Assembly: GCF_011764445.1 (NCBI RefSeq)
Contig: NZ_BLPG01000001.1
Coordinates: forward strand, 8,077,001 to 8,141,000
Direction: 5' to 3'
Length of the DNA: 64,000 nt
DNA from: Phytohabitans rumicis
GTDB lineage: Bacteria > Actinomycetota > Actinomycetes > Mycobacteriales > Micromonosporaceae
The notes under the pieces were generated by a model. The model was not told the DNA's origin. It saw only the letters and a list, made by a program, of their open reading frames with translations, and did not search any database. The translations under genes and the position numbers were made by a program. Positions 1 to 64,000 of the stretch are shown here, piece by piece. Within the stretch, counting starts at the first letter, position 1. Each line of letters begins with the position of its first letter.

Positions 1-1
1 G

Positions 2-643
2 CTCATGGAGCAGGCCAAGTCCGCCAACATCCCGGTGATCGCCTTCGACTCCGGTGTGGACAGTGACGTACCGCTGACCACCGCGGCGACCGACAACAAG
101 GCCGCCGCGGGCGAGGCCGCCAAGCACCTGTCCGAGCTGATCGGCGGATCAGGCAAGGTCGCTCTCGTCGTACACGACCAGACCAGCGTCACCGGCCGGG
201 ACCGGCGCGACGGCTTCACCGATTGGATGAAGGCCAACGCGCCCGGCATCCAGGTCCTGCCCGTCCAGTACGGCGGCGGCGACCAGGCCAAGTCCGCCGA
301 CATCACCAAGTCCATCCTGCGCGCCAACCCCGACGTCAAGGGCATCTACGGCGCCAACGAGGGCTCGGCGATCGGCGTGATCAAGGGCATCGAGGAGAGC
401 GGCAAGAAGGGCGTGGTCGTGGTGGGCTTCGACTCCGGCCAGGCCCAGATCGACGCCATCAAGAACGGCACCGAGGCCGGCGCCATCACCCAGAACCCGG
501 TCGGCATGGGAGCCGCCCTGGTCAAGGCCGCGGTGGACGCCCTCAACGGCACCTCGCTCCCGAAGACCATCGACACCGGCTACTTCTGGTACGACAAGAC
601 CAACATCGACTCCCCCGAGATCCAAGCCGTCCTCTACAAGTAG
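2..643 (+). CDS. Sugar-type ABC transporter substrate-binding protein, C-terminal part (5' end outside window)
   Basis: The frame is open from the left edge, so this is the C-terminal roughly 213 residues of a periplasmic-binding protein of the ribose/xylose class (Peripla_BP_4 fold). Visible family features are the IPVIAFDSGVD stretch near the start, GRDRRDGF, the AIGVIKGIEESGKK helix and the VVGFDSGQAQIDAIKNG segment, where GFD precedes the ligand-binding loop. The protein would bind a sugar or sugar-like solute outside the membrane and deliver it to a permease encoded elsewhere. It ends with TAG and is followed by two copies of repeat A. No transporter partner lies downstream; the operon must extend to the left of the window. 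Confidence 0.9.
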   Translation, partial: LMEQAKSANIPVIAFDSGVDSDVPLTTAATDNKAAAGEAAKHLSELIGGSGKVALVVHDQTSVTGRDRRDGFTDWMKANAPGIQVLPVQYGGGDQAKSADITKSILRANPDVKGIYGANEGSAIGVIKGIEESGKKGVVVVGFDSGQAQIDAIKNGTEAGAITQNPVGMGAALVKAAVDALNGTSLPKTIDTGYFWYDKTNIDSPEIQAVLYK

Positions 644-730
644 CGCCCGCCCCTCTCCGCTCGCCGCCAGCGCCCCGGCGCCCGGCTCTCCCGTCGAGGG
701 CTCTCCTCGGGCTCTCCTCGGGCTCTCCCC

Positions 731-813
731 GTCGATCAAGGGCGAACGGCCGTGGTTTGATCTCCGATCCACGACCGTTCGCCCTTGATCGACGCACGAT
801 TCCTTGATCGACG
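731..813. repeat. Palindromic repeat A, copy A1
   Basis: A hairpin with arms of about 22 bases that begin GATCAAGGGCGAACGG and end CCGTTCGCCCTTGATC, around a loop holding TTTGATCTCC, then a short tail ending CCTTGATCGACG. It lies between two convergent genes. The gap 644-1043 holds this copy, copy A2 and nothing else I recognise. Confidence 0.85.
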
Positions 814-888
814 GCGCCCGCGGGCATGCCCGGGGTCCCGCGCCGGAGGCCCGGGTCCAGCCCGGCCCGTCGATCCGGCGCCAGCCTC

Positions 889-990
889 GTCGATCAAGGG
901 AAACACCCGCGATCAAGGGCGAACGGTCGTGGAAAAGAGATCCAACCACGGCCGTTCGCCCTTGATCGACGAGGAAGTCCTTGATCGGCG
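889..990. repeat. Palindromic repeat A, copy A2
   Basis: Same element as A1 with the full nested structure: an outer GTCGATCAAGG / CCTTGATCGGC pair around the main hairpin. The loop here is the AAAAGAGATCCAA variant. It sits in the convergent gap between the sugar-binding protein and the MBL hydrolase. Confidence 0.85.
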
Positions 991-1043
991 CGAGGCGCGA
1001 GGCGCGAGGCGCGCCGCGCGCCGCGCGCCCTCGCGTGGCGGGG

Positions 1044-1870
1044 TCAGGATTGGGTGGGGGTGGGGGAGGGAAGCGGGTGGCGAGGTCCCGCGTCAGGGTT
1101 GGCCAGGCGACCGGGTCGTGGCCGGGGATCACCGGGTAGCCGCGGCGGGCGGCGATCTGCTTCAGGCGGCGGATCTGGGCGACGGTCTCCTCGGGGGTCA
1201 CGCCGATGTACGACCCGATGGCCCGCTCCTCGGCGATGTTCTCGGTCAGGTCGGCGGCGTCGAACGCGAAGACGAACCCGCCGCCGCCCACCGACTTGTC
1301 GAGGTCGACGACGAAGCTCTGGTGCCCGGGGGTGTGCCCCGCGGTCAGCACGGCCGTCACGCCGGGTGCGATCTCGGCGTCGCCGTCGGCGAGGCGCCAG
1401 TCGATGCGCGGGTCGTCGTAGTCGATGCGGGCCATCGCGTTGCGTTCGGGCTCCGGGTGGTTGGACAGGCCGTACGCCAGTTCGGCGCGCTGGGCGTGCA
1501 CGGGTACCCGGCCGGCGAAGTGTTTGAGCCCGCCGGCGTGGTCGACGTGCAGGTGGCTGACGGCTACGGCGTACACCTGGGCGATGTCGATGCCGGCGGC
1601 GGCCAGGGCCTCTTCGAGGGGCTCGCCGGGGCCGGGGAGCACCGGCTGGTAATTCGGGCTGGGGTAGAACCGCCGGCGTAGCGCGGGGTCGCGCAGGAGC
1701 GCCGCGTTGAAGCCGGTGTCGAGCAGCAGCCAGCCACCGTCCACTTCGAGCAGTACGCCAGGCACCGGTTCGCGTACGCGTTCGGTGCGCGGCGCACCGT
1801 GTACGGAGACGGACTTCGGCAGCTCCTCCCAGCCGAGGGTGAGCGGGACGACCCGCCGTACCCCGGTCAT
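1044..1870 (-). CDS. MBL-fold metallo-hydrolase, N-acyl-homoserine-lactonase-like (3' end frame-disturbed)
   Basis: The metallo-beta-lactamase zinc signature SHLHVDHAGG (His106, His108, Asp110, His111) is followed by AGHTPGHQSF and the late VIPGHDP histidine, the layout of the lactonase/glyoxalase-II-like hydrolases of about 270 residues. Substrate unknown. Start: ATG overlaps the upstream gene's TGA as ATGA, so translation is coupled. As printed, the frame runs on without a stop to position 149, through both A repeats and antisense to the sugar-binding gene. One extra base in the C/G runs at 1052-1070 would bring in the TGA at 1044-1046, right after the proline-rich C-terminus, so I take that as the true end. 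It is the last gene of the long leftward catabolic operon. Confidence 0.8.
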
Positions 1871-3314
1871 CGGACCACCGCGCGGCCGTCGGCGCGTACG
1901 TCGCTGGCGGCGTCCAGCGTGCCGCCGCGCAGCCGGGCCACCTGGACGTGGCCCGCGTCGTCGTGCGGCCCGGAGGTGGTGGCGAGGTCGAGGCCGAGCC
2001 GCTCGGCCGTCGCGGAGAACCCGCCCGGCGTGCCGGGTTCGAGCAGCAGGGTCGGGTCGGTGCGGCCGATGTCGCGGGCGCCGATGACCCAGCGCGGGCG
2101 GGACAGCAGCGCCGGGAGGTCGCCGGCCGCCAGTACGTCGGCGGCGACCTGGGCGAGGATCCACGGCTGGGACCGGCCGCCCTGGCAGCCGAGCGCCACC
2201 ACGGCGTCGCCGGCGAGGGCCAGCGCCGGGCAGAGCGTGTGCGGCGGCCGGGAGCCGGGACGCAGCACGCCCGGGTGCGTCTCGTCCAGGCTGAACGCGG
2301 AGCCGCGGTTGTGCAGCACGATCCCGGTGGCCGGGTCGAGGATGCCGGCGCCGAAGCTCTGGTACACGCTCTGGATGAGCGTCACCGCGGTGCCGTCGTC
2401 GCCGACCGCGGTGACCGCGGCGGTGTCGCCCATCGGTCGCGCCAGGGCCGGCGTCGCGGCGGCCGCGACCGTACGCCGCAGCATGAGCGCGTCCACGTCG
2501 ACCGGCCCGGTACGCGGATCGCCGAGCAGCGCGTCCCGGCGTAGTTGAGCCTGCCGCGCGGCGGTCACGAGGTCGGCGGAGCCGAGGATGCCGAGCAGTG
2601 TCGCCCCTTGTGCGGGCGGGGGAGCGGCGTACCAGCGCACACCGTCCACTGTGGTCGACAGTGGCTCGACGACCTCCGCCCGGTGCGTGGCGAAGTCCGT
2701 GATGGACAGTGGGCTGCCGAGCGCGCGCAGCCCGGCCACCAGCCGGTGTGCGAGGTGTCCCTTGTAGAAGGTGCGCCAGTTGGCGGCGATCGCGGTGAGG
2801 GTGTCCGCGAGCGCCGGCTGCACCAGCGGTTCGCCGTCCGCCGGCAGCACCGCCCGCAGGCCGGGGTCGGCGCGGATCGCGTCCCGCCGGGCGGCGATGG
2901 CGCGGCGCAGCCCGGTGCTGGCCGGTACGCCGTCCCGGGCCAGCGCGATGGCCGGCGCGAGCAGATCCGCCAGCGGCAGGCGGGCGCCGAGCCGGGCGAT
3001 CGCGGCCCAGCCGGCCACCACGCCCGGCACGGTCACCGTGTCCGGACCGCCGGCGGGCATCCGGTCGCCGCGTGCCCGCAGCGCTGCCACGTCGGTGCCG
3101 GCCGCCGCCGCGCCGATGGACAGCACCGCCCGGGGCGTCCCGCCCGCGGGCCGCACGATGGCCACCAGGTCGCCGCCGACCGAGCACTGATGGGGGTACG
3201 TCACGGTCAGCGCCGCCGCGGCCGCGAGCGCCGCGTCGAGCGCGTTGCCCCCGCCGCGGCCACCGTCATCCCGGCCGCAACGGCCCCGGAGTGCGGCGCC
3301 GCGAGCGCGATCAT
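1867..3314 (-). CDS. Gamma-glutamyltransferase family protein (frame break near N-terminus)
   Basis: Ntn-hydrolase of the gamma-glutamyltranspeptidase family: GGNALDAALAAAAALTV and PHQCSVGGD at the N-terminal side, and MGDTAAVTAVGDDGTAVT, where the processed family has the nucleophilic Thr. It would cleave or transfer gamma-glutamyl groups. No clear signal peptide is seen, so the protein may be cytoplasmic. The natural start is the ATG at 3314, which forms an ATGA overlap with the cyclase stop and gives the family-like start MIALAAPHSGAVAAGMTV. That frame fails to join the rest because the C run at 3248-3252 is one base short. The uninterrupted frame instead begins at 3414, in sequence that does not resemble the family. 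Its place beside a glutamine-synthetase-like ligase regulon supports a role in removing gamma-glutamyl groups from an intermediate. Confidence 0.8.
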
Positions 3315-4051
3315 GCCAACCCCTGGCGGTGATCAGGGACCAGCTCTCCCGCCGCGCCACGAAACGCCCGAGCCACTCCCTGATCATCGCGGTCGGCGCG
3401 GTCCGCGCGGTCATCGCGGTCGGCGCGGCGGATCAGGATGGCGCGGGCGAAGGAGGCGTCGGCGTCTACCAGCTTGGCGGGGAGGCAGACCAGCTCGTAG
3501 TCGCCGGGGGGCACGCCATCCAGGTCGGCGTTTTCCAGGATGAGCACGCCGGCGCCCAGTAGGGCGTGGTGCGCGTCCCAGGTGTCGGTGTGGGTGTGGC
3601 TCTCGATGGTCAGGTAGTCGATGCCGACCAGCACGACGCCCTGCGCGATCAGCCAGGCGGCGGCCTCGGGGGACAGACCGACCCACGACGGTGCGCGCTC
3701 GATCTGCTTGAGCGGCCCGGCGGAGTTGGCGGTCTTCAGCAGGACCCGGCGGTGCCCGGCTACGCCGGCTGCCTCCAGATCCAACACGGTCACGTCGCCG
3801 GTCACCCCGGTCAGGTCGACCACCAGCGCCGGCCCGACCAGCGTGTGCAGGTCCACCTTGTCGATCGGGGTGGCGCCGTCGACGAAGTGTGCCGGGGCGT
3901 CCACATGGGTGCCGGTGTGCGCGCCGAGCCGCCAGCGGGTCACGTTGGAGGCGTCGCCGTTGGCCAGCGACTCGACGATCTCCACCTCCGGCTTGCGGCC
4001 CCAGTGCAGCATGCCGGGGTGGATCGGGAGCGTGATGTCGTAGATCTCCAT
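3311..4051 (-). CDS. Cyclase family protein (kynurenine-formamidase-like metal hydrolase)
   Basis: The metal-binding motif HTGTHVDAPAHF (His45, His49, Asp51) identifies the cyclase / arylformamidase family (PF04199), which hydrolyses formamides, lactones or isatin-like rings. The core ends near residue 205 at ARAILIR. The tail continues with a short RADRDD-type tandem repeat and then about 24 residues encoded by palindromic repeat C1, an unusual case of a repeat extending a protein. The ATG at 4051 is preferred to the TTG nine bases upstream because GAAGGG lies nine bases before it. Only 13 bases separate it from the creatininase gene, so both belong to one operon. Substrate unknown. Confidence 0.85.
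   Translation of the reverse strand: MEIYDITLPIHPGMLHWGRKPEVEIVESLANGDASNVTRWRLGAHTGTHVDAPAHFVDGATPIDKVDLHTLVGPALVVDLTGVTGDVTVLDLEAAGVAGHRRVLLKTANSAGPLKQIERAPSWVGLSPEAAAWLIAQGVVLVGIDYLTIESHTHTDTWDAHHALLGAGVLILENADLDGVPPGDYELVCLPAKLVDADASFARAILIRRADRDDRADRADRDDQGVARAFRGAAGELVPDHRQGLA
3330..3386. repeat. Palindromic repeat C, copy C1 (inside the cyclase 3' end)
   Basis: A 57-base imperfect palindrome starting TGATCAGGGACC and ending CCCTGATCA. Its reverse complement matches C2 at 40486-40542 over the full length with few differences. Here it lies in the coding frame and supplies the last residues of the cyclase. Confidence 0.8.
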
Positions 4052-4064
4052 AGTGGACAACCCT

Positions 4065-4841
4065 TCAGGGACGGTGCGTCGGCGTCGGCCACGGCTCGCG
4101 TACGGCTGCGGCGACGGCGCGCGCGGTGGTCAGCACGCACCGCTCGAACTCGGCCTTGCCGTGCTCGGCGTTGGCCTCGGACACGTCGCGTCCCCACACG
4201 CCGGTGGAGCTGACCTGGTCCATCCGGTAGTCCCAGAACGAGTCGACGTCCCGGTGCGAGGTGGCCCGGTCCATCCGTACCAGCGAGGGGTGCAGGTGCA
4301 GCATCACCGAGGTCTCGAAGTAGTTGGCGTGCATGAGCGCGCGCCCGTACGTGACGTGCCCGTCGACCTCCGGCCCGGGGTACATCGTCACGTAGCCGAG
4401 CGCCCGCACCCGGCTGTCGCGGTGCCGCACCCGCAGCTTCTCGGCCGACACGTCGAGCGACCCGTTGTTCCAGATGTGCCCGTTGAGCAGCACGAACTGC
4501 CGGATGCCGGAGGCGTGCAGGGAGTCGACGACGTCCTCCACCACGGCGATCAGCGTCTCCGGGCGCAGTGCCACGGTGCCGGCGAAGTCGCCGTGTGAGG
4601 CGGACACGCCGTACGTGAGCGTCGGTACGACCGGCACCCCGGTCAGCGCGGACACCTCCAGCGCGACCGCCTCGCAGATCAGACTGTCCACATTGAGCGG
4701 CAGGTGCGGGCCGTGCTGCTCGGTCGCTCCGACCGGAATGATGACCGCGTCGAGGGCCGCCGCGGCGCTTCCGCTCTCCGGCCAGGTCAGCTCGGCCCAC
4801 CGCACCGGGGTGCCGGTCCCGCCCAGGTCTACTTCGGACAT
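4065..4841 (-). CDS. Creatininase family protein (amidohydrolase)
   Basis: The family hallmark GATEQHGPHLPLNVDS (Glu41, His43, Asp52 as metal ligands) and the NGHIWNNGS loop are both present, and the length of 258 residues is typical. Members open cyclic or linear amides such as creatinine, or act on formamido intermediates in cofactor synthesis; which one applies is not clear, and the operon points to catabolism. The ATG at 4841 is preceded by GAGGTG; an in-frame GTG six bases upstream overlaps the previous stop and is the alternative. Part of the long leftward operon. Confidence 0.88.
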   Translation of the reverse strand: MSEVDLGGTGTPVRWAELTWPESGSAAAALDAVIIPVGATEQHGPHLPLNVDSLICEAVALEVSALTGVPVVPTLTYGVSASHGDFAGTVALRPETLIAVVEDVVDSLHASGIRQFVLLNGHIWNNGSLDVSAEKLRVRHRDSRVRALGYVTMYPGPEVDGHVTYGRALMHANYFETSVMLHLHPSLVRMDRATSHRDVDSFWDYRMDQVSSTGVWGRDVSEANAEHGKAEFERCVLTTARAVAAAVREPWPTPTHRP

Positions 4842-4848
4842 GTCCACC

Positions 4849-5286
4849 TCACCAGATCCGCTGGGACTTCTCGGGCAGCAGGTCGAGCGCCCGTCTCGCC
4901 ACGATTTCGTCAGACGCCGGGCTGGTCAGCCAGATCCGGGCGTCCGGGCTGTAGTCGCTGATCAGTTCCCGGCACACCCCGCACGGCGCGATGACCCGAA
5001 ACCGGTCGGCCGGCTTGACCTGCACCGATACCACGCTGTCGACCCGCAACGGCGTACCCGATGACAGGGCGGCGCCGAGCGCGACGCCCTCCGCGCAGAT
5101 CGAGCTGCGACGGCAGGAGCCTTCCACGTGTACGCCGACGTGGACGCCGCCGTCGGCGGTGCGCAGCGCGGTGGCCACCTCGTGCCGGCCCGCGGTCCAC
5201 ACCCGGCGCAGCAGTTCCTGGGCTCGGGTCAGCAGTTCGGCGTCGGCGGCGGACATGGTGGCGGGCGGCGTCACCGGCGCGATCAT
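4849..5286 (-). CDS. Cytidine-deaminase-like zinc hydrolase
   Basis: A 145-residue protein with the deaminase zinc signature CAE (Cys64, Glu66) and APCGVCREL (Cys102, Cys105), as in cytidine and blasticidin-S deaminases. It would hydrolyse an amino group from a pyrimidine or related ring, releasing ammonia. The ATG overlaps the stop of the upstream amidohydrolase (ATGA), so both are translated as a unit. In this operon, with creatininase, cyclase and amidohydrolase, it may act on a nitrogen heterocycle instead of serving pyrimidine salvage; that is inference from context. Confidence 0.85.
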   Translation of the reverse strand: MIAPVTPPATMSAADAELLTRAQELLRRVWTAGRHEVATALRTADGGVHVGVHVEGSCRRSSICAEGVALGAALSSGTPLRVDSVVSVQVKPADRFRVIAPCGVCRELISDYSPDARIWLTSPASDEIVARRALDLLPEKSQRIW

Positions 5287-6044
5287 GAAAGCCCCAGTAT
5301 GCGGGCCATGTTCCCGCCCTCGACGAGCGCGCGGTCCGAATCGACGGGAATCGCCTTGGCGATCTTCATGCGCTCCAGGTCGAAGTCCGACCCCGGCCAC
5401 TCGCTGCCCATCAGGATCTGCGTCGGCCCCAGCCGGCCGTACGCGCGGCGCACGTCGCTGAGCAGCGTGGCGGACGTCTCCAGGTAGATGTGCGGGTTCC
5501 GCTCGGCCACGATGATCGCCTCGGGGACGTTCCAGACCGCGCCCATGTGCGCGATGATCGTCGGCACTCCCGGGTGGTGCTTGGCGATCTCCTCGATGGC
5601 CAGGGGCGCGCAGAACGCGTCGTCCAGCGCGTTGATCAGCACCGGCAGCCCGTGCTCCGCGCACGCCTCGAACACCGGGTCGAGCAGGCCGTGGTCGGCC
5701 ACGTGGTACCCGTGCAGGCTGGGGTGCAGCTTGAGCCCGGACAGCCCGGCCGCCGCGATCCGGGCGATCTCGTCGAGCGCGTCGTCGGCCTGCGGCATCA
5801 CCTGGCCGAACCCGAAGAGCCGGTCGGGGTACGACTTGACCAGGTCGATGATGAAGTCGTTCTCGATCCGCTGGGCGAGCGAGCAGACCATGGCCATGTC
5901 CACGCCGGCCGCGTCCATCCGGTCCAGGATCCGGCGCGGGTCGAACGGCGCATACGGCGGCGGCGCCTGCCCGGGGCGCGCGCCGGTCAGGTAGTCCGAG
6001 CGCCCCCGCACGTCCTGCGTGGTGTTGTACGCATCGATGATCAC
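5283..6044 (-). CDS. Amidohydrolase family protein lacking the N-terminal HxH motif
   Basis: A 253-residue TIM-barrel hydrolase of the amidohydrolase_2 type, seen in GLSGLKLHPSLHGY, PTIIAHMGA and the late MGSEWPGSDFD loop. The first strand, which normally reads like IDxHxH and binds metal, here reads [11 protein letters not shown], so both histidines are missing and the Asp of the last motif reads EWPGSD. It may therefore work with altered metal dependence or be a non-hydrolytic relative. The GTG start overlaps the TGA of the ATPase gene upstream (GTGA), and the stop overlaps the next ATG, so it is embedded in a coupled operon. Confidence 0.82.
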   Translation of the reverse strand: MIIDAYNTTQDVRGRSDYLTGARPGQAPPPYAPFDPRRILDRMDAAGVDMAMVCSLAQRIENDFIIDLVKSYPDRLFGFGQVMPQADDALDEIARIAAAGLSGLKLHPSLHGYHVADHGLLDPVFEACAEHGLPVLINALDDAFCAPLAIEEIAKHHPGVPTIIAHMGAVWNVPEAIIVAERNPHIYLETSATLLSDVRRAYGRLGPTQILMGSEWPGSDFDLERMKIAKAIPVDSDRALVEGGNMARILGLS

Positions 6045-6997
6045 GTGGTCACCTCTTCGAGTAGCGGCAGATGGCAGCGGACGGAACGGCCGCCGGGCAA
6101 CGGGCGGAGCGGGGGAGGGGAGGTGCGGCAGGTGTCGATCGCGTAGCGGCAGCGGGGGTGGAAGGCGCACCCGGCGGGCGGGTCGGCGGGGTCGGGCGGC
6201 TCGCCGGTGAGCTCGATCCGTTCCCGCGCCGGCGCCCGGCTCACGGTGGGCACACTGGACAGCAGGGCCTCGCTGTACGGGTGCGCGGGCCCGGCGAAGA
6301 ACGCGTCCCGGTCGGCGATCTCGATGATCTGGCCCAGGTACATGACCGCGATCCGGTCCGCGATGTGCCGTACCACGCCTAGGTCGTGCGAGATGAACAG
6401 CATGGTCAGCCCGCGGTCGCGGATCAGGTCGGCGAGCAGGTTGACCACCTGGGCCTGGATCGACACGTCCAGCGCGGAGACCGGCTCGTCGGCCACGACG
6501 AACCGCGGTGACGGCGCCAGGGCGCGCGCGATGCCGACGCGCTGGCGCTGCCCGCCGGAGAACTCGTGCGGCCGCCGCTCGCCCGCCTCCCGGCCCAGCC
6601 CCACCTGGTCCAACAGGTCGTCGACGACCGGCCGGGCCGCCGCTCGCGACATGCCGCGGGCGCGCCGCAGCGGCTCGGCGATGATGTCCGCGACGCGCCG
6701 CCGCGGGTTCAGCGACCCGAACGGGTCCTGGAAGACCATCTGGAGCTCGGCCCGGGTGCGCCGGAACACCGTGCCGGACAGCCGGGTGATGTCCAGGCCG
6801 CGGTAGTGGATCGTCCCGCCGGTCGGCTCGGTCACGCGTACCAGGGCGCGGCCGAGCGTGGACTTGCCGCACCCGGACTCGCCGACCAGGCCGAGCGTCT
6901 CGCCCTCGAGGATCTCCAGGTCGACGTCGCGGACGGCGCGGGTCCGCCCGAAGTCCACGCGCAGCCCGGAGACCTGCAGCAACGGCTGCGCACTCAT
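6041..6997 (-). CDS. Dipeptide/oligopeptide-type ABC transporter ATP-binding protein (DppF-like)
   Basis: 318 residues with Walker [11 protein letters not shown]-loop [13 protein letters not shown], signature [14 protein letters not shown], Walker [12 protein letters not shown] and the C-terminal oligopeptide-transporter cysteine region [14 protein letters not shown]. It energises uptake of the solute bound by the lipoprotein at 10736-12361, as partner of the ATPase at 7098-8078. The ATG overlaps the TGA of a 35-codon mini-frame encoded by repeat F1, so it is reached by translational coupling through that element. Confidence 0.92.
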
Positions 6998-7101
6998 GCT
7001 GTGCCTGCTGATTCGCTCGCTCGCGCGGCGCTGAAGGCGACGTCTTCCCTCGTCGCTGCGCTCCTCAGTCCAGACGCCGCCGCGCCAGCTCGCTCGCTCA
7101 T
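6994..7101 (-). repeat. Repeat F, copy F1, carrying a 35-codon coupling frame between the two ATPase genes
   Basis: The 108-base spacer is itself an open frame: its ATG overlaps the TGA of the upstream ATPase and its TGA overlaps the ATG of the downstream one. The peptide begins [11 protein letters not shown] and ends [10 protein letters not shown]. The DNA is imperfectly palindromic, with GAGCGAGCGA-rich ends. It resembles F2 at 8079-8207 at both ends (MSER at the start, ASE-SG at the end). Confidence 0.6.
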
Positions 7102-8078
7102 GCCGGCACCTCCGCGAGCACGCACGCGTCCAGGTGACCGCTGTCCGCGTACCGCGAACGCAATGGTGGCGGCGCGGCCGCGCACTCGTCGCGGACGAAC
7201 GCGCACCGCGGCGCGAACGCACACCCCGGCGGGCGCCGCACGCCGGTCAGCGGGCTGCCGGCGATCGCCGGCAGCCGCGGCGTCACCGGCCCATCCACCC
7301 GGGGTACGGAGTCGAGCAGCGCCTTCGTGTACGGGTGCCGCGGCTCGAAGAGCACCTCGTCGCGGGTGCCGTGCTCGACGATCCGCCCGGCGTACATGAC
7401 CGCGACCCGGTCGGCGACCTCGGCGACCACCCCGAGGTCGTGGGTGATCAGGATGATCGTGGTGTCGTGCTCGCCCCGCAGGCGCCCCAGCAGCCGCAGC
7501 ACCTGCGCCTGGATCGTCACGTCCAGCGCCGTGGTCGGCTCGTCCGCGATCAGCACGGCCGGGTCGTTGGCCAGGCCGATCGCGATCATCACGCGCTGCC
7601 GCATGCCGCCGGACAGCTGATGGGGGTACGCCCGCGCGGTGCGCGCCGGGTTGGCGATGCCGACCTCGCGCAGCAGTTCCTCGGCCCGCGCCCACGCCTG
7701 GGTGCGCGGCAGCCGCCGGTGGGTGCGGATCATCTCGGCCACCTGGGCGCCCACCCGCTGCGTCGGGTTGAGGGCCGCGAGCGCGTCCTGGAAGACCACG
7801 GCGATGTCCCGGCCGCGCACCTCGCGCAGCTCCTTCTCGCTCGCGGCGACCAGGTCCCGCCCGTCGAAGTGGACCTGCCCGCCGATGTGCGTACGCGGTC
7901 CGCGGTTGAGGCCGACCAGGCTCATGGCGAGCGCCGACTTGCCGGAGCCGGACTCACCGACGAGCGCCAGCACCTCGCCCCGCCGGACGCTCAGGTCGAC
8001 GCCGTCCACGGCCGGCAGCCGCCCGCCCGGCACGTCGAACTCGACCCGCAGGTTCTTGACTTCAAGGACCGGCGTCAC
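7098..8078 (-). CDS. Dipeptide/oligopeptide-type ABC transporter ATP-binding protein (DppD-like)
   Basis: 326 residues with Walker [10 protein letters not shown], signature [16 protein letters not shown], Walker [14 protein letters not shown]-loop ITHDLG and the C-terminal [14 protein letters not shown] motif of peptide/nickel transporter ATPases. It pairs with the DppF-like protein and the two permeases. I chose the GTG at 8078 because the conserved protein starts there (TPVLEVKNL). The frame is open further back to a GTG at 8207 that overlaps the hydrolase stop, which would add 43 residues encoded by repeat F2; this longer product may be what is actually made. Confidence 0.9.
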
Positions 8079-8207
8079 AGCGCCTGATGGTTCGCTCGCG
8101 CAGCGGCGCCCTGGAGGCGGCGCCTTCCCAGCCGCGGCGGCGTCCGCGGGAGGCGCGTTTCGTGACGCGGCTGGGAAAGCGCCGCCGGCGCCGCTGCGCT
8201 CACTCAC
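8079..8207 (-). repeat. Repeat F, copy F2, between hydrolase and DppD-like gene
   Basis: A long imperfect hairpin (CGCAGCGGCGCC ... GGCGCCGCTGCG, with inner TTCCCAGCCGCG / CGCGGCTGGGAA arms). It starts with a GTG that overlaps the hydrolase TGA and stays in frame with the ATPase gene. The encoded peptide starts MSERSGAGG and ends ASEPSGA, similar at both ends to the F1 peptide. Confidence 0.6.
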
Positions 8208-8880
8208 AGTGACTCCAGGGCGCGTTCGATGAGCGTGGCCACCAACTCCGGGCGTACCCGGGGGGTGAAGTGGCTTCCCGGCACCTCGACGGTGTCGGCG
8301 CCCATCCGCGCGGCCATGTCCCGCTGGATCTCCGGCCGCAACGTGCGGTCGTCGGCGGCGACCAGGTACCAGCTCGGCAGGGTGCGCCAGGCCGGTACGC
8401 CGGTCGGCTCGGTGAAGATGGCGTTCTCGCTGCGCCGGGACTCGGCGTCCCAGACCGGGCGCTGCTCGGGCCGGACGTCCCAGCCGATCTCCTCCCAGTA
8501 CGCCGCGGTGTGCTCGGACTCCCACTCGCCGTTCGGGCCGCGCCGCATGTACTTGGACACCTCGGCCGGCGGGTACCGCTCGACGATCCCGTTGACCGTC
8601 TCGCCCTCGTCCGGCGCGAACGCGGCCACGTACACCAGGCCCTTGACCGGTGCCGCGCGCCCGACGTTGGTGATGACCGCGCCGCCGTAGGAGTGGCCCA
8701 CCAGCAGCACCGGGCCCCGATGGCGTCCACGATGGACGATGTGTGCGCGACGTCGCCGGCCAGCGAGCGCAGCGGGTTGGTGACCGCGGTGACGGCCCGG
8801 CCGGCGGCGGTGAGCAGCGGCACCACCTCCGTCCAGGTGGCAGGCGTGCCACCGGCACCGTGGACCAGGACGATGTGCAT
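8204..8880 (-). pseudogene. Alpha/beta hydrolase, split by a one-base frameshift
   Basis: The first frame gives MHIVLVHGAGGTPATW (oxyanion HG motif) and leads to IVDAIG. The second frame takes over with LLVGHSYGGAVITNVGR (nucleophile Ser in GHSYGG) and ends with PGSHFTPRVRPELVATL, which carries the catalytic His. The two join if one base is added in the run at 8711-8718, giving IVDAIGGPVLLVGHSYGG. The whole is about 225 residues, typical for the family of small esterases and lactone hydrolases. It sits inside the ABC transporter operon between permease and ATPase genes, suggesting action on the imported compound. More likely a sequence error than true decay. Confidence 0.8.
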
Positions 8881-8884
8881 GCGC

Positions 8885-9910
8885 TCACGCCTTCCGCAGC
8901 CGGGGATCGAGGGCGAGGTAGAGCAGGTCCACGCCGACGTTGACGAGGGTGAACAGCAGCGCGATGGCCAGCGCCGCGCCCTGCACTATGGGGTAGTCGC
9001 GCTGCAGGATCGCGTTGACCAGCAGGTTGCCGACGCCCGGGTAGGAGAAGACCGTCTCGGTGATGACCGAGCCGCCGAGCAGCGACCCGAACTGCAGCCC
9101 GAGCACCGTGACGATCGGCAGCGACGAGTTGCGCAGCACGTGCCGGCGCAGGATCGCCGCCGGGGACAACCCCTTCATCCGGGCCGTACGCACGAAGTCG
9201 TCGCCGAGCACCTCCAGCACCGAGGCGCGCACGATCCGGGTGATGAACCCCGCCATCGACAGGGCCAGCGTGGTCGCCGGCAGGATCAGGTGCCGCAGCC
9301 ACGGCAGGATCAGGTCGGGGCGGTCCAGCAGGACCGCGTCGACCAGGACGAAGTTGGTGAACGGCTGGTAGTCCAGGCTCCCCGGCAGCCGCCCGATGAC
9401 GGGCAGCCAGCGCAGCCAGACGCCGAAGACGACGATTCCGAGGACGCCGAGCGCGAACCAGGGCAGCGAGAAGCTGACCGTGCCGGCCGTCCGGGTCAGC
9501 GTGTCGACCCAGGTGTCCTTGCGCAGCGCGGCGAGCACGCCGGTCACGAGGCCGATCAGCACCGCGATCAGCATGGCCGCCACGGTGAGCTCGATGGTGG
9601 CGGGCAGCGCGTCGGCGAGCAGCCCGGTGACGTCGTTGCCGCCGAAGAACGAGCGCCCGAGGTCGAGGCGCACCAGGTCGCCGAGGAACGTCACGTACTG
9701 TTCCCACAGCGGCCGGTCCAGCCCCAGGGCCGCGCTGATCCTGGCCTGGTCCTGGGCGATCTCCGCCGCGCTCTGCTGGCCGCTGGCGCCGCCGGCGGCG
9801 AGCGTGGTCGCGGCCGAGCCGGGCAGCAGGCGCATCGCGATGAAGACCAGCGTGGCCAGGGCCAGCAGCACCACGGGTACGGCCAGCAGCCGCTTGACGA
9901 CCAGCTTCAT
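8885..9910 (-). CDS. Dipeptide/oligopeptide-type ABC transporter permease (DppB-like)
   Basis: 341 residues, with an N-terminal membrane segment (residues 8-30), a large extracytoplasmic loop rich in Gly and Gln, five more membrane segments and the permease EAA-type loop around VRTARMKGLSPAAILRRHVLRNS. The C-terminus LDPRLRK is typical of DppB/OppB proteins. It forms the channel with the DppC-like protein, whose stop overlaps this ATG (ATGA). Solute unknown. Confidence 0.92.
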   Translation of the reverse strand: MKLVVKRLLAVPVVLLALATLVFIAMRLLPGSAATTLAAGGASGQQSAAEIAQDQARISAALGLDRPLWEQYVTFLGDLVRLDLGRSFFGGNDVTGLLADALPATIELTVAAMLIAVLIGLVTGVLAALRKDTWVDTLTRTAGTVSFSLPWFALGVLGIVVFGVWLRWLPVIGRLPGSLDYQPFTNFVLVDAVLLDRPDLILPWLRHLILPATTLALSMAGFITRIVRASVLEVLGDDFVRTARMKGLSPAAILRRHVLRNSSLPIVTVLGLQFGSLLGGSVITETVFSYPGVGNLLVNAILQRDYPIVQGAALAIALLFTLVNVGVDLLYLALDPRLRKA

Positions 9911-10743
9911 GCCGAGCTCCGGTGATCGAGCGAATCGCGTAGGTCGTCGCCGACGAAGTTGCAGGCCACCACGAAGAGCAGGGTGGCCGTCGCGGGCAGC
10001 ACGACCAGCCGCGGCGCCCGGTAGAGGAACTCCTGCCCGGCCTGCACCATGTAGCCCCAGTCCGCGGTCGGCGGCTGGATGCCGAGCCCGAGGTAGGACA
10101 GGCCCGCCGCGAAGCCGGCCGCGATCGACAGCGTCATCACCACCTGGGCGAGCACCGGCCCGGCGATGTTGGGCAGCACCTCGCGTACCAGGATGCCCGG
10201 GGTGCGGGCGCCGCCGAGCCGCGCGGCGAGCACGTAGTCGCGGCCCGCCTCCCGCGCGGCCAGCGCGCGGGCCAGCCGCGCCAGGCCGGGCGCCAGCGCG
10301 GCGCCGATGCCCACCACCAGGCTGGCCACCCCGGGCTGCCAGGCCGTCACCACCAGGATGATCAAAAGCATCGACGGGAACGCCAGCGCGAGGTCCATCA
10401 GCCGCATCAGCACCCACTCGACCCGGCGGCCGGCGTACCCGGCGACCAGCCCGATGCTGACCCCGACCACCGCGGCGAGGGCGGTGGCCAGGAAGGAGAC
10501 CAGCAGCAGCGGCCGGGCACCGTGCAGCATCCGGGCCAGCTCGTCGCGGCCCAGGTCGTCGGTGCCGAGCAGGTGTCCGGGCGCGCCGATCGGCAGCAGC
10601 GTGTCGTTGGTGTTGCGGGTCGGGTCCGCCCCGACGAACAGCGGCCCGACCGCGGCGAGCAGGACGAAGACGGCGACCACCGCCCAGGACGTGGCGGCGA
10701 GCCAACCACGCCCCAGGCGGCGACGGGTCCGCACGTCAGACAC
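9907..10743 (-). CDS. Dipeptide/oligopeptide-type ABC transporter permease (DppC-like)
   Basis: 278 residues. An N-terminal membrane segment precedes the conserved HLLGTDDLGRDELARMLHGAR motif region of DppC-type permeases, followed by four to five membrane segments and the cytoplasmic loop DYVLAARLGGARTPGILVREVLPN. The GTG start lies inside the end of the binding-protein gene (8-base overlap) and its stop overlaps the DppB-like start. It is the second membrane subunit of the importer. Confidence 0.92.
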   Translation of the reverse strand: MSDVRTRRRLGRGWLAATSWAVVAVFVLLAAVGPLFVGADPTRNTNDTLLPIGAPGHLLGTDDLGRDELARMLHGARPLLLVSFLATALAAVVGVSIGLVAGYAGRRVEWVLMRLMDLALAFPSMLLIILVVTAWQPGVASLVVGIGAALAPGLARLARALAAREAGRDYVLAARLGGARTPGILVREVLPNIAGPVLAQVVMTLSIAAGFAAGLSYLGLGIQPPTADWGYMVQAGQEFLYRAPRLVVLPATATLLFVVACNFVGDDLRDSLDHRSSA

Positions 10744-12361
10744 TCGCCTTTTCCATGTAGCACCGGTGGTTGCCGAGGGCCTGCACGTTCATGCCCTTGA
10801 CGCTCGCGCCGCTGACGACGGGGTTCGCCGCGTACGCCAGCATCGTCAGCAGCATGTAGTTCTCCGCCCAGCGGCGCTGGATGCCGCTGTATGCCGCCGC
10901 GCGGGCCGACGCGTCCGGCAGGTTCTTGGCGGTGAACAGGTCGTCGGCGAACTTCGCCGATCCGTCGAGGGTGTTGAAGCCGGAGATGAAGTCGCCGTAG
11001 ACCCCGGACGGCATGGCCAGCGAGCCGATCATGTCGTCGGGGTCCGGGACGTAGATGTTGCGTTCCCAGATCATCAGATCGTGGAACTCGTCCTTCGGGT
11101 CCAGGAGCCGGTTGAAGTACGCGGCCGGGTCGACCGAGGCGGTCACCACCTTGAGCCCGATGTCGGTGAGGTTCTGCGCGACGATCTGCGCCGCCTTCGG
11201 GTGCCAGCTGTCGCTGGCGGCCATCAGGCGGATCTCCCGGCCGGTGGCGCCGGCCTGCTGGATCAGCCGCTTGGCCTCCTCGACGTTGGTGGTGCTCAGG
11301 TCGGCGAGGCTGGTGTCGTGGCCGGTCAGGCCGGGCGGGATGGTGTAGCTCTGCGGCAGCGTGCCGGCGCCGAAGAACGCCTGGGCGATGATGGCCTGCC
11401 GGTCGATGGCCAGGTTGATCGCCTTGCGCACCGCCAGCTCCGGGATCCGCCGGGCGTCCATCATCATGAACGCGTCGAAGGTGGTCGGCGTGTCGTACAC
11501 GGTGACCGACTTGTCGGCCTTGAGCTGGTCCAGCGCGGAGTACGGCGTGAACTGGGTGGCCGAGATGTCGCCGGACAGCAGCGAGCCGACGATCGTGGAC
11601 GGGTCGGTGACCTGCTGGAGCACGAGCCGGTCGATCGGCGGCTTGCCGAGCCGGAACCCGTCGAACGCCGCCAGCACGACGGATTGGCCCGAGGTGGCCG
11701 ATGCGAACTTGAACGGCCCGGTTCCGACCAGGTTCTTGCCGATGTCGGCTCCGTACTTGTCCAGCGCCGCCTTGGAGATGATCCGGCCGCCGATGTCGGA
11801 GAGCTGGTCCAGCAGGGTGCGGTCCGGGGCCTTGAGCACCATCACGACGGTCTGGGCGTCGGGCGCGGTCATCGACGCGAGGTTCGTGCCGACGCTGCGC
11901 AGCGGCCGGGACGAGCCCTCCGGCAGCGTCTTGTCGGTGTCGTCGAACTGCCGGTTCAGGCTGGCCAGCACGTCCGCCGAGGTGAATTGGGTACCGTCGT
12001 GGAAGGTCACACCCTGCCGGAGCTTGAACGTGTAGGTGAGCTGGTCGTCGGAGATGGTCCAGCTCTCGGCCAGGTCCGGCTCCGGCTCGTTCGACTCGAA
12101 GGAGATGAAGGTCAGGCCACGGCAGATGCAGTCGACCGCCATCCAGTCGCCGAGCGTGGTGTAGAAGGCGGGGTCGTTGACGGCGCTGGTGCCGTCGATG
12201 GCGAGCGTCAGGGTGCCACCGGTCTTCGCGGAATCGCCGTCGGCCTCGTCGGCGGCCACACCGCAGGCGCTGAGCAGGCCGGTCATGCCGGCCCCGATGC
12301 CCATGCCGAGCAGGCCGGCACCGCGCAGCAGCGCACGCCGGGATACGGGTTGCTGGATCAT
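10736..12361 (-). CDS. ABC transporter substrate-binding lipoprotein (SBP_bac_5 family), Tat-type signal
   Basis: 541 residues. The N-terminus has a twin-arginine motif SRRALLRGAG, a hydrophobic stretch and a lipobox ending LLSAC, so it is probably exported folded and lipid-anchored. The body matches family 5 binding proteins: LTYTFKLRQGVTFHDGTQFT, RSVGTNLASM, VRKAINLAIDRQAI and the late YVPDPDD segment. It binds the solute for the adjacent Dpp-type permeases and ATPases. It is the first gene of the leftward operon that continues to the MBL hydrolase; 41 to 72 bases upstream lie two copies of the GntR-type operator, so its expression is likely tied to that regulator. Confidence 0.93.
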   Translation of the reverse strand: MIQQPVSRRALLRGAGLLGMGIGAGMTGLLSACGVAADEADGDSAKTGGTLTLAIDGTSAVNDPAFYTTLGDWMAVDCICRGLTFISFESNEPEPDLAESWTISDDQLTYTFKLRQGVTFHDGTQFTSADVLASLNRQFDDTDKTLPEGSSRPLRSVGTNLASMTAPDAQTVVMVLKAPDRTLLDQLSDIGGRIISKAALDKYGADIGKNLVGTGPFKFASATSGQSVVLAAFDGFRLGKPPIDRLVLQQVTDPSTIVGSLLSGDISATQFTPYSALDQLKADKSVTVYDTPTTFDAFMMMDARRIPELAVRKAINLAIDRQAIIAQAFFGAGTLPQSYTIPPGLTGHDTSLADLSTTNVEEAKRLIQQAGATGREIRLMAASDSWHPKAAQIVAQNLTDIGLKVVTASVDPAAYFNRLLDPKDEFHDLMIWERNIYVPDPDDMIGSLAMPSGVYGDFISGFNTLDGSAKFADDLFTAKNLPDASARAAAYSGIQRRWAENYMLLTMLAYAANPVVSGASVKGMNVQALGNHRCYMEKASV

Positions 12362-12401
12362 CGCTCTCCTATGGCGTTACTGGTATCTCATCAAGTCCAT
12401 C

Positions 12402-12432
12402 TGGGATCTAATCTGACCAACATTGGATCCAA
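12402..12432. promoter_or_regulatory. Predicted GntR operator pair upstream of the binding-protein operon
   Basis: A perfect palindrome TTGGATCCAA at 12423-12432 and a weaker copy TGGGATCTAA at 12402-12411. Their starts are 21 bases apart, the same spacing as in the gntR/amine-oxidase region. Confidence 0.65.
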
Positions 12433-12483
12433 CTATGGGTGCTGGTCGCTGCGGGCCCGTGTCACGTTTGTGAAGCTCTTGTT

Positions 12484-14348
12484 TCAGCCCGCGTGGCAGT
12501 GCCCGGTCGACGGGTCGGGGACGTCCATCGCCGGGTTGCGGTCGAAGAAGCCGTCCGGTTCGAGTACGAGGTGGATGGTCTCGACGGGCATCACCGGCCA
12601 CTGCTCCGGGCGCGGCAGGTGGTGGGTGCCCAGCACCGGCCACAGCACCAGCGGCACCCCGTCGATCGAGCGCTCCTGCCGCTGCCACACGTGTACGCCG
12701 TCCTCGCCCGGCTCGGCGTGGTTGGGGTACTGCCCGCCGATGAAGCGCTCCGCCTCGTCGTACGGCGTGGCCCACAGGTGCTGGTGGATGAAGGGCGCCC
12801 GCCGGGCCATCACCGAGCCGGGGTCGCCGAACGAGCGGGTGGTGTCCGGGATGCGCAGCCGGTACGCGGTGGGCTCGCCGTACCGGTTGGTGGCGGTGGC
12901 GCTCTCCACCCGCCAGTGCCGGGCGACGGTCGGGTCCGTACGCCGCCCCGTCTCCGTGGCCAGCGGCGTACGCACGTAGCGGACCGCGTTGCCGTACGGG
13001 TTGAGTGCCGGGTCCGGCTCGGGTTCCGCGTGCTCCTCGACGAGCCGGCTTCGCGGACCGTCGACCGCCATGTCCAGCCGGATGCCGAAGTAGTGCTGGT
13101 GGATGGGCGTCTGCACGCGCGGGGCCACGACCCGGCCGTACCGCACCTGCTCGCCCTCGGTGATCCCGGAGGCGGACAGGATGCCGGTCAGCTTGACCTC
13201 CAACTCGACGCGCCCGTCCTGGAAGAGCGACCAGTAGAAGCCGTAGTCGTAGTTGGCCACGGTCTGGAAGTTGGAGATGATCAGCCGGCGGGAGCGGCGC
13301 ACGGCGTTGACCCCGCGGCGCAGGTCGTTGTGCTTCCAGAGGATGCTGGCGTCCTCTTCGTGCATGCACACGGCCTGCCGGATCGTCTGCGGCTCGCCGG
13401 CACCGCCCAGGTACGTGCCGTCGAAGTAGTGGATGACGCCCAGGCAGTCGCAGCCCAGGGCGAGCGAGTTGGTGAGCGGACCGGCGCCGTACTCGCCCAG
13501 TCGAAGAAGTTCTTGCGGTACTGGGTCGAGTTGGGGTCCAGGTACGGCACGTACATCTCGTTGCAGGCGGCCCTTTTGAGCACGGAGCGGCCGAGGAACT
13601 CCAGGTCGTACAGGACCAGGCCCTCGCGGTGGGTGAAGCCGACCCGGAACGTCCAGCCCTGCCAGCTCACCCGCCAGCCGTCCACGGTGAAGCTCGGCCC
13701 GTCCGGCTGCACGACGTCGAGCGGCTTGAGACCGGGCCTTTGTTCTTTGTTTTTCAGCGGCGCGGCCTCATCGGAGACCGGTACGACGCCGTGGTCCTCG
13801 ACCTCCAGGACCTCCATCGTGTGCATGTCGATGATGGGGATGACGCCCTGCACCGGCCGGGCGTACCCGTTGTCGTCCTCGGTGGTGCGGTGCCAGACGG
13901 TGCCCCAGGTGACCCGGCGGTCCTTGTACTTCTCCGGCTCGAAGCCGCCCATCGACTCGGCGTCGACCATGACGAGGGAGACGTCGTGGATGCCGCGCTT
14001 GGCGAGCGCCGCGCGGAACAGCGGGCTCGCCCGGCACGCCTGGGCGGCGGCGCGCGCCTCGTCCGAGGTGATGCCGGGCCGGCGCGGGTCGATCGGCCGC
14101 CAATCCACACAGGACGCCTCGCCGCCGTCGACCAGCACGTCGACCTCCCACGCGGCTTCCGCGTGCAGGGCCACCAAGCCCAGCCGCGTACCGGTAGCCT
14201 GACCGGCGACCACCCGGCGGGCGTGCGCCTCGTCGAGGGTGGCGCCCCAGAACCGGGTGCGCGCGCCGAGCCGGCCGTCCGCGCGGGCCGCGGCGACGGC
14301 GAGGGCGATCTCGGTGGCGTTCGGGGGGTCGAGAGGGTGGGACCGCAT
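12484..14348 (-). pseudogene. Copper amine oxidase (topaquinone type), split by a one-base frameshift
   Basis: The two frames together encode about 621 residues, the size of bacterial copper amine oxidases. The first frame runs from MRSHPLD to YRKNFFDW; the second continues as GEYGAGPLTNSLALGCDC and reaches the C-terminus. Adding one base in the C run at 13496-13498 joins them. The cofactor site VANYDYG (Tyr near residue 367, precursor of topaquinone) and copper ligands in PIHQHYFGIRLD are present. The enzyme oxidises a primary amine to an aldehyde with release of ammonia and hydrogen peroxide. It lies directly across from gntR, with a double operator between them, and an aldehyde dehydrogenase is encoded in the neighbouring operon. 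Confidence 0.87.
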
Positions 14349-14369
14349 CGGCCGGCTCCTATCCTGGAG

Positions 14370-14400
14370 TTGGATCCTAAGCTACTCTAAGTGGATCCAA
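14370..14400. promoter_or_regulatory. Predicted GntR operator pair between amine oxidase and gntR
   Basis: TTGGATCCTA at 14370-14379 and GTGGATCCAA at 14391-14400 start 21 bases apart. The outermost bases also form an inverted repeat TTGGATCC / GGATCCAA. The position between divergent starts fits autoregulation plus control of the amine oxidase. Confidence 0.7.
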
Positions 14401-14421
14401 AGTTCTCAGACGAGGGACATG

Positions 14422-15117
14422 ATGGACGCCACAACAGAGGTGGGCACGAGCAGCGCGCTCGTCGACGAGACCGCGGCCGCGATTCGGGCCCGGATCATGT
14501 CCGGCGACATCCCGATCGGGGCGCAGCTGCGCCAAGCCGAGCTGGCCAAGACGCTCGGGGTCAGCCGCACCCCGGTCCGCGAGGCGCTGCGCCAGTTGCA
14601 GGCCGGCGGCCTGATCGAGGTGGTGCCCAACCGGGGCGCGGTCGTGCGGGTGCCGGCGCCGTGGGAGGTGCGCGAGGCGTACGAGGTGCGCGCCGAGCTG
14701 GAGGGGCTGGCCTGCGTGCGCGCGGTCGACCGGATCAGCCGGGACACCCTCGACGAGCTGCGCGCCACCAACGAGCTGCTGCGGCCGGGTGACGCGCCGC
14801 CCAACCCGGCCTCGCACGCCGCCAACGACCGGTTCCACACGCTGATCCACCAGATCGCCGGCAACGAGCGCCTGGCCAAGGTGATCCGGGAGATCAACGA
14901 GGCGTTCCCCCGCAACGTCTCCGCCCTGGTCCTGCAGGACAACCCCCGCCACCGCGTAGACAACTTCGCCGAACACGCCCGCATCCTCGATGCCCTCGCG
15001 GCGGAAGACGCCGCAACCGCGCGCCACGAAATGCAGTCCCACGTGTTGAGCGCCGGAGAACAGCTCGCGCGCTGGTACGAACGCCGCAGCGCGACGATCT
15101 TGCTCCGTCGATCTTGA
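14422..15117 (+). CDS. GntR family transcriptional regulator, FadR/FCD subfamily
   Basis: 231 residues. The N-terminal winged helix shows LRQAELAKTLGVSRTPVREALRQL-type recognition sequence (residues about 34-57) and a wing at VVPNRGAVVRV. The C-terminal all-helical FCD domain has the usual ligand/metal histidines (FHTLIHQIAGN, EHARILDAL, ARHEMQSHV). The effector is likely a small carboxylate or amine intermediate of the pathway, by analogy to the family. The second of two adjacent ATGs is used because GAGGG lies five bases before it; the first at 14419 is too close. It is divergent from the amine oxidase across a paired operator, and its TGA lies inside repeat B1. Confidence 0.92.
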   Translation: MDATTEVGTSSALVDETAAAIRARIMSGDIPIGAQLRQAELAKTLGVSRTPVREALRQLQAGGLIEVVPNRGAVVRVPAPWEVREAYEVRAELEGLACVRAVDRISRDTLDELRATNELLRPGDAPPNPASHAANDRFHTLIHQIAGNERLAKVIREINEAFPRNVSALVLQDNPRHRVDNFAEHARILDALAAEDAATARHEMQSHVLSAGEQLARWYERRSATILLRRS

Positions 15118-15166
15118 AGTTGTCATGCCGGGATGTCCGGAATGGCACCTGACAAGTCCAAGATCG
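15109..15166. repeat. Palindromic repeat B, copy B1, shared by two convergent gene ends
   Basis: A 58-base imperfect palindrome: outer arms CGATCTTG / CAAGATCG, then TTGTCA / TGACAA and TGCC / GGCA. The TGA of gntR and the TGA of the opposing aminotransferase/oxidase gene both lie within it. It could act as a bidirectional terminator. The second copy is at 30813-30870. Confidence 0.75.
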
Positions 15167-17408
15167 GCGGTGGATCCCCGGCCACGATGGCGCCGATCGC
15201 GGGACCGAACTTGAAGCCGTGGCCCGAGCATGCCGACGCGACGAGGACCTGCGGGGTTTCGGGGAGCGCGCCGACCAGGAAGCGGTTGCGCGGGGCCATG
15301 GTGTAGCGGCAGGCGACGGTGTCCACCACGTCGCCGTCCGCGCCGGGCACGAAGCGGCGGGCCAGCGCTAGCAGCTCACCCGCCTCCGCCGCGGTCACCG
15401 GCGACTGTGGACGGTCCGGGTCGGCGGGCGGGCCGTGGTCCAGGCCCACCTTCACCGCGCTGCCGCCGAAGGCCGGAATGCCGTACAGCAGCCCCACACC
15501 GGGCACGTCGACCGAGAAGGTGCCGAGGTTTGGCGGCGCCACCGCCGTGGGGTCGGACGCTCCGATGTGGACGTTCACGATCCGGACCACGCGCAGTGCC
15601 TCGCGAAGGCGGGGGACGAGCGCGCCGGTCCACGGTCCGGCGGCGATGACGAGCCTATCCGCGTAGACAGTCCCTCGCGGAGTGTGCACCGCCACCCCGC
15701 TCCCGTCGGCGGTCCAGCTCTCGGCGGGGCAGGCCGTGTGGCGTACCACCCCGTGCGCCAGGCCGAGCTCGCGCAGCGACCGCATCGCCTGCGCGGCGTC
15801 GATGATGCCCGCCGCCGGGTCGTAGACGGCCGTGAAGTCCGGGCCCAGCCGCAGCCCCGGAAACAACTCGGCGGCCCGCGCCGGATCCACGATTTCGCAC
15901 CCCGGTCCCCGCAGTCCCGGCGGTCCCGGGCGGGCGTAGAGACCGCCCGTCGTGGTGACCAGCGCCCGCCCAGCGGCGGCGCTCAGCTCGTCCCACGCCC
16001 GGTACGCGCGGTCCACCAGGTCGTCCCACGCCGCATCCGGGTACGCGCGGCGGATCATCCGGGTGTGCCCGTGCGACGACCCTTCGGTGTGCCCGTCCGG
16101 AAACCGGTCGAGCTGGACCACGCGGGCGCCACGTCGAGCCAGCTGCCAGGCGGCCGACAGGCCGTGCACGCCCGCGCCGATGACGGCCACGTCCGCGCGG
16201 TCCCCGGAGCGCAGCAGAGAGGGTGTGGTTGCCGTGCGGGGGCCGCGCAGGGCGTTGGTCAGGGCCTCGACGTCGCCGTCGTCGTTGTAGACGTGCACCG
16301 AGGCGCGGACCACGGCGGGCAGGCCGCGCCGGCCGAGGTCCCACTGGCCGTGGCTGGCCGGCACGGACACCAGGTGCACGCCGGCTGCCCGCAGCCGCCG
16401 TACCGTGTCGGCCGGGGAGTGTCCATCGTGGACGAAGGTGACGATCGCGCCGCCGCCCGCGGGCGGGTCGGCGAGGCGTACGCCGGGGACGTCCGCGAGC
16501 GCCGCGCGCAGCCGGCCGGCGAGCGCGGTCAGGTGCTCGCCGATGCGCGCCACGCCCAGCTCCAGCGCCTCGGTGAGCGCGGCACCGAGCCCGAGCCGCA
16601 ACGCGTGCGCGGACTCCCACGTCTCGTACCGCCGGGCGCCGGCCGTCACGTCGTACTCCTGGTCGCCGCTCCAGTGCGCACCGCGTACGTCCGGATGCGG
16701 CGGGCGCAGCCGGGCCCGCATCGCGGGGCTGACGTACAGCAGGCCGGTGCCGCGCGGGCCGCGCAGGAACTTGCGCCCGGTCGCCACCGCGATGTCGCAG
16801 CCGATCGCGGCCACGTCGACCGGCAGCTGCCCGACCGACTGGGTGGCGTCCAGCAGCACCGGCACGCCCGCGGCGGCGGCCAGCGCACCGACCGCCGCGA
16901 CGGGTTCGACCAGCGCCGAGGAGGTCGGCACGTGGGCCACCGTGACGAGTGCCGCCGGCTCCCGCAGCGCCTTCTCCAGCGCGTCCAGGTCGACCGCGCC
17001 GGTGCGGTCGCACGGCAGCACCTCGACCACGACGCCCCGGCTGCGGCGCAGCTCCAGCAGGTGCAGCGCCGAGCTGACGTAGCTGGACGCCGCGGCGAGG
17101 ATCCGGTCGCCGGGGCGCAGCGGCAGCGCCTCGACGGCCCGCTGCCAGGCGACCGTCGCGCTCTCCACCAGGGCGACGTCGTCCGGCTGGGCGCCCAGCA
17201 GGCGGGCGGCCAGGGCGTAGACGTTCTCGCTGCGGTCGCGCGCGGCCTCGGCCGCCTCGTACCCGCCGATCCGCGACTCCAGCCGCAGGTGCTCGACGAC
17301 GGTGGCGAGCACGGTCTCGCTCGGCAGCGCCGCGCCCGCGGCGTTGAAGTGCCGCGCGTACCGCGTCCCCGGCGTAGCCGCCCGCAGCGCTGCGGTATCC
17401 AGCGTCAT
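15123..17408 (-). CDS. Fusion of class V aminotransferase and sarcosine-oxidase-like FAD oxidoreductase
   Basis: One frame of 761 residues. Residues 1-390 are a class V PLP enzyme related to cysteine desulfurases/isopenicillin N epimerases: VLLDATQS (Asp187) and the PLP lysine in ATGRKFLRGPRG (Lys213). After a linker of about 15 residues a complete flavoprotein begins: DVAVIGAGVHGLSAAWQL (dinucleotide motif), EGSSHGHTRMIRRAYPD, and a late TVACRYTM whose Cys corresponds to the covalent-FAD cysteine of monomeric sarcosine oxidases, ending with SGHGFKFGPAIG. No stop or start lies at the junction in any frame nearby, so the fusion looks genuine, though frame errors elsewhere call for caution. It may oxidise a secondary or N-methyl amine. 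Its ATG overlaps the aldehyde dehydrogenase stop (ATGA). Confidence 0.8.
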   Translation of the reverse strand: MTLDTAALRAATPGTRYARHFNAAGAALPSETVLATVVEHLRLESRIGGYEAAEAARDRSENVYALAARLLGAQPDDVALVESATVAWQRAVEALPLRPGDRILAAASSYVSSALHLLELRRSRGVVVEVLPCDRTGAVDLDALEKALREPAALVTVAHVPTSSALVEPVAAVGALAAAAGVPVLLDATQSVGQLPVDVAAIGCDIAVATGRKFLRGPRGTGLLYVSPAMRARLRPPHPDVRGAHWSGDQEYDVTAGARRYETWESAHALRLGLGAALTEALELGVARIGEHLTALAGRLRAALADVPGVRLADPPAGGGAIVTFVHDGHSPADTVRRLRAAGVHLVSVPASHGQWDLGRRGLPAVVRASVHVYNDDGDVEALTNALRGPRTATTPSLLRSGDRADVAVIGAGVHGLSAAWQLARRGARVVQLDRFPDGHTEGSSHGHTRMIRRAYPDAAWDDLVDRAYRAWDELSAAAGRALVTTTGGLYARPGPPGLRGPGCEIVDPARAAELFPGLRLGPDFTAVYDPAAGIIDAAQAMRSLRELGLAHGVVRHTACPAESWTADGSGVAVHTPRGTVYADRLVIAAGPWTGALVPRLREALRVVRIVNVHIGASDPTAVAPPNLGTFSVDVPGVGLLYGIPAFGGSAVKVGLDHGPPADPDRPQSPVTAAEAGELLALARRFVPGADGDVVDTVACRYTMAPRNRFLVGALPETPQVLVASACSGHGFKFGPAIGAIVAGDPPPILDLSGAIPDIPA

Positions 17409-18829
17409 AGGGCGATCACGACGGATTTGGGTTCGCAGAACGCCTTCAGGGCGTCGTCGCCCAACTCGCGGCCGAGGCCCGAGTCGCGGACGCCGCCGTA
17501 CGGCAGGGCCGGGTCGAAGATGTTGTAGGTGTTGACCCAGACGGTGCCGGCCCGCAGCGCCGCCGCCATCCGGTGCGCGCGGGACAGGTCGCGGGTCCAG
17601 ACGCCGGCCGCCAGCCCGTACGCCGTGTCGTTGGCGATCGCGACCGCCTCGGCCTCGTCCTCGAACGCGATGACGCCGGCCACCGGACCGAAGATCTCCT
17701 CCCGGGCGATCACCATGTCGTTGGTGACGCCGGTGAAGAGCGTCGGTTCGACGAAGTAGCCGGGCCGGTCCGGCACCCCGCCGCCGACCGTGACCGTCGC
17801 GCCCTCCGCGGTGCCCTTCGCGATGTACGACAGCACCTGCTGCCGCTGCTCCTCGGAGACCAGCGGGCCGACCGAGACGCCGCCGTCCAGCCCGTTGCCG
17901 ACCGGGACGCGGCGGGTGGCCGCGCTCAGCCGCGCGGTCATCTCCTCCACAATGGACCTTTGCACGAGGATCCGGCTGCCGGCCGTACACATCTGTCCGG
18001 AGTGGCCGAACGACGCCCGCATCGCCGTCACGGTGGCGGCGTCCAGGTCGGCGTCCGCGAAAATGATGTTCGGGCTCTTGCCGCCCAGTTCGAGGGTGAG
18101 GCGCTTGGTGGTGTCGGCTGCGGCGGCCATCACCAGCCGACCGACCTCTGTGGACCCGGTGAACGACACCTTCGCCACGCCGGGGTGCGCCACCAGCGCC
18201 GCGCCGACCCGGCCGTCGCCGGTCAACACGTTCAGTACGCCGTCCGGCAGGCCGGCGCCGGCGCAGAGCCGGGCCAGCCGCAGCATCGTCAGCGGGGTCT
18301 GCTCGGCCGGCTTGACCACCACCGGGCAGCCGGCGGCCAGCGCGGGCGCCAGCTTGTGCGCGGCCGTCATGATCGGAAAGTTCCACGGCAGCACCAGGGC
18401 CGCGACGCCGACCGGTTCCAGCGCCGTGTACACGTGGTGAGCGCCGCCGTCGATCGGGATCACGGTGCCGGTCAGCCGGCCGGGCGCGCCCGCGAAGTGC
18501 CGGAAGTCCTTGGCGGCGAAGGCGACGTCGGCGCGGGAACGCTCGATCGGCTTGCCGTTGTCCCGGGTCTCCAGGACGGCCAGCTCCTCCAGGTGCTCCT
18601 CGATCAGGTCGGCGATCCGGGTCAGCACGCGCGTGCGTTCCAGCGGCGCCAGCCCCGACCAGCGGCGGTCGGCGTACGCCCGCGCGGCGGCGGCGACCGC
18701 CCGGTCGACGTCCACTGTGGTCGCTTGCGCCACGGCGGTGAACGGGGCGCCGGTGGCCGGGTCGACGACCGGGATCGTCTCCCGGTCGCCCGGGGCGATC
18801 CACTCGCCGTCGATCAGGAACGGTTCCAT
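17405..18829 (-). CDS. Aldehyde dehydrogenase family protein
   Basis: 474 residues with all family residues: PWNFPI (Asn150), LELGGKSPN (Glu247), SGQMCTAGSR (catalytic Cys281), FTGSTEVG and the late EEIFGPV. It oxidises an aldehyde to the carboxylate with NAD(P). Here the likely substrates are aldehydes made by the amine oxidase or the flavoprotein of the same region. Its stop overlaps the start of the aminotransferase/oxidase fusion, and eight bases separate it from the upstream ligase gene. Confidence 0.95.
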   Translation of the reverse strand: MEPFLIDGEWIAPGDRETIPVVDPATGAPFTAVAQATTVDVDRAVAAAARAYADRRWSGLAPLERTRVLTRIADLIEEHLEELAVLETRDNGKPIERSRADVAFAAKDFRHFAGAPGRLTGTVIPIDGGAHHVYTALEPVGVAALVLPWNFPIMTAAHKLAPALAAGCPVVVKPAEQTPLTMLRLARLCAGAGLPDGVLNVLTGDGRVGAALVAHPGVAKVSFTGSTEVGRLVMAAAADTTKRLTLELGGKSPNIIFADADLDAATVTAMRASFGHSGQMCTAGSRILVQRSIVEEMTARLSAATRRVPVGNGLDGGVSVGPLVSEEQRQQVLSYIAKGTAEGATVTVGGGVPDRPGYFVEPTLFTGVTNDMVIAREEIFGPVAGVIAFEDEAEAVAIANDTAYGLAAGVWTRDLSRAHRMAAALRAGTVWVNTYNIFDPALPYGGVRDSGLGRELGDDALKAFCEPKSVVIAL

Positions 18830-18837
18830 CGTGCTCC

Positions 18838-20283
18838 TTAGAACAGGTCCAGGTACTCGCGCTGCTCCCAGTCGGAGACGTGCGCCAGGTAGCGGGCGAA
18901 CTCTTCGCGCTTGAGGTGGGCGTACCAGGCGACCACCCGCTCGCCGAACGCCTCGGCGAAGACCGGGTCCGCCGCCAGCGCGTCGACCGCGGCACCGAGC
19001 GAGGCGGGTAGGCGTACGGCGTCGGCGGCGTACGGGCTGTCGGCCGCCGGCCCCGGGTCCAGGCCGCGGCGCAGGCCGTCCAGCCCGCTGGCGACCTGCG
19101 AGGCGATGTAGAGGTACGGGTTGGCGGCCGGCTCGCCGGACCGGTTCTCCAGCCGTACGCCGGAGTCGCTCCCCGCGCCGGCCACCCGGACCATCGCGCC
19201 CTTGTTGTCCACGCCCCAGACCACCCGGTTCGGGGCGAGCGAGTACGGCAGGTACCGCTTGTAGCCGTTCACCGTCGGGGTGGTGAACGCGGCGGCGGCC
19301 GGCGCGTGCGCGAGCAGGCCGCCCAGGTAGTGCGCCATGACGTCGGTGTCCGTGTCGAACGCCGGGCGCCCGGTCGCCCGGTCGCGCAGCGACTGGTGCA
19401 GGTGCCAGCCGGTGGAGGCGCTGGTGGCGCCGGCGGGCCGGGACATGAACGTGGCGTGGTAGCCGGCGCGGCGGCACAGCTGGCGGATCGCCGAGCGGGC
19501 CAGTACGACGTGGTCGGCGGCGAGCCGCGCGTCGGTCGCGGCCAGCGTGATCTCCAGCTGGCTCGGCCCGAACTCCAGCTCGATCGAGCGCAGCGGCAGG
19601 TCGAGCCCGGTCAGGCCGCGGTGCAACAGGCCCACGACGTCGTCGAGCCGGTCCAGGGCCTCCTCGTGCAGCAGTTGCCCACCCGCGGACGTGGGTGCCA
19701 GGCCGCCGGCGTACACGTGAAACTCGAGCTCGACGCCGACGGTCATGTCGTATCCGGCGGCGGCCAGCCGATCCAGCTGTGCGCGCAGCAGGCTCCGGGT
19801 GCAGAACGGCACCGGCGAACCGTCGGGGAAGCGCACGTCGCAGAGCACCCAGCCGGTGCGCCCGGCCCACGGCAACACCCGGAACGTGGTCGGGTCCGGC
19901 ACCAGCACGATGTCGCCGGCCCCGGCGAAGCCCTCGACGCCGACCCCGACGTCGGCCGAGAAGACCGGAAACGCCGAACGGCCGGACGTGTCCTTGAGCA
20001 GCAGCGAACTGGGCGCCGTCACGCCCGAGCGGAGCGCGCCCGGCACCGCCTCGCGGGTCAGCGTCTTGCCGTGCAGCACGCCGTGCTGGTCGGCGAAGGC
20101 GAAGCGGACCAGGTCCAGGCCGACCTCGTCGATGACCCGGCGCAGCTGGCCGGCGGCGGCGTACTGGGCCGGGCTCCACAGGTCGTGCCGCTCGACGAAC
20201 CCGCCCCGCTCGCCGGCCAGCATCGGGCGGGCGGACGCGCCGTCCCCGCCCTCCGCGACGGGCCGCTCGTCGACGCTGGTCAC
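18838..20283 (-). CDS. Glutamine-synthetase-like ligase (gamma-glutamyl-amine synthetase type)
   Basis: 481 residues, type I GS fold: GVELEFHVY, IELEFGPSQLEIT, STGWHLHQSL, TVNGYKRYLPYSLAPNRVVWG (shown in part) and ENRSGEPAANPYLYIAS. Relatives outside core nitrogen assimilation ligate glutamate to amines such as putrescine, isopropylamine or aniline. The neighbours (Rieske oxygenase, aldehyde dehydrogenase, amine oxidase, a gamma-glutamyltransferase in the co-regulated operon) favour that role over ammonium assimilation. The GTG start overlaps the Rieske stop (GTGA). The exact amine cannot be read from the sequence. Confidence 0.88.
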   Translation of the reverse strand: MTSVDERPVAEGGDGASARPMLAGERGGFVERHDLWSPAQYAAAGQLRRVIDEVGLDLVRFAFADQHGVLHGKTLTREAVPGALRSGVTAPSSLLLKDTSGRSAFPVFSADVGVGVEGFAGAGDIVLVPDPTTFRVLPWAGRTGWVLCDVRFPDGSPVPFCTRSLLRAQLDRLAAAGYDMTVGVELEFHVYAGGLAPTSAGGQLLHEEALDRLDDVVGLLHRGLTGLDLPLRSIELEFGPSQLEITLAATDARLAADHVVLARSAIRQLCRRAGYHATFMSRPAGATSASTGWHLHQSLRDRATGRPAFDTDTDVMAHYLGGLLAHAPAAAAFTTPTVNGYKRYLPYSLAPNRVVWGVDNKGAMVRVAGAGSDSGVRLENRSGEPAANPYLYIASQVASGLDGLRRGLDPGPAADSPYAADAVRLPASLGAAVDALAADPVFAEAFGERVVAWYAHLKREEFARYLAHVSDWEQREYLDLF

Positions 20284-21607
20284 GGCTTCGCCCACGGGGA
20301 CCGCGCGCGGCGCTCGGCCTCGCGGCGCCGCCAGGCGTCCTCCCAGCCGTCGGCCGGCGCGACCGTGTCGACGGCGAGGGGCCCGGTGAGGAGGGCGGCA
20401 TCGGTCGCGTCGACCGGCCGGGCGGGCACCGCGCCGCCCTGCTCGAACGCGTCGATCGCGCGCAGCAGCAGCCGGCGGTTCGCGGTGACGGCACGGTCGG
20501 ACACGCCCAGCCGCTCGGTGGTGCGGTCCTGGATGGGCCCCATGCTCTCGACCGCCCACTGGTCGTGGACGTTGATGTCCAGGCCCATTCCTGTGTACGT
20601 CAGGTCGCGCTGCTCGCCCGGGTCGTACCCCCAGTTGTTGGACCGGTTGCGCAGCGGCCGGTAGTCCGGCAGCGACACCTCGCGCAGCCGCTGCGCCAGC
20701 AGCGTGGCCTTGTCCGTCGGCTCGGCGAAGTCGTAGAAGATCATGTACCAGTAGTGGTGCTCGTCGTCGACCGGCACGTGCCACTGGATGAAGACCTTGC
20801 TGTTGCCGAACGGCACGACGAACGCGTTGGGAAACACCAGGTTGGTGATCCGGACGTGCCGGACCTCGTCGGTCAGCCGCCGCAGCGCGTACACCCGCAG
20901 CCCGTGCGGCGCGGCCTCCACCTCGATGTCCGGCCGGTACGCGTCGCCGACCAGCTTGGACAGCTTCTGCCCGGTGCCCTCCACGACCTCGCTGAACTGC
21001 TGCCCGTACGCGTCGCGCGGGTCCTCGTCGATGAACCGGTGCAGGAACGAGACGTGGCTGGGGTCGATGCCGCCCTCCAGCCCTTGGAGCCAGTTGCAGT
21101 CCCACAGCCCTTGAACGCGAACGTGTACTCGTCCGGCGCGCCGAAGCAGTCGTACGCCGGGAACGGCGGCGGGTCGCCCTCGCCGAGGTACGCGAAGACG
21201 ATGCCGTTGCGCTCCACACAGGGATAGCTGGGGATGCGCACCTTCTCGGCGAACCGGCTGTGCGGCGGCTCCGCCGGCTGCTCGCGGCAGCGGCCGTCCG
21301 GCCCGTAGAGCCAGCCGTGGTAGAGGCAGCGCAGCCCGCCGTCCTCGTGCCGGGCGTACGCGAGGTCGACGCCGCGGTGCGCGCAGAACCGCCCGACCAG
21401 GGCCCAGCCGCCATCGTCCGTCCTGAACAGCACGAGGTCCTCGCCGAGCAGCCGGACCGGCTTGACCGGCCGGTCGGCGGGCATCTCGGAGACCAGCGCC
21501 GCCGGCTGCCAGTACGCCCGCATGAGCCGGCCCAGCGGCGTACCGGGACCCGTGCGCGTCACCCGTTCGTTCTCCTCACGCTTCAGCACCGCACCACCCA
21601 CCCGCAT
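20280..21607 (-). pseudogene. Rieske non-heme iron oxygenase, alpha subunit, split by a one-base frameshift
   Basis: Together the frames encode about 442 residues. The Rieske [2Fe-2S] ligands are Cys75 and His77 (FCAHRG) and Cys94 and His97 (RCLYHGW). The mononuclear iron site follows in the second frame at GGIDPSHVSFLHRFIDED. The join needs one base added in the run at 21108-21110, restoring KGLWDCNWLQG. The layout resembles phthalate/phenoxybenzoate-type oxygenases, which use a separate reductase; no reductase gene is seen here. The family usually begins near LKREENERVTRTG, so the GTG at 21589 is an alternative to the ATG at 21607. A GntR-type operator lies 16 bases upstream, and it heads the four-gene operon. 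Confidence 0.87.
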
Positions 21608-21622
21608 CCGATGTCGCCAAGA

Positions 21623-21632
21623 TTGGATCCAA
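21623..21632. promoter_or_regulatory. Predicted GntR operator upstream of the Rieske operon
   Basis: A perfect TTGGATCCAA palindrome, flanked by A and T to give ATTGGATCCAAT. It is identical to the site before the binding-protein operon. No strong second site at 21-base spacing is seen. Confidence 0.65.
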
Positions 21633-21748
21633 TACTTGCATATCGCATCCCGGCGGGGAAGTGCTGGTGGATCACATCACCGGCGTCCGAGCGACCTCGC
21701 GGCCGGCCTCGCCGAGCACCCGGCGCAGCCACGCCCGCCGGCTTTTCC

Positions 21749-21828
21749 GTCGATCAAGGGCATATAGTCGTGCTTTGATCTCCAAACCACGACCGTTCGC
21801 CCTTGATCGGCGTCGAAGTCCTTGATCC
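21749..21828. repeat. Palindromic repeat A, copy A3
   Basis: GATCAAGGGC ... GCCCTTGATC hairpin with a TTTGATCTCCAAA loop and the tail ending TCCTTGATCC. The left arm has drifted (CATATAGTCG), so the stem pairs less well. It lies just downstream of the esterase gene's stop. Confidence 0.8.
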
Positions 21829-21833
21829 GTGAC

Positions 21834-22733
21834 CTATGCCGACACCTGGGCGTAAAGGAAGTCGACGACGGCCGGGGCGAAGCCCGCGGTGAACGCCGGC
21901 ACGTGGCTGCCCTCCCGGATGGTCCACAGCTCCACCCGGGTCCCGTCGCGGCAGCCGGTCCGGTACGTCGTCACGGTGGTCTCGGCACCGGCCAGGCGTG
22001 CCTCGAGGTCGATCGGCGCGGCCGACGCGTCGGCCCGGTCGCCGCAGCCGTTGTTGCGGCGCCAGAGGGCGAGCGTGTCGCCGACGGACGGGTACGGGCC
22101 ACCGGCGTCGCCGCCATCGAAGTGGATGGTCCGGTCGGCCGTGCCATGGATCTGCAGGACGCTGACCGGCCGCTCCGGCGTGCACCGCGCGGGATCGTCG
22201 GTGGCCGCGCCCGCGAGCGAGACGACCGCGGTGATCTGACCGGAGTGTTCGCAGGCCATCCGGTACGCCATGAAGCCGCCGTTGGAGTGGCCCACGAGGT
22301 AGACGCGCCGCTCGTCCACCGGGTACCCCGCCGCCACCGTGTCGATCAGCCGGCTCAGGTACGCCGAGTCGTCGACGCCGGAGCGGTAGAAGTCGCAGCA
22401 CGCCTCGGTCGCGTTCCAGAACCGGTCGCCGGCCTTGTTTCGGGTGCCGTCCGGCAGGGCGTACAGGAAGCCGCGGCGGTCGGACTCGGCGGTGAGCTGG
22501 AAGTAGCTCTCCTGGGCCTCGGCGCTGGACTGGAAACCGTGCAGCAGCACCACGAGGGGAGCCTTCCGGGCCGGGTCGTATCCGACCGGCACGTGCAGCT
22601 GGAACGGCCGGCCGTCCAGGTCGACCGTCACCGTCGTACCCGCCGCGGCCTCGCCATCGCCGTCCGGCGACGCGTCACACGCCGCCAGGCAGAGCAGGAC
22701 CAGCGCGGCGGCCATTCCCCTACGCACGTCCAT
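21834..22733 (-). CDS. Secreted lipoprotein esterase, PHB-depolymerase/LpqC-like
   Basis: 299 residues with a lipoprotein signal ending LAAC (Cys19). The alpha/beta-hydrolase core has LLHGFQSS (oxyanion), VYLVGHSNGGFMAY (nucleophile Ser150), QIHGTADRTI (Asp region) and a late REGSHVPAF histidine. This is the pattern of polyhydroxybutyrate depolymerases, feruloyl esterases and mycobacterial LpqC. It would cleave an ester outside the cell while anchored to the membrane; the substrate is not evident. It appears to be a single-gene unit followed by repeat A3. Confidence 0.87.
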   Translation of the reverse strand: MDVRRGMAAALVLLCLAACDASPDGDGEAAAGTTVTVDLDGRPFQLHVPVGYDPARKAPLVVLLHGFQSSAEAQESYFQLTAESDRRGFLYALPDGTRNKAGDRFWNATEACCDFYRSGVDDSAYLSRLIDTVAAGYPVDERRVYLVGHSNGGFMAYRMACEHSGQITAVVSLAGAATDDPARCTPERPVSVLQIHGTADRTIHFDGGDAGGPYPSVGDTLALWRRNNGCGDRADASAAPIDLEARLAGAETTVTTYRTGCRDGTRVELWTIREGSHVPAFTAGFAPAVVDFLYAQVSA

Positions 22734-22763
22734 ACCGTTGATACTGCCCGACCGATCGCGGGA

Positions 22764-23423
22764 CTAGCGGTGGGTGGGGTCCGGGGTGAGGACGACCGTG
22801 GCGCCGGGGGTGGTGGCGGCCTGGATCGTGCGGAGGTGCAGCAGGGCCGGGTGCTCCTCCAGCAGGCGCGCGGCGTTCGCGAGGGTGCGCAGCGCGGCGG
22901 CCTCGGCGCGGGCGCGCTCCAGCGCGGCCTTGCCGCTCTCGCGGGCCAGCAGCGTCTCGGTCGCGGCCCGGCGCAGCTCGCCGGGCAGCATCAGGTCCTT
23001 GACGGCGACCGAGATCAGCTCGATGCCGTGGTCGGCCACGCGCGGCGCGACCGCCTCGGCGAGCCCGGTGGAGAGCCGACCGCGGTCGGCGAGCGCATCG
23101 TCGAAGCTCACCGCGGCGACCGCGTCGCGGATGGCCAACTGCACGGCGGTGTAGAGCTCCTGCGCGGTGTCGACCGACGCGGTCAGGAACGCCAGCGGCT
23201 GACTGATCCGCCAGCTAGCCACAGTGGACACCCGCAGCGTGATGCCGTCGGCGGTGAGCAACTCCTGGCCGGACACCACGGTGCTCTGCGGCCGCACGTC
23301 CAGGACGTGCACCTTGGTGCGCCACCGGCTGTACCGGTGCCGGCCGGGCCCCCACTCGCGGGTGAACCGCCCATCGGTGAACAGCAGGCCGCGCTGCCAG
23401 TCCATGATGGTCTTCTTCGCCAT
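22764..23423 (-). CDS. SPFH/Band 7 domain protein (slipin-like), lacking an N-terminal membrane segment
   Basis: 219 residues. The Band 7 domain is visible in VLDVRPQSTVVSGQELLTAD, VSTVASWRI, AIRDAVAAVSFDD and GIELISVAVKDLMLPGELR, followed by the usual Ala/Glu/Arg-rich helix (ARESGKAALERARAEAAAL). Slipins form ring scaffolds at membranes, but this protein begins MAKKTIMDWQRGLLFTDGR with no hydrophobic anchor. The ATG is preceded by GGAGGTG. The gap to the next gene, 23424-23683, shows nothing clear beyond its promoter region. Confidence 0.85.
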   Translation of the reverse strand: MAKKTIMDWQRGLLFTDGRFTREWGPGRHRYSRWRTKVHVLDVRPQSTVVSGQELLTADGITLRVSTVASWRISQPLAFLTASVDTAQELYTAVQLAIRDAVAAVSFDDALADRGRLSTGLAEAVAPRVADHGIELISVAVKDLMLPGELRRAATETLLARESGKAALERARAEAAALRTLANAARLLEEHPALLHLRTIQAATTPGATVVLTPDPTHR

Positions 23424-23683
23424 GTCGTTCACCTCCGTGTTGGGCCGGGAGTGGCCCCGCGCGGACCACGGCGGTGCCGGCGGGGGCGTCCGCGACCGTG
23501 GTCGCGAGCCCGCAGAGCCGTACCGCCGCCGCCCGAGGGCGCGGTCGCGCGGAGCCACCCTAGCGAGGAATTGAACCTCGGCCATGTCGGCCGTACCTGA
23601 AAGGGGCGGAGACCCCGACGCGCGGGACGCGGGCCGGCGATGCCGGTGCGCCGCTTGGCATCTCCAGCCGGAAGAGTACGGGA

Positions 23684-24825
23684 TCACCCGGTCGCGGCAT
23701 ACTCGGTTTTCCGCCGCGCCGCCTCGGTGCGGACGATGTGCCAGATCGCGGCCAGGCACAGGGCGTTGACGACGAAGATGAGCACCGGAACCGACCCGGC
23801 GCCGGCCACGTCGATGCCGGCGCCGAGCAGTGGCGGAAACGCGACGCCGCCCAGCATCGAGGCGGCGAAAACGTACGCGCCGGCGCGGCTGGCGCCCGGC
23901 ACGCTGCGGTGCAGCCACGGCAGGGCGGTGGGGAAGACCGGCGCGATGAACAGGCCGACGCCCGCGTACGCGACGATCGCGAATCCCGGCACGGCCGCCA
24001 GGGCCAGGCAGACCGCGATCCCGAGGCAGCTGCCGATGACGATGGTGCGGTCGGACAGGCGCAGGGTCAGCGGTACGACGAGGAACCGGCCGAGCGTCAT
24101 CATCAGCCAGTAGACCGAGGTGGCGGTGGCGGCGCCCGAGGCGCTGTGGCCGAGCGCCTCCAGGTGGGTGGGTTCCCAGCCGCCGACGCCGGCCTCCACA
24201 CCCACGTTCATCACGTAGAGCACGATGAACGCGGCCAGCAGCCCTCGTTGCCCGATGCGCGGCGCGGCGGGGGAGGGGCCGGCTCGGCGGTGGGGGCCTC
24301 GGCCGTCCCGCGCAGCCCGGCCAGCAGGAGCAGCGAAACCGCCGCGAAGCCCAGGAAGATCGCCGGGTACCGGTCCGGCCCGAGCAGCCCGATCAGCAGC
24401 GGCCCGGCGATCGCGCCGACTCCGAAGTGGGCGTTGAGGACGTTCAGCATCGCCGATCCGCGCCGCTGGAAGGCCCGCGCGAACATGTCGTTGCAGCCGT
24501 AGTCGATGCCGCCGAAGCCGACGCCGGCCACGAACGCCGCTACCAGGGCGAGCGGCCAGGTGGGTGCCAGTGCGACGCCCGCAGCGCCGGCGGCCATCGC
24601 GACGAGCGAGGCGGCGAGCTTTCCGGTACCGGGCCACGGCGACCGGGCGTACCCGAGGACCCCGGCGATGCCGCCGACGAAGTGCGCGCTCAGCGCGAGG
24701 CCGGCGGCCGGCACGGAGATGCCGAAGTCGGCGCGGAACGCGGACAGCGCCGGCCCGTACAGCGCCTGGAGGGCGCCGATGAGCACGAACGCCACGCAGG
24801 CGCTGACCACGCCGAACCACTTCAT
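23684..24825 (-). pseudogene. MFS transporter, split by a one-base frameshift
   Basis: The first frame encodes six membrane segments from MKWFGVVSACVAFVLIGAL to AIFLGFAAVSLLLLAGL, then a proline-rich loop. The second frame supplies the other six from QRGLLAAFIVLYVMN to VLIFVVNALCLAAI. They join with one base added in the G runs at 24269-24278. In total about 380 residues, a short 12-segment facilitator of the fucose/glucose-permease-like or FucP-type group. It probably imports the ligand sensed by the divergent LacI regulator; a palindromic operator lies 22 bases upstream of the start. The loop position of the break is the expected inter-domain linker, so no conserved segment is lost. Confidence 0.82.
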
Positions 24826-24846
24826 CCCAGCCTCCGTTAACGATCA

Positions 24847-24860
24847 CGTGAACGTTCACG
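24847..24860. promoter_or_regulatory. LacI-type operator between the MFS gene and its regulator
   Basis: A perfect 14-base palindrome CGTGAACGTTCACG with the central CpG typical of LacI-family sites. It lies between divergent starts (24825 leftward, 24917 rightward), so it likely serves both. Confidence 0.75.
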
Positions 24861-24916
24861 GTAGTCTGGGGTCGGGGCGCGTGATCCGTCAAGATCGCAC
24901 TACGATCGGGGGCATC

Positions 24917-25921
24917 GTGGACAACAACCGGCAGGACGCGTCGCCTCGCCGGGCCACCCTGCGGGACGTGGCCCGAGCCGCCGGCGTGTCCCACCAGACC
25001 GTGTCCCGGGCGATCAACGACAAGGGCGAGATCGACCCGGAGACCCGGCGCCGGGTGCTGGAGACCGCCCGCGCGCTGCACTACCGGCCCAGCCGGCACG
25101 CCCGCGGGCTGGTACGCCCCGGCCTGGTCACGGTCGGGCTGATCGTCCCCGACGTGGTGAACCCGTTCTTCCCCGAGTTCATCGCCGGCGTCATCCAGGC
25201 GGCCGACGCCCAGGAGTGGCAGGTCGTGGTCGCCAGCACCCAAAACGACCGGCGCCGCGAACTGCCGCTGGTGCGCGCGCTCGGCGGCCAGGTCGACGCC
25301 GTCGTGGGGTACCTCAGCCACTCGGACGCGGAGCTCGCGCCGTACGCGGAAGGGCTGCCGCTCGTGGTCGTGGACCGCGGCCCGGAGCCGTCGGCGCACG
25401 GCATCGTGCGGGTCGACCTCGCGGCCGGCGTACGCGCCGCCGTGCGTCACCTGGTCGACCGCGGACACCGGCGCATCGGCATGATCGACTGCGACGCGGT
25501 CTGCGACCCGCTGGTACGGCCGGAGACGTTCCTGGCGGCGGCCGCCGAGCACGGCCTGCCGGTGGGGGAGGCGGACGTGGTCCACACCACGCAGACGATG
25601 GACGGCGGCGGCGCGGGGTTCGCCACGTTGCGCGCGGCGAACCCCGAGCTGACCGCGGTGTACGCGTTCAACGACCTGGTGGCGATCGGCGCGTTCCAGG
25701 AGGCCCGCCGGCAAGGCGTGCGGGTGCCTGACGACTGCGCGCTGATCGGCTTCGACGGGCTGAGCCTGGGCGAGCTGCTCGACCCTCCACTGAGCACCGT
25801 CCACATCGACAAGCGCCGCCTCGGCGAGCTGGCCGTCGACCAGGTCCGCGTGCTCCTGGCCGGCGAGACCCCACCCCCGGCCGTCCTGACCCCCACGCTC
25901 ATGGTCCGCGGCACCACGTAG
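24917..25921 (+). CDS. LacI family transcriptional regulator
   Basis: 334 residues. The HTH and hinge are clear: TLRDVARAAGVSHQTVSRAI, then RRRVLETARALHYRPSRHAR. The sugar-binding domain follows with TVGLIVPDVVNPFFPEF, VDRGHRRIGMIDCD, VYAFNDLVAIGA and ALIGFDGLSLGELLDPPLST. The GTG start is preceded by a GGGGG run at nine bases; no better start precedes the HTH. It is divergent from the MFS transporter, with a palindromic operator between them, and presumably represses it until the transported sugar or related ligand is bound. Confidence 0.92.
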   Translation: MDNNRQDASPRRATLRDVARAAGVSHQTVSRAINDKGEIDPETRRRVLETARALHYRPSRHARGLVRPGLVTVGLIVPDVVNPFFPEFIAGVIQAADAQEWQVVVASTQNDRRRELPLVRALGGQVDAVVGYLSHSDAELAPYAEGLPLVVVDRGPEPSAHGIVRVDLAAGVRAAVRHLVDRGHRRIGMIDCDAVCDPLVRPETFLAAAAEHGLPVGEADVVHTTQTMDGGGAGFATLRAANPELTAVYAFNDLVAIGAFQEARRQGVRVPDDCALIGFDGLSLGELLDPPLSTVHIDKRRLGELAVDQVRVLLAGETPPPAVLTPTLMVRGTT

Positions 25922-25946
25922 GCGCGCCGCCGGCGGCACCGCGTAC

Positions 25947-25971
25947 GAGGCGGGCCTGGTGGCACCGCCTC
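25947..25971. terminator. Hairpin between convergent genes
   Basis: GAGGCGG (25947-25953) pairs with CCGCCTC (25965-25971) around an 11-base loop, between the LacI stop and the ABC permease stop. No T run follows, so termination is only suggested. Confidence 0.4.
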
Positions 25972-25984
25972 GTTGAGCGAAGGG

Positions 25985-26959
25985 TTAGGCGATCCGGCGT
26001 ACTCGGCGGATGGCGAAGAAGAGCAGCGCGGCGGCGAGGGCGACGAAGATGCCGGATTCGATGGTCTGGAACAGCCAGAACCGGTCGCCGGGCTGGTAGA
26101 GGACCCAGTTGTACGCGCCGGGCCCGAGTCCGAGCCGGGAGCCGCAGGGCGCGCCGCCGGGCGCGCCGCCGGGTCCCGCAGCGCCGGACGGGCACACGAC
26201 CCCCACACCGCGCGCCACCATCTTGCCGCTGGCGTCGCGGATGCCGTTGTCGAGAATCCAGCCGCCCTCCGCCTGACCCTCGGCGGACGCGTCAGTGATC
26301 GGGTAGGTCAGGGTTTCGGGGGCCTGGTAGCGGGGCCGGGCCAGCACCTCGACGGCGACGCGCAGGCCGACGAACCCGGCGAGGGCGGCCCCCATGGCGG
26401 GCACCACCTTGGGCCAGATCGTGCCGGCGGTGATGCCCAGCGCGACCGCGAAGAGGGTGTACGCGATCGGGACCACGCCCTGCATGTCGAAGAACAGGTA
26501 GCCCAGCCGGCTCTGCTCGCCGCCCTGGTTGAGCGGCCCCAGCCACCAGGACAGGCCCAGGCCGTACGGCACCGCGGCGACCACCGCGGCGACCGTGATG
26601 AGCCCGAACTTGACCCGCGCCCAGTGCCGCCGGCTGATGCCCTGGGTCCAGACCAGGCGGTGGGTGCCGTGCTCGACCTCGCGGGCGACCAGCGGGGCGC
26701 CCCAGAAGAGCCCGATCAGCACCGGCAGGGCGAGGAACAGGATGCCCATCAGCATCAATATGTCGTACTGATCCCAGAACTGGTTGCGCGCCTGCCGGCA
26801 CGCCTCCGTGTTGACGTCGATGCAGGCCGCCAGGCCCTTCTCGGCGAAGGCGTTCCGCATCGCCACGCCGGTCGGGATGATCACCGCGGCCAGGACCGCG
26901 AGCCCGACGAGGGTGTAGAGCCCCTGCTTGCGGTACTGCCGCCAGGTCAGCCAGATCAT
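25985..26959 (-). CDS. ABC transporter permease, ABC-2-like
   Basis: 324 residues. An N-terminal membrane segment after MIWLTWRQYRKQG, an extracytoplasmic loop with paired cysteines (CIDVNTEACRQ), then about five further membrane segments. The cytoplasmic loop GTHRLVWTQGISRRHWARVK is typical of ABC-2 permeases working with GntR/YtrA-controlled ATPases. A glycine/proline-rich loop with two cysteines (CPSG ... PCGS) lies before the last segment. The ATG overlaps the ATPase stop (ATGA). It likely exports or relocates a lipid- or envelope-active compound. Confidence 0.85.
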   Translation of the reverse strand: MIWLTWRQYRKQGLYTLVGLAVLAAVIIPTGVAMRNAFAEKGLAACIDVNTEACRQARNQFWDQYDILMLMGILFLALPVLIGLFWGAPLVAREVEHGTHRLVWTQGISRRHWARVKFGLITVAAVVAAVPYGLGLSWWLGPLNQGGEQSRLGYLFFDMQGVVPIAYTLFAVALGITAGTIWPKVVPAMGAALAGFVGLRVAVEVLARPRYQAPETLTYPITDASAEGQAEGGWILDNGIRDASGKMVARGVGVVCPSGAAGPGGAPGGAPCGSRLGLGPGAYNWVLYQPGDRFWLFQTIESGIFVALAAALLFFAIRRVRRIA

Positions 26960-27864
26960 GCGGGCACCTCCCATGCCGCCGGGCTGGCCTGCTCGGTGTC
27001 GCTGTCGGCGAGGTGGGCCAGGATGAGGTCTTCGAGGGTCACGTCGTGCACCGCCCAGGAGGGGTCGGTGAGGGCGCCGCCGAGGCGTACCAGAAGGGTT
27101 GATTGCCGGTCGGTGTGGCTGGCCTTGAGGACGGCCTCGACCCCGGCGATGTGGCTGCCGTCGTGGCGCGGGCCGGTCAGCTGCCGGTGCGCGCCGACCA
27201 GGTCGTCGACCGGGCCGACGAGCCGCACCCGGGCCGCGTTCAGGACGATGAGGTAGTCGCAGACCCGTTCCAGGTCGGCGAGGATGTGCGAGGACAGCAG
27301 CACGGTGGTGCCGGAGTCGGCGACGCTGCCCATCAGCGCCTGCAGGAACTCGCGCCGGGCCAGCGGGTCGAGGCTCGCGACCGGCTCGTCGAGCAGGAGC
27401 AGCTTGGGCCGCTTCGCCAGCGCGAGGGCGAGCGCTACCTGGGCGCGCTGCCCGCCGGAGAGCTTGCCGACCGGGCGGTCCGCCGGGATGCCGATCTGCG
27501 CCAGCCGGTTGCGGGCCAGCGCGCCGTCCCAGCGCTTGTTGAGCCGGCCGCCCATGGTGATCAGCTCCGCCCCGGTGAAGTCCCGGTACAGCGGGGTGTC
27601 CTGGGCGACGAACCCGAGGTCGGGCAGGACGGCGGTGTTGTCGTACGGCGAGGTGCCGAAGACGCGCACCGCCCCGGCGTCCGGCCGCAGCAGGCCGACC
27701 GCCATGTGCAGCAGCGTGCTCTTGCCCGCCCCGTTGGGCCCGACCAGCGCGCCGATTCGTCCGGCCGGCAGGTGCAGCGAGCAGTCCCGCAGCGCCCAGG
27801 CTTTTCCGTACCGTTTACCGAGCTGGTCTGTCTCCAGCGCCAGTTCCATTCCCGTTCTCCTCAT
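26956..27864 (-). CDS. ABC transporter ATP-binding protein
   Basis: 302 residues with Walker A GPNGAGKST, Q-loop VAQDTPLY, signature KLSGGQRAQVALALALA, Walker B LLLLDEPVASLD and H-loop LSSHIL, then a C-terminal accessory region of about 90 residues. It powers the permease at 25985-26959. The ATG overlaps the stop of the GntR regulator (ATGA); a second in-frame ATG five codons in (MELALETDQ) is where family similarity begins and could also be used. Confidence 0.92.
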   Translation of the reverse strand: MRRTGMELALETDQLGKRYGKAWALRDCSLHLPAGRIGALVGPNGAGKSTLLHMAVGLLRPDAGAVRVFGTSPYDNTAVLPDLGFVAQDTPLYRDFTGAELITMGGRLNKRWDGALARNRLAQIGIPADRPVGKLSGGQRAQVALALALAKRPKLLLLDEPVASLDPLARREFLQALMGSVADSGTTVLLSSHILADLERVCDYLIVLNAARVRLVGPVDDLVGAHRQLTGPRHDGSHIAGVEAVLKASHTDRQSTLLVRLGGALTDPSWAVHDVTLEDLILAHLADSDTEQASPAAWEVPA

Positions 27865-28253
27865 ACCGGTTCGGCGGCTAGTGTCGCCCGCATCGTGGTG
27901 TCCACCAGTGCGGTGATGTCGTCGGTGGTCAGCCCGGCGGCCTGTGCCCTCCGCAGCCAGGCCACCAGGTCTTCGCGCAGTTCGGCCTGGTTGGGCAGGG
28001 AGGCGCCGGCGAGGGTGGCCTTGACGAAGGTCCCCACGCCGGGCCGGCCCTCCACCAGCCCTTCGATCTCCAACTCCCGGTACGCCTTCAGCACCGTGTT
28101 CGGGTTGATGGCCAGCGACTGCGCGACGTCGCGGACCTTCGGCAGCTGGTCGCCGGGCACGAGCAGGCCGACCCGCAGCGCCTGCCGCACCTGCTGCACC
28201 AGCTGCACGTAGGTGTTGACCTTCGATCGGCCGTCCAGCACGAACTCGATCAC
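27861..28253 (-). CDS. GntR family regulator, YtrA subfamily
   Basis: 130 residues, the short form of GntR proteins with a winged helix (LPKVRDVAQSLAINPNTVLKAYRELEIEGLV, given in part as residues 37-67) and only a brief C-terminal dimer helix pair. YtrA-type regulators repress the ABC transporter operon they begin and respond to envelope-acting compounds in several firmicutes and actinomycetes. Here it is the first gene of regulator-ATPase-permease with ATGA couplings, and an inverted repeat stands 24 bases upstream of its start. Confidence 0.88.
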   Translation of the reverse strand: MIEFVLDGRSKVNTYVQLVQQVRQALRVGLLVPGDQLPKVRDVAQSLAINPNTVLKAYRELEIEGLVEGRPGVGTFVKATLAGASLPNQAELREDLVAWLRRAQAAGLTTDDITALVDTTMRATLAAEPV

Positions 28254-28276
28254 CCGCGACCAACCCGCTTCCCTGT

Positions 28277-28304
28277 TGTCCTATGACAGTAGGACTATAG
28301 GACA
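28277..28304. promoter_or_regulatory. Predicted operator for the YtrA-type regulator
   Basis: TGTCCTAT (28277-28284) and ATAGGACA (28297-28304) form a perfect inverted repeat around a 12-base spacer, upstream of the GntR gene and of the divergent sulfatase-fold gene. Direct AGGACtATAGGAC sequence within it suggests more than one half site. Confidence 0.6.
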
Positions 28305-28341
28305 GGTTGCCACCAAAACCCAACGAGTACCCTCTGAGCCG

Positions 28342-29943
28342 ATGAAGGAGCACGTACGCCGCGTCGCGGCCTGGGTCCTCACCCTCCTGGCCACCGCGCT
28401 GGTGCTCTTCGCCCTCATCGCCCCGAACGACCTGGACGATCTGGACGCCCGCGCGTTCCTGCGCATCCCGGTGGAGGCGCTGGTGTTCGTGGCGCTGCTG
28501 CTCGCCCTGCCGGCGCGGGCGCGGCGATACCTGGCCATCCCCGCCGGCGCCCTGCTCGGCGCGCTGACCCTGGTGAAGGTCGCCGACATGGGCTTCCTGG
28601 CGACCCTCGACCGGCCGTTCAACCTGGTGCTGGACTGGAGCTTCTTCGGCAACGCCAAGGACTTCCTCGACCAGTCGTTCGGGCGTACCGGCGCGGTCGC
28701 CGCCGTGGTCGCGGCCGTGGTGCTGGCGATCGCCGTACCCGTGCTCATGACCCTGGCGGCGCTGCGCCTGACCCGCCTCATCCGGCAGCACCCCACCGCC
28801 GCGACCCGCACCACCGCCGCGTTCACCGTCGCCTGGATCTCCTTCCTCGTGCTGGGCGTGCAGATCGCCCCCGACGTGCCGGTGGCCGCCCTCACGTACG
28901 ACCGCGCGCAGCAGGTGCGGGCCGGCCTGAACGACAAGGAGGAGTTCGCCAAGCTCGCCGCCGTCGACCACTTCCTCCACACCCCGGACGACCAGCTGCT
29001 GACCGCGCTGCGCGGCAAGGACATCCTGCTCACGTTCGTGGAGAGCTACGGGCGCGACGCCGTCGAGGACCCGGTGTACGCGACACAGGTCGGCGCCCTC
29101 CTGGCGGAGGGAAACCGGCGGCTGGTCGCGGCCGGATACCACTCCCGCAGCGGCTGGCTCACCTCCTCCACCACCGGCGGCGGCAGCTGGCTGGCGCAGT
29201 CCACGCTGACCTGCGGCCTGTGGATCAACAACCAGCAGCGCTACAACAACCTGGTCTCCAGCGACCGGATGACCCTCAACAGCGCCTTCCGGCGCGCGGG
29301 TTGGCGGACCGTCGCGGTCAAGCCGGGCATCACCCGCGCCTGGCCCGAGGGCGACTTCTTCGGGTACGACAAGGTCTACGACCTGCGCAACATCGGTTAC
29401 CGGGGCCCGGGCTTCGGCTTCGCCACCATGCCCGACCAGTTCGCGCTCTCGGCGTTCCAGCGCAACGAGTACGGCACGCCCGGCCGCGGCCCGGTGATGG
29501 CCGAGATCGCGCTGCTGTCCAGCCACAACCCGTGGGCGCCGATCCCGCGCATGGTCGGCTGGGACGAGGTCGGCGACGGCTCGATCTTCCACGAGATCAA
29601 GAAGGAGGGCTTCTCGGTCGACGAGGTGTGGAAGGACGACGACCGGGTGCGCGAGGAGTACCGCAGGTCCATCGAGTACTCGCTGAACACGCTCATCTCG
29701 TACGTCGAGACGTACGGCAAGGACAACCTGGTGCTGGTCTTCCTCGGCGACCACCAGGCGTCCCCGCTCATCGTCGGCGAGAACGCCAGCCGCGACGTAC
29801 CGATCACGATCGTCGCCCACGACCCGGCCGTGCTGGACCGGATCTCCAGTTGGGGCTGGCAGGACGGCCTCAAACCCACCCCGCAGTCCCCCGTCTGGCG
29901 AATGGACGAATTCCGCGACAACTTCCTAACCGCGTACGGTTAG
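28342..29943 (+). CDS. LtaS/MdoB-like membrane sulfatase-fold protein
   Basis: 533 residues. Four to five N-terminal membrane segments (residues about 7-30, 45-62, 67-88, 113-140, 153-172) precede an extracytoplasmic alkaline-phosphatase-superfamily domain. Metal-site motifs are TFVESYGRDAVED and VFLGDHQASP; the STTGGGSW stretch probably holds the nucleophile. The family transfers phosphoglycerol or similar groups in envelope polymer synthesis, or acts as a sulfatase; the exact donor is unknown. The ATG lies 12 bases after an AGTACC..GAGCC context without a strong RBS. Its gene is divergent from ytrA-like gntR and ends ahead of repeat A4. Confidence 0.82.
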   Translation: MKEHVRRVAAWVLTLLATALVLFALIAPNDLDDLDARAFLRIPVEALVFVALLLALPARARRYLAIPAGALLGALTLVKVADMGFLATLDRPFNLVLDWSFFGNAKDFLDQSFGRTGAVAAVVAAVVLAIAVPVLMTLAALRLTRLIRQHPTAATRTTAAFTVAWISFLVLGVQIAPDVPVAALTYDRAQQVRAGLNDKEEFAKLAAVDHFLHTPDDQLLTALRGKDILLTFVESYGRDAVEDPVYATQVGALLAEGNRRLVAAGYHSRSGWLTSSTTGGGSWLAQSTLTCGLWINNQQRYNNLVSSDRMTLNSAFRRAGWRTVAVKPGITRAWPEGDFFGYDKVYDLRNIGYRGPGFGFATMPDQFALSAFQRNEYGTPGRGPVMAEIALLSSHNPWAPIPRMVGWDEVGDGSIFHEIKKEGFSVDEVWKDDDRVREEYRRSIEYSLNTLISYVETYGKDNLVLVFLGDHQASPLIVGENASRDVPITIVAHDPAVLDRISSWGWQDGLKPTPQSPVWRMDEFRDNFLTAYG

Positions 29944-29986
29944 GCCGCCCCCTTCCTCGCGGCTTGCCCCTGCGTCCCCTTTTCTG

Positions 29987-30092
29987 CGTCGATCAAGGGC
30001 AAACGGCCGTGGAAAAGAGATCCAAGCATGGCCATATGTCCTTGATCGGCGGGGAGGGCCTTGATCGGCGCGGCGGGGAGGGCCTTGATCGG
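29987..30092. repeat. Palindromic repeat A, copy A4
   Basis: GATCAAGGGCAAACGGCC ... GGCCATATGTCCTTGATC with the AAAAGAGATCCAA loop, followed by two extra GGGCCTTGATCGG tails in tandem. It lies between convergent gene ends and, as printed, is read through by the response regulator frame. Confidence 0.8.
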
Positions 30093-30097
30093 TGGGG

Positions 30098-30780
30098 TTA
30101 AGGGGGTGGGGGGCCGCCGGGGTTACTAGGCCGGTCTCGTACGCGAGTACTACGGCCTGGACGCGGTCGCGGAGTTGGAGTTTGGTGAGGATGCGGGTCA
30201 TGTGGGTCTTCACGGTCGCCTCGCTCAGGTGCAGCCGCTCGGCCAGCTCGACGTTGCTCAGGCCCCCGGCCAGCAGGGTCAGCACCTCGCGCTCGCGCGG
30301 CGTGAGCGCCTCCAGGTCGCGGTGCGCGGTGGACCGTTGCGGGTCAGGGCGGGCGAAGCGCTCGACCAGCCGGCGGGTGATGGCGGGCGCCAGGAGCGCG
30401 TCGCCGGTGTGTACCAGGCGCACCGCGTGCACCAGGTGGTCCGGGCTGACGTCCTTGAGCAGGAAGCCGCTGGCGCCGGCGGTCAGCGCGGCGTAGACGT
30501 ACTGGTCGAGGTCGAAGGTGGTCAGGATGATGACCCGGATCGGCTCGCCGGCCGCTGTCGTCGGGCGGTCGGCCAGGATCCGGCGGGTCGCCTCCAGCCC
30601 GTCCATGACCGGCATCCGGATGTCGAGCAGTACGACGTCGGGGCGCAGCCGGCGTACGGCGGCGACGGCCTGCTCCCCGTCGGCGGCCTCGCCAGCGACG
30701 TCGATCCCCTCCGCGGCCAGGATCATCGCGAAGCCGCTGCGCACCAGGGCCTGGTCGTCGGCGATCACCACGCGGGTCAC
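30098..30780 (-). CDS. NarL/FixJ family response regulator (3' end frame-disturbed)
   Basis: The receiver domain has VVIADDQALV, LLDIRMPVMDG (phospho-Asp) and LLKDVSPDHL (Lys). The C-terminal LuxR-type HTH reads LTPREREVLTLLAGGLSN and LSEATVKTHMTRIL. GTG start with GGAGG seven bases upstream. The natural end follows VLAYETGLVTPA. As printed, the frame runs on through repeat A4 to 29926, overlapping the opposing gene. One extra base in the G runs at 30102-30113 brings in TAA at 30098-30100 and a normal length of about 227 residues. It is the partner of the histidine kinase just upstream. Confidence 0.88.
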
Positions 30781-30812
30781 TGTGCCTCCCGGCTCGCGTG
30801 CGGCCCACCCGT

Positions 30813-30870
30813 CGATCTTGGAGTTATCAGGTGCCATTTCGGGCATCCTGGGCTGACAAGTCCAAGATCG
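30813..30870. repeat. Palindromic repeat B, copy B2
   Basis: A 58-base palindrome matching B1 in inverse orientation: outer CGATCTTG / CAAGATCG, central GGTGCCATTTCGGGCATCC. It lies in the gap between the histidine kinase and response regulator genes. Confidence 0.75.
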
Positions 30871-30886
30871 ACCGTGGCTCGCACGC

Positions 30887-32091
30887 TCACTGCGCCTCCA
30901 GGGGAAGGTCGCCAGCACGCGGAAGCCGCCGGCCAGCCGGTGGCCGGTGTGCAGGGTGCCGCCGTACACCCGGAGCCGCTCGGCCAGGCCGCGCAGACCG
31001 GAGCCGGCGCCGACCGGGTCGGAGCCGCCGTTGACCTGGGCGCCGTCGTCGGTGACCTCGACGGTGAGCACGCCGTCCGCGGGCCGCACGATCACGGTGG
31101 TACGCGCGCCGGGGGCGTACCGCAGCGCGTTGGTCAGCGCCTCCTGCACCACCCGGTACGCGGCGACGTCGACGCCGCGCGGCACGCTGACCGGGGTGTG
31201 TTCGACGGTGACCGGCTGCCCGGCCGCGCGTACCTGCTCGACGAGCGCGCCGAGCTGGTCCAGGCCGGGCTGCGGGTGCAGCAGGTCCTCGCCGCCGTCC
31301 GGGGCGAGGACGCCGAGCAGGTGGCGCAGCTCGGCCATGGCCTGGCGGCCGCTGGCGCCGATCGCGGTGAGGGCGTCGCGGGCCAGGTCGGGCCGGGCGC
31401 CGATCACCTTGTCGGCCGCCCCGGCCTGGATCACCATCACGCTCACATGATGGCTGACCACGTCGTGCAGCTCCCGGGCGAGGCGGGCGCGGTCCTCGGC
31501 CACCGCCGCCCGGGTCGCCGCCTGCTGGCCGGCGCGCAGTGCCTCGGCGCGTTCGGCGGAGGCGGCGGCCTTGGCCCGCAGCGCCCGGACGGTGATGCCG
31601 AAGAGGCCGGCCGGCAGCAGGATGATGAAGGCCGCGGTCCAGTCCGGCACCGGCAGTTCGATGGAGTCGGAACCGATCGCCACGCCGGTCGCGGCCGTCA
31701 CCTGCGCGCCGATCGACACCAGCGGCGACGGGCTGTAGGCGGCCAGCGAGTACGCGCCGACGAGCAGGGCCAGCAGGGTCACCCAGGTGTTGTCCCCGCG
31801 CAGGCCGATGACCGCGGCGAACTGCACCGCGAACACCGCCAGCGGCCAGCGCCGCCGACCCGCCAGCGGGACGGTGACCAGCAGGGTGGCCAGGACGATG
31901 CGGGCCATCGGCCGGGACTCCTCCGCGGGCAGGGGAGGAAGCCCGTCGAGCGGCACCTGGTAGACGTCGCCGTTCGGCTCGTCCCCGCCGAGCAGCGCGA
32001 TCCACAGCGCCGCGACGGCGAACAGCAGCGCCAGCGCCGGGTCCGCCCAGCGCCGGTAACGGGCGGCCCATTCGGGTACGTGCCGGAGCAT
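30887..32091 (-). CDS. NarL-type sensor histidine kinase (3' end frame-disturbed)
   Basis: About 400 residues. Four or five membrane segments occupy residues 18-150; the HisKA_3 dimerisation box is LARELHDVVSHHVSVMVIQ (phospho-His in ELHDVV), and the ATPase domain shows VVQEALTNALRYAPG and GSGLRGLAERL. There is no large extracytoplasmic domain, so it is likely an intramembrane-sensing kinase like those that guard ABC exporters. As printed, the frame passes its stop because the G run at 30901-30904 is one base short; restoring it gives ...LATFPLEAQ and TGA at 30887-30889. A divergent FtsX-type ABC exporter starts 132 bases upstream and may be its target. Confidence 0.87.
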
Positions 32092-32223
32092 GCCCCCATT
32101 CTGGCCGGGCCCCCGGCCGGCCGCGTCGATCGCGGCGCGTACACCGTTTGGTTGACGCCGGGCGCCGGAACCAATCCCGCGCCCGACGCCCGGCGGCACA
32201 GTGTCCTCATAGCGTCACCGCCC

Positions 32224-32915
32224 ATGACAGAGCTGGTGAGGCTGACCGGAGTCAGCAAGCGGTACGAGACGACCGGGCCGCCCGCGCTCGACGAGGTGAG
32301 CGTCGAGGTGGGCACCGGTGCGGCGGTGGCGGTCATGGGACCGTCAGGCAGCGGCAAGTCGACGCTGCTCAACCTGGTCGGCGGGCTGGACCGGCCGACC
32401 AGTGGCACGGTGGAGGTGGCCGGGGAGGACCTCGGCCGGCTCTCGGAGAAGCGGCTGGCCGTCTTCCGCCGTACCCATGTGGGGATCGTCTTTCAGTTCT
32501 TCCACCTGCTGGATGACCTGACCGTGCGGGACAACGTGCTGCTGCCGGCGCAGCTGGCCGGCGTGCCGCCGCGGACCGCGCGGGCCCGGGCCACCGAGCT
32601 GATGGACGCGCTGGGCCTGGGGAGAAGGCCAACGCGTACCCGGCACGGCTGTCCGGTGGGCAGCGGCAGCGGGTGGCCATCGCACGGGCGCTGGTGAACC
32701 GGCCGGCGCTGCTGCTCGCCGACGAGCCCACCGGCGCGGTGGACGCCCGCACCGGCGCGCAGGTCACCGAGATCCTGCGCGAGCTCAACCGGGACGGCCA
32801 GACGCTGCTGCTGGTCACCCACGACCGGGCCATGGCCGACCGGTGCGCCGGCCGGGTGGTCGAGCTGTCCGACGGGCGGGTCGTCGCCTCCACGCCCGCA
32901 GGAGTGTCGTCGTGA
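32224..32915 (+). pseudogene. ABC exporter ATP-binding protein (MacB/LolD type), split by a one-base frameshift
   Basis: The first frame encodes MTELVRLTGVSKRYET, Walker A GPSGSGKSTLLN and Q-loop [14 protein letters not shown]. The second frame carries [19 protein letters not shown], Walker B with ADEPTGAVD, and H-loop VTHD. Adding one base in the G run at 32619-32622 joins them and restores [15 protein letters not shown]. Total about 230 residues, normal for the family. Its TGA overlaps the GTG of the permease gene, which fixes the pair as one exporter. Probably a sequence error. Confidence 0.87.
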
Positions 32916-35269
32916 GGGCGGTCGCGGCGGCGATCCGGGCGGCGGTGGCCCGCCGGCGCGTACAGAGCCTCGTGGTCGGCGTGGTGCTGCTGCTGTCCAC
33001 CGGCACCGCCGTACTCGGAGTGGGTTTGCTGGTGGTCTCCCAGGACCCCTTCGACAACGCCTTCGCCCGGCTGTCCGGGGCGCACGCCACCGCGACCTTC
33101 GACGCGGACAAGGTCGGCGCGGACGCCCTCGCGGGCACCGCGACGCGGTCCGGGGTGACCGCGGCGGCCGGCCCGTTCGACACCGTCTTGGCCAGCCTCC
33201 AGCGCCCGAACGAGCCGGAGGGGCGGTCCGGGCCCCCGGTGGTGATCGCCGGCCGCGCGGAGCAGAACGGACCGGTCGACAAGCTCAGCCTCGACAGTGG
33301 ACACTGGCTGACCGGGCCCGGGCAGATCGTGCTGGCCCGGGGCAGCGGTCCGATCTCCAGCTCGGTGACGCTGGACCTGCCGGGCTCGCCGAGCCTGCGG
33401 GTCGTCGGTGTCGCGCACTCCATCACGGGTACGGCCAGCGCCTGGGTCTGGCCCACCCAGGACGACGTGCTGCACGCGCAGGGCGCGATGACCGGGCGGC
33501 AGATGCTGTACCGGTTCGCGTCCGCGGCGGACCAGACCGCCGTACAGAAGAGCGTGGACAGCACCGTCGCCGGGCTGCCCGCGGGCGCGCTGCGGGACGC
33601 CCAGTCGTACCTGACCAGCAAGAACGCGGCCGACACCGGCGTGGGGCCGATGGTGCCGTTCGTGGTCGCGTTCGCCGTGCTGGGCCTGGTGATGTCGGTG
33701 CTCATCGTCGCGAATGTGGTCAGCGGCGCGGTCGTCGCCGGCTACCGGATCATCGGCGTGCTCAAGTCGCTGGGCTTCACCCCGCGGCAGGTGGTCGCCG
33801 TGTACGCCGGGCAGGTGCTCGCGCCCGCGCTGGTCGGCTGCCTGCTCGGCGTCCCGCTGGGCAACGCGCTGGCCATGCCGCTGCTCGGCGAGGCGCAGGA
33901 GGCGTACGGCGCGGAGGCGTCGGCGATCCTGCCGCCGTGGGTGAACGTGACCGTCGTACTCGTGCTGCTGGCCCTGGTCGGGGCCGCCGCCGTCGCACCG
34001 GCGTGGCGGGCCGGCGGCCTGGCCGCCGTGCAGGCGATCAGCGTCGGGCGGGCGCCGCGCAACGGTCGCGGCTACCACGCCCGCCGCGCGCTGGCCCGGA
34101 CGCGGCTGCCCCGGCCGGTCAGCTTCGGCCTGGGTACGCCGTTCGCCCGGCCGGCGCGCTCGGTCGCGACCCTGCTCGCGGTGCTCGTCGGCGCGATCAC
34201 GGTGGTGTTCGCGGTGGGCCTGACCAGCTCGCTGAACCGGGTCGTGGACGCGTTCGGCCGGAGCGCGCAGGTGCCGATCGCGGTGGGCATGTCGGGGGTG
34301 GTGGAGTTCGGCGGTCCGATGAAGTCCCCGGCGTCCGGCGAGAGCCCCCGGGCCGACCCGGCGACGGTGCGCGCGGCCATCGAAGCCCAGCCGGGTACGG
34401 CGAAGGTGATGCCGGTCCGGACCGTCCAGGTGCCGCTGGCCGGGGTGGAGGAGCCGATCGCGGTCATCGGCTACGGCGCCGACGCCAGCTGGCTGGGGTT
34501 CGAGTTGGTCTCCGGCCGCTGGTACGCCGGCGCCGACGAGGTCGTGGCCGGCTCGCACCTGCTGCGGGTCACCGGCCGCTCGGTGGGCGACACGCTGACC
34601 GTCACCTCGGGGGTGGGCCAGCGCCGGCTGCGCGTCGTCGGCCAGGTCTTCGCCCGGGAGAACGGTGGCTTCGCGCTGTACGGCGCGGACTCGGTGCTGA
34701 CCGGGTTGACCACCGAGACCCGCCCGGACAGCTTCGAGGTCGGCCTCAAGCCCGGCACCGACGCCACGTCGTACGCCAACAAGCTCGCCGAGGCGCTGGA
34801 GGGCCAGTCGGTCCACGTCGAGGTGCGGGACGAGGAGTTCTCCAGCCTCGCCATCATGCGCGCCCTCGTCGCCACCCTGACCCTGGTGCTGGCGGTCGTG
34901 GCGGCGCTGGGCGTGTTCAACACGGCGGTGCTCAACACCCGCGAGCGCACGCACGAGATCGGCGTGCTCAAGTCGGTCGGCATGACGCCCCGCCAGGTAC
35001 GTACGATGGTGATCGCCTCGGTGGCCGGCATCGGGCTGGTGGCCGGGCTCATCGCGGTCCCTCTCGGGTACGCCCTGCACGGCGTGGTGCTGCCGGTGAT
35101 GGGCGACGCGGCGCAGACCGACCTGCCGCGCAGCGTGCTGGACGTCTACCATCCTGGCCCGCTGGCGGTGCTGGCCCTGGCCGGCGTGCTCCTGGCCGTG
35201 GTGGGCGCCATGGTCCCGGCCGGCTGGGCGGCGCGCTCCGGCGTCGCGACCGCCCTGCGCAGCGAGTAG
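32912..35269 (+). CDS. ABC transporter permease with two FtsX domains
   Basis: 785 residues. A first membrane segment (residues about 20-44) is followed by a large extracytoplasmic domain, a three-segment FtsX domain ([18 protein letters not shown] to [12 protein letters not shown]), a second N-terminal segment near residue 425, a second extracytoplasmic domain and a closing FtsX domain ([20 protein letters not shown] to [17 protein letters not shown]). Motifs [17 protein letters not shown] and [17 protein letters not shown] mark the two coupling loops. GTG start, overlapping the ATPase stop, with GGAG upstream. Such exporters move lipoproteins, antimicrobial peptides or lipids; no cargo can be named. 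Confidence 0.92.
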
Positions 35270-35296
35270 CTCGCGATGGCCTTGCGCAGCGAGTAG

Positions 35297-36880
35297 CTAC
35301 AGGAGGCGGAGCCAGGGGCTGCCGTAGAGGGCGTACCCGGCCCACGCGGGTTGGCCCGGGCCGTGCGAGGTGATCACCGCCTCGCGGGCCCGGGCCACCA
35401 CCGCGCCGATCGACGCGCCCTCGCGCAGTCCGGTGTAGAAGGTGCCGGCGAACGTGCGGGCCGCCGCGTCGTCGACGTCCCACATGCTGCCCACGAACGC
35501 CCGTACGCCGGCCCGGAGCAGGCCGGTCACCAGGTCGATGGTCTGCGTCCCGCCGGCGAACGGGTTGGCCTCAGCCCGAGCGGGGGCAAAATCCTGGGTA
35601 CGGGCGGACTGGCAGGCGTTGGCGAAGACGACCCGGGGCAGGTACCGCCGGGTGGACAGGTCCTCGGCGGTCAGCAGCTCGTCGGCCAGCGCGAAGCCGC
35701 CCCGGCCGTGCCCCGCGGCGTCGAACCGGGCGTGCCCCGCGTAGTGCAGGACGTCGTACCGGGTGGTGTCGAGCTCGCGCGACACGTCCGCGTACGAGAC
35801 GCCGTGCACGAGGGAGGTCACGGCGACGTGGGGGAGGGCGCGGAGCCGCTCGGTGACCGCCTCGGCCTCCTGGCGGGCCGCCGGCAGGTCGCCGATCGGA
35901 TCGCCGACCACCAGGACGTTCAGCGTCTCGCCGGTCGGGGCGGGCGGCGCCGGCCGGCCCGGCGAGTTGATCTCCAGTTGGCGGCTCAGCAGGTGGGTAC
36001 GGCTCAGGAAGCCGCCGTCCAGGAAGGCGATCTCCCACGGCAGGTCGACGGTCCACCGGTCCAGCCGCACGATGACGTACCCGCCGGCGCGCTCCTTCAG
36101 CTGCTCCGCGAGGCCCGGCAGGTTGAGCTCGGGCGCGCGCAGGAACGTCTCGGCGAGCTGGTGGCCGATGCTCGCCAGGGCCTCGGCGCGCTGGCTGGCC
36201 TCGCCCGCGTGCAGCACCTCGTCGCGCAGCGTGCGGAACACCCGGGTCGCCTCGTCCGCGGGGTACGGGCACTCGCCGGCCACGTCGAAGCTGCCGTGGC
36301 CGATGACGGTGACCTTCAGGCCGGAACCGGCCCGGGTGATCCCGATCCGCAGGTGCCAGGGCACGACGTCGCCGTCAACGGGTGCGGCCGGCGACTGCGA
36401 CGGCGCCGGGCGTACCGCCAGCCCGCCCACGGGCAGGCCCCGGCGGATCGCGGGCACCTTGTCCGGGTCCCGCTCCACGATGGTCAGCTCCCGGAGGCAG
36501 TCCGCGCCCGGCACGGTGGCCAGCGCCTCGCGTACCCCGGTCAGGAACAGGCGGGTGGCGGTTTCCGCGTCCACTGTGGTCGTACCCGCCCCGTGCACCA
36601 CCGTCGCCACGTCCTTGATGCCGAGGGCGGCGACCGCCTCCACCAGCGCGGCGCCCAGCTCGGGCAGCCGGTCGGGGGCGAACTTCTCCGGCTCGCCCAG
36701 CCCCAGCACCAGGATCGCCTCGGCGGCCAGCAGCGCGCTGACCGCGGGCAGGAACGTGGTGGCGCCGAACCGGCCGTCCATCTCGCCGCGGGCGGCGCGG
36801 CGCGAGATGGCGCCGCCGAGGCAGCGGTCGACCGCGCCCTCCGCCCCGCTCGGCGTCAACCCGTTGAAGTGGTTGACCAC
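35297..36880 (-). CDS. CHAT-domain protease with an N-terminal leucyl-aminopeptidase-N-like domain
   Basis: At least 527 residues. Residues 1-120 resemble the macro-like N-terminal domain of M17 aminopeptidases (VNHFNGLTPSGAEGAVDR, FGATTFLP, AILVLGLGEPEKF). The C-terminal half is a CHAT domain of the caspase clan with the His in DVLHYAGHARFD (His383) and the Cys in VVFANACQSA (Cys423), ending GYALYGSPWLRLL. The GTG at 36880 is the first normal start, but the domain seems to begin about 14 residues earlier (IEVSVVQGDIL) after a GGGAGGGG ribosome site; the only codon there is ATC. It follows the clostripain-like gene with almost no gap, so the two proteases are likely one system. Confidence 0.82.
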   Translation of the reverse strand: MVNHFNGLTPSGAEGAVDRCLGGAISRRAARGEMDGRFGATTFLPAVSALLAAEAILVLGLGEPEKFAPDRLPELGAALVEAVAALGIKDVATVVHGAGTTTVDAETATRLFLTGVREALATVPGADCLRELTIVERDPDKVPAIRRGLPVGGLAVRPAPSQSPAAPVDGDVVPWHLRIGITRAGSGLKVTVIGHGSFDVAGECPYPADEATRVFRTLRDEVLHAGEASQRAEALASIGHQLAETFLRAPELNLPGLAEQLKERAGGYVIVRLDRWTVDLPWEIAFLDGGFLSRTHLLSRQLEINSPGRPAPPAPTGETLNVLVVGDPIGDLPAARQEAEAVTERLRALPHVAVTSLVHGVSYADVSRELDTTRYDVLHYAGHARFDAAGHGRGGFALADELLTAEDLSTRRYLPRVVFANACQSARTQDFAPARAEANPFAGGTQTIDLVTGLLRAGVRAFVGSMWDVDDAAARTFAGTFYTGLREGASIGAVVARAREAVITSHGPGQPAWAGYALYGSPWLRLL

Positions 36881-36937
36881 CAGCAGGGTCGCGTGGACGT
36901 CGAGAATGTCGCCCTGGACGACCGAGACCTCGATGGC

Positions 36938-38173
36938 CTACCCCTCCCGGACCGCCCGCTGGTAGTCGCGCAGCAGGTCGTCCCAGCCCAGCTCCTTGGC
37001 GAAGGCCAGGTCGTCGTAGTACCGGTTGAGCTCGTCCAGCGGCGACGGCAGGTAGAGCGAGATGCCGCCGCAACCCTCCACGGTCGGCCCGAGGTGGCCC
37101 TCCGCGACGACGTACCCGCCGGGCTTGTGCGCGGCGATGACCGCCTGGCACGCGTCCTGGAGCTCGTCGCCGACCTCCATCGCGGCGAGGTGCTCGCACA
37201 GGGTCTTCAGGTCGACCAGGTCGAACTGGAAGCGGGTGGCCCGCGCGTGCGCCCGCTGCAGCATCGGCCAGGCGGTGGCCAGCTCGGCGGTCACCGCCCG
37301 CTGGAACGCGCCGAGGGCGTCGGTGAACGCGCCGATCTGGGCCGTGTCGACGGCGCACTGGGTGACCGGCCACTGGCCCTGCATGTCCCGATAGGAGTCG
37401 ACGTACGTGCGCACCACGGTCTCGGCGAGCGCCCGGCCGTCCATCTCGGGATTGTCCGCCAGCGCGCGCAGGATCGCGTCGTACCGCCAGCCGTCGCCGG
37501 GCTCCAGCTCCTCGGAGCCGACCACGTGCCGGGTCAGGTCGCGGAGCTGGTACGCGACCTCCAGCGTGCTCATCAGGCAGGCGTCCATGCCGAAGAGGTC
37601 CAGCGGGCGCCCGATCAGCCCGGTGGCCGTGCGCAGGATGCGCTCCACCTCGATGGTGTCCAGGGAGTGCCCGCTGGTGTCGTCGTTGCAGATCGCCCGG
37701 TCGCGGGCCGTGGGCAGCGCCAGGATCCGCTTGATCGACGGGGTGAAGACGGCCCGCCCGACCCGGCCCTTGGTCAGGAAGTTGATCTCGCCGCGGGTGA
37801 CGCCGGTGTCCTGCTCCTCGTCGCGGATCTCCTGGTAGAGCTGCTCGATGTCGTCGGGCACCCAGCCGCCGCCGTGGTTCCACAGGACCAGCGCGTACCG
37901 CCGGGCGGGCGCGTGCTCGAGGCACCAGCGCACGAAATCCGTGACGGTGTTGGGGTCGCCGGAGTCGATCGTGCCGAGATCCTCGCGGACCTCGTCGTCG
38001 CCGTTGCTCACCTCGATGTACTGCGCCGTGCCGGTGCGCTGCTTCACGAACGTCAGCACGCGTACCCGCTCGGAGGAACCGACGGCCCGCAGCTCTTCGA
38101 GGTCGACGCCGGCGGCGCCGGACAGGCTGTTGTTCGCGGCCATGTAGACCATGAACGTCCACGCTGCTTCCAT
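36938..38173 (-). CDS. Clostripain-family (C11) cysteine peptidase
   Basis: 411 residues. The caspase-clan dyad is clear: VLWNHGGGW (His100) and DLFGMDACLMSTLEVAYQL (Cys199), with MVYMAANNSLSG at the N-terminus, the first strand of the fold. There is no signal peptide, so it should act in the cytoplasm, unlike secreted clostripain. It is upstream of, and nearly contiguous with, the CHAT-domain gene. Substrate and trigger are unknown; an activation cascade between the two is a reasonable idea but inference. ATG start; 100 bases separate it from the divergent membrane-protein gene. Confidence 0.87.
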   Translation of the reverse strand: MEAAWTFMVYMAANNSLSGAAGVDLEELRAVGSSERVRVLTFVKQRTGTAQYIEVSNGDDEVREDLGTIDSGDPNTVTDFVRWCLEHAPARRYALVLWNHGGGWVPDDIEQLYQEIRDEEQDTGVTRGEINFLTKGRVGRAVFTPSIKRILALPTARDRAICNDDTSGHSLDTIEVERILRTATGLIGRPLDLFGMDACLMSTLEVAYQLRDLTRHVVGSEELEPGDGWRYDAILRALADNPEMDGRALAETVVRTYVDSYRDMQGQWPVTQCAVDTAQIGAFTDALGAFQRAVTAELATAWPMLQRAHARATRFQFDLVDLKTLCEHLAAMEVGDELQDACQAVIAAHKPGGYVVAEGHLGPTVEGCGGISLYLPSPLDELNRYYDDLAFAKELGWDDLLRDYQRAVREG

Positions 38174-38273
38174 GGTCGAAGGCTAGTCTCGGCCGGCCTT
38201 TGTGGACTCGATATTGCACATTCTTGACAGCACATCCGCCGGAACGTGACTGACGACCGTCAAGGTCAGACCA

Positions 38274-39776
38274 ATGACGGGGACTCGGCTGGGCGAGGCG
38301 TCACTGGCGTGGCTCTGCCATCCGGTGACGGTGGTCGCGACGTTCATCCTGCTGATCAACGACCACGTGCTGAAGGCCGCCGCGCCCGGCCTGGTGACCG
38401 GAAAGCTCAGCGACGTGGCCGGCCTGGTGGCGGCGCCCGCGCTGGTCGCGTTCGTCGCCGGCCTGGTCGCGCCGCGGCTGCCCGGGCACGCCGGCGCGCT
38501 GGGCGCGCTCGGGCTCACCGGCCTGGCGTTCGCGGCGGTCAAGGCCACCTCGGCCGGCGCTGCCGCCGCCTCTGCCACCTGGTCTCTGGTACGCGCCGGC
38601 TCGGTGATCCGAGCCGATCGCACTGACCTGCTGACCCTGCCCGCGCTGGCGCTGGCCTGGTGGGCGTACCACCTGAGCCGCCGGGAGCCGGCGCCCGAGC
38701 GGCTGGTCCGGGCGGTCCGGCTCGCCGTCGTGCTGCCGCTCGTCACGCTCGCCGTGGCGGCCACCAGCGCCGCGGCGTATCCGACGGCGAATCGGGTGAT
38801 GGTGCGCGACGGCGTCCTGCTCGCCGCCGGTGGCGAGACCTTCCAGGTCGGCGGGCGGTACGTCCACGTCATCGCGACCACCGACGGGCGCACCTGGCGG
38901 GTCGCCACCGAGGCCGAGCAGCAGGCGCTAAATATGTCCACGCCGTCCACCATGGCCTGCGCGGGGACGGAGTGCTTCCGGATCGTCGAGGGCGCCATGC
39001 GCGTGGAGCAGTCGGTGGACGGCGGTGCCACCTGGGCCACCGCGTGGAGCCTGTCCGAGGGGCGGCGCCGGTTCCTCGCTCGGGCGTACCCGGAGCCGGC
39101 CACCGGCCCGTTCGTGTCGGTGGCGGTCGCGGCGCTGCCGCGGCCCGGCGGGTCGGTCGTCGCGGTGGCCAACGGCCGGGACGGGCTGCTGGTCCGGGAC
39201 GGCTCCGGGCAGTGGCGCCGGGTTGGCTTTCCGGTACCGGTGGAAGCCCCCGCCGGGTACCGGGCCAGCCCGGTGCCCGCGTTGACCGAGCGCGGGGCCC
39301 GCCTGGCGTCGGAGTACCTGGTCGCGATGCTGACGATCGCCGTGGCGGTCGGCTTCGGCCTGCTCGGCGGCGGCCGGCCGGGCCGTTGGTTGCTGGCCAT
39401 CCCGGTCGGCCTCACCGTGGGCCTGGCTATGGTGCTGTTCGCTGGCGCCAGCGTGTTCCTGGGCATGCCGGCCCTGGGCATCGTGGTCGTCAACGCGCTG
39501 CTGATCGTCGCCGGCGTCGCGGCGTACGCGCTGGGCGGCGGGGCACACGTCGCGCGGGCCGCGGTGGTGCTGCTGCTCGGCGCCGGGACGGTGATGGTGG
39601 CGATGCAGCCCATGATCGGCTGGTCGGCCGGCTCCCCCGACGACCACACGACGGCCGCGCGGCTGGCCGTGCTGCTGGGCGGGATCGGCATGGTCGCCAC
39701 GATCGCGGTCGGCCAACTCACCCGGCTCGCCTGGCCCAGACCGCGGTCCGACCTCGTTGCTACGCTCCGCGAGTGA
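38274..39776 (+). CDS. Membrane protein of unknown function with an extracytoplasmic beta-type domain
   Basis: 500 residues. Four N-terminal membrane segments (residues about 15-35, 44-66, 76-98, 116-133) and a fifth near 148-168 precede a domain of about 160 residues with ATTDGRTWR and VDGGATWATAW, reminiscent of the Asp-box turns of sialidase/BNR folds. Four more membrane segments end the protein (residues about 345-365, 373-394, 398-420, 425-480). The N-terminal WLCHPVTVVATFILLINDH and TGKLSDVAGL motifs are striking but I cannot assign a function. Its TGA overlaps the GTG of the next gene. Confidence 0.75.
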   Translation: MTGTRLGEASLAWLCHPVTVVATFILLINDHVLKAAAPGLVTGKLSDVAGLVAAPALVAFVAGLVAPRLPGHAGALGALGLTGLAFAAVKATSAGAAAASATWSLVRAGSVIRADRTDLLTLPALALAWWAYHLSRREPAPERLVRAVRLAVVLPLVTLAVAATSAAAYPTANRVMVRDGVLLAAGGETFQVGGRYVHVIATTDGRTWRVATEAEQQALNMSTPSTMACAGTECFRIVEGAMRVEQSVDGGATWATAWSLSEGRRRFLARAYPEPATGPFVSVAVAALPRPGGSVVAVANGRDGLLVRDGSGQWRRVGFPVPVEAPAGYRASPVPALTERGARLASEYLVAMLTIAVAVGFGLLGGGRPGRWLLAIPVGLTVGLAMVLFAGASVFLGMPALGIVVVNALLIVAGVAAYALGGGAHVARAAVVLLLGAGTVMVAMQPMIGWSAGSPDDHTTAARLAVLLGGIGMVATIAVGQLTRLAWPRPRSDLVATLRE

Positions 39777-40488
39777 GCCAACCCGACCAGACCGCCGACG
39801 ACATCCTCACCACCTGGTACGAGAACTACTACTCGACCACGGCGGCGACGGCGGACGGTTCCCTCTTCGAGCGCTATCTGCACGCGTCGATGGAGGCGCC
39901 GTACGGCAGCGGCGTGCGCTTCTCCCGGGTGCTCGAGGTCGGCGGCAACCGGGGCGAGCACATCCGGTACGTGCGGCACCAGTACGACGAGTACTGGCTC
40001 ACCGACCTGCGCCGGCCCCGCCCCGACGAGGCGCTCGCGGCCGACCCGCGGCTGCGCGTGGAGGCGTGCGACGTGGAGGCGTTGCCGTACCCCGACCGGC
40101 ATTTCGACCGGGTGATCGCGACCTGCCTGCTGCACCACCTGGGCAGCCCGTTCGCGGCGCTGCGCGAGATGCGGCGGGTCACCGCGCCCGGCGGCCTGGT
40201 CACGATCCTGCTGCCGACCGACCCCGGCATGGCGTACCGGGTGGGCAAGGCGATCACGTCCGGCCGCGCCGCCCGCCGCCAGGGCATCGCCGACCTCTAC
40301 CGCATCGTCACCGCCCTGGACCACCGCAACCACTTCCCCTCCCTGCTCGCGCAGGCGAGGCATGTCTTCGGCGCCGACACCGTGACCGTGTCCTGGCGCC
40401 CCTTCCGCCTCCCCTGTGGCACGCAAACGCCTTCGCCGTCCTCACCGCCTCTCCCCGCCTCCCCGGCCTCCCCGGCCCTCCCCGTTGA
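39773..40488 (+). CDS. SAM-dependent methyltransferase, class I (3' end frame-disturbed)
   Basis: About 238 residues. Motif I is VLEVGGNRGEHIRYVR, motif II-like CDVEALPYPDRHFD, then ATCLLHHLGSPFAALREM and TAPGGLVTILLPTDPG, a methyltransferase-11-type fold. The GTG start overlaps the previous stop. The frame as printed runs on past 40488; one base added in the C run at 40411-40414 gives the C-terminus LPLWHANAFAVLTAS and a TGA that is itself the first three bases of repeat C2. Substrate unknown. Confidence 0.82.
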
Positions 40489-40542
40489 TCAGGGAACGGC
40501 TCGGGCGTGTTGCGGCGCGCCAGGGGAGCGGGTCCCTGATCA
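40486..40542. repeat. Palindromic repeat C, copy C2
   Basis: 57 bases from TGATCAGGG to CCCTGATCA, the inverse match of C1. Its first three bases are the predicted stop codon of the methyltransferase gene. Confidence 0.8.
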
Positions 40543-40595
40543 ACGCGATCTAGCGGGGGCCGTCTCGCCCGTTTTGTGGCGTAACGTCGTACGGC

Positions 40596-41420
40596 ATGTC
40601 GCGGCTGACGGCCCACCCGGCGGGAAGGCTCGCGTTGGCCGTGCTGGCGCGGCTGCGGGCCACGCTGGTGGTGGAGAGCTCGCTGGTCCTGGCCGCACAG
40701 GCGTTCCTCGCCCTCTTCCCGCTGGTCATCCTGGTGTATGCGGTGGCGCCGCCCCGGGTGGCCGAAGGCTTGCTGGACTCGATGCGGGACCGGTTCGGCC
40801 TGGGCGGCGGTTCTGCGAGCGCGGTACGGCAGTTGCTGGTGGACCGGGACGCGCTGCGCGGCAGCCTGTCGGTGGTCGGCGTCCTGCTGGTCCTGGGCTC
40901 GGCGACGGCGTTCACCCGGGCCTTGCAGCGGGTGTACGAGCGGGCCTGGGACCTGCCGAAGCTCGGCCTGCGCGGGTGGTGGCGCGGCGTGGCGTGGCTC
41001 GCCGGCATGATCGGCTACCTCACGGTGCTGGCGTTCGCCGTCCAGCTCAGCCGCAGTCTGCGCGTGGGCGGCCTGGTCGGCGCGCTCATGGGGCTCATGC
41101 TGTGGTGGTGGACGCCGTACCTGCTGCTCGGCGGCCGGGTGCGCTGGCGGGCCCTGGCCTGCGGCGCGGCGGCGAGTGCGCTCGGGCAGTTGGCCGTCAG
41201 CCTGGTCGCCGCGGCGGTCATCCCGCGCACGATCCGTGGCAACGAGGCGCGGTACGGGCCGATCGGGGTGGTCTTCGCGGTCGAGTCATGGCTGGTGGTG
41301 GTGTGCGGGGCGCTGGTCGTCAGCGCGGCCGTCGGTGCCGCCCTCGCCCGCGCCGACGGGGTGGTGGGCCGGTGGAGCCGCGGCACCCGGGAGCCCGACG
41401 GCTGGCGGCGCACGCCCTAG
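40596..41420 (+). CDS. YihY/BrkB family integral membrane protein
   Basis: 274 residues with about six membrane segments. The family pattern is visible in SSLVLAAQAFLALFPLVILVY, TRALQRVYERAWDLP (the usual aromatic/charged stretch after the second segment), LMLWWWTPYLLLGGRVRWRAL and AVESWLVVVCGALV. Once called tRNA-processing ribonuclease BN by error; the true function is unknown, possibly transport of small molecules. ATG start; convergent with the TetR gene. Confidence 0.87.
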   Translation: MSRLTAHPAGRLALAVLARLRATLVVESSLVLAAQAFLALFPLVILVYAVAPPRVAEGLLDSMRDRFGLGGGSASAVRQLLVDRDALRGSLSVVGVLLVLGSATAFTRALQRVYERAWDLPKLGLRGWWRGVAWLAGMIGYLTVLAFAVQLSRSLRVGGLVGALMGLMLWWWTPYLLLGGRVRWRALACGAAASALGQLAVSLVAAAVIPRTIRGNEARYGPIGVVFAVESWLVVVCGALVVSAAVGAALARADGVVGRWSRGTREPDGWRRTP

Positions 41421-42019
41421 GATCCGCCGAGCGGCAGGCCGTCTTCGAGGAGCCCCAGGGCCTGGTCGACGAGGTCCATGTCGCTCAGCTCGTACTCCCC
41501 GCCCACCGCGTGCATGGTCGCGCCGATCGACGCCCCGATCACGGCCCCGGCCAGCACCCGGGCGTTGAAGTCGTCGATCGGGAGCCCTTCCCGTTCGGTC
41601 AGCGCCACCGCCAGCAGCTCGATCGTCTTGACGTACTGCTGCATCGCGCGGGCCTGTAGCTCCGGCACGGTCTGGATCAGCCGCTGCCGCTGCTGCTCCC
41701 GCTCCCAGTCGGCGGCGTCGATCGCCTCGAAGACCCGCCGGATCGCGCCGCGGATCGCCCGGACCGGGGGTACGTCCGGCGGCTGCTCCTGCAGCGCCTG
41801 GAGCATGCGCGGGTCGTAGTCGTCGAGCAGGACCACGTCCTCCTTGGTCGGGAAGTACCGGAAGAACGTGCTCTGCGACACCTCGGCCGCCGCGGCGATC
41901 TGGTCGACGGTGGTCGCCGCGTACCCCTGCTCCTGGAAGAGCCGCAGCGCGTGCCGCTGGATGGCGGCACGCGTCTTGGCTTTCTTGCGTTCCCGCAGGC
42001 CGGCCTGCATCGAGGTCAT
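41417..42019 (-). CDS. TetR family transcriptional regulator
   Basis: 200 residues. The HTH reads LRLFQEQGYAATTVDQIAAA then VSQSTFFRYFPTKEDVVL, as in MftR/AcrR-like proteins; the C-terminal domain is variable. The ATG overlaps the stop of the upstream MFS exporter gene (ATGA), an arrangement in which the regulator is made together with the pump it controls. Typical ligands are the drugs the pump expels. No operator could be read with confidence upstream of the MFS gene. Confidence 0.92.
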   Translation of the reverse strand: MTSMQAGLRERKKAKTRAAIQRHALRLFQEQGYAATTVDQIAAAAEVSQSTFFRYFPTKEDVVLLDDYDPRMLQALQEQPPDVPPVRAIRGAIRRVFEAIDAADWEREQQRQRLIQTVPELQARAMQQYVKTIELLAVALTEREGLPIDDFNARVLAGAVIGASIGATMHAVGGEYELSDMDLVDQALGLLEDGLPLGGS

Positions 42020-43551
42020 ACCCTCGATTCTGCCGGCAGCACGGGGTCCGGGATGGGCTGGGGCGGCTGCGCGGAGCGCGAGCGCCCGGGGAGGTAGAGC
42101 AGCGCGAGGACCGCGCCGGCGGCGGCCAGCGCGGCGGACACCAGCAGCGCGGCGGCCATTCCGCTGGTGAACGCCGCCCGCACCGACTCGGCCACGGCCG
42201 GCGCGCCGAGCCGGTCGGCGATCGCGATCCCGGACGACGCGCTGCCGCGCACGCCTTCGGCGGCCGGCTCGGGCAGGCCGGCGACGTCGACCTGGCCGCG
42301 GTAGACGGCGTTGAGCACGGTGCCGAGGATGGCCACGCCGATCGCGCTGCCCACCTGGCGCAGGGCCTGGATGAGGCCGGAACCGACGCCGCTGCGCTCC
42401 GCCGTGAGGGCGCCGAGCGCGGCGTTCATGGCCGGTGGCAGCGAGAAGCCCAGGCCCAGGCCGGTCACCGAGACCCACGCGGCGACGTACCCGTATCCGG
42501 TGTCCGCACCGGTCAGAGCGCCGGCGGCGAGAGCGCCGCCGGTCAGCGCCAGCCCGGTCGCCACCACGGCCTTCGCGCCGATCCGGGGTACGAGCCGGCC
42601 GGCGACCCGCGCACCGACGGCGAGCCCGCCGATGACCGGCAGCAGGCGCAACCCGGTGCCGAACGCGTCCGCGCCGTTGACCGCCTGGAAGTACTGCGGC
42701 AGCGCGAACAGCAACCCGAACATCGCGAAGTTGCCGACCGTGGCGAGGATCGATCCCCAGGTGAACCCGCGGGACCGGAAGAGGCTCAGGTCGACCAGCG
42801 GCTGGCGGGCACGCCGCTGCCACGCCACGAACGCCGCGAGCACCACGGCGCCGGCCGCGATCGTCGCCAGCGACCGGACGTCGTCCCAGCCACGCTCGCC
42901 GGCCTCGATGACCCCGTACGTCAGGGTGACCAGGCCGACCGCGGACAGCAGCACCCCGGCCAGGTCGAAGCGGCGCCGCTCGTCGCCGCGCGACTCGGGT
43001 ACGAGCAGGGCCACGGCGACGAGCCCGGCCACCACCAGCGGCAGGTTGATCAGGAAGACCGAGCCCCACCAGAAGTTGTCGAGCAGCCACCCGCCGACCA
43101 GCGGCCCGAGCGGGACGCCCAGGGCGTTCGCGGTCACCCAGACGGTGAGCGCGCGACCGCGTTCCTGCTCGTCGAAGAGCACGGTCAGCACGGCCGAGGA
43201 CAGCGGCATGAGGACCGCCGCGCCGAGCCCGAGGACCGCGCGGGCGGCGATCAGGCCGCCGGTGGAGGTCGCGTACGCGCAGGCCGCCGACGCCACACCG
43301 AAGAGCGCCAGCGCGCCGAGCAGCATGCGCTTGCGCCCGAACCGGTCGCCGAGCATGCCCGCCGGCAGCAGCGCCGCGGCCATGACCAGCAGGTACGCGT
43401 TCGTGAACCACTGCAGGTCGCCGGTGGAGGCGTCCAGGTCCCGGGCCAGGGTCGGCAGCGCCACGCTCAGCACCGTGCCGTCCAGCCCGATCGCGAGGGT
43501 GGCGAGCGACAGCGCACCGAGCGCCCACCACCGAGATTTGACGGCTACCAT
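42016..43551 (-). CDS. MFS drug exporter, DHA2 family (EmrB/QacA type)
   Basis: 511 residues with 14 predicted membrane segments. Motif C-like LGLGAAVLMPLSSAVL, motif A region LGDRFGRKRMLLGALALF, and LDGTVLSVALPTLARDL in the first segment, all typical of proton-driven multidrug antiporters. It is encoded with a TetR regulator. The start ATG is followed upstream by a 640-base stretch made mostly of repeats. Confidence 0.92.
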   Translation of the reverse strand: MVAVKSRWWALGALSLATLAIGLDGTVLSVALPTLARDLDASTGDLQWFTNAYLLVMAAALLPAGMLGDRFGRKRMLLGALALFGVASAACAYATSTGGLIAARAVLGLGAAVLMPLSSAVLTVLFDEQERGRALTVWVTANALGVPLGPLVGGWLLDNFWWGSVFLINLPLVVAGLVAVALLVPESRGDERRRFDLAGVLLSAVGLVTLTYGVIEAGERGWDDVRSLATIAAGAVVLAAFVAWQRRARQPLVDLSLFRSRGFTWGSILATVGNFAMFGLLFALPQYFQAVNGADAFGTGLRLLPVIGGLAVGARVAGRLVPRIGAKAVVATGLALTGGALAAGALTGADTGYGYVAAWVSVTGLGLGFSLPPAMNAALGALTAERSGVGSGLIQALRQVGSAIGVAILGTVLNAVYRGQVDVAGLPEPAAEGVRGSASSGIAIADRLGAPAVAESVRAAFTSGMAAALLVSAALAAAGAVLALLYLPGRSRSAQPPQPIPDPVLPAESRV

Positions 43552-43682
43552 GAAACGACAGTAACCCCCAAAAGCGGGTAACCGTCACCCCTCGTGACCC
43601 ACCTCACACCCGCCCCCTCGCCCGCCCCACGCACGGCGGGCCCCGCGCGGCGGCCCTCCGCGCGGCGGCCCGGCCGTGACGC

Positions 43683-43787
43683 GCGCCGATCAAGGACTGT
43701 GCCGTCGATCAAGGGCGAATGGTCGTGCTTTGATCTCCGATCCGCGGCCGTATGCCCTTGATCGACGCGCAAGTCCTTGATCGGCGG
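43683..43787. repeat. Palindromic repeat A, copy A5 (first unit of a tandem array)
   Basis: Nested element with GCCGATCAAGG outer arm, main hairpin GATCAAGGGCGAATGG ... CCGTATGCCCTTGATC and tail ending CCTTGATCGGC. The gap 43552-44193 holds A5, A6, A7 and the spacers between them; I see no gene in it. Confidence 0.85.
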
Positions 43788-43859
43788 CGCCGAGCGGGAC
43801 GGCGGCGGCCCGTGGGCCCTGGCGCGGCGGTGGTCGTCGACCGCGTGGCGGTCGGCGTG

Positions 43860-43964
43860 CGTCGATCAAGGGCTTGTTCGTCGATCAAGGGCGAATGGTC
43901 GTGCTTTGATCTCCGATCCGCGGCCGTATGCCCTTGATCGACGCGCATGTCCTTGATCGGCGGC
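43860..43964. repeat. Palindromic repeat A, copy A6
   Basis: Nearly identical to A5 and A7. Together with the 70-base spacer it forms a unit of about 175 bases that is repeated in tandem. Confidence 0.85.
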
Positions 43965-44035
43965 GCCGTGCGGGCGGCGGCGGCCCGTGGGCCCTGGCGC
44001 GGCGGTGGTCGTCGACCGCGTGGCGGTCGGCGTGC

Positions 44036-44140
44036 GTCGATCAAGGGCTTGTTCGTCGATCAAGGGCGAATGGTCGTGCTTTGATCTCCGATCCACGGCC
44101 GTATGCCCTTGATCGACGCGCATGTCCTTGATCGGCGGCG
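44036..44140. repeat. Palindromic repeat A, copy A7
   Basis: Same as A6 except for a base in the right arm (CCACGG for CCGCGG). It starts 175 bases after A6. Confidence 0.85.
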
Positions 44141-44193
44141 CCGTGCGGGCGGCGGCGGCAGCGCGGGCGGCGGGGACGCGGGCGGTGGCGGGG

Positions 44194-44418
44194 TTACATG
44201 TTCATGACTGTGGGGCAGGCGACTAGGCGGGGGTCGATGGCGGCGACCTGGTGGAGGGTGGCGCTCAGCAGGGCGAGCGGGTCGCCGGTGAGCGCGGCGC
44301 CGGCGGTCGCCAGGGTGGCGAGGCCGCCGGTCGCCAGGCTCGCCGCGACGCCGGCGAGGCACAGCGCGAGCCCGTAGAGCGCGACGTTCAGGGGCGTGGT
44401 CGAGAGTCGAGGAAGCAT
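44194..44418 (-). CDS. Small hydrophobic protein of unknown function
   Basis: 74 residues: MLPRLSTTPLNVALYGLALCLAGVA at the N-terminus forms one membrane segment or an uncleaved signal, followed by an Ala/Leu/Thr-rich region and a short polar tail with one Cys. ATG start 18 bases downstream of the rhodanese-like gene. I do not recognise a family. Codon use matches the neighbours, so it is plausible as a real gene. Confidence 0.5.
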   Translation of the reverse strand: MLPRLSTTPLNVALYGLALCLAGVAASLATGGLATLATAGAALTGDPLALLSATLHQVAAIDPRLVACPTVMNM

Positions 44419-44436
44419 GCGGGCATCGTAGGTTGC

Positions 44437-44649
44437 CTATTCCAGCGGCAGTCTGGCGTTCACCCAGTCCGCGATGCCGGCCCGGTGGACGCGGACGTCG
44501 GTGTAGCCGAGCGCCTCCAGGCGCGCGGCCAGCCCTTCGCCGCGGCCGCAGAAGGCGTTGGTCGAGTCCGTGACGATGGCCGCGTTGAGCGCGCGGGGCA
44601 GGTGCCGCTGCCCGTACGGGAGGGCCGGCAGGGCGTCGACCACGGTCAC
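44437..44649 (-). CDS. Rhodanese-like small protein
   Basis: About 70 residues that match the second half of a rhodanese domain: VVDALPALPYGQRHLPRALN, then a C-G-R-G-E-G loop in place of the usual C-R-x-G-x-R, and the closing LGYTDVRVHRAGIADWVNARL. The first strands are missing, and only GTG codons are available as starts. It could be a short single-strand relative or a 5'-truncated gene. It may transfer sulfur, but the altered loop makes activity uncertain. Confidence 0.5.
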   Translation of the reverse strand: MTVVDALPALPYGQRHLPRALNAAIVTDSTNAFCGRGEGLAARLEALGYTDVRVHRAGIADWVNARLPLE

Positions 44650-44720
44650 GGCGCCGTCCGCCGCGAAGCCGCACCCGTCGTACGCAGATCCGCGTACCCG
44701 GGGCGCCCGCCGGACGTACG

Positions 44721-46001
44721 ATGTGGGCGTTGACCAGGGATGATGCGAACGCCATGCTCCGCAGTCCGCAGTACCTGCGGCTGCTCGTGCTCGCGGCGGT
44801 CATCGGCGTCCCGATCTCGGCGGCCGCCTACGGTTTCCTGGCCCTCGTGTCGTATCTCCAGAAGTGGATTTACTTCGACGGGGCGCCGTGGTGGTGGCCG
44901 ATCCCGCTGCTCGGCTGCGCCGGCCTGCTGGTCGGCCTGGTCGTCCGCTACCTGCCCGGGCGGGGCGGCCACTCGCCCGCCGACGGGTTCGCGCCCGGCG
45001 GGCTGCCCGTCCTGAACGCGCTGCCCGGCGTCGCCCTCGCCGCCCTGATCTCTCTGCCGCTCGGTGCGGTGCTGGGCCCGGAGGCGCCGCTGATCGCGAT
45101 CGGCGGCGGGTTGGGCCTGCTCGCCGTGCGCCTCGCGAAGCGCGACACGCCGGATCGGGCGGCGGCGGTGGTCGCCTCCGCGGGGAGCTTCGCCGCCATC
45201 AGCGCGCTGCTCGGCTCGCCGTTGCTCGGGGCGTTCCTGCTGATGGAGGCGTCCGGACTGGGTGGGGCGACGCTCATCCTGGTGCTGATGCCGGGCCTGC
45301 TGGCCGCCGGCGTCGGCGCGTTGATCTTCATCGGGCTGGACGCCTGGACCGGCCTTGGCACGTTCGCGCTGGCGCTGCCCGGCCTGCCGGAGTACGACCG
45401 GCCGGACGTGACCGAGTTCGGCTGGGCCATCGTGTTCGGCCTGCTGGGCGCCCTGGCGGGCACGGCGGTCCGGCGGCTCGCGCTGCTGTCGCGGCCGCAC
45501 GTCGAGCGCCGGCTCCTGCTGCTGACGCCGGCCGCCGGGCTCGTCGTGGCCGGTCTGGCCATCGGGTACGCCGAGAGCACCGGCCATCCCGTCAGCGACG
45601 TGCTCTTCTCCGGGCAGGAGGCGCTCCCCGACCTGGTGACCACCGGCACCGGCTACTCGGTCGGCGCGTTGCTGGCGCTGCTGGCCGCCAAGGGCCTCGG
45701 GTACGCCGTGTCGCTCAGCGCGTTCCGTGGCGGGCCGGTCTTTCCGTCGCTGTACCTCGGCGCTGCCGGCGGCATCCTCCTGTCCCACCTGCCCGGACTG
45801 GAACTGGTGCCGGCCGTGGCCATGGGCATCGGCGCGATGAGCGCCGCGATGCTCCGGCTGCCGCTGACCGCGGTGCTGCTGGCGACGCTGCTGATGGCGG
45901 AGGACGGCCTCGCCGCGATGCCGGTGGTGATCGTGGCCGTCGTGGTGTCGTACGTGTTCACCGCCCGGCTCACGCCGGGTAGCGACCCCCAGTCACGTTG
46001 A
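44721..46001 (+). CDS. ClC family chloride channel/transporter
   Basis: 426 residues, 10 or more membrane helices. Selectivity-filter regions are LGAVLGPEAPLIAIGGG (GxxGPEAP, the GKEGP-like motif), the FRGGPVFPSLYLGAAGG loop (GxFxP) and a short final helix region without a CBS domain. The glutamate of the GPEAP motif is present, as needed for H+/Cl- exchange in family members. An ATG at 44754 is an alternative start. The 3' end overlaps the convergent SMP-30 gene by about 30 bases. Confidence 0.88.
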   Translation: MWALTRDDANAMLRSPQYLRLLVLAAVIGVPISAAAYGFLALVSYLQKWIYFDGAPWWWPIPLLGCAGLLVGLVVRYLPGRGGHSPADGFAPGGLPVLNALPGVALAALISLPLGAVLGPEAPLIAIGGGLGLLAVRLAKRDTPDRAAAVVASAGSFAAISALLGSPLLGAFLLMEASGLGGATLILVLMPGLLAAGVGALIFIGLDAWTGLGTFALALPGLPEYDRPDVTEFGWAIVFGLLGALAGTAVRRLALLSRPHVERRLLLLTPAAGLVVAGLAIGYAESTGHPVSDVLFSGQEALPDLVTTGTGYSVGALLALLAAKGLGYAVSLSAFRGGPVFPSLYLGAAGGILLSHLPGLELVPAVAMGIGAMSAAMLRLPLTAVLLATLLMAEDGLAAMPVVIVAVVVSYVFTARLTPGSDPQSR

Positions 46002-46872
46002 CGCGCAGGGTGTAGAGCGAGCTCGTCGCGGTGATGTACAGGTCGTTGCGCTTCGGTCCGCCGAACGTGAGGTTGGCGACGATCTCCGGGACGTGCAGCT
46101 TGCCGATCAGCGTGCCGTCCGGGTCGAAGCAGTGCAGGCCGTCGTGCGCGGCGGCCCAGATCCGGCCGGCGTCGTCGAGCCGGATCCCGTCGAACGACCC
46201 CGCGTCGCACGTCGCGAAGACCGCCCCGCCGGACAGCGCGCCGTCCTGCGTGACGTCGAACAGCCGGATGTGCTTGTTCCGGGTGTCGACGATGTAGAGC
46301 TGCCGCTCGTCCAGGGAGAACGCCAGCCCGTTCGGCCGGACGAAGTCGTCGGCGACGATGCTGACCTCGCCGGTGTCCGGCGCGATCCGGTACACGTGGC
46401 AGGCCCCGATCTCGCTCGGCGACTTGTGCCCCTCGTAGTCGCTGTCGATCCCGTAGCTCGGGTCGGTGAACCAGATCGAGCCGTCGGCGCGTTCCACCAC
46501 GTCGTTCGGGCTGTTGAGGCGCTTGCCGTCGTACCGGTCGGCCAGCACCGTGATCGAGCCGTCGGGCTCGGTGCGGGTGACCCGCCGGTTGCCGTGCTCG
46601 CAGCTGACCAGGCGGCCCTGCCGATCCACGGTGTGCCCGTTGGTGTACCCGGCCGGCGACCGGAACACGCCGACCGCGCCGGTGGTCTCGTCGTAGCGCA
46701 GCATGCGGTCGTTCGGGATGTCGCTGAAGACCAGGTAGCGGCCGGCCGGGAAGTACGCCGGGCCCTCCGCCCAGCGGCAGCCGGTATGCAGGCGCTGGAT
46801 CAGGTCGTCGCCGTTGATCGGACGGAACCGCTCGTCCAGCACCTCGAACACGGCTTTGACGACGTCCGCCAC
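45970..46872 (-). CDS. SMP-30/gluconolactonase family protein
   Basis: 300 residues. Beta-propeller motifs: CRWAEGPAYFP (metal-binding Glu), LNSPNDVVERADGSIWFTDPSYG (Asn/Asp ligands), FVRPNGLAFSLDE and GSFDGIRLDDAGRIWAA. It would hydrolyse a lactone of a sugar or related acid using a divalent metal. No signal peptide. It is divergent from the DUF952 gene and convergent with, and slightly overlapping, the ClC gene. Confidence 0.9.
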   Translation of the reverse strand: MADVVKAVFEVLDERFRPINGDDLIQRLHTGCRWAEGPAYFPAGRYLVFSDIPNDRMLRYDETTGAVGVFRSPAGYTNGHTVDRQGRLVSCEHGNRRVTRTEPDGSITVLADRYDGKRLNSPNDVVERADGSIWFTDPSYGIDSDYEGHKSPSEIGACHVYRIAPDTGEVSIVADDFVRPNGLAFSLDERQLYIVDTRNKHIRLFDVTQDGALSGGAVFATCDAGSFDGIRLDDAGRIWAAAHDGLHCFDPDGTLIGKLHVPEIVANLTFGGPKRNDLYITATSSLYTLRVNVTGGRYPA

Positions 46873-46912
46873 GGCAACCTCCTAGAGAGTGTTCACATGG
46901 CATCGTAGGCCC

Positions 46913-47248
46913 GTGCTGATCTACAAGATCTTGTTGCCTGCGGAGTGGGACCAGTTCGAGGCCACAGGCCAGTTCGATGGCTCGCCCTTCGACCACACCA
47001 GCGGGTTCATCCACTGCTCGTCCCGCGATCAGGTGGGCAGCACCGCGCTGCGCGTGTTCGCCGGGGAGCCGGAGCTGGTGGTCGTGTCCCTCGACGCCGA
47101 GACGTTCGGTGACGCGGTGCGCTGGGAGCCCGCCTCCAACGGCGAGCCCTTCCCGCACATCTACACCCCCGTACCCCGAAGCGCGGTGGTCGCCATCCAC
47201 CGCGTCGCCGGCGCCGCCCACGTCGACGCCGCCCTCCCACGCGACTAG
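46913..47248 (+). CDS. DUF952 family protein
   Basis: 111 residues, matching the DUF952 pattern: IYKILLPAEWDQFEATGQFDGSPFD (first part), then SGFIHCSSRDQV and EPFPHIYTPVP. The family is small, cytoplasmic and of unknown function, with conserved His/Ser/Cys around FIHCSS that suggest an enzyme. The GTG start matches where the family begins; an upstream in-frame start would add eight residues. Confidence 0.85.
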   Translation: MLIYKILLPAEWDQFEATGQFDGSPFDHTSGFIHCSSRDQVGSTALRVFAGEPELVVVSLDAETFGDAVRWEPASNGEPFPHIYTPVPRSAVVAIHRVAGAAHVDAALPRD

Positions 47249-47269
47249 AGACGTCTTGCGGTGAGGGTG

Positions 47270-47405
47270 AGGAAAATCAAAGATGTTGAGCTGCCGCGAC
47301 GCCCGTCGCGGTCCGGGCCGTTGCTCCCGCGGCCTCGCCCTCCGGGGTCCACAACCCACAGCTCCGGCCCGCAGGGCCGGCAACCTCGGCCGGCAGGGCC
47401 AGAGG
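47270..47405 (+). repeat. Long repeat D, copy D1
   Basis: About 136 bases, starting at the GAGGAAAATC segment and containing GATGTTGAGCTGCCGCGACG. An inverse copy lies at 58001-58135. The translated frame starting at the ATG at 47283 (MLSCRDARRGPGRCSRGL) is conserved in both copies. The gap 47249-47668 holds D1, A8 and otherwise nothing recognised. Confidence 0.75.
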
Positions 47406-47553
47406 TGGAGTGCGAAGTGCTCCGGGACCGCACCCCACGTCGTACGCCGCCGCGAATCCACCGGCGCCGCCCGCCATCTCTGCGCCCCTATGCGCGGCCC
47501 CGCGCCGTAGGGCCCGCCCCGCCGGCCCGAGCGCCCCACGGCGCAGCCACACC

Positions 47554-47640
47554 GCGTCGATCAAGGCTTTCAGCGTCGATCAAGGGCATACGGCCGTGGA
47601 TTGGAGATCAAACCACGGCCATATGCCCTTGATCGACGAG
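47554..47640. repeat. Palindromic repeat A, copy A8
   Basis: Hairpin GATCAAGGGCATACGGCCGTGG ends pair with CCACGGCCATATGCCC; the loop is the inverse form ATTGGAGATCAAA. An extra GTCGATCAAGGC arm precedes it. It lies between convergent gene ends. Confidence 0.85.
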
Positions 47641-47668
47641 AAAGGGGCGGGGCTAGAAAGGGGCGGGG

Positions 47669-48292
47669 CTAGGGAGTGGGGATGTCTACGGCTAGTTCGG
47701 TGGTTAGGCGGTAGCCGCCGGTCAGGGGGAGGTCGTCGCCGCTCCAGAAGCGGCCGGGGTCGTACCAGTTGGGGTTGCGCCCGGCGGGCAGCAGGCCCAT
47801 CGCCTCGTACGTGACGGCCACGACCTCGGCGCAGTAGGCGCTCTCCAGGCCCGCTTCGTGCGGGCGGACCGGCACCCGGCCGCGCAGCCAGCGCCAGGCG
47901 AGTTGGGCGCTTGACGGGAACGGGGTGCCGTCCAGGCGGGCGATCGTCCGCAGGACCGCGTTTTCCTGGTCGTGGCCGGGTGGCGGCTCGAGTTGGCGCA
48001 GCCAGGCCCGCTGGCCGTACCGCCGGGCCCAGACGAGCACCGCCGCGCGCAGGTCGTGCAGTTGGACCCCGCGCTGGTGGGTGCCGGACCACAGGTCGGG
48101 CAGGGACTTGCCGAGCTCGGCGTGCCACATCATGGGCGGCATGTCCTCGATGACGACCGCCATGCCGACGTGGTTGACCGGGCTGTTCGTCGTGAACTGG
48201 ATGGCGCGGTCGGGACCGGACCGGCCGCGAAAGAGCCACAGGTCCCCGGTGCGGGACAGGTCGACGGCTTGGTCGAGGCCGAGGGTTGACAC
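47669..48292 (-). CDS. Permuted papain-like (YiiX/NlpC-P60-type) hydrolase, putative
   Basis: 207 residues. TGDLWLFRG at the start, NHVGMAVV with the likely catalytic His about residue 41, and SAYCAEVVAVTYEAMGL with a Cys near residue 156 match the circularly permuted papain-like fold, in which His precedes Cys. Members cleave amides or lipid esters. No signal peptide or membrane segment is seen. Function is inferred only from the fold, and a non-enzymatic role is possible. Confidence 0.65.
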   Translation of the reverse strand: MSTLGLDQAVDLSRTGDLWLFRGRSGPDRAIQFTTNSPVNHVGMAVVIEDMPPMMWHAELGKSLPDLWSGTHQRGVQLHDLRAAVLVWARRYGQRAWLRQLEPPPGHDQENAVLRTIARLDGTPFPSSAQLAWRWLRGRVPVRPHEAGLESAYCAEVVAVTYEAMGLLPAGRNPNWYDPGRFWSGDDLPLTGGYRLTTELAVDIPTP

Positions 48293-48309
48293 GCCACTAC
48301 CCTAAGTGG

Positions 48310-48462
48310 ATGCGTTGGTGGAAGGTTGCCGGACTGGCCGCGTTCGTCGGTGTCGCCGCGACCGGGGTGGTGATCGCGCGCGCCGAGCGCCGGCGGCGGG
48401 CGTACACCCCGGAGGAGATCCGCACGAAGCTGCGCGAGCGGGCCGCCGAGACAGCGCCGTAG
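48310..48462 (+). CDS. Small membrane protein (50 residues)
   Basis: Begins MRWWKVAGLAAFVGVAATGV, a single membrane segment near the N-terminus, followed by a basic stop-transfer stretch ERRRRAYTPEEIRTKLRER. Similar one-helix proteins are common in actinomycetes and unassigned. ATG start, 18 bases from the divergent hydrolase gene. Followed at 15 bases by another small gene, so they may be co-transcribed. Confidence 0.6.
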   Translation: MRWWKVAGLAAFVGVAATGVVIARAERRRRAYTPEEIRTKLRERAAETAP

Positions 48463-48477
48463 GCCAAGGGAGGATCC

Positions 48478-48603
48478 ATGCGCATCCGTCGAGTGATCGT
48501 GGTCATCGCGGCCGTCGCGATGGGGCTGTCGCCGCTGGCGCTGGCGGCCGGACCCGCCGCCGTCGCCAGCATCGCCGCGAACGTGATCCGCCCGCCGCAG
48601 TGA
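48478..48603 (+). CDS. Small secreted or membrane peptide (41 residues)
   Basis: ATG preceded by AAGGGAGG at a good distance. Begins MRIRRVIVVIAAVAMGLSPL, a signal-peptide-like stretch with a possible cleavage after ALA, leaving a mature peptide of about 18 residues ending ANVIRPPQ. No family recognised. Good ribosome site and position argue that it is expressed. Confidence 0.5.
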   Translation: MRIRRVIVVIAAVAMGLSPLALAAGPAAVASIAANVIRPPQ

Positions 48604-48613
48604 GGCGCCGCGG

Positions 48614-49417
48614 TCAGACCTTGCGGTAACGGGCCTGGATCACGCAGAACGCGGCGAACGCGCCGATCCCCAGCGCCATGAGGATCAGCAGGAGCGTGCC
48701 GTACGTCTGCTGCCGCAGCGTGTCCAAAGTGGAGTCGAGGCCGCGCGCCTTGCTCGGGTCGTACGTCGCGGCGGCCACCACGAAGAGCACGCCGGCGATG
48801 CCGTACGCGATGCCCTTGCTGGTGTATCCGGCGACGCCGAGCCGGCGGGAGAGCGTGCGCGCGGCGGCGCTCATCTGGTGGATGCGCAGGTGCTTCTCGA
48901 ACCGCTTGACCAGGCCGTACCAGACGAGGCCGGCGCCGAGGACGGCGAGCGCGATCCCGCCCAGCCCGACGAGCCAGCGGCCGCCCTCGGATCCCATCAG
49001 GTCGGCGCTGAGGGACTGCTGCTTGTCCGCGCTGTCGGAGTTCGCCCCCTTGAGTACCTTGTATCCGGTCCAGGCGAAGTAGCCGTACACCGCGACGCGG
49101 CCGGCGGAGGCGAGCCGCTCGAACGTGCGTTCCCCACCGCTGTCCTCGCGATGCCCGATGGCTGCCTCCAACGCCTGCCAGACCGCCATGGCGAGCAGGC
49201 CCACTACGACCGCGCCGACCAGGACGCTGCCGAGCGGCTGCTGGGCCAGGGTGCGCAGGGCGCCGGACTGGTCGCCCTCGTCCGCGGGTTGGCCCAGTGC
49301 GAGCTGCAGGATCAGCCAGGCGAAAAGCAGGTGCACGAGCCCGTAGCCGAGGAAGCCGAAGCGGGCGAGCGCCTCCAGGGTGGTGCTGTTGGCGGCGCGC
49401 GCCGCGGTCACGGTCAT
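48614..49417 (-). CDS. DUF1206 family membrane protein
   Basis: 267 residues with six membrane segments in three pairs, the triplicate pattern of DUF1206: ARFGFLGYGLVHLLFAWL, GRVAVYGYFAWTGYKVLKG and LGVAGYTSKGIAYGIAGVL each start a unit. Function unknown. ATG start; divergent from the metallophosphoesterase gene. Confidence 0.88.
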   Translation of the reverse strand: MTVTAARAANSTTLEALARFGFLGYGLVHLLFAWLILQLALGQPADEGDQSGALRTLAQQPLGSVLVGAVVVGLLAMAVWQALEAAIGHREDSGGERTFERLASAGRVAVYGYFAWTGYKVLKGANSDSADKQQSLSADLMGSEGGRWLVGLGGIALAVLGAGLVWYGLVKRFEKHLRIHQMSAAARTLSRRLGVAGYTSKGIAYGIAGVLFVVAAATYDPSKARGLDSTLDTLRQQTYGTLLLILMALGIGAFAAFCVIQARYRKV

Positions 49418-49495
49418 GGATGGTGATTGACCTGCGGGCGCCGTTCCCAAACGTCATCGTGGTCGATGTCCGGGTTGACGTGTCATAGTGCGACC

Positions 49496-50670
49496 ATGTC
49501 CGCTGGCGAGATGGTGCAGGAGGCGCCCGCGCGGCGTTCGCTGCGACCGGTGCTCTTTGTCCTCACCCTGACCGCCGTCCTGGCGCTGCTGTTCGGCGTG
49601 CCGTGGTGGACGCTGATCTCGGCGGCGCAGTGGCCGGCCGGCGTCGCCGCCGCCGGCACGGTCGTGTTCGCCGGGGCGCTCGTGGCGTTCCCGGTGCTGA
49701 TGTTTCAGGGCCACGGCCGGGGACGGGACTGGGCGGCCCGCACCGGCGACACGATCCTCGGCGTGATCTGGGTCGTGTTCGTGTGGGCGCTGGCCGGCAA
49801 CGTCCTGCGGCTCGCGCTGGCCGCCGGGGGCGTCGCGGACCCGGCCCGCTCCCGCATCGTCGCCGCCGCGGTCGCGGCCGTCTCGTTGGTCCTGCTCATT
49901 TGGGGTACGCCGAGGCGATGCGCGTGCCGCGCGTCGCCCGCGTGGACGTCACGATCCCGCGGCTGGGCGCCGGCCTGGACGGGGTACGCGTCGTGCTGCT
50001 GACCGACACGCACTACGGGCCGATCGACCGGGCGCGCTGGTCGTCGGCGGTGGTCGACGTGGTCAACGGGCTGGACGCCGACATCGTGTGCCACACCGGC
50101 GACATCGCGGACGGCACGGTGGCCGCTCGGCGGGCGCAGTCCGCCCCGCTCGGCGACGTCCGCGCCCGGTACGCCCGCACGTACGTGACCGGCAACCACG
50201 AGTACTTCGGCGAGGCCGAGGGCTGGCTCGCCCGGATGAGCGAGCTCGGCTGGGAGGCGCTGCACAACCGGCACATCGTGGTGGAGCGCGGCGGTTCCCG
50301 GCTGGTCGTCGCGGGTGTCGACGACCGGACGGCCAAGTCGTCGGGGCGCCCCGGCCACGGCGCCGACCACGCCACCGCGCTCGCCGGCGCCGACCCGGAC
50401 CTGCCCGTACTCCTGCTGGCGCACCAGCCGAAGCAGATCGGGGCGGCCGTGGACGCGGGCGTCGACCTGCAGATCTCCGGGCACACGCACGGCGGGCAGA
50501 TCTGGCCGTTCCACTACCTGGTGCGCCTCGACCAGCCGGTGGTGCGCGGGCTGACCCGGCACGGCGCGCGGACCCAGCTCTACACCAGCCGCGGCACCGG
50601 CTTCTGGGGGCCGCCGCTGCGGATCTTCGCGCCGAGCGAGATCACCCTGCTGACGCTGCGGTCCGCCTGA
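49496..50670 (+). pseudogene. Membrane-anchored metallophosphoesterase, split by a one-base frameshift
   Basis: The first frame encodes four membrane segments up to VAAVSLVLLIWG. The second resumes with YAEAMRVPRVARVDVTIPRLG and the catalytic domain: LTDTHYGP (Asp/His), CHTGDIADG, VTGNHEYF, LLAHQPKQ and SGHTHGGQIWP. They join with one base added in the G run at 49902-49905. In total about 391 residues, as in YkuE/YaeI-type phosphoesterases, some of which cleave lipid-linked pyrophosphates. Its TGA abuts the convergent oxidoreductase stop. Confidence 0.87.
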
Positions 50671-51774
50671 CTAACCCGCCAGCACCGCGACGTCCACGCG
50701 CTGGACCAGGTTGTTGGCGAAGCCGCCGCGGTTCCACTGCGGCCGCACCGGCTGGGTACGGCCGGACGCGTCGGTGGCCCGCGCGCTGACCGTGTACCGG
50801 CCCGGCTCCGTGGTCCACGGGTACTCCCAGCGCCGCCAGGCCCACTCGTCGTCGCTCCGCACGACGGTCGCGTCCGCCCACGTGTCGCCGCCGTCGGTGG
50901 TGACCTCCACCCGGGTGATCGGGGCGTGCCCGGACCAGGCCCGGCCGTCCAGCACGCACGGGCCGGGGCGCAGCACCCGGGCGCGGGACATGAAGTCCGG
51001 GAAGCCGGGCGGGCGGACCAGCGCCCGCGGCTCGATCCGGGTCACCGGTACGCCCGGCTCGCCAGCCTCCTGCCGCAGCCGGTAGGCGACCGCGTTCTGG
51101 TAGCCCTCGAACGCCCGGTCGAGCACCGTGATCCCGCGCAGCCACTTCACGTGGGCCATGCCGTACCAGCCGGGCACGATGAGGCGCAGCGGCGCGCCGT
51201 GCTGGGGGAGCAGGGGAGCGCCGTTCATCTCGTACGCCAGCAGGGGCTCCTCGCGCAGCGCCTCGGCGACCGGGAGGCCGCGCTGGTAGTCCTGCTCGAC
51301 GCCGCGTTCGATCCCGTGGTCGGCGCCGGTGAAGAGCACGTCGACCGCGCCGTCGCCGACGCCCGCCTCGCGCAGCAGCGGCGCGAGCGGGGTGCCGGTC
51401 CACTCGGCGTTGCCGACGGCCTCCAGCACCCAGGGCTGGCTCACCGGACGCGGTTCGAGCAGCGTGCGGCCGTTTCCGGCGCACTCGAGCGTGACCCGCC
51501 GGGTGACCCGCGGGCGGGCGCGCAGCGCGGCGAGGTCCAGATGCAGTGGGGTGTCCACGTGCCCGTCGACGGTGAGCGTGTGGCTCGCCGCGTCCAGGTC
51601 CGGGATGTCGTAGTGGATGAGCAGGTAGTGCAGCCCGGCCGGGGTGACGTCGTACCGTAGCGCCTCCAGCGGCATGCCGTGGTTGCGCGCGGCGAGGCGA
51701 AGCTCCTCGGCGGTGATGCCCTCGCCGGCCTCGGCGACCCGTGCCGGCCCGCTCAGATCATCGACCGTGGTCAT
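50671..51774 (-). CDS. Sulfite-oxidase-type molybdopterin oxidoreductase
   Basis: 367 residues. The Mo-ligating cysteine lies in VTLECAGNGR (Cys98); cofactor-binding stretches FTGADHGIERG, MNGAPLLPQHGAPLRLIVPG and GMAHVKWLRGI follow, then the Mo-co dimerisation domain (SRARVLRPGP to VRPQWNRGGFANN). No signal peptide, heme or anchor, so it is probably cytoplasmic and needs an unknown electron acceptor. It may oxidise sulfite or another oxyanion. ATG start, divergent from the trypsin gene. Confidence 0.9.
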   Translation of the reverse strand: MTTVDDLSGPARVAEAGEGITAEELRLAARNHGMPLEALRYDVTPAGLHYLLIHYDIPDLDAASHTLTVDGHVDTPLHLDLAALRARPRVTRRVTLECAGNGRTLLEPRPVSQPWVLEAVGNAEWTGTPLAPLLREAGVGDGAVDVLFTGADHGIERGVEQDYQRGLPVAEALREEPLLAYEMNGAPLLPQHGAPLRLIVPGWYGMAHVKWLRGITVLDRAFEGYQNAVAYRLRQEAGEPGVPVTRIEPRALVRPPGFPDFMSRARVLRPGPCVLDGRAWSGHAPITRVEVTTDGGDTWADATVVRSDDEWAWRRWEYPWTTEPGRYTVSARATDASGRTQPVRPQWNRGGFANNLVQRVDVAVLAG

Positions 51775-51807
51775 GCCTCCCACTCTAGATTCCGGTATCG
51801 TGCCGGG

Positions 51808-52566
51808 GTGCGTTTCCGCCGCCTCGCCGCCCCCGTGGTGGCCGCCGTGCTCCTCGCCATCGGCAGCGCCGTCCCGGCCAACGCGATCGCCAACGGTCAG
51901 GAAGTGCCGATCGGCCGGTACCGGTTCTCCGTCAAGCTGACGATGACCGGGATCCCGACGCCGGACGGCGGCCGGCGCAACAGCGCCTGCTCCGGCGCGC
52001 TGATCGCCCCGCAGTGGGTGATCACCGCGGGTCACTGCTTCCGCGACGCGAACGGCAACCGGGTGGAGCGGCCGGTCGCCGACCTCACCACGGCCACCGT
52101 CGGCCGCACCGACCTCAACGGCACCGGCGGGTACGTCGCGACCGTCATCGCCGTACGGCAGTCGCCCACCAACGACGTCGCGCTCGCGAAGATCGACCGG
52201 GTGATCACCGACATCGCGCCGATCCGCCTCACCACCGCGGTGCCGCGCGTCGCCGAGGTGGTCCGGGTGACCGGGTACGGCTCGACCACCAGCGCCAACC
52301 CCGCACCGGTGACCCGGCTGCGGATGGGGCAGATGAAGGTCGCGGCGGTGACCACCACCACGGTCGGGATGACCGGTTGGCGGCCGGCGGCGGACACGAC
52401 CCCCTGCCCGTACGACTCCGGCGGTCCGTACTTCCGCGAGCGGTACAAGGGCTGGGCCGAGCTGGTGGCGGTGGTCAGCACCGGGCCGAGCTGCCCGCAC
52501 ACGCAGGTGGAGACCGCCGCCCGGATCGACAACATCCTGCCCTGGATCCGCGGCGCCATGGCGTAG
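51808..52566 (+). CDS. Secreted trypsin-like serine protease
   Basis: 252 residues with a Sec signal peptide ending near VPANA. Catalytic triad: His76 (VITAGHC), Asp123 (TNDVALAKID) and Ser204 (PYDSGGP). The usual CxGDSGGP is CPYDSGGP here, a small change at the residue before Asp. GTG start. Probably an exported degradative protease with no clear link to neighbours. Confidence 0.92.
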   Translation: MRFRRLAAPVVAAVLLAIGSAVPANAIANGQEVPIGRYRFSVKLTMTGIPTPDGGRRNSACSGALIAPQWVITAGHCFRDANGNRVERPVADLTTATVGRTDLNGTGGYVATVIAVRQSPTNDVALAKIDRVITDIAPIRLTTAVPRVAEVVRVTGYGSTTSANPAPVTRLRMGQMKVAAVTTTTVGMTGWRPAADTTPCPYDSGGPYFRERYKGWAELVAVVSTGPSCPHTQVETAARIDNILPWIRGAMA

Positions 52567-52576
52567 CTCACCCTTG

Positions 52577-52596
52577 ACCTCAACAGCGGTTGAGGT
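52577..52596. promoter_or_regulatory. SoxR-type box in the promoter of the quinone reductase
   Basis: ACCTCAAC and GTTGAGGT form a perfect inverted repeat around AGCG, just after a TTGACC -35-like hexamer at 52574-52579. This matches the known SoxR/MerR-type operator that overlaps an over-long promoter spacer. Confidence 0.7.
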
Positions 52597-52610
52597 CTGA
52601 CGGTGGATCC

Positions 52611-53576
52611 ATGCGTTTCATCGAGATAGCGGAGTTCGGCGGGCCCGAGGTGCTGGTCGTCCGGGAGGCGTCCGCGCCGGTGCCCGGCACCGGCGAGGTC
52701 CTGGTCGAGGTCGCGGCGGCCGACGTGTTGTGGGTCGAGACACGGATCCGGCAGGGCAACGGCGCGCCGTACTTCCCCGTCCAGCCGCCGTACCGGCCGG
52801 GCGTCGGGGTCGCCGGCACGGTGTCCGCCGCCGGCGACGGCGTCGACCCGGCCTGGCTCGGCCGCCGCGTCATCAGCCGGACGGGGGAGCACGGCGGCTA
52901 CACCGACCGCGCGCTGGTGCCTGCCGCCGGGCTGATCCCGGTGCCGGACGGAGTGGACCTGCGCGACGCGGCCGCGCTGCTGCACGACGGCGTCACGGCG
53001 CTCACCCTCGCCGACATCGTCCGGATCGAGCCGGGCGACCGGGTGCTCGTCACCGCCGCCGGCGGCGGCCTCGGCGTACTCCTGGTGCAGCTGGCCCACG
53101 CCGCGGGCGCGCGGGTCGTCGCGGCCGGGCGCGGCGCGGCGAAGCTCGAACGCGTCCGCCAGCAGGGCGCGGACGCCGTCGTGGACTACTCCACCCCGGA
53201 CTGGATCGACCGGGTACGCGCCGCGGTCGGCGGCCTCGACGTGGTCTTCGACGGCGCCGGCGGCGCGTACGGCCGGGCCGCGCTGGACCTGGTCGCGCCC
53301 GGTGGGCGGTTCTCCGCGCACGGCACCCCGAGCGGCGAGTTCGCCGCCGTCGACCCGGACGACGCGAAGACCAGGGGCATCATCGCGACCGGCATCGCGG
53401 AGGTCCAGCTCAGCCCAGAGCAATTCCAGGGGTACGCCGCGCGAGCGCTCGCCGAAGCCGCGGCGGGACGGCTCCGGCCGCTCATCGGACAGACGTACCC
53501 GCTGGAAAGGGCGCCCGAGGCGCACGCCGCTATCGAGACGCGCGCCGCCGTGGGAAAGACGCTGCTGGTGGTCTAG
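52611..53576 (+). CDS. Zinc-independent medium-chain dehydrogenase / quinone oxidoreductase
   Basis: 321 residues. N-terminal GroES-like domain (MRFIEIAEFGGPEVLVV, YRPGVGVAGTVSAAG) and a nucleotide-binding domain with VTAAGGGLGVLLVQLAHAAGA. It lacks the cysteines of zinc alcohol dehydrogenases, as in quinone reductases that use NADPH. Promoter carries a SoxR-type box, so redox-active compounds should induce it. ATG start. Its TAG stop is part of the left end (CTAG) of element E. Confidence 0.88.
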   Translation: MRFIEIAEFGGPEVLVVREASAPVPGTGEVLVEVAAADVLWVETRIRQGNGAPYFPVQPPYRPGVGVAGTVSAAGDGVDPAWLGRRVISRTGEHGGYTDRALVPAAGLIPVPDGVDLRDAAALLHDGVTALTLADIVRIEPGDRVLVTAAGGGLGVLLVQLAHAAGARVVAAGRGAAKLERVRQQGADAVVDYSTPDWIDRVRAAVGGLDVVFDGAGGAYGRAALDLVAPGGRFSAHGTPSGEFAAVDPDDAKTRGIIATGIAEVQLSPEQFQGYAARALAEAAAGRLRPLIGQTYPLERAPEAHAAIETRAAVGKTLLVV

Positions 53577-53741
53577 GGCGTGTCTGGTGGATCTTGTGGG
53601 TGCGAGGCGAGGTCCAGGCGGCGTCCGGTGGTGCCGGGCGGAAGGTCGCATACCGGTGTTGTATGTGGCCTTCCGACCGGTGCCGCTGGTCGCCGTCTGG
53701 GCCCGCCGCAGCCCCACAAAGATCCGCCAGACACGCCCTAG
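53573..53741. mobile_element. Palindromic MITE-like element E, flanked by CTAG
   Basis: 169 bases with near-identical inverted ends: CTAGGGCGTGTCTGG at the left and CCAGACACGCCCTAG at the right, continuing as GGATCTTGTGGG / CCCACAAAGATCC, and an imperfect palindrome through the middle. No transposase. The CTAG at each end contains the TAG stop of the adjacent gene, on both sides. It looks like a non-autonomous element inserted at a CTAG site between convergent genes. Confidence 0.65.
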
Positions 53742-54634
53742 GGCCTGGTGCGGAGGTCTTCGACAAGTCGGGCGGTGACCGGTGCGGGCACCCCGTACCG
53801 GTCCGCCGCGCGCAGCACCGCGCCGCCGATCGCGTCCAGCTCGGTCGGGCGGTGCGCCTCGGCGTCGCGGAGCATGGACGACTTCATGCCGGCGGGGACC
53901 CGTTCGAACATGTCGAGGATCTTCGCCGGGTCCACTTGGGCGCCGGCCGCGCCCGCGACCGCGGTGACCTCGCCGATCACCGCCTCCAGGTCGTCCCGCC
54001 GATGCTCGCGTACCTCCCCGACCGGGCCGGCGGCGTGCGTGGTGAGCAGCGCCAGCGGTGCGAGGAAGGCGAGCTTGTCCCACAGCAGCGCGGTCTCGTC
54101 GTCACGGACCGTCACCTCGAAGCCGGCCTGCCGCAGCCGGGCGGCCAGCGCGTCGACCCGCTCGGGCGGCGCGGTGTGGCTCGCCAACTCCATCCAGGAG
54201 AACGGGCTGGTGTGCTCGATCCGGCCGGCCGCGGTACGGGTCGACTCCACCCGGATCGCGCCCGCGACCACCTGCCCGGCCGGATAGCGCCCGCGCAGCA
54301 CCTCCATGTGGTCGACGCCGTTGAGCAGCGGCAACACCAGGCCGTCGCCCACCGCCTGCGCCGGCAGCGACTCCAGCGCCGCGTCCAGCTGCGTGGCCTT
54401 GACCGCCACCAGGCACGCGTCGACCGGCCCGGCGAGCCGGGGTACGGCCGGCGCCGGCACATGGAAGTCGCCGAACTGCGCGCTGTGCACGCTCAACCCG
54501 CGCTCGTTCAGTGCCGCCGCGGTGTCCGGCCGGGCCACATACTGAACCGCGTGCCCGGCCCGCGCCAGCACCGCGCCGAGCAATCCGCCGACGCCACCCG
54601 GGCCCACCACCGCAAAGTTCCACAGCTCCGTCAC
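53738..54634 (-). CDS. PanE/ApbA-type 2-dehydropantoate reductase family protein
   Basis: 298 residues. NAD(P) motif VVGPGGVGGLLGAVLARAGH, then VKATQLDAAL, the LPLLNGVDHMEVLRGR segment and the late DKLAFLAPLALLT with KILDMFERVPAGMKSSML, which fits the PanE family with its catalytic Lys/Glu. It may make pantoate in coenzyme A synthesis or reduce another 2-keto acid. The stop TAG lies in the right CTAG of element E. Confidence 0.88.
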   Translation of the reverse strand: MTELWNFAVVGPGGVGGLLGAVLARAGHAVQYVARPDTAAALNERGLSVHSAQFGDFHVPAPAVPRLAGPVDACLVAVKATQLDAALESLPAQAVGDGLVLPLLNGVDHMEVLRGRYPAGQVVAGAIRVESTRTAAGRIEHTSPFSWMELASHTAPPERVDALAARLRQAGFEVTVRDDETALLWDKLAFLAPLALLTTHAAGPVGEVREHRRDDLEAVIGEVTAVAGAAGAQVDPAKILDMFERVPAGMKSSMLRDAEAHRPTELDAIGGAVLRAADRYGVPAPVTARLVEDLRTRP

Positions 54635-54695
54635 GCGTCTCAGCCTATGGGCGGGGGCTGGTAAGCTCGCCCGAAATCGAATCGGGAGGTCGCGG

Positions 54696-55489
54696 GTGTC
54701 TGCTGTGGATCTAAAGTCGGATGTGCCCCACTCGGCGCGGATTTACGACTATCTCCTCGGCGGCAAGGACAACTTCCAGGCCGATCGCGAGGCCGCGGCC
54801 GGCATCGCCAAGGGCTCGCCCAACCTGCCCACGTCGATGCGCGCCAACCGCAACTACATGGCCCGGGTGGCCCACTACCTGGCCGCCGAGTGCGGCTTCC
54901 GGCAGTTCCTCGACGTCGGCACCGGGCTGCCCACCGCCCCAACCTGCACGAGGTCGTCCAGGGGGTCGCCCCCGAGTCGCGGGTGGTCTACGTCGACAAC
55001 GACCCGATCGTGCTGGTGCACGCCCGCGCCCTGCTGACGAGCTCGCCGGAGGGCAGGTCCGCGTACATCGACGCCGACTTCCACGACCCGGCGGCCATCC
55101 TCAACGCCCCCGAGTTCGAGATCCTCGACCTGAGCCAGCCGATCGCGCTGTGCCTGCTCGCGATCGTCCACTTCATCCCCGACGACTCGGTGGTGCAGGG
55201 CGTCATCGACCGGCTCATGAAGCCGCTGGCACCCGGCAGCGCGCTGGCACTGTCCACGGCGACCGCCGACAGCGCGCCGGAAGAAGTGGCCCGCGCCGCG
55301 GCCGGCTACCACGCGCAGGGCATCCCGATGAAGCCGCGCACCAGGGCCGAGGTGGAGCAGTTCTTCACCGGCATGGAGCTGGTCGACCCGGGCGTCACCC
55401 TGGTCAACCACTGGCACGCCGACGATGCCGCCTCCGCCGTACCGGACGCCCACGTCTTCATGCACGGCGGCGTAGCCATCAAGCCCTAA
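54696..55489 (+). pseudogene. SAM-dependent methyltransferase, DUF574 type, split by a one-base frameshift
   Basis: The first frame contains HSARIYDYLLGGKDNFQADR and MRANRNYMARVAHYL, the hallmark of the actinomycete DUF574 family, and reaches FLDVGTGLPT. The second continues NLHEVVQGVAPESRVVYVDND, where the acid of motif II sits, up to HVFMHGGVAIKP. They join with one base added in the C run at 54937-54940. Total about 265 residues. GTG start with GGGAGG upstream. Such genes are often next to XRE/DUF397 pairs, as here; their substrate is unknown. Confidence 0.88.
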
Positions 55490-55555
55490 CCACCCCCTCC
55501 CGTGCCCCACCGCGTCCGCGGCCCCTGTGCGCGCCGCGCCCGCGCCCGCGCGCGC

Positions 55556-55660
55556 GTCGATCAAGGCTTTGCGCGTCGATCAAGGGCAAACGGCCGTGCT
55601 TTGATCTCCAAACCACGGCCGTATGCCCTTGATCGGCGGACTTTCCCTTGATCGGCGCGG
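55556..55660. repeat. Palindromic repeat A, copy A9
   Basis: Hairpin GATCAAGGGCAAACGGCC ... GGCCGTATGCCCTTGATC with loop TTTGATCTCCAAA, an upstream GTCGATCAAGGC arm and a downstream CCCTTGATCGGC tail. The gap 55490-55947 holds A9, A10 and about 120 other bases without a gene. Confidence 0.85.
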
Positions 55661-55787
55661 CTGTGCGGGGGCGGTACGCGGCGGCGTGGCGCCCGGGGGC
55701 TTGTTACCCGCGAGTAGGGACCCCTCCTGGGCGACCGGAGCGCCCAGCAGGGGACCCCTCTTGCGGCTCAACCCCTCACCCACCTTG

Positions 55788-55889
55788 CCGATCAAGGAAA
55801 AGCCCGTCGATCAAGGGCATACGGTCGTGGTTTGGAGATCCAAGCACGGCCATTTGCCCTTGATCGACGCACGAGCCCTTGATCGACGC
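55788..55889. repeat. Palindromic repeat A, copy A10
   Basis: Nested form with GCCGATCAAGG outer arm; main hairpin CATACGGTCGTGG / GCACGGCCATTTG with loop TTTGGAGATCCAA; tail ending CCCTTGATCGACGC. It lies next to A9 in the same convergent gap. Confidence 0.85.
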
Positions 55890-55947
55890 GCCAAGACGCG
55901 GCGGTGCGCCAAGGAGCGGCGACGGGCCAAGGACGGGTGGTGCGGTG

Positions 55948-56832
55948 TTAGGCGTCGAGGTCGCGCAGGATGCGGGTGAGTATGTCGACGGTGCGGTCGG
56001 GGGTGTCCGCCTCGACGCAGAGGGTGTCCATCGCGACGGTGTACTCCTCGACGTCCTCGCGCCGGTCGAGGTAGAGGGCGCTGGTGAGGTGTTCGATGTA
56101 GACGACGTCGGGCAGGTCGCGCTCCGGGAAGCGCAGGATGCTGAACGAGCCGCCCGCGCCCGCGTGCCCACCCGCGGCGAACGGCACGATCTGGAGCCGT
56201 ACGTGGCGCATCTTGGTGGCGTCGATGAGCGCCTCGATCTGGCCGCGCATCACCTCGGGCCCGCCGATCGGGCGGCGCAGCGCGCTCTCGTCCAGCACGG
56301 CCCACAGCTGCGGTGGCTCCGCCCGCGTCAGGACTTGCTGGCGCCGCATCCGCAGGTCGACCCGGCGCCCGATCTCCTCCTGCGGCGCCCGGGCGTGGCC
56401 CAGCATTACGACGGCGCGGGCGTAGTCGCGGGTCTGCAACAGCCCGGGGATGAATTGGACCTCGTACGACCGGATCAGCGCCGCGGCCGCCTCCAGTCCC
56501 AGGTACGACTGGAACCAGCTGGGCAGCACGTCGCCGTACCGGTGCCACCAGCCGGGGGTGTTGGCGTCCTGGGCGAGGGCGAGCAGGCGCTGGCGCTCCT
56601 CCGTGTCGTCGACGCCGTACAGGGTGAGCAGGTCGGCGACGTCGCGCTCCTTGAAGCCGACGCGCCCCAGCTCCATCCGGCTGATCTTTGACTCGGACGC
56701 CCGGATCTCCCATCCGGCGTCCTCCCGGCTGACCCCCTGAGCCTCGCGCAGCCTGCGCAGATGTGCGCCGAGCAGCATGCGCTGCACCGTCGGGCCGGCG
56801 GCGCTACCGCCCTCCCAGCCAGCCGCCGTCAC
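55948..56832 (-). CDS. XRE family regulator with Scr1-type (DUF5753) domain
   Basis: 294 residues. The HTH is LGAHLRRLREAQGVSREDAG with SESKISRMELGRV (residues about 21-60). The C-terminal domain is the actinomycete Scr1/DUF5753 type: YLGLEAAAALIRSYEVQFIPG, GLLQTRDYARAV and YIEHLTSALYLDRREDVEEY. Such regulators pair with DUF397 proteins and often govern development or secondary metabolism. The DUF397 partner lies upstream on the same strand. Confidence 0.92.
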   Translation of the reverse strand: MTAAGWEGGSAAGPTVQRMLLGAHLRRLREAQGVSREDAGWEIRASESKISRMELGRVGFKERDVADLLTLYGVDDTEERQRLLALAQDANTPGWWHRYGDVLPSWFQSYLGLEAAAALIRSYEVQFIPGLLQTRDYARAVVMLGHARAPQEEIGRRVDLRMRRQQVLTRAEPPQLWAVLDESALRRPIGGPEVMRGQIEALIDATKMRHVRLQIVPFAAGGHAGAGGSFSILRFPERDLPDVVYIEHLTSALYLDRREDVEEYTVAMDTLCVEADTPDRTVDILTRILRDLDA

Positions 56833-56964
56833 CGTTGTCGACCTCCCGCAAGCCCGACACAGCTGCCGCCACAGCCATGGTCCTCATGTGCCAAGCAAGC
56901 ATGCCATGACGGTACGACGACGCGAGTCAGCCATTGACCCGAGTCGCGGAGCGGCGGTGTGGGG

Positions 56965-57165
56965 CTAGTGGATCAGGTCGTCGAAGTCGCCGTCGCGCGC
57001 GCCGGCGATGAACGCTGCGACCTCGTCCAACGTGTACACGAGCACCGGACCACCGGGATCTCTGGAGTTGCGCACGGCGATCCCGCCCTCGGGCAACCGC
57101 GCCAGTTCGACGCAGTTTCCGCTCGGGTTGCTGCGGCGACTCTTCTGCCAGTGGAGAGCATGCAT
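56965..57165 (-). CDS. DUF397 domain protein
   Basis: 66 residues with the family pattern WQKSRRSNPSGNCVELARL, IAVRNSRDPGGPVLVYT and DEVAAFIAGARDGDFDDL. Genetic studies in streptomycetes place DUF397 proteins as antagonists of the neighbouring XRE/DUF5753 regulator. ATG start. Expressed leftward ahead of the XRE gene with a 130-base gap, so it may have its own promoter or be read through. Confidence 0.9.
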   Translation of the reverse strand: MHALHWQKSRRSNPSGNCVELARLPEGGIAVRNSRDPGGPVLVYTLDEVAAFIAGARDGDFDDLIH

Positions 57166-57234
57166 TTGATAACTCCCACTCCGCTAGTTCTTCTGCACGT
57201 GCATCCGCACTTGCTTCTGCGTGTGACAGCCGTG

Positions 57235-57972
57235 ATGATAACGTATATGGACTGGCCGGCGCCGGTGGTATTTGCGCTCTTTGTCGCGTCTGTCCTCGTC
57301 GCTGGCGTAGCTCTGGGGACGAGCAGACACTGGCGATGCCGCGCGCGGCTGGCCGAGGCCGTGGCCGCCGATTTGATGCAGGCACTGCGCGCGGAGCGTG
57401 ACGTGGCCAGCCGCGACCCGCTCACCGCGCTGCTCAACCGGCGCGAGTTCTACCGGCGCGGCGCCGAGCTGATGGCCGACCCGCAGGGCCAGCACCTCGT
57501 CATGGTCGTGGTCGACATCGACCACTTCAAGCAGGTCAACGACCGGTACGGCCACGCCACCGGGGACGAGGTGCTGGTGAACACCGCCCGCCGCCTCGCC
57601 GGGTACGCCGGCCGCAACCCGGTCGCCCGCTTCGGTGGCGACGAGTTCGTCGGGCTCCTCGCCACCGAAGCGGGCGGCACCGTCGACGATCAGTGGCTGC
57701 GCGAGACCGAGGAGCGGCTCGCCGCGACGCTCGCCACGCCGATCCCGGTCCGGGACGGCACCGTCCTGGTCACCGTGTCGGTCGGGCTGGCGCCGGTACG
57801 CGGCGGCGCGGATCTCGCGGACGTGCTGCGCCGCGCCGACGCCGCCATGTACCGCGCGAAGGGCCACCGCAAGCGGACGACCCAGCCCCGGCGCCACTCC
57901 TCGCCCGGCCGGCTGGCGCCGCACCAGAAGCTGGCGTGGCACCAGGGCGGGCAAACCCCGGCGCTCCCGTAG
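57235..57972 (+). CDS. GGDEF-domain diguanylate cyclase
   Basis: 245 residues. One N-terminal membrane segment (residues about 9-29) and a coiled linker lead to a GGDEF domain with DPLTALLNRREFYRR, MVVVDIDHFKQVNDRYGH and the intact active site RFGGDEF (residues 133-139). The inhibitory RxxD site before GGDEF is missing (sequence AGRNPVA), so product inhibition is unlikely. It ends with a basic tail after YRAKGHRKR. ATG start; a second ATG four codons later is possible. It would make cyclic di-GMP at the membrane. Confidence 0.88.
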   Translation: MITYMDWPAPVVFALFVASVLVAGVALGTSRHWRCRARLAEAVAADLMQALRAERDVASRDPLTALLNRREFYRRGAELMADPQGQHLVMVVVDIDHFKQVNDRYGHATGDEVLVNTARRLAGYAGRNPVARFGGDEFVGLLATEAGGTVDDQWLRETEERLAATLATPIPVRDGTVLVTVSVGLAPVRGGADLADVLRRADAAMYRAKGHRKRTTQPRRHSSPGRLAPHQKLAWHQGGQTPALP

Positions 57973-58000
57973 GTAGCCGACACTCAACCAGCCGGCTGAG

Positions 58001-58135
58001 GCTATGGCCCTGCCGACCGTGGTTGCCGGCCAAGCGGGCCGGGACGGGTTGTGGACCGCGGAGGGTGAGGCCGCGGGAGCAACGGCCTGGACCGCGACGG
58101 GCGTCGCGGCAGCTCAACATCTTTTCGATTTTCCC
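58001..58135 (-). repeat. Long repeat D, copy D2 (inverse of D1)
   Basis: The minus strand matches D1 over about 135 bases; the minus-strand frame from the ATG near 58120 also reads MLSCRDARRGPGRCSRGL. It lies between convergent gene ends, as D1 does. Confidence 0.75.
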
Positions 58136-58157
58136 CGCCTTTCACAGCGAGGCGTCT

Positions 58158-59102
58158 CTAGATCGGGAAGTGGCCGCGGCGCCACTGCCAGTGGCGGCCG
58201 GCCGTCAGGTGGTCGACGATCGCGCGCTGCAGCACGGTGTGGCGCGGCAGCTGGTCCAGCGGCGTGGTCAGGGTGCGGAACACGAACCGCAGCACCTCGA
58301 CGTCGGCGTCGATCCCTTCCGGCTCCTCGTAGGGCTCCAGCTCGAACCTGCGCTGGAACCGGACGATGTTGGAGTCCTCGGGCAGGTACTCCAGCAGTTG
58401 CGGGTCGAGCAGCCACGAGCCGCAGGAGAACTCCGTGTAGCTCTCGTCGGGGAAGTGGCGCGGGAAGAACGCGCGGGCCCCGTCGAGCGAGGCCGCGACC
58501 GCCTCCGGGGTCATCGGCCCCGACTCGGTGATGTGCAGACCGATGGCGGTGTCGCCGCGCTGGTGCTGCAGCCGGCCCAGCTCGTAGACGGCGCCGCGCG
58601 CGTGCAGCGTCAGCCAGCTTTGCATGACCGGCCAGCCCTCGCGGCGCATCCGCCGGTCGATCGCGAGGTTGCGGCCCAGGTCCGCGAGGGTCGCCCAGGA
58701 CACGGCATCGGCGATGCCGTGCTCGCGGTGGTACCCCGTGACGACGTCGACCAGGGCCAGGTACGCGTACACGTAGAGATGCCGCCAGGCGGGGCCCCGT
58801 TCGCGTGGCAGCTCCGGACCGGGCGGCAGCCAGTCGTGGCCCCCGAGATCGGCGCGTACCAGGGCGATCGAGCGGTCGAGCAGCCAGCGCAGCTCCGGAG
58901 TCCACAGTGGGGAGTCGGGGTCGGGCCAGCCCGCCATGATCTCGGCGGCGTCGTCCGGCCGCACCGCGAGCCGGTCGAGGATCGCGGGCGCGTCGGCCTT
59001 GGCGGGCAGCGGAGCCGACGGGCGGTCGCCGGCGAGCTGGTACACACGGTCGACGTCCTCGACGGGTACCCCGAGCCGGGCGGCGGTGTCGTCCAGATCC
59101 AC
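58158..59102 (-). CDS. Putative acyltransferase (GNAT-like family)
   Basis: 314 residues. Resembles proteins annotated as acyltransferase-domain proteins: DIPDLDAAS-type start is absent, but VMQSWLTLHARGAVYELGRLQ, IGLHITESGPMTPEAV and YTEFSCGSWLLDPQLLEYL are conserved elements. The substrate is unknown. GTG start chosen because the similarity begins at VDLDDTAARLGVP. It is the third gene of a leftward set after the aminotransferase and the Pycsar-like membrane protein, with a 40-base gap. Confidence 0.65.
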   Translation of the reverse strand: MDLDDTAARLGVPVEDVDRVYQLAGDRPSAPLPAKADAPAILDRLAVRPDDAAEIMAGWPDPDSPLWTPELRWLLDRSIALVRADLGGHDWLPPGPELPRERGPAWRHLYVYAYLALVDVVTGYHREHGIADAVSWATLADLGRNLAIDRRMRREGWPVMQSWLTLHARGAVYELGRLQHQRGDTAIGLHITESGPMTPEAVAASLDGARAFFPRHFPDESYTEFSCGSWLLDPQLLEYLPEDSNIVRFQRRFELEPYEEPEGIDADVEVLRFVFRTLTTPLDQLPRHTVLQRAIVDHLTAGRHWQWRRGHFPI

Positions 59103-59142
59103 GCGGACGACCCTACCGGCCCGTCCCGCCGGCCGGATCCAG

Positions 59143-59616
59143 CTAACCGCGGATCGCGTACAAGGCAAGTGAGACAACGGCGATGACGACGGACAGCTGA
59201 ATCAGGGCGACGGCCACCCGGATGAGCCGGTACTTGAAGGCGGCGAGCCGGGCGGCGGCCAGGATCATGGTGGCCTGTCGCCGGTCTTCCACGAGCGTCG
59301 GCATGTCCGCGAGGAATCTGTCGGCGTCTGTTTTGAGGCTGGCGTAGTAGCGGAAGTAGCGATGCGGCCCGATCACCCGGGGCGTCTTGGGGCGCAGCGC
59401 CGCCAGCAACAGCAACATGGCGGAGAAGGCGCACACCAGCGCCGCCACGAGGAGCCACCGCGGCCAGCCCTGGTCGGGGGCGGTGGTGACGGTCGCCAAC
59501 CCCACCGCGGCCAGCAGACCGACGGCGGTGAGCAGGTGCCCGGCCTTCTGGTCGGCGGTCCGCACCTCTTCCCGGGCAAACTTGAACTCCTCGTACAAGT
59601 CAAATTCCCCAGCCAT
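59143..59616 (-). CDS. Pycsar-effector-like membrane protein (DUF5706 type)
   Basis: 157 residues. An amphipathic start (FDLYEEFKFAREEVRTADQK) precedes two membrane segments (AGHLLTAVGLLAAVGLATVT; WLLVAALVCAFSAMLLLLAAL) and a cytoplasmic helical stretch FRYYASLKTDADRFL, then a third segment near the end. The ADQKAGHLL and AFKYRLIRVAVAL motifs match the two-helix effectors of Pycsar anti-phage systems. No cyclic-nucleotide cyclase of the PycC type is adjacent; the nearest cyclase is the GGDEF gene on the other strand. Whether it acts in defence is unproven. Confidence 0.72.
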   Translation of the reverse strand: MAGEFDLYEEFKFAREEVRTADQKAGHLLTAVGLLAAVGLATVTTAPDQGWPRWLLVAALVCAFSAMLLLLAALRPKTPRVIGPHRYFRYYASLKTDADRFLADMPTLVEDRRQATMILAAARLAAFKYRLIRVAVALIQLSVVIAVVSLALYAIRG

Positions 59617-59638
59617 GGCGCCAGGTTAGGGCCCGAAG

Positions 59639-61315
59639 TCAATGGGACGCGGTGCGTCCCAGGCACGCCGGGGGCAGGTGGAACCAGCGCAGGGCCTCGA
59701 AGTCGCTGTCCAGGCCCGTGGGTCCACTGTCGATCTGCTTGGGGTACGTCGCAAGCAACGCCCTCGCCGTACGCAGGTAGCCCTCCAGCGCCTCCTCGCC
59801 GGCGTACGGGCGGCGGCCGGGGCACAGCAGGGTGCCGTCCGGGGCGTACCGCAGGTCGTGCAGGCGCAGCGGCGTGCGGGCCACGCCGTCGCGGTGCCGC
59901 CACAGCCCGGTGTGCGGGTCGAAGCGGTAGTCGACGAGCAGGCGGTGGCCGTACCGGGCGATGAGGTCGACCGCGTCGATGAGGTAGTCGGCGACGGTGT
60001 CGGAGATGAAGTAGTTGAAGTTGATCCGGGTCCAGCCGGGCTTGATGCCTTCGCAGCCCTGGCCGACCTCCTGGCGGAAGGCGAACGAGTGGGCCATGTC
60101 GATGGCGAGCAGGCGGTGGCCGTACGGGCCGGCGCAGGAGCAGCCGCCGCGGGCCTGGATGCCGAACAGGTCGTTGAGGACCGCGACGACGAAGTTGTGG
60201 TGCAGATAGCGTTCGCCGCGCCGGATCCGCAGCGACACAATGGACAGTCGCCGGGCGTCGGGGTTGCCGAGCAGGTCGATGTGCGGGTTGCCGGACCAGC
60301 GGTGCAGCGCCCGCTTCCACAGGCGTTCCTCGTTGGCCTGGATGGCCTCGGCGCCGACGGACTCCTTCAGGGCGAAGACCAGCCCGGCCCGGATCGACTC
60401 CACAATGGCCGGGGTGCCGCCCTCCTCGCGGGCGACCGGGTCGTCGAGGTAGCGGTGGTAGGCGGGGTCGACGAACGCGACCGTGCCGCCGCCGGGCACG
60501 GTCGGCACCGCGTTGCGGACCAACTCCCGGCGTACCACCAGGACGCCCGGGGTCTGCGGGCCGCCGATGAACTTGTGCGGGGACAGGAAGATGGCGTCCT
60601 TGTGGTCGCGCGCGCCAGGCGCCGACTCGCGTACCCGGATCTGGACGTAGGGGCCGGCGGCGGCGTAGTCCCAGAAGGACAGCGCGCCGTGCGCGTGCAG
60701 CAGGGCGGCGATGGTGTCCGCGTCGGACAGGATGCCGGTGACGTTGGAGGCGGCGGAGAAGCTGCCGATCCGCAGCGGGCGGTCGGCGTGCCGCTGGAGC
60801 TGGGCGGCGAGCTCGGCCAGGTCGATGTGGCCGTCCCGGTCGGCGCCGATGGGCACCACGTCCGCGTAGGTCTCCCGCCAGGGCAGCTCGTTGGAGTGGT
60901 GCTCGTACGGCCCGACGAAAACCACGGGGCGCGGCCCGGACGGGGCAGCGCCGCGCAGTTCCATGATGCCGATCAGCTTGTTGACCGCGGTGGTGGCCCC
61001 CGAGCCGCAGAAGATCACCAGATGGTCGTCGGCGCCGCCCACGGCGTCGTGGATGATCTCGCGGGCGTCCTCGCGCAGCCGGCCGGTGGCCAGCCCGGTG
61101 CCGGAGCTCTCGGTGTGGGTGTTGGCGTACCGGGGGAGCACCTGGGTGCGGATGGCGTCCTCGATGAAGTCCAGCGACCGGCCGGACGCGGTGTAGTCGG
61201 CGTACGTGATGCGGCGCGGCCCGTACGGCCCGTCGAGCACCTCGCCCTCGCCGATGATGCCGGCCCGGATCCGTTCCAGCAGCGCTGCCCTTGGTGGTGC
61301 GATCACCCCCGTCAT
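59639..61315 (-). CDS. Class V aminotransferase-fold PLP enzyme
   Basis: 558 residues, longer than the usual 400. Motifs: YADYTASGRSL, VIFCGSGATTAVN, GPYEHHSNELPW, LSFWDYAAAGPYV (Asp) and LSPHKFIGGPQTPG (PLP lysine). A C-terminal extra domain of about 150 residues follows RIRRGERYLHHNF, with a CSCAGPYG stretch. Related to cysteine-desulfurase-like proteins but probably with another substrate. The ATG at 61315 is preferred; a GTG six codons upstream would add MAHSQT. It is the first gene of the set with the Pycsar-like protein (22-base gap). Confidence 0.85.
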   Translation of the reverse strand: MTGVIAPPRAALLERIRAGIIGEGEVLDGPYGPRRITYADYTASGRSLDFIEDAIRTQVLPRYANTHTESSGTGLATGRLREDAREIIHDAVGGADDHLVIFCGSGATTAVNKLIGIMELRGAAPSGPRPVVFVGPYEHHSNELPWRETYADVVPIGADRDGHIDLAELAAQLQRHADRPLRIGSFSAASNVTGILSDADTIAALLHAHGALSFWDYAAAGPYVQIRVRESAPGARDHKDAIFLSPHKFIGGPQTPGVLVVRRELVRNAVPTVPGGGTVAFVDPAYHRYLDDPVAREEGGTPAIVESIRAGLVFALKESVGAEAIQANEERLWKRALHRWSGNPHIDLLGNPDARRLSIVSLRIRRGERYLHHNFVVAVLNDLFGIQARGGCSCAGPYGHRLLAIDMAHSFAFRQEVGQGCEGIKPGWTRINFNYFISDTVADYLIDAVDLIARYGHRLLVDYRFDPHTGLWRHRDGVARTPLRLHDLRYAPDGTLLCPGRRPYAGEEALEGYLRTARALLATYPKQIDSGPTGLDSDFEALRWFHLPPACLGRTASH

Positions 61316-61387
61316 AGTTTGAGAGTGCGCCACTATGCGGGACGCCGCCAGGACCTTTCGGCCATCTGGAAGATCAGGAACCGGACA

Positions 61388-62068
61388 CTAGGCGCGCAAC
61401 CGGTAGCCCATGCCCGGCTCGGTGAGCAGGTGCTGCGGGTGGCCGGGGTCGTCTTCGAGCTTGCGGCGCAGCTGGGCCATGTACTGCCGCAGGTAGTGGG
61501 TCTCGGTCCGGTACGTGGGGCCCCACACCTGCTCCAGGAGCTGCCGCTGGCTGACCAGCTTGCCGGGGTTGTTGGCCAGGATCTCGATCAGGTGCCACTC
61601 GGTCGGGGTGAGGCGTACCGGGGTGCCGTCGGCGTCGGACACGAGCCGGTCGGCGAGGTTGATGGTGTGCCGGCCGATGCGCAGGGCCGGCTGGCCGGCG
61701 GGGGTGCCGGCGACCCGGCGGGTGGCGGCGCGGATGCGGGCGAGCAGCTCGTCGACGCCGAACGGCTTGGTGACGTAGTCGTCGGCGCCGGCGTCGAGGG
61801 CGGCGACCTTGTCCGCGCTGCCGGCCCGGCCGGACAGCACGATGATCGGCGCGGTGCTCCAGCCGCGCAGGCCGCGGATGACGTCGACGCCGTCCATGTC
61901 CGGCAGGCCGAGGTCCAGGACGACCAGGTCGGGATGCCGGCTCGCGGCGGCGTGCAGGGCGCTGGCCCCGTCGGGCGCGGTGTCCACGTCGTACCGGCGG
62001 GCGCGCAGGTTGATGCGGAGCGCGCGGAGGATCTGCGGCTCGTCGTCCACCACCAGGATGCGGGTCAT
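61388..62068 (-). CDS. kdpE: KDP operon response regulator KdpE
   Basis: 226 residues. OmpR-type receiver (ILVVDDEPQILRAL, LVVLDLGLPDMDG with the phospho-Asp, YVTKPFG with the Lys) and winged-helix output domain (RLTPTEWHLIEILANNPGKL, VWGPTYRTETHYLRQYMAQL). This is the KdpE pattern, and the gene overlaps kdpD by ATGA. It would activate the high-affinity potassium transporter kdpFABC when potassium is low; those genes are not in the window. Confidence 0.93.
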   Translation of the reverse strand: MTRILVVDDEPQILRALRINLRARRYDVDTAPDGASALHAAASRHPDLVVLDLGLPDMDGVDVIRGLRGWSTAPIIVLSGRAGSADKVAALDAGADDYVTKPFGVDELLARIRAATRRVAGTPAGQPALRIGRHTINLADRLVSDADGTPVRLTPTEWHLIEILANNPGKLVSQRQLLEQVWGPTYRTETHYLRQYMAQLRRKLEDDPGHPQHLLTEPGMGYRLRA

Positions 62069-64000
62069 TCACTCTCCTCATGGGTACGCGGCCGGCGCCG
62101 GAACTGGTGCACGATCGCCTCGTCGGCGGCGCGTACCGCGGCGGCGCCGGCGTCGTCGGGCACGGTGTCGCGGGCCTCGGCCGACGGCAGGGTCAGGATC
62201 ATCGTCAGGCCGCCGCCCGGGGTGTTGTCGGGGGTGAGGCCGCCGCCCATGGCCTCGGCGAGCCCGCGGGACAGCGCCAGGCCGAGCCCGACGCCGGAGT
62301 GGTTGTCCCGGTCGCCGAGCCGCTGGAACGGCAGGAACATCTGGTCCCGTTCCGTCTCCGGGATGCCCGGCCCGTGGTCGATGACGCGCAGTTCCACCTG
62401 GCCCTCGTGCTCGCTGGCGGTGACGATCGGCGGCCGCTCCCGAGGGCTGAACCGCAGGGCGTTGCCGATGACGTTGACCAGGACGCGTTCCAGCAGGGCC
62501 GGGTCGGCGTACACGGCGGGCAGCTCGGCCGGGATCCGCACGCCGACCACGCGGGCGTGCGGGCCCAACTCATCCAGCGCCCGGGGCACGGCGTCCTCCA
62601 GGCCGATCTCGGCCAGCGCCAGCCCGAGCGCCCCGGCCTGCAGGCGGCTCATGTCGAGGAGGTTGTCGACCAGCCGGGCCAGCTTGTCCAGCGACTCGTC
62701 GGCGGTGGCGAGCAGCTCGTCCCGGTCGTCGTCGGAGAACTCCACGTCCTCGCTGCGCAGGCTGGTCACCGCCGCCTTGGCGGACGCGAGCGGGGTACGC
62801 AGATCATGGCTGACCGCGGCGAGCAGCGCGGTGCGCATCTTGTCCGCCTCGGCGAGCGGCTTGGCGGTGGCGGCCTCCTCGGCGAGGCGTTCCTGCCGCA
62901 GCGCGAGCGCGGCCTGCGCGGCGAACGCCTCCACCACGCGCCGGTCCTCGGCGGCCAGCGTGTGTCCACGAAGGACCAGCGAGAGCGTGTCGTCGACCGG
63001 CACGTCCGCGTCGGCGTCCGCGGGCGCGCGGCACGGCGAGCCGCCCACCTGGGCCACCACCTGCCAGGCGCCCGGATCCCGTTGCAGTTCCGGGCCGGGC
63101 GGGGTGTCCGGCAGCCGTTCCAGCAGGGCCACCGACACCAGGCCGAACGTCTCGCGCAGCCGTTCCAGCAAAGCGGTCAGCGGCCGATGGCCGCGCAGCA
63201 CGCTGCCCGCGACGGTCGCGAGGGTCTGGGCGTCCGCGCTGGCACGAGCTGCTTCCCGGGTACGCCGTGCCGCCGCGTCGACGACCGCGCTGACCGCCGC
63301 GGCGACGACCAGAAAGACGATGAGGGAGAGCAGGTTCTCCGTCTCGGCGATGGTGAACCGGTGAATCGGCGCGGTAAAAAAATAGTTGAGCAGCAGGAAG
63401 CCGGCGACGGCCGCGAAGAGGGCCGGCCACATGCCGCCGGCGAGCGCGACGCCGATGACCGCGGCTAGGAAGAGCAGGATGTCGCTGGCCAGCGACAGGT
63501 CGTCGCCGACGAGGTGGAGCGCGACCGTCAGCACCGGCAGCCCGAGCGCGGCCAGGAGGAAGCCGACGAGCCGGCGGCGCCGGGACAGCGCGCCGCCGAG
63601 CGCGATCTGCAGCCGCCCGCGCCCGATCTCGTCATGGGTGACCAGGTGTACGTCGATCGGCCCGGACAGCGCGGTCGTGGTCACGCCGACGCCCGGCGCG
63701 AAGATCTGGGCGAACCGGCCGCGCCGGCTGGCCCCGAGCACGAGCTGGGTGGCGTTGACGCCGCTGGCGAAGTCGAGCAGCGCGCGCGGGATATCGGATC
63801 CAACAACCTGGTGGTAGCTGCCGCCGAGGCTCTCCACCAGGACCCGCTGCCGGGCCAGCAGCGCCGGGTCCGCGCCGGCGAGCCCGTCGGACCGAGCCAC
63901 GTGTACGGCCAGCAGGTCCGCACCCTTGCCACGCGCGGCGATCCGGGCGGCCCGCCGGACCAGCGTCTCACCCTCCGGCCCCCGGTCAGCGCGACGACGA
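62065..64000 (-). CDS. kdpD: Sensor histidine kinase KdpD, 5' part outside window
   Basis: The visible part ends at the KdpE overlap. From the C-terminus: HATPase (VNVIGNALRFSP, VIDHGPGIPE, GVGLGLALSRGLAEAMGG), the phospho-His box AVSHDLRTPLASAKA, a GAF-like region, four membrane segments (LVGFLLAALGLPVLTVALHL onward) and part of the cytoplasmic UspA-like domain (LASGVNATQLVLGASRRGRF). Near the right edge the frame GGPEGETLVRRAARIA needs one more base at 63979-63983, so the N-terminal reading is disturbed there. Senses potassium and cyclic nucleotide/turgor cues in other species. Confidence 0.92.
   Translation of the reverse strand, partial: RRRADRGPEGETLVRRAARIAARGKGADLLAVHVARSDGLAGADPALLARQRVLVESLGGSYHQVVGSDIPRALLDFASGVNATQLVLGASRRGRFAQIFAPGVGVTTTALSGPIDVHLVTHDEIGRGRLQIALGGALSRRRRLVGFLLAALGLPVLTVALHLVGDDLSLASDILLFLAAVIGVALAGGMWPALFAAVAGFLLLNYFFTAPIHRFTIAETENLLSLIVFLVVAAAVSAVVDAAARRTREAARASADAQTLATVAGSVLRGHRPLTALLERLRETFGLVSVALLERLPDTPPGPELQRDPGAWQVVAQVGGSPCRAPADADADVPVDDTLSLVLRGHTLAAEDRRVVEAFAAQAALALRQERLAEEAATAKPLAEADKMRTALLAAVSHDLRTPLASAKAAVTSLRSEDVEFSDDDRDELLATADESLDKLARLVDNLLDMSRLQAGALGLALAEIGLEDAVPRALDELGPHARVVGVRIPAELPAVYADPALLERVLVNVIGNALRFSPRERPPIVTASEHEGQVELRVIDHGPGIPETERDQMFLPFQRLGDRDNHSGVGLGLALSRGLAEAMGGGLTPDNTPGGGLTMILTLPSAEARDTVPDDAGAAAVRAADEAIVHQFRRRPRTHEESE

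Follow-up and report, generated by a model that had tools for sequence, protein, structure and literature searches.

In a 64,000-nucleotide stretch of the Phytohabitans rumicis genome, referred to below as the window, a GntR regulator with an FCD effector domain very probably acts as a repressor on composite 21-base operators that would control three transcripts for amine catabolism; taken as a whole, this reading best explains the sequence comparisons reported here. The regulator would bind an operator composed of a good palindrome, TTGGATCCAA, and a weaker or half copy that starts 21 bases away, with two dimers probably sitting on one face of the helix. Such operators precede (i) the predicted operon for a solute-binding protein, an ABC transporter and hydrolases, (ii) the divergent pair of gntR and the copper amine oxidase gene and (iii) the predicted operon for a Rieske oxygenase, a ligase, an aldehyde dehydrogenase and a PLP-flavin fusion. 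From them, the regulator would probably repress about 17 genes for amine uptake and oxidation, and also its own gene. Release by an amine-derived, probably carboxylate-bearing metabolite would then allow uptake of the amine, its gamma-glutamylation or oxidation, and oxidation of the resulting aldehyde.

We scanned the window for the palindrome and found exact copies at 12423–12432, the main box of the binding-protein promoter, and at 21623–21632, the main box of the Rieske operon promoter. Single-mismatch boxes lie in the gap between the gntR and amine oxidase genes at 14370–14379 (TTGGATCCTA) and 14391–14400 (GTGGATCCAA), where the genome scan for paired boxes also recovers them, and the second box of the binding-protein promoter at 12402–12411 (TGGGATCTAA) carries two mismatches. 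These are the five positions given in a preliminary description of this DNA, which had also recognised that the paired starts are exactly 21 bases apart both in the binding-protein promoter and in the gntR/amine oxidase gap. The box at 21623 had been listed there as single but is in fact paired, since a half-site box, CCGCATCCGA, occupies 21602–21611, 21 bases from the main box, and is kept in relatives. The description's further statement that the motif occurs nowhere else in the window holds for exact copies; besides this half-site, however, an additional one-mismatch box (TCGGATCCAA) lies within an ORF at 63794. At the binding-protein promoter, relatives have the main box as an exact copy upstream of the orthologous gene, and a GGAT half-site is found at the same distance as in the window. 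Finding ten boxes in 64 kb at a tolerance of up to two mismatches is unremarkable by itself: shuffled sequences give a mean of 6.04 (sd 2.33) and reach ten or more in 6 of 100 shuffles.

The scan was extended to the whole genome (10,714,690 bases in 3 contigs), with the reversed motif as control. The exact 10-mer occurs at only 4 places in 10.7 Mb, two of them at the locus; of the others, one falls within a called ORF and the second lies just past the end of an ORF. The reversed control is found nowhere. A motif frequent in coding sequence throughout the genome, which the preliminary description had named as evidence against a regulon, is thus not what the scan returned. At the one-mismatch level, 49 places compare with 14 for the control, so that one such box by itself is weak evidence. 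The 21-base double box with up to three mismatches is present at 2 places in the genome, both at the locus, and the control again at none. The strength of the case lies in the exact copies, the 21-base pair and their conservation.

The regulator gene occupies 14422–15117 on the forward strand and encodes 231 amino acids, with an ATG at 14419 as another possible start. The protein, earlier assigned as FadR-type, has an N-terminal GntR winged helix (PF00392, 66 bits, cut-off 27) and a C-terminal FCD domain (PF07729, 81.8 bits, cut-off 24.3), and is nearer to PmiR and Atu1419 than to FadR itself. The metal-ligand pattern of FCD domains is an Asp or Asn and three His, and N135, H139, H185 and H207, which are invariant across 15 orthologues, are the predicted ligands here. 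VanR effector domains have six helices and FadR effector domains seven. The predicted structure of the regulator (mean pLDDT 79.1, pTM 0.67) has seven C-terminal helices, and its best matches in a fold search against solved structures are PmiR (E 1.4e-11) and Atu1419 of the VanR group (E 3.0e-10); a sequence-profile search of solved structures ranks PmiR first and Atu1419 third. PmiR (Pseudomonas aeruginosa; 7xp0, 7xp1), the best match in both searches, comes from a different bacterial group and has different target genes. The FadR-subfamily operator core is TNGT...ACNA. The present box, TTGG-AT-CCAA, departs from it: 0.95 of entries have G instead of T at position 4. We assign the regulator to the FCD-type GntR proteins; it resembles PmiR and Atu1419.

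Comparison with Atu1419 of Agrobacterium fabrum is informative for the question of what reads the box. As described in PMC7797058, Atu1419 is likewise an FCD-type GntR protein of the VanR group (PF07729) with a 10-base palindrome and an S-R-T-P-V-R-E helix; its Arg45 contacts G3 of the palindrome, and altered G3/C8 abolishes binding. The recognition helix, SRTPVREAL, is identical in the two regulators, and their palindromes agree at positions 2, 3, 5, 6, 8 and 9 (TG-AT-CA). From the same helix and this agreement, direct recognition of the box by the regulator at 14422–15117 appears likely. The palindromes differ at positions 4 and 7, where that of Atu1419 (ATGTATACAT) has T and A and the window box G and C, and we predict that position 4/7 discriminates. 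The arrangement of sites differs as well: those of Atu1419 are 190 or 109 bp apart, for which PMC7797058 proposes looping by a tetramer, whereas the partner in the window is 21 bases away.

We determined how closely the box follows the regulator by a genome scan for its relatives, of which the best 80 of 127 were kept, some being the same strains as in the family set below. These 80 come from Actinoplanes, Catenuloplanes, Winogradskya, Nonomuraea, Acrocarpospora, Streptomyces, Rhodococcus, Pseudonocardia, Jiangella, Kineosporia, Microbacterium, Curtobacterium, Rathayibacter, Agreia, Herbiconiux, Amycolatopsis, Micromonospora and Phytohabitans; in a sample of the phylum, the regulator is present in only 3 of 396 genomes, its own included, at E 1e-60. 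In 25 of the best 80 loci an exact box lies no more than 400 bp upstream of the regulator; allowing one mismatch raises this to 70, against 2 of 234 control stretches. Eight of the ten loci that miss such a box have one with two mismatches, and the other two (L139 and L142) have four or five. This comparison of orthologous loci, which the preliminary description had proposed, strongly supports the regulon as a prediction. Boxes in Microbacteriaceae and Micromonospora also stand before a cupin gene and before binding-protein genes from other families, as expected if the box follows the regulator, and in Micromonospora zingiberis (G107) one box precedes a gamma-glutamyltranspeptidase gene. Such extra targets would be in keeping with a catabolic regulon that draws in local transporters.

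The same comparison bears on the possibility that the boxes are read by another regulator, or in common by this regulator and a GntR paralogue, in which case the regulon would be larger or differently wired. A paralogue with 36% identity in the same genome (G000:C1:5828588) does have three one-mismatch boxes around it (5825957, 5827668 and 5828580), and that at 5825957 lies upstream of an aldehyde dehydrogenase gene and has, by eye, an ATCC half-site at +21; the box may therefore not be private to the regulator studied here. Nine of ten paralogue loci, however, were found without a one-mismatch box, two of three loci of the paralogue's own orthologues lack a box at up to two mismatches, and the 70 loci with a box beside the present regulator include some in which the other genes differ. 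We consider reading by another regulator unlikely.

Among 200 sampled genomes of the family, 21 have the regulator, including its own, and up to 20 kb around it was compared in the other 20. Cluster genes surround the regulator in all 20; in three (G031, G091 and G107) the arrangement has diverged, and the window's binding-protein operon was not found within the compared stretch. The stretch of one further genome (G197) is interrupted by a contig end. With exceptions, the family boxes lie upstream of the binding-protein and Rieske genes and between the regulator and amine oxidase genes. In one genome (G023), the regulator/amine oxidase gap lacks a box even when one mismatch is allowed, and P. 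suffuscus and P. maris (G031 and G091), in which the regulator has 66% identity, have no exact copy anywhere and only one-mismatch boxes. The class-V PLP gene is preceded by a box in 7 of the 20 genomes; in the window it has none upstream, and the aldehyde dehydrogenase and PLP genes overlap instead. Across the 20 regulator-positive genomes we counted 67 exact copies of the 10-mer, 54 in the cluster (53 in the compared stretches and one on another contig of the interrupted genome, upstream of its binding-protein gene) and 13 elsewhere, at least 5 of which fall inside called ORFs. The 10-mer occurs at 4 places in 19 regulator-negative genomes, drawn from the listed negatives with one incomplete genome left out.

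Predicted start codons lie about 16 to 71 bases downstream of the boxes, a placement that fits a regulator that would block initiation and repress its own gene. A scan for sigma-70-like promoters found none near the boxes to anchor them against a transcription start, and the regulator might activate, or repress at one promoter and activate at another. The two-box layout is compatible with either sign. Activation at any of the promoters is nonetheless quite improbable, given the closeness of the boxes to the start codons and the fold relative Atu1419, a repressor of a catabolic pathway (PMC7797058), as is proposed here.

We analysed box position and spacing in 92 loci (the window, 11 further loci and the best 80), 91 of which have at least one box, with homology to cluster genes assigned by tblastn. 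Outside cluster-gene homology (377,379 bases) we counted 254 boxes at up to one mismatch, versus 1 inside it (1,037,939 bases); for exact boxes the counts are 121 versus 0. Merging boxes within 40 bp gave 228 promoter regions, and 142 remained after those more than 60% alike in their flanks were dropped; the loci are related to each other, and counts among them are not independent. GGAT or ATCC in register at ±21 accompanies the box at 127 of these 142 promoters, while the same half-sites at offsets of 15, 18, 20, 22, 25, 28 and 31 number 7, 1, 6, 7, 1, 4 and 0. A partner with at least 7 of 10 letters is present at 109 of the 142, in 91 cases at 21; shuffled flanks give a mean of 19.35 partners (maximum 30) and, at 21, a mean of 0.785 (maximum 4). 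On the better-matching side, both halves of the partner are intact at 50 promoters, only the distal half at 41, only the proximal half at 31 and neither at 20, which suggests that the usual operator is one good palindrome with a weaker partner, as at all three promoters of the window. None of the 142 anchor boxes, in which one mismatch was allowed anywhere, varies at G3, A5, T6 or C8; choosing anchors at this level favours the apparent conservation of the box, not the partner at 21. Ranking of 10-mers outside cluster genes lends weak support, with ATTGGATCCA in 66 of 80 loci and GC-rich words reaching 65 and 64; among palindromic 10-mers, TTGGATCCAA leads by 42 to 30. That the conserved boxes arose by chance or were inherited without function is extremely improbable: descent or transfer links the loci, and single one-mismatch boxes are common in the genome, but promoters with at most 60% flank identity retain both the box and its partner at 21, shuffled flanks do not, and boxes avoid the cluster genes almost entirely.

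Apart from the regulator, all cluster genes lie on the reverse strand. The binding-protein transcript would comprise, from its promoter, a family 5 ABC solute-binding protein (10736–12361; PF00496, 254.6 bits), an ABC permease (9907–10743; PF00528), a second ABC permease recognised from its ORF, translation and orthologues (8885–9907, upper limit approximate), an alpha/beta hydrolase (8204–8880; PF12697 on a longer piece), an ABC ATPase recognised from translation and orthologues (7098–8200, upper limit approximate), an ABC ATPase of the oligopeptide type (6041–7000, upper limit approximate; PF00005, PF08352), an Amidohydro_2 hydrolase (5283–6050, upper limit approximate; PF04909), a cytidine-deaminase-like protein (4849–5290; PF00383, 29.7 bits), a creatininase-family protein (4065–4847; PF02633, 222.3 bits) and a Cyclase-family hydrolase (3311–4060; PF04199). 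A gamma-glutamyltranspeptidase-family gene (1867–3414, true start probably nearer 3300; PF01019, 281 bits) has relatives in many related loci, lies beyond the compared stretches of the nearest relatives and probably belongs to this operon. The copper amine oxidase gene (12484–14348; PF01179, PF02728) lies divergent to gntR. The third transcript would comprise the Rieske oxygenase with a LigXa-like C-terminal domain (20280–21607; PF19301, PF00355), a glutamine-synthetase-like ligase (18838–20283; PF00120), an aldehyde dehydrogenase (17405–18829; PF00171, 577.8 bits) and a 761-aa protein in which family searches identify a class-V PLP enzyme fused in one frame to a sarcosine-oxidase-like flavoenzyme (15123–17408). 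At least 16 genes in one stimulon had been claimed; the count is now about 17, with operon membership judged from strand and spacing, and the single stimulon is a prediction, because two boxes at one regulator gene do not prove it.

The ligase has as its best solved relative NpaA1 (8wwu, E 1e-113), an enzyme that glutamylates aromatic amines, and in systems with glutamyl organic amide synthetases (GoaS) of the NpaA1/AtdA1 type, as in the window, the ligase gene stands alongside a Rieske oxygenase gene (PMC11335346). This pairing suggests that the substrate amine may first be gamma-glutamylated. Unlike GoaS systems, the window cluster has no recognised AtdA2-like amidotransferase-type hydrolase or aniline dioxygenase set, and has a transpeptidase-family gene, a copper amine oxidase and the PLP-flavin fusion instead. 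The putrescine (Puu) pathway combines a gamma-glutamyl ligase, a flavin amine oxidase and an aldehyde dehydrogenase. The window cluster shares these types and adds a Rieske oxygenase and a copper amine oxidase, but the putrescine pathway was rejected as a name, with GGputSyn at 240.9 of 650 bits and PuuC at 422.6 of 850 bits, far below the cut-offs. Three further names failed on curated cut-offs: an ergothioneine-type EgtE sulfoxide lyase (TIGR04343, 172 bits, cut-off 400), the kynurenine pathway (arylformamidase model for the Cyclase-family hydrolase at 3311–4060) and the aniline pathway (family scores). A literature match for the 10-mer together with GntR and a palindrome, BguR, was set aside, as in the text of PMC3585215 seen here the string occurs in a primer and the BguR operator is different. 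We found no description of this gene combination in the openly licensed literature and could not match the cluster to any pathway described in the literature searched.

A motif noticed by eye has become a precise, testable operator rule that covers many Actinomycetota and indicates which genes of a catabolic cluster form a set. The ligand of the regulator would point to the substrate of the cluster, and the chemistry suggested by the PLP-flavin fusion and the ligase-Rieske pair merits assays. A bolder proposal, which we put forward only tentatively and regard as doubtful, is that a rigid two-dimer operator, a palindrome with a half-site exactly two helical turns away, is obligatory across this Actinomycetota FCD-GntR clade and governs an undescribed pathway of amine gamma-glutamylation and oxidation by Rieske and bifunctional PLP-flavin enzymes, perhaps ending in beta-ketoadipate metabolism. 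A hint of such an aromatic end point comes from two related genomes (G154 and G191), in which a box lies upstream of a thiolase gene, between it and a LysR gene, beside a CoA-transferase gene; the thiolase is 3-oxoadipyl-CoA-thiolase-like (score 444.7, cut-off 597), and the second half-site is, by eye, at 22.

Relative to a related genome, three cluster genes in the window have frame changes, the alpha/beta hydrolase (near 8716–8731), the copper amine oxidase (near 13494–13515) and the Rieske oxygenase (near 21056–21179), which would reflect either assembly errors or decay of the cluster in this strain. Split genes are also seen in a genome of the same genus.

A class-V PLP enzyme and a sarcosine-oxidase-like flavoenzyme are encoded in a single open frame of 761 amino acids at 15123-17408, and this fusion recurs among the loci compared. 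Where a match was obtained (78 loci), the PLP and flavoenzyme parts share one frame in 36, are encoded by neighbouring yet separate genes in 40, and are arranged otherwise in 2. The closest model for the class-V PLP part is EgtE, with a score below the cut-off. Comparison with Catenuloplanes places frame shifts in three other genes of the cluster: the alpha/beta hydrolase gene (8716-8731), the amine oxidase gene (13494-13515) and the Rieske gene (21056-21179). Either assembly error or gene decay may have caused these changes.

The FCD-type GntR regulator (14422-15117) is 84–88% identical to the Catenuloplanes and Actinoplanes copies vs 65% to those of two congeners (L056 and L058). It is nearer to the copies from these other genera than to those of the two congeners and is missing from three congeners; this patchy distribution possibly reflects horizontal transfer. 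Elsewhere in the window's genome, another GntR gene of the FCD type, whose product is 36% identical to the regulator, adjoins aldehyde dehydrogenase and GABA transaminase genes and is surrounded by one-mismatch copies of the box, the 10-base palindrome predicted to be the regulator's operator (L177:5958, 7669 and 8581).

Exact boxes were also observed outside the cluster. In two Actinoplanes relatives, one separates a 3-oxoadipyl-CoA-thiolase-like gene from a LysR gene (L149:4037, L150:4032), 34–41 kb from the cluster. In three genomes of a single genus, one lies close to the start of an ORF of ~335–355 amino acids (L153:4043, L158:4052, L159:4054).
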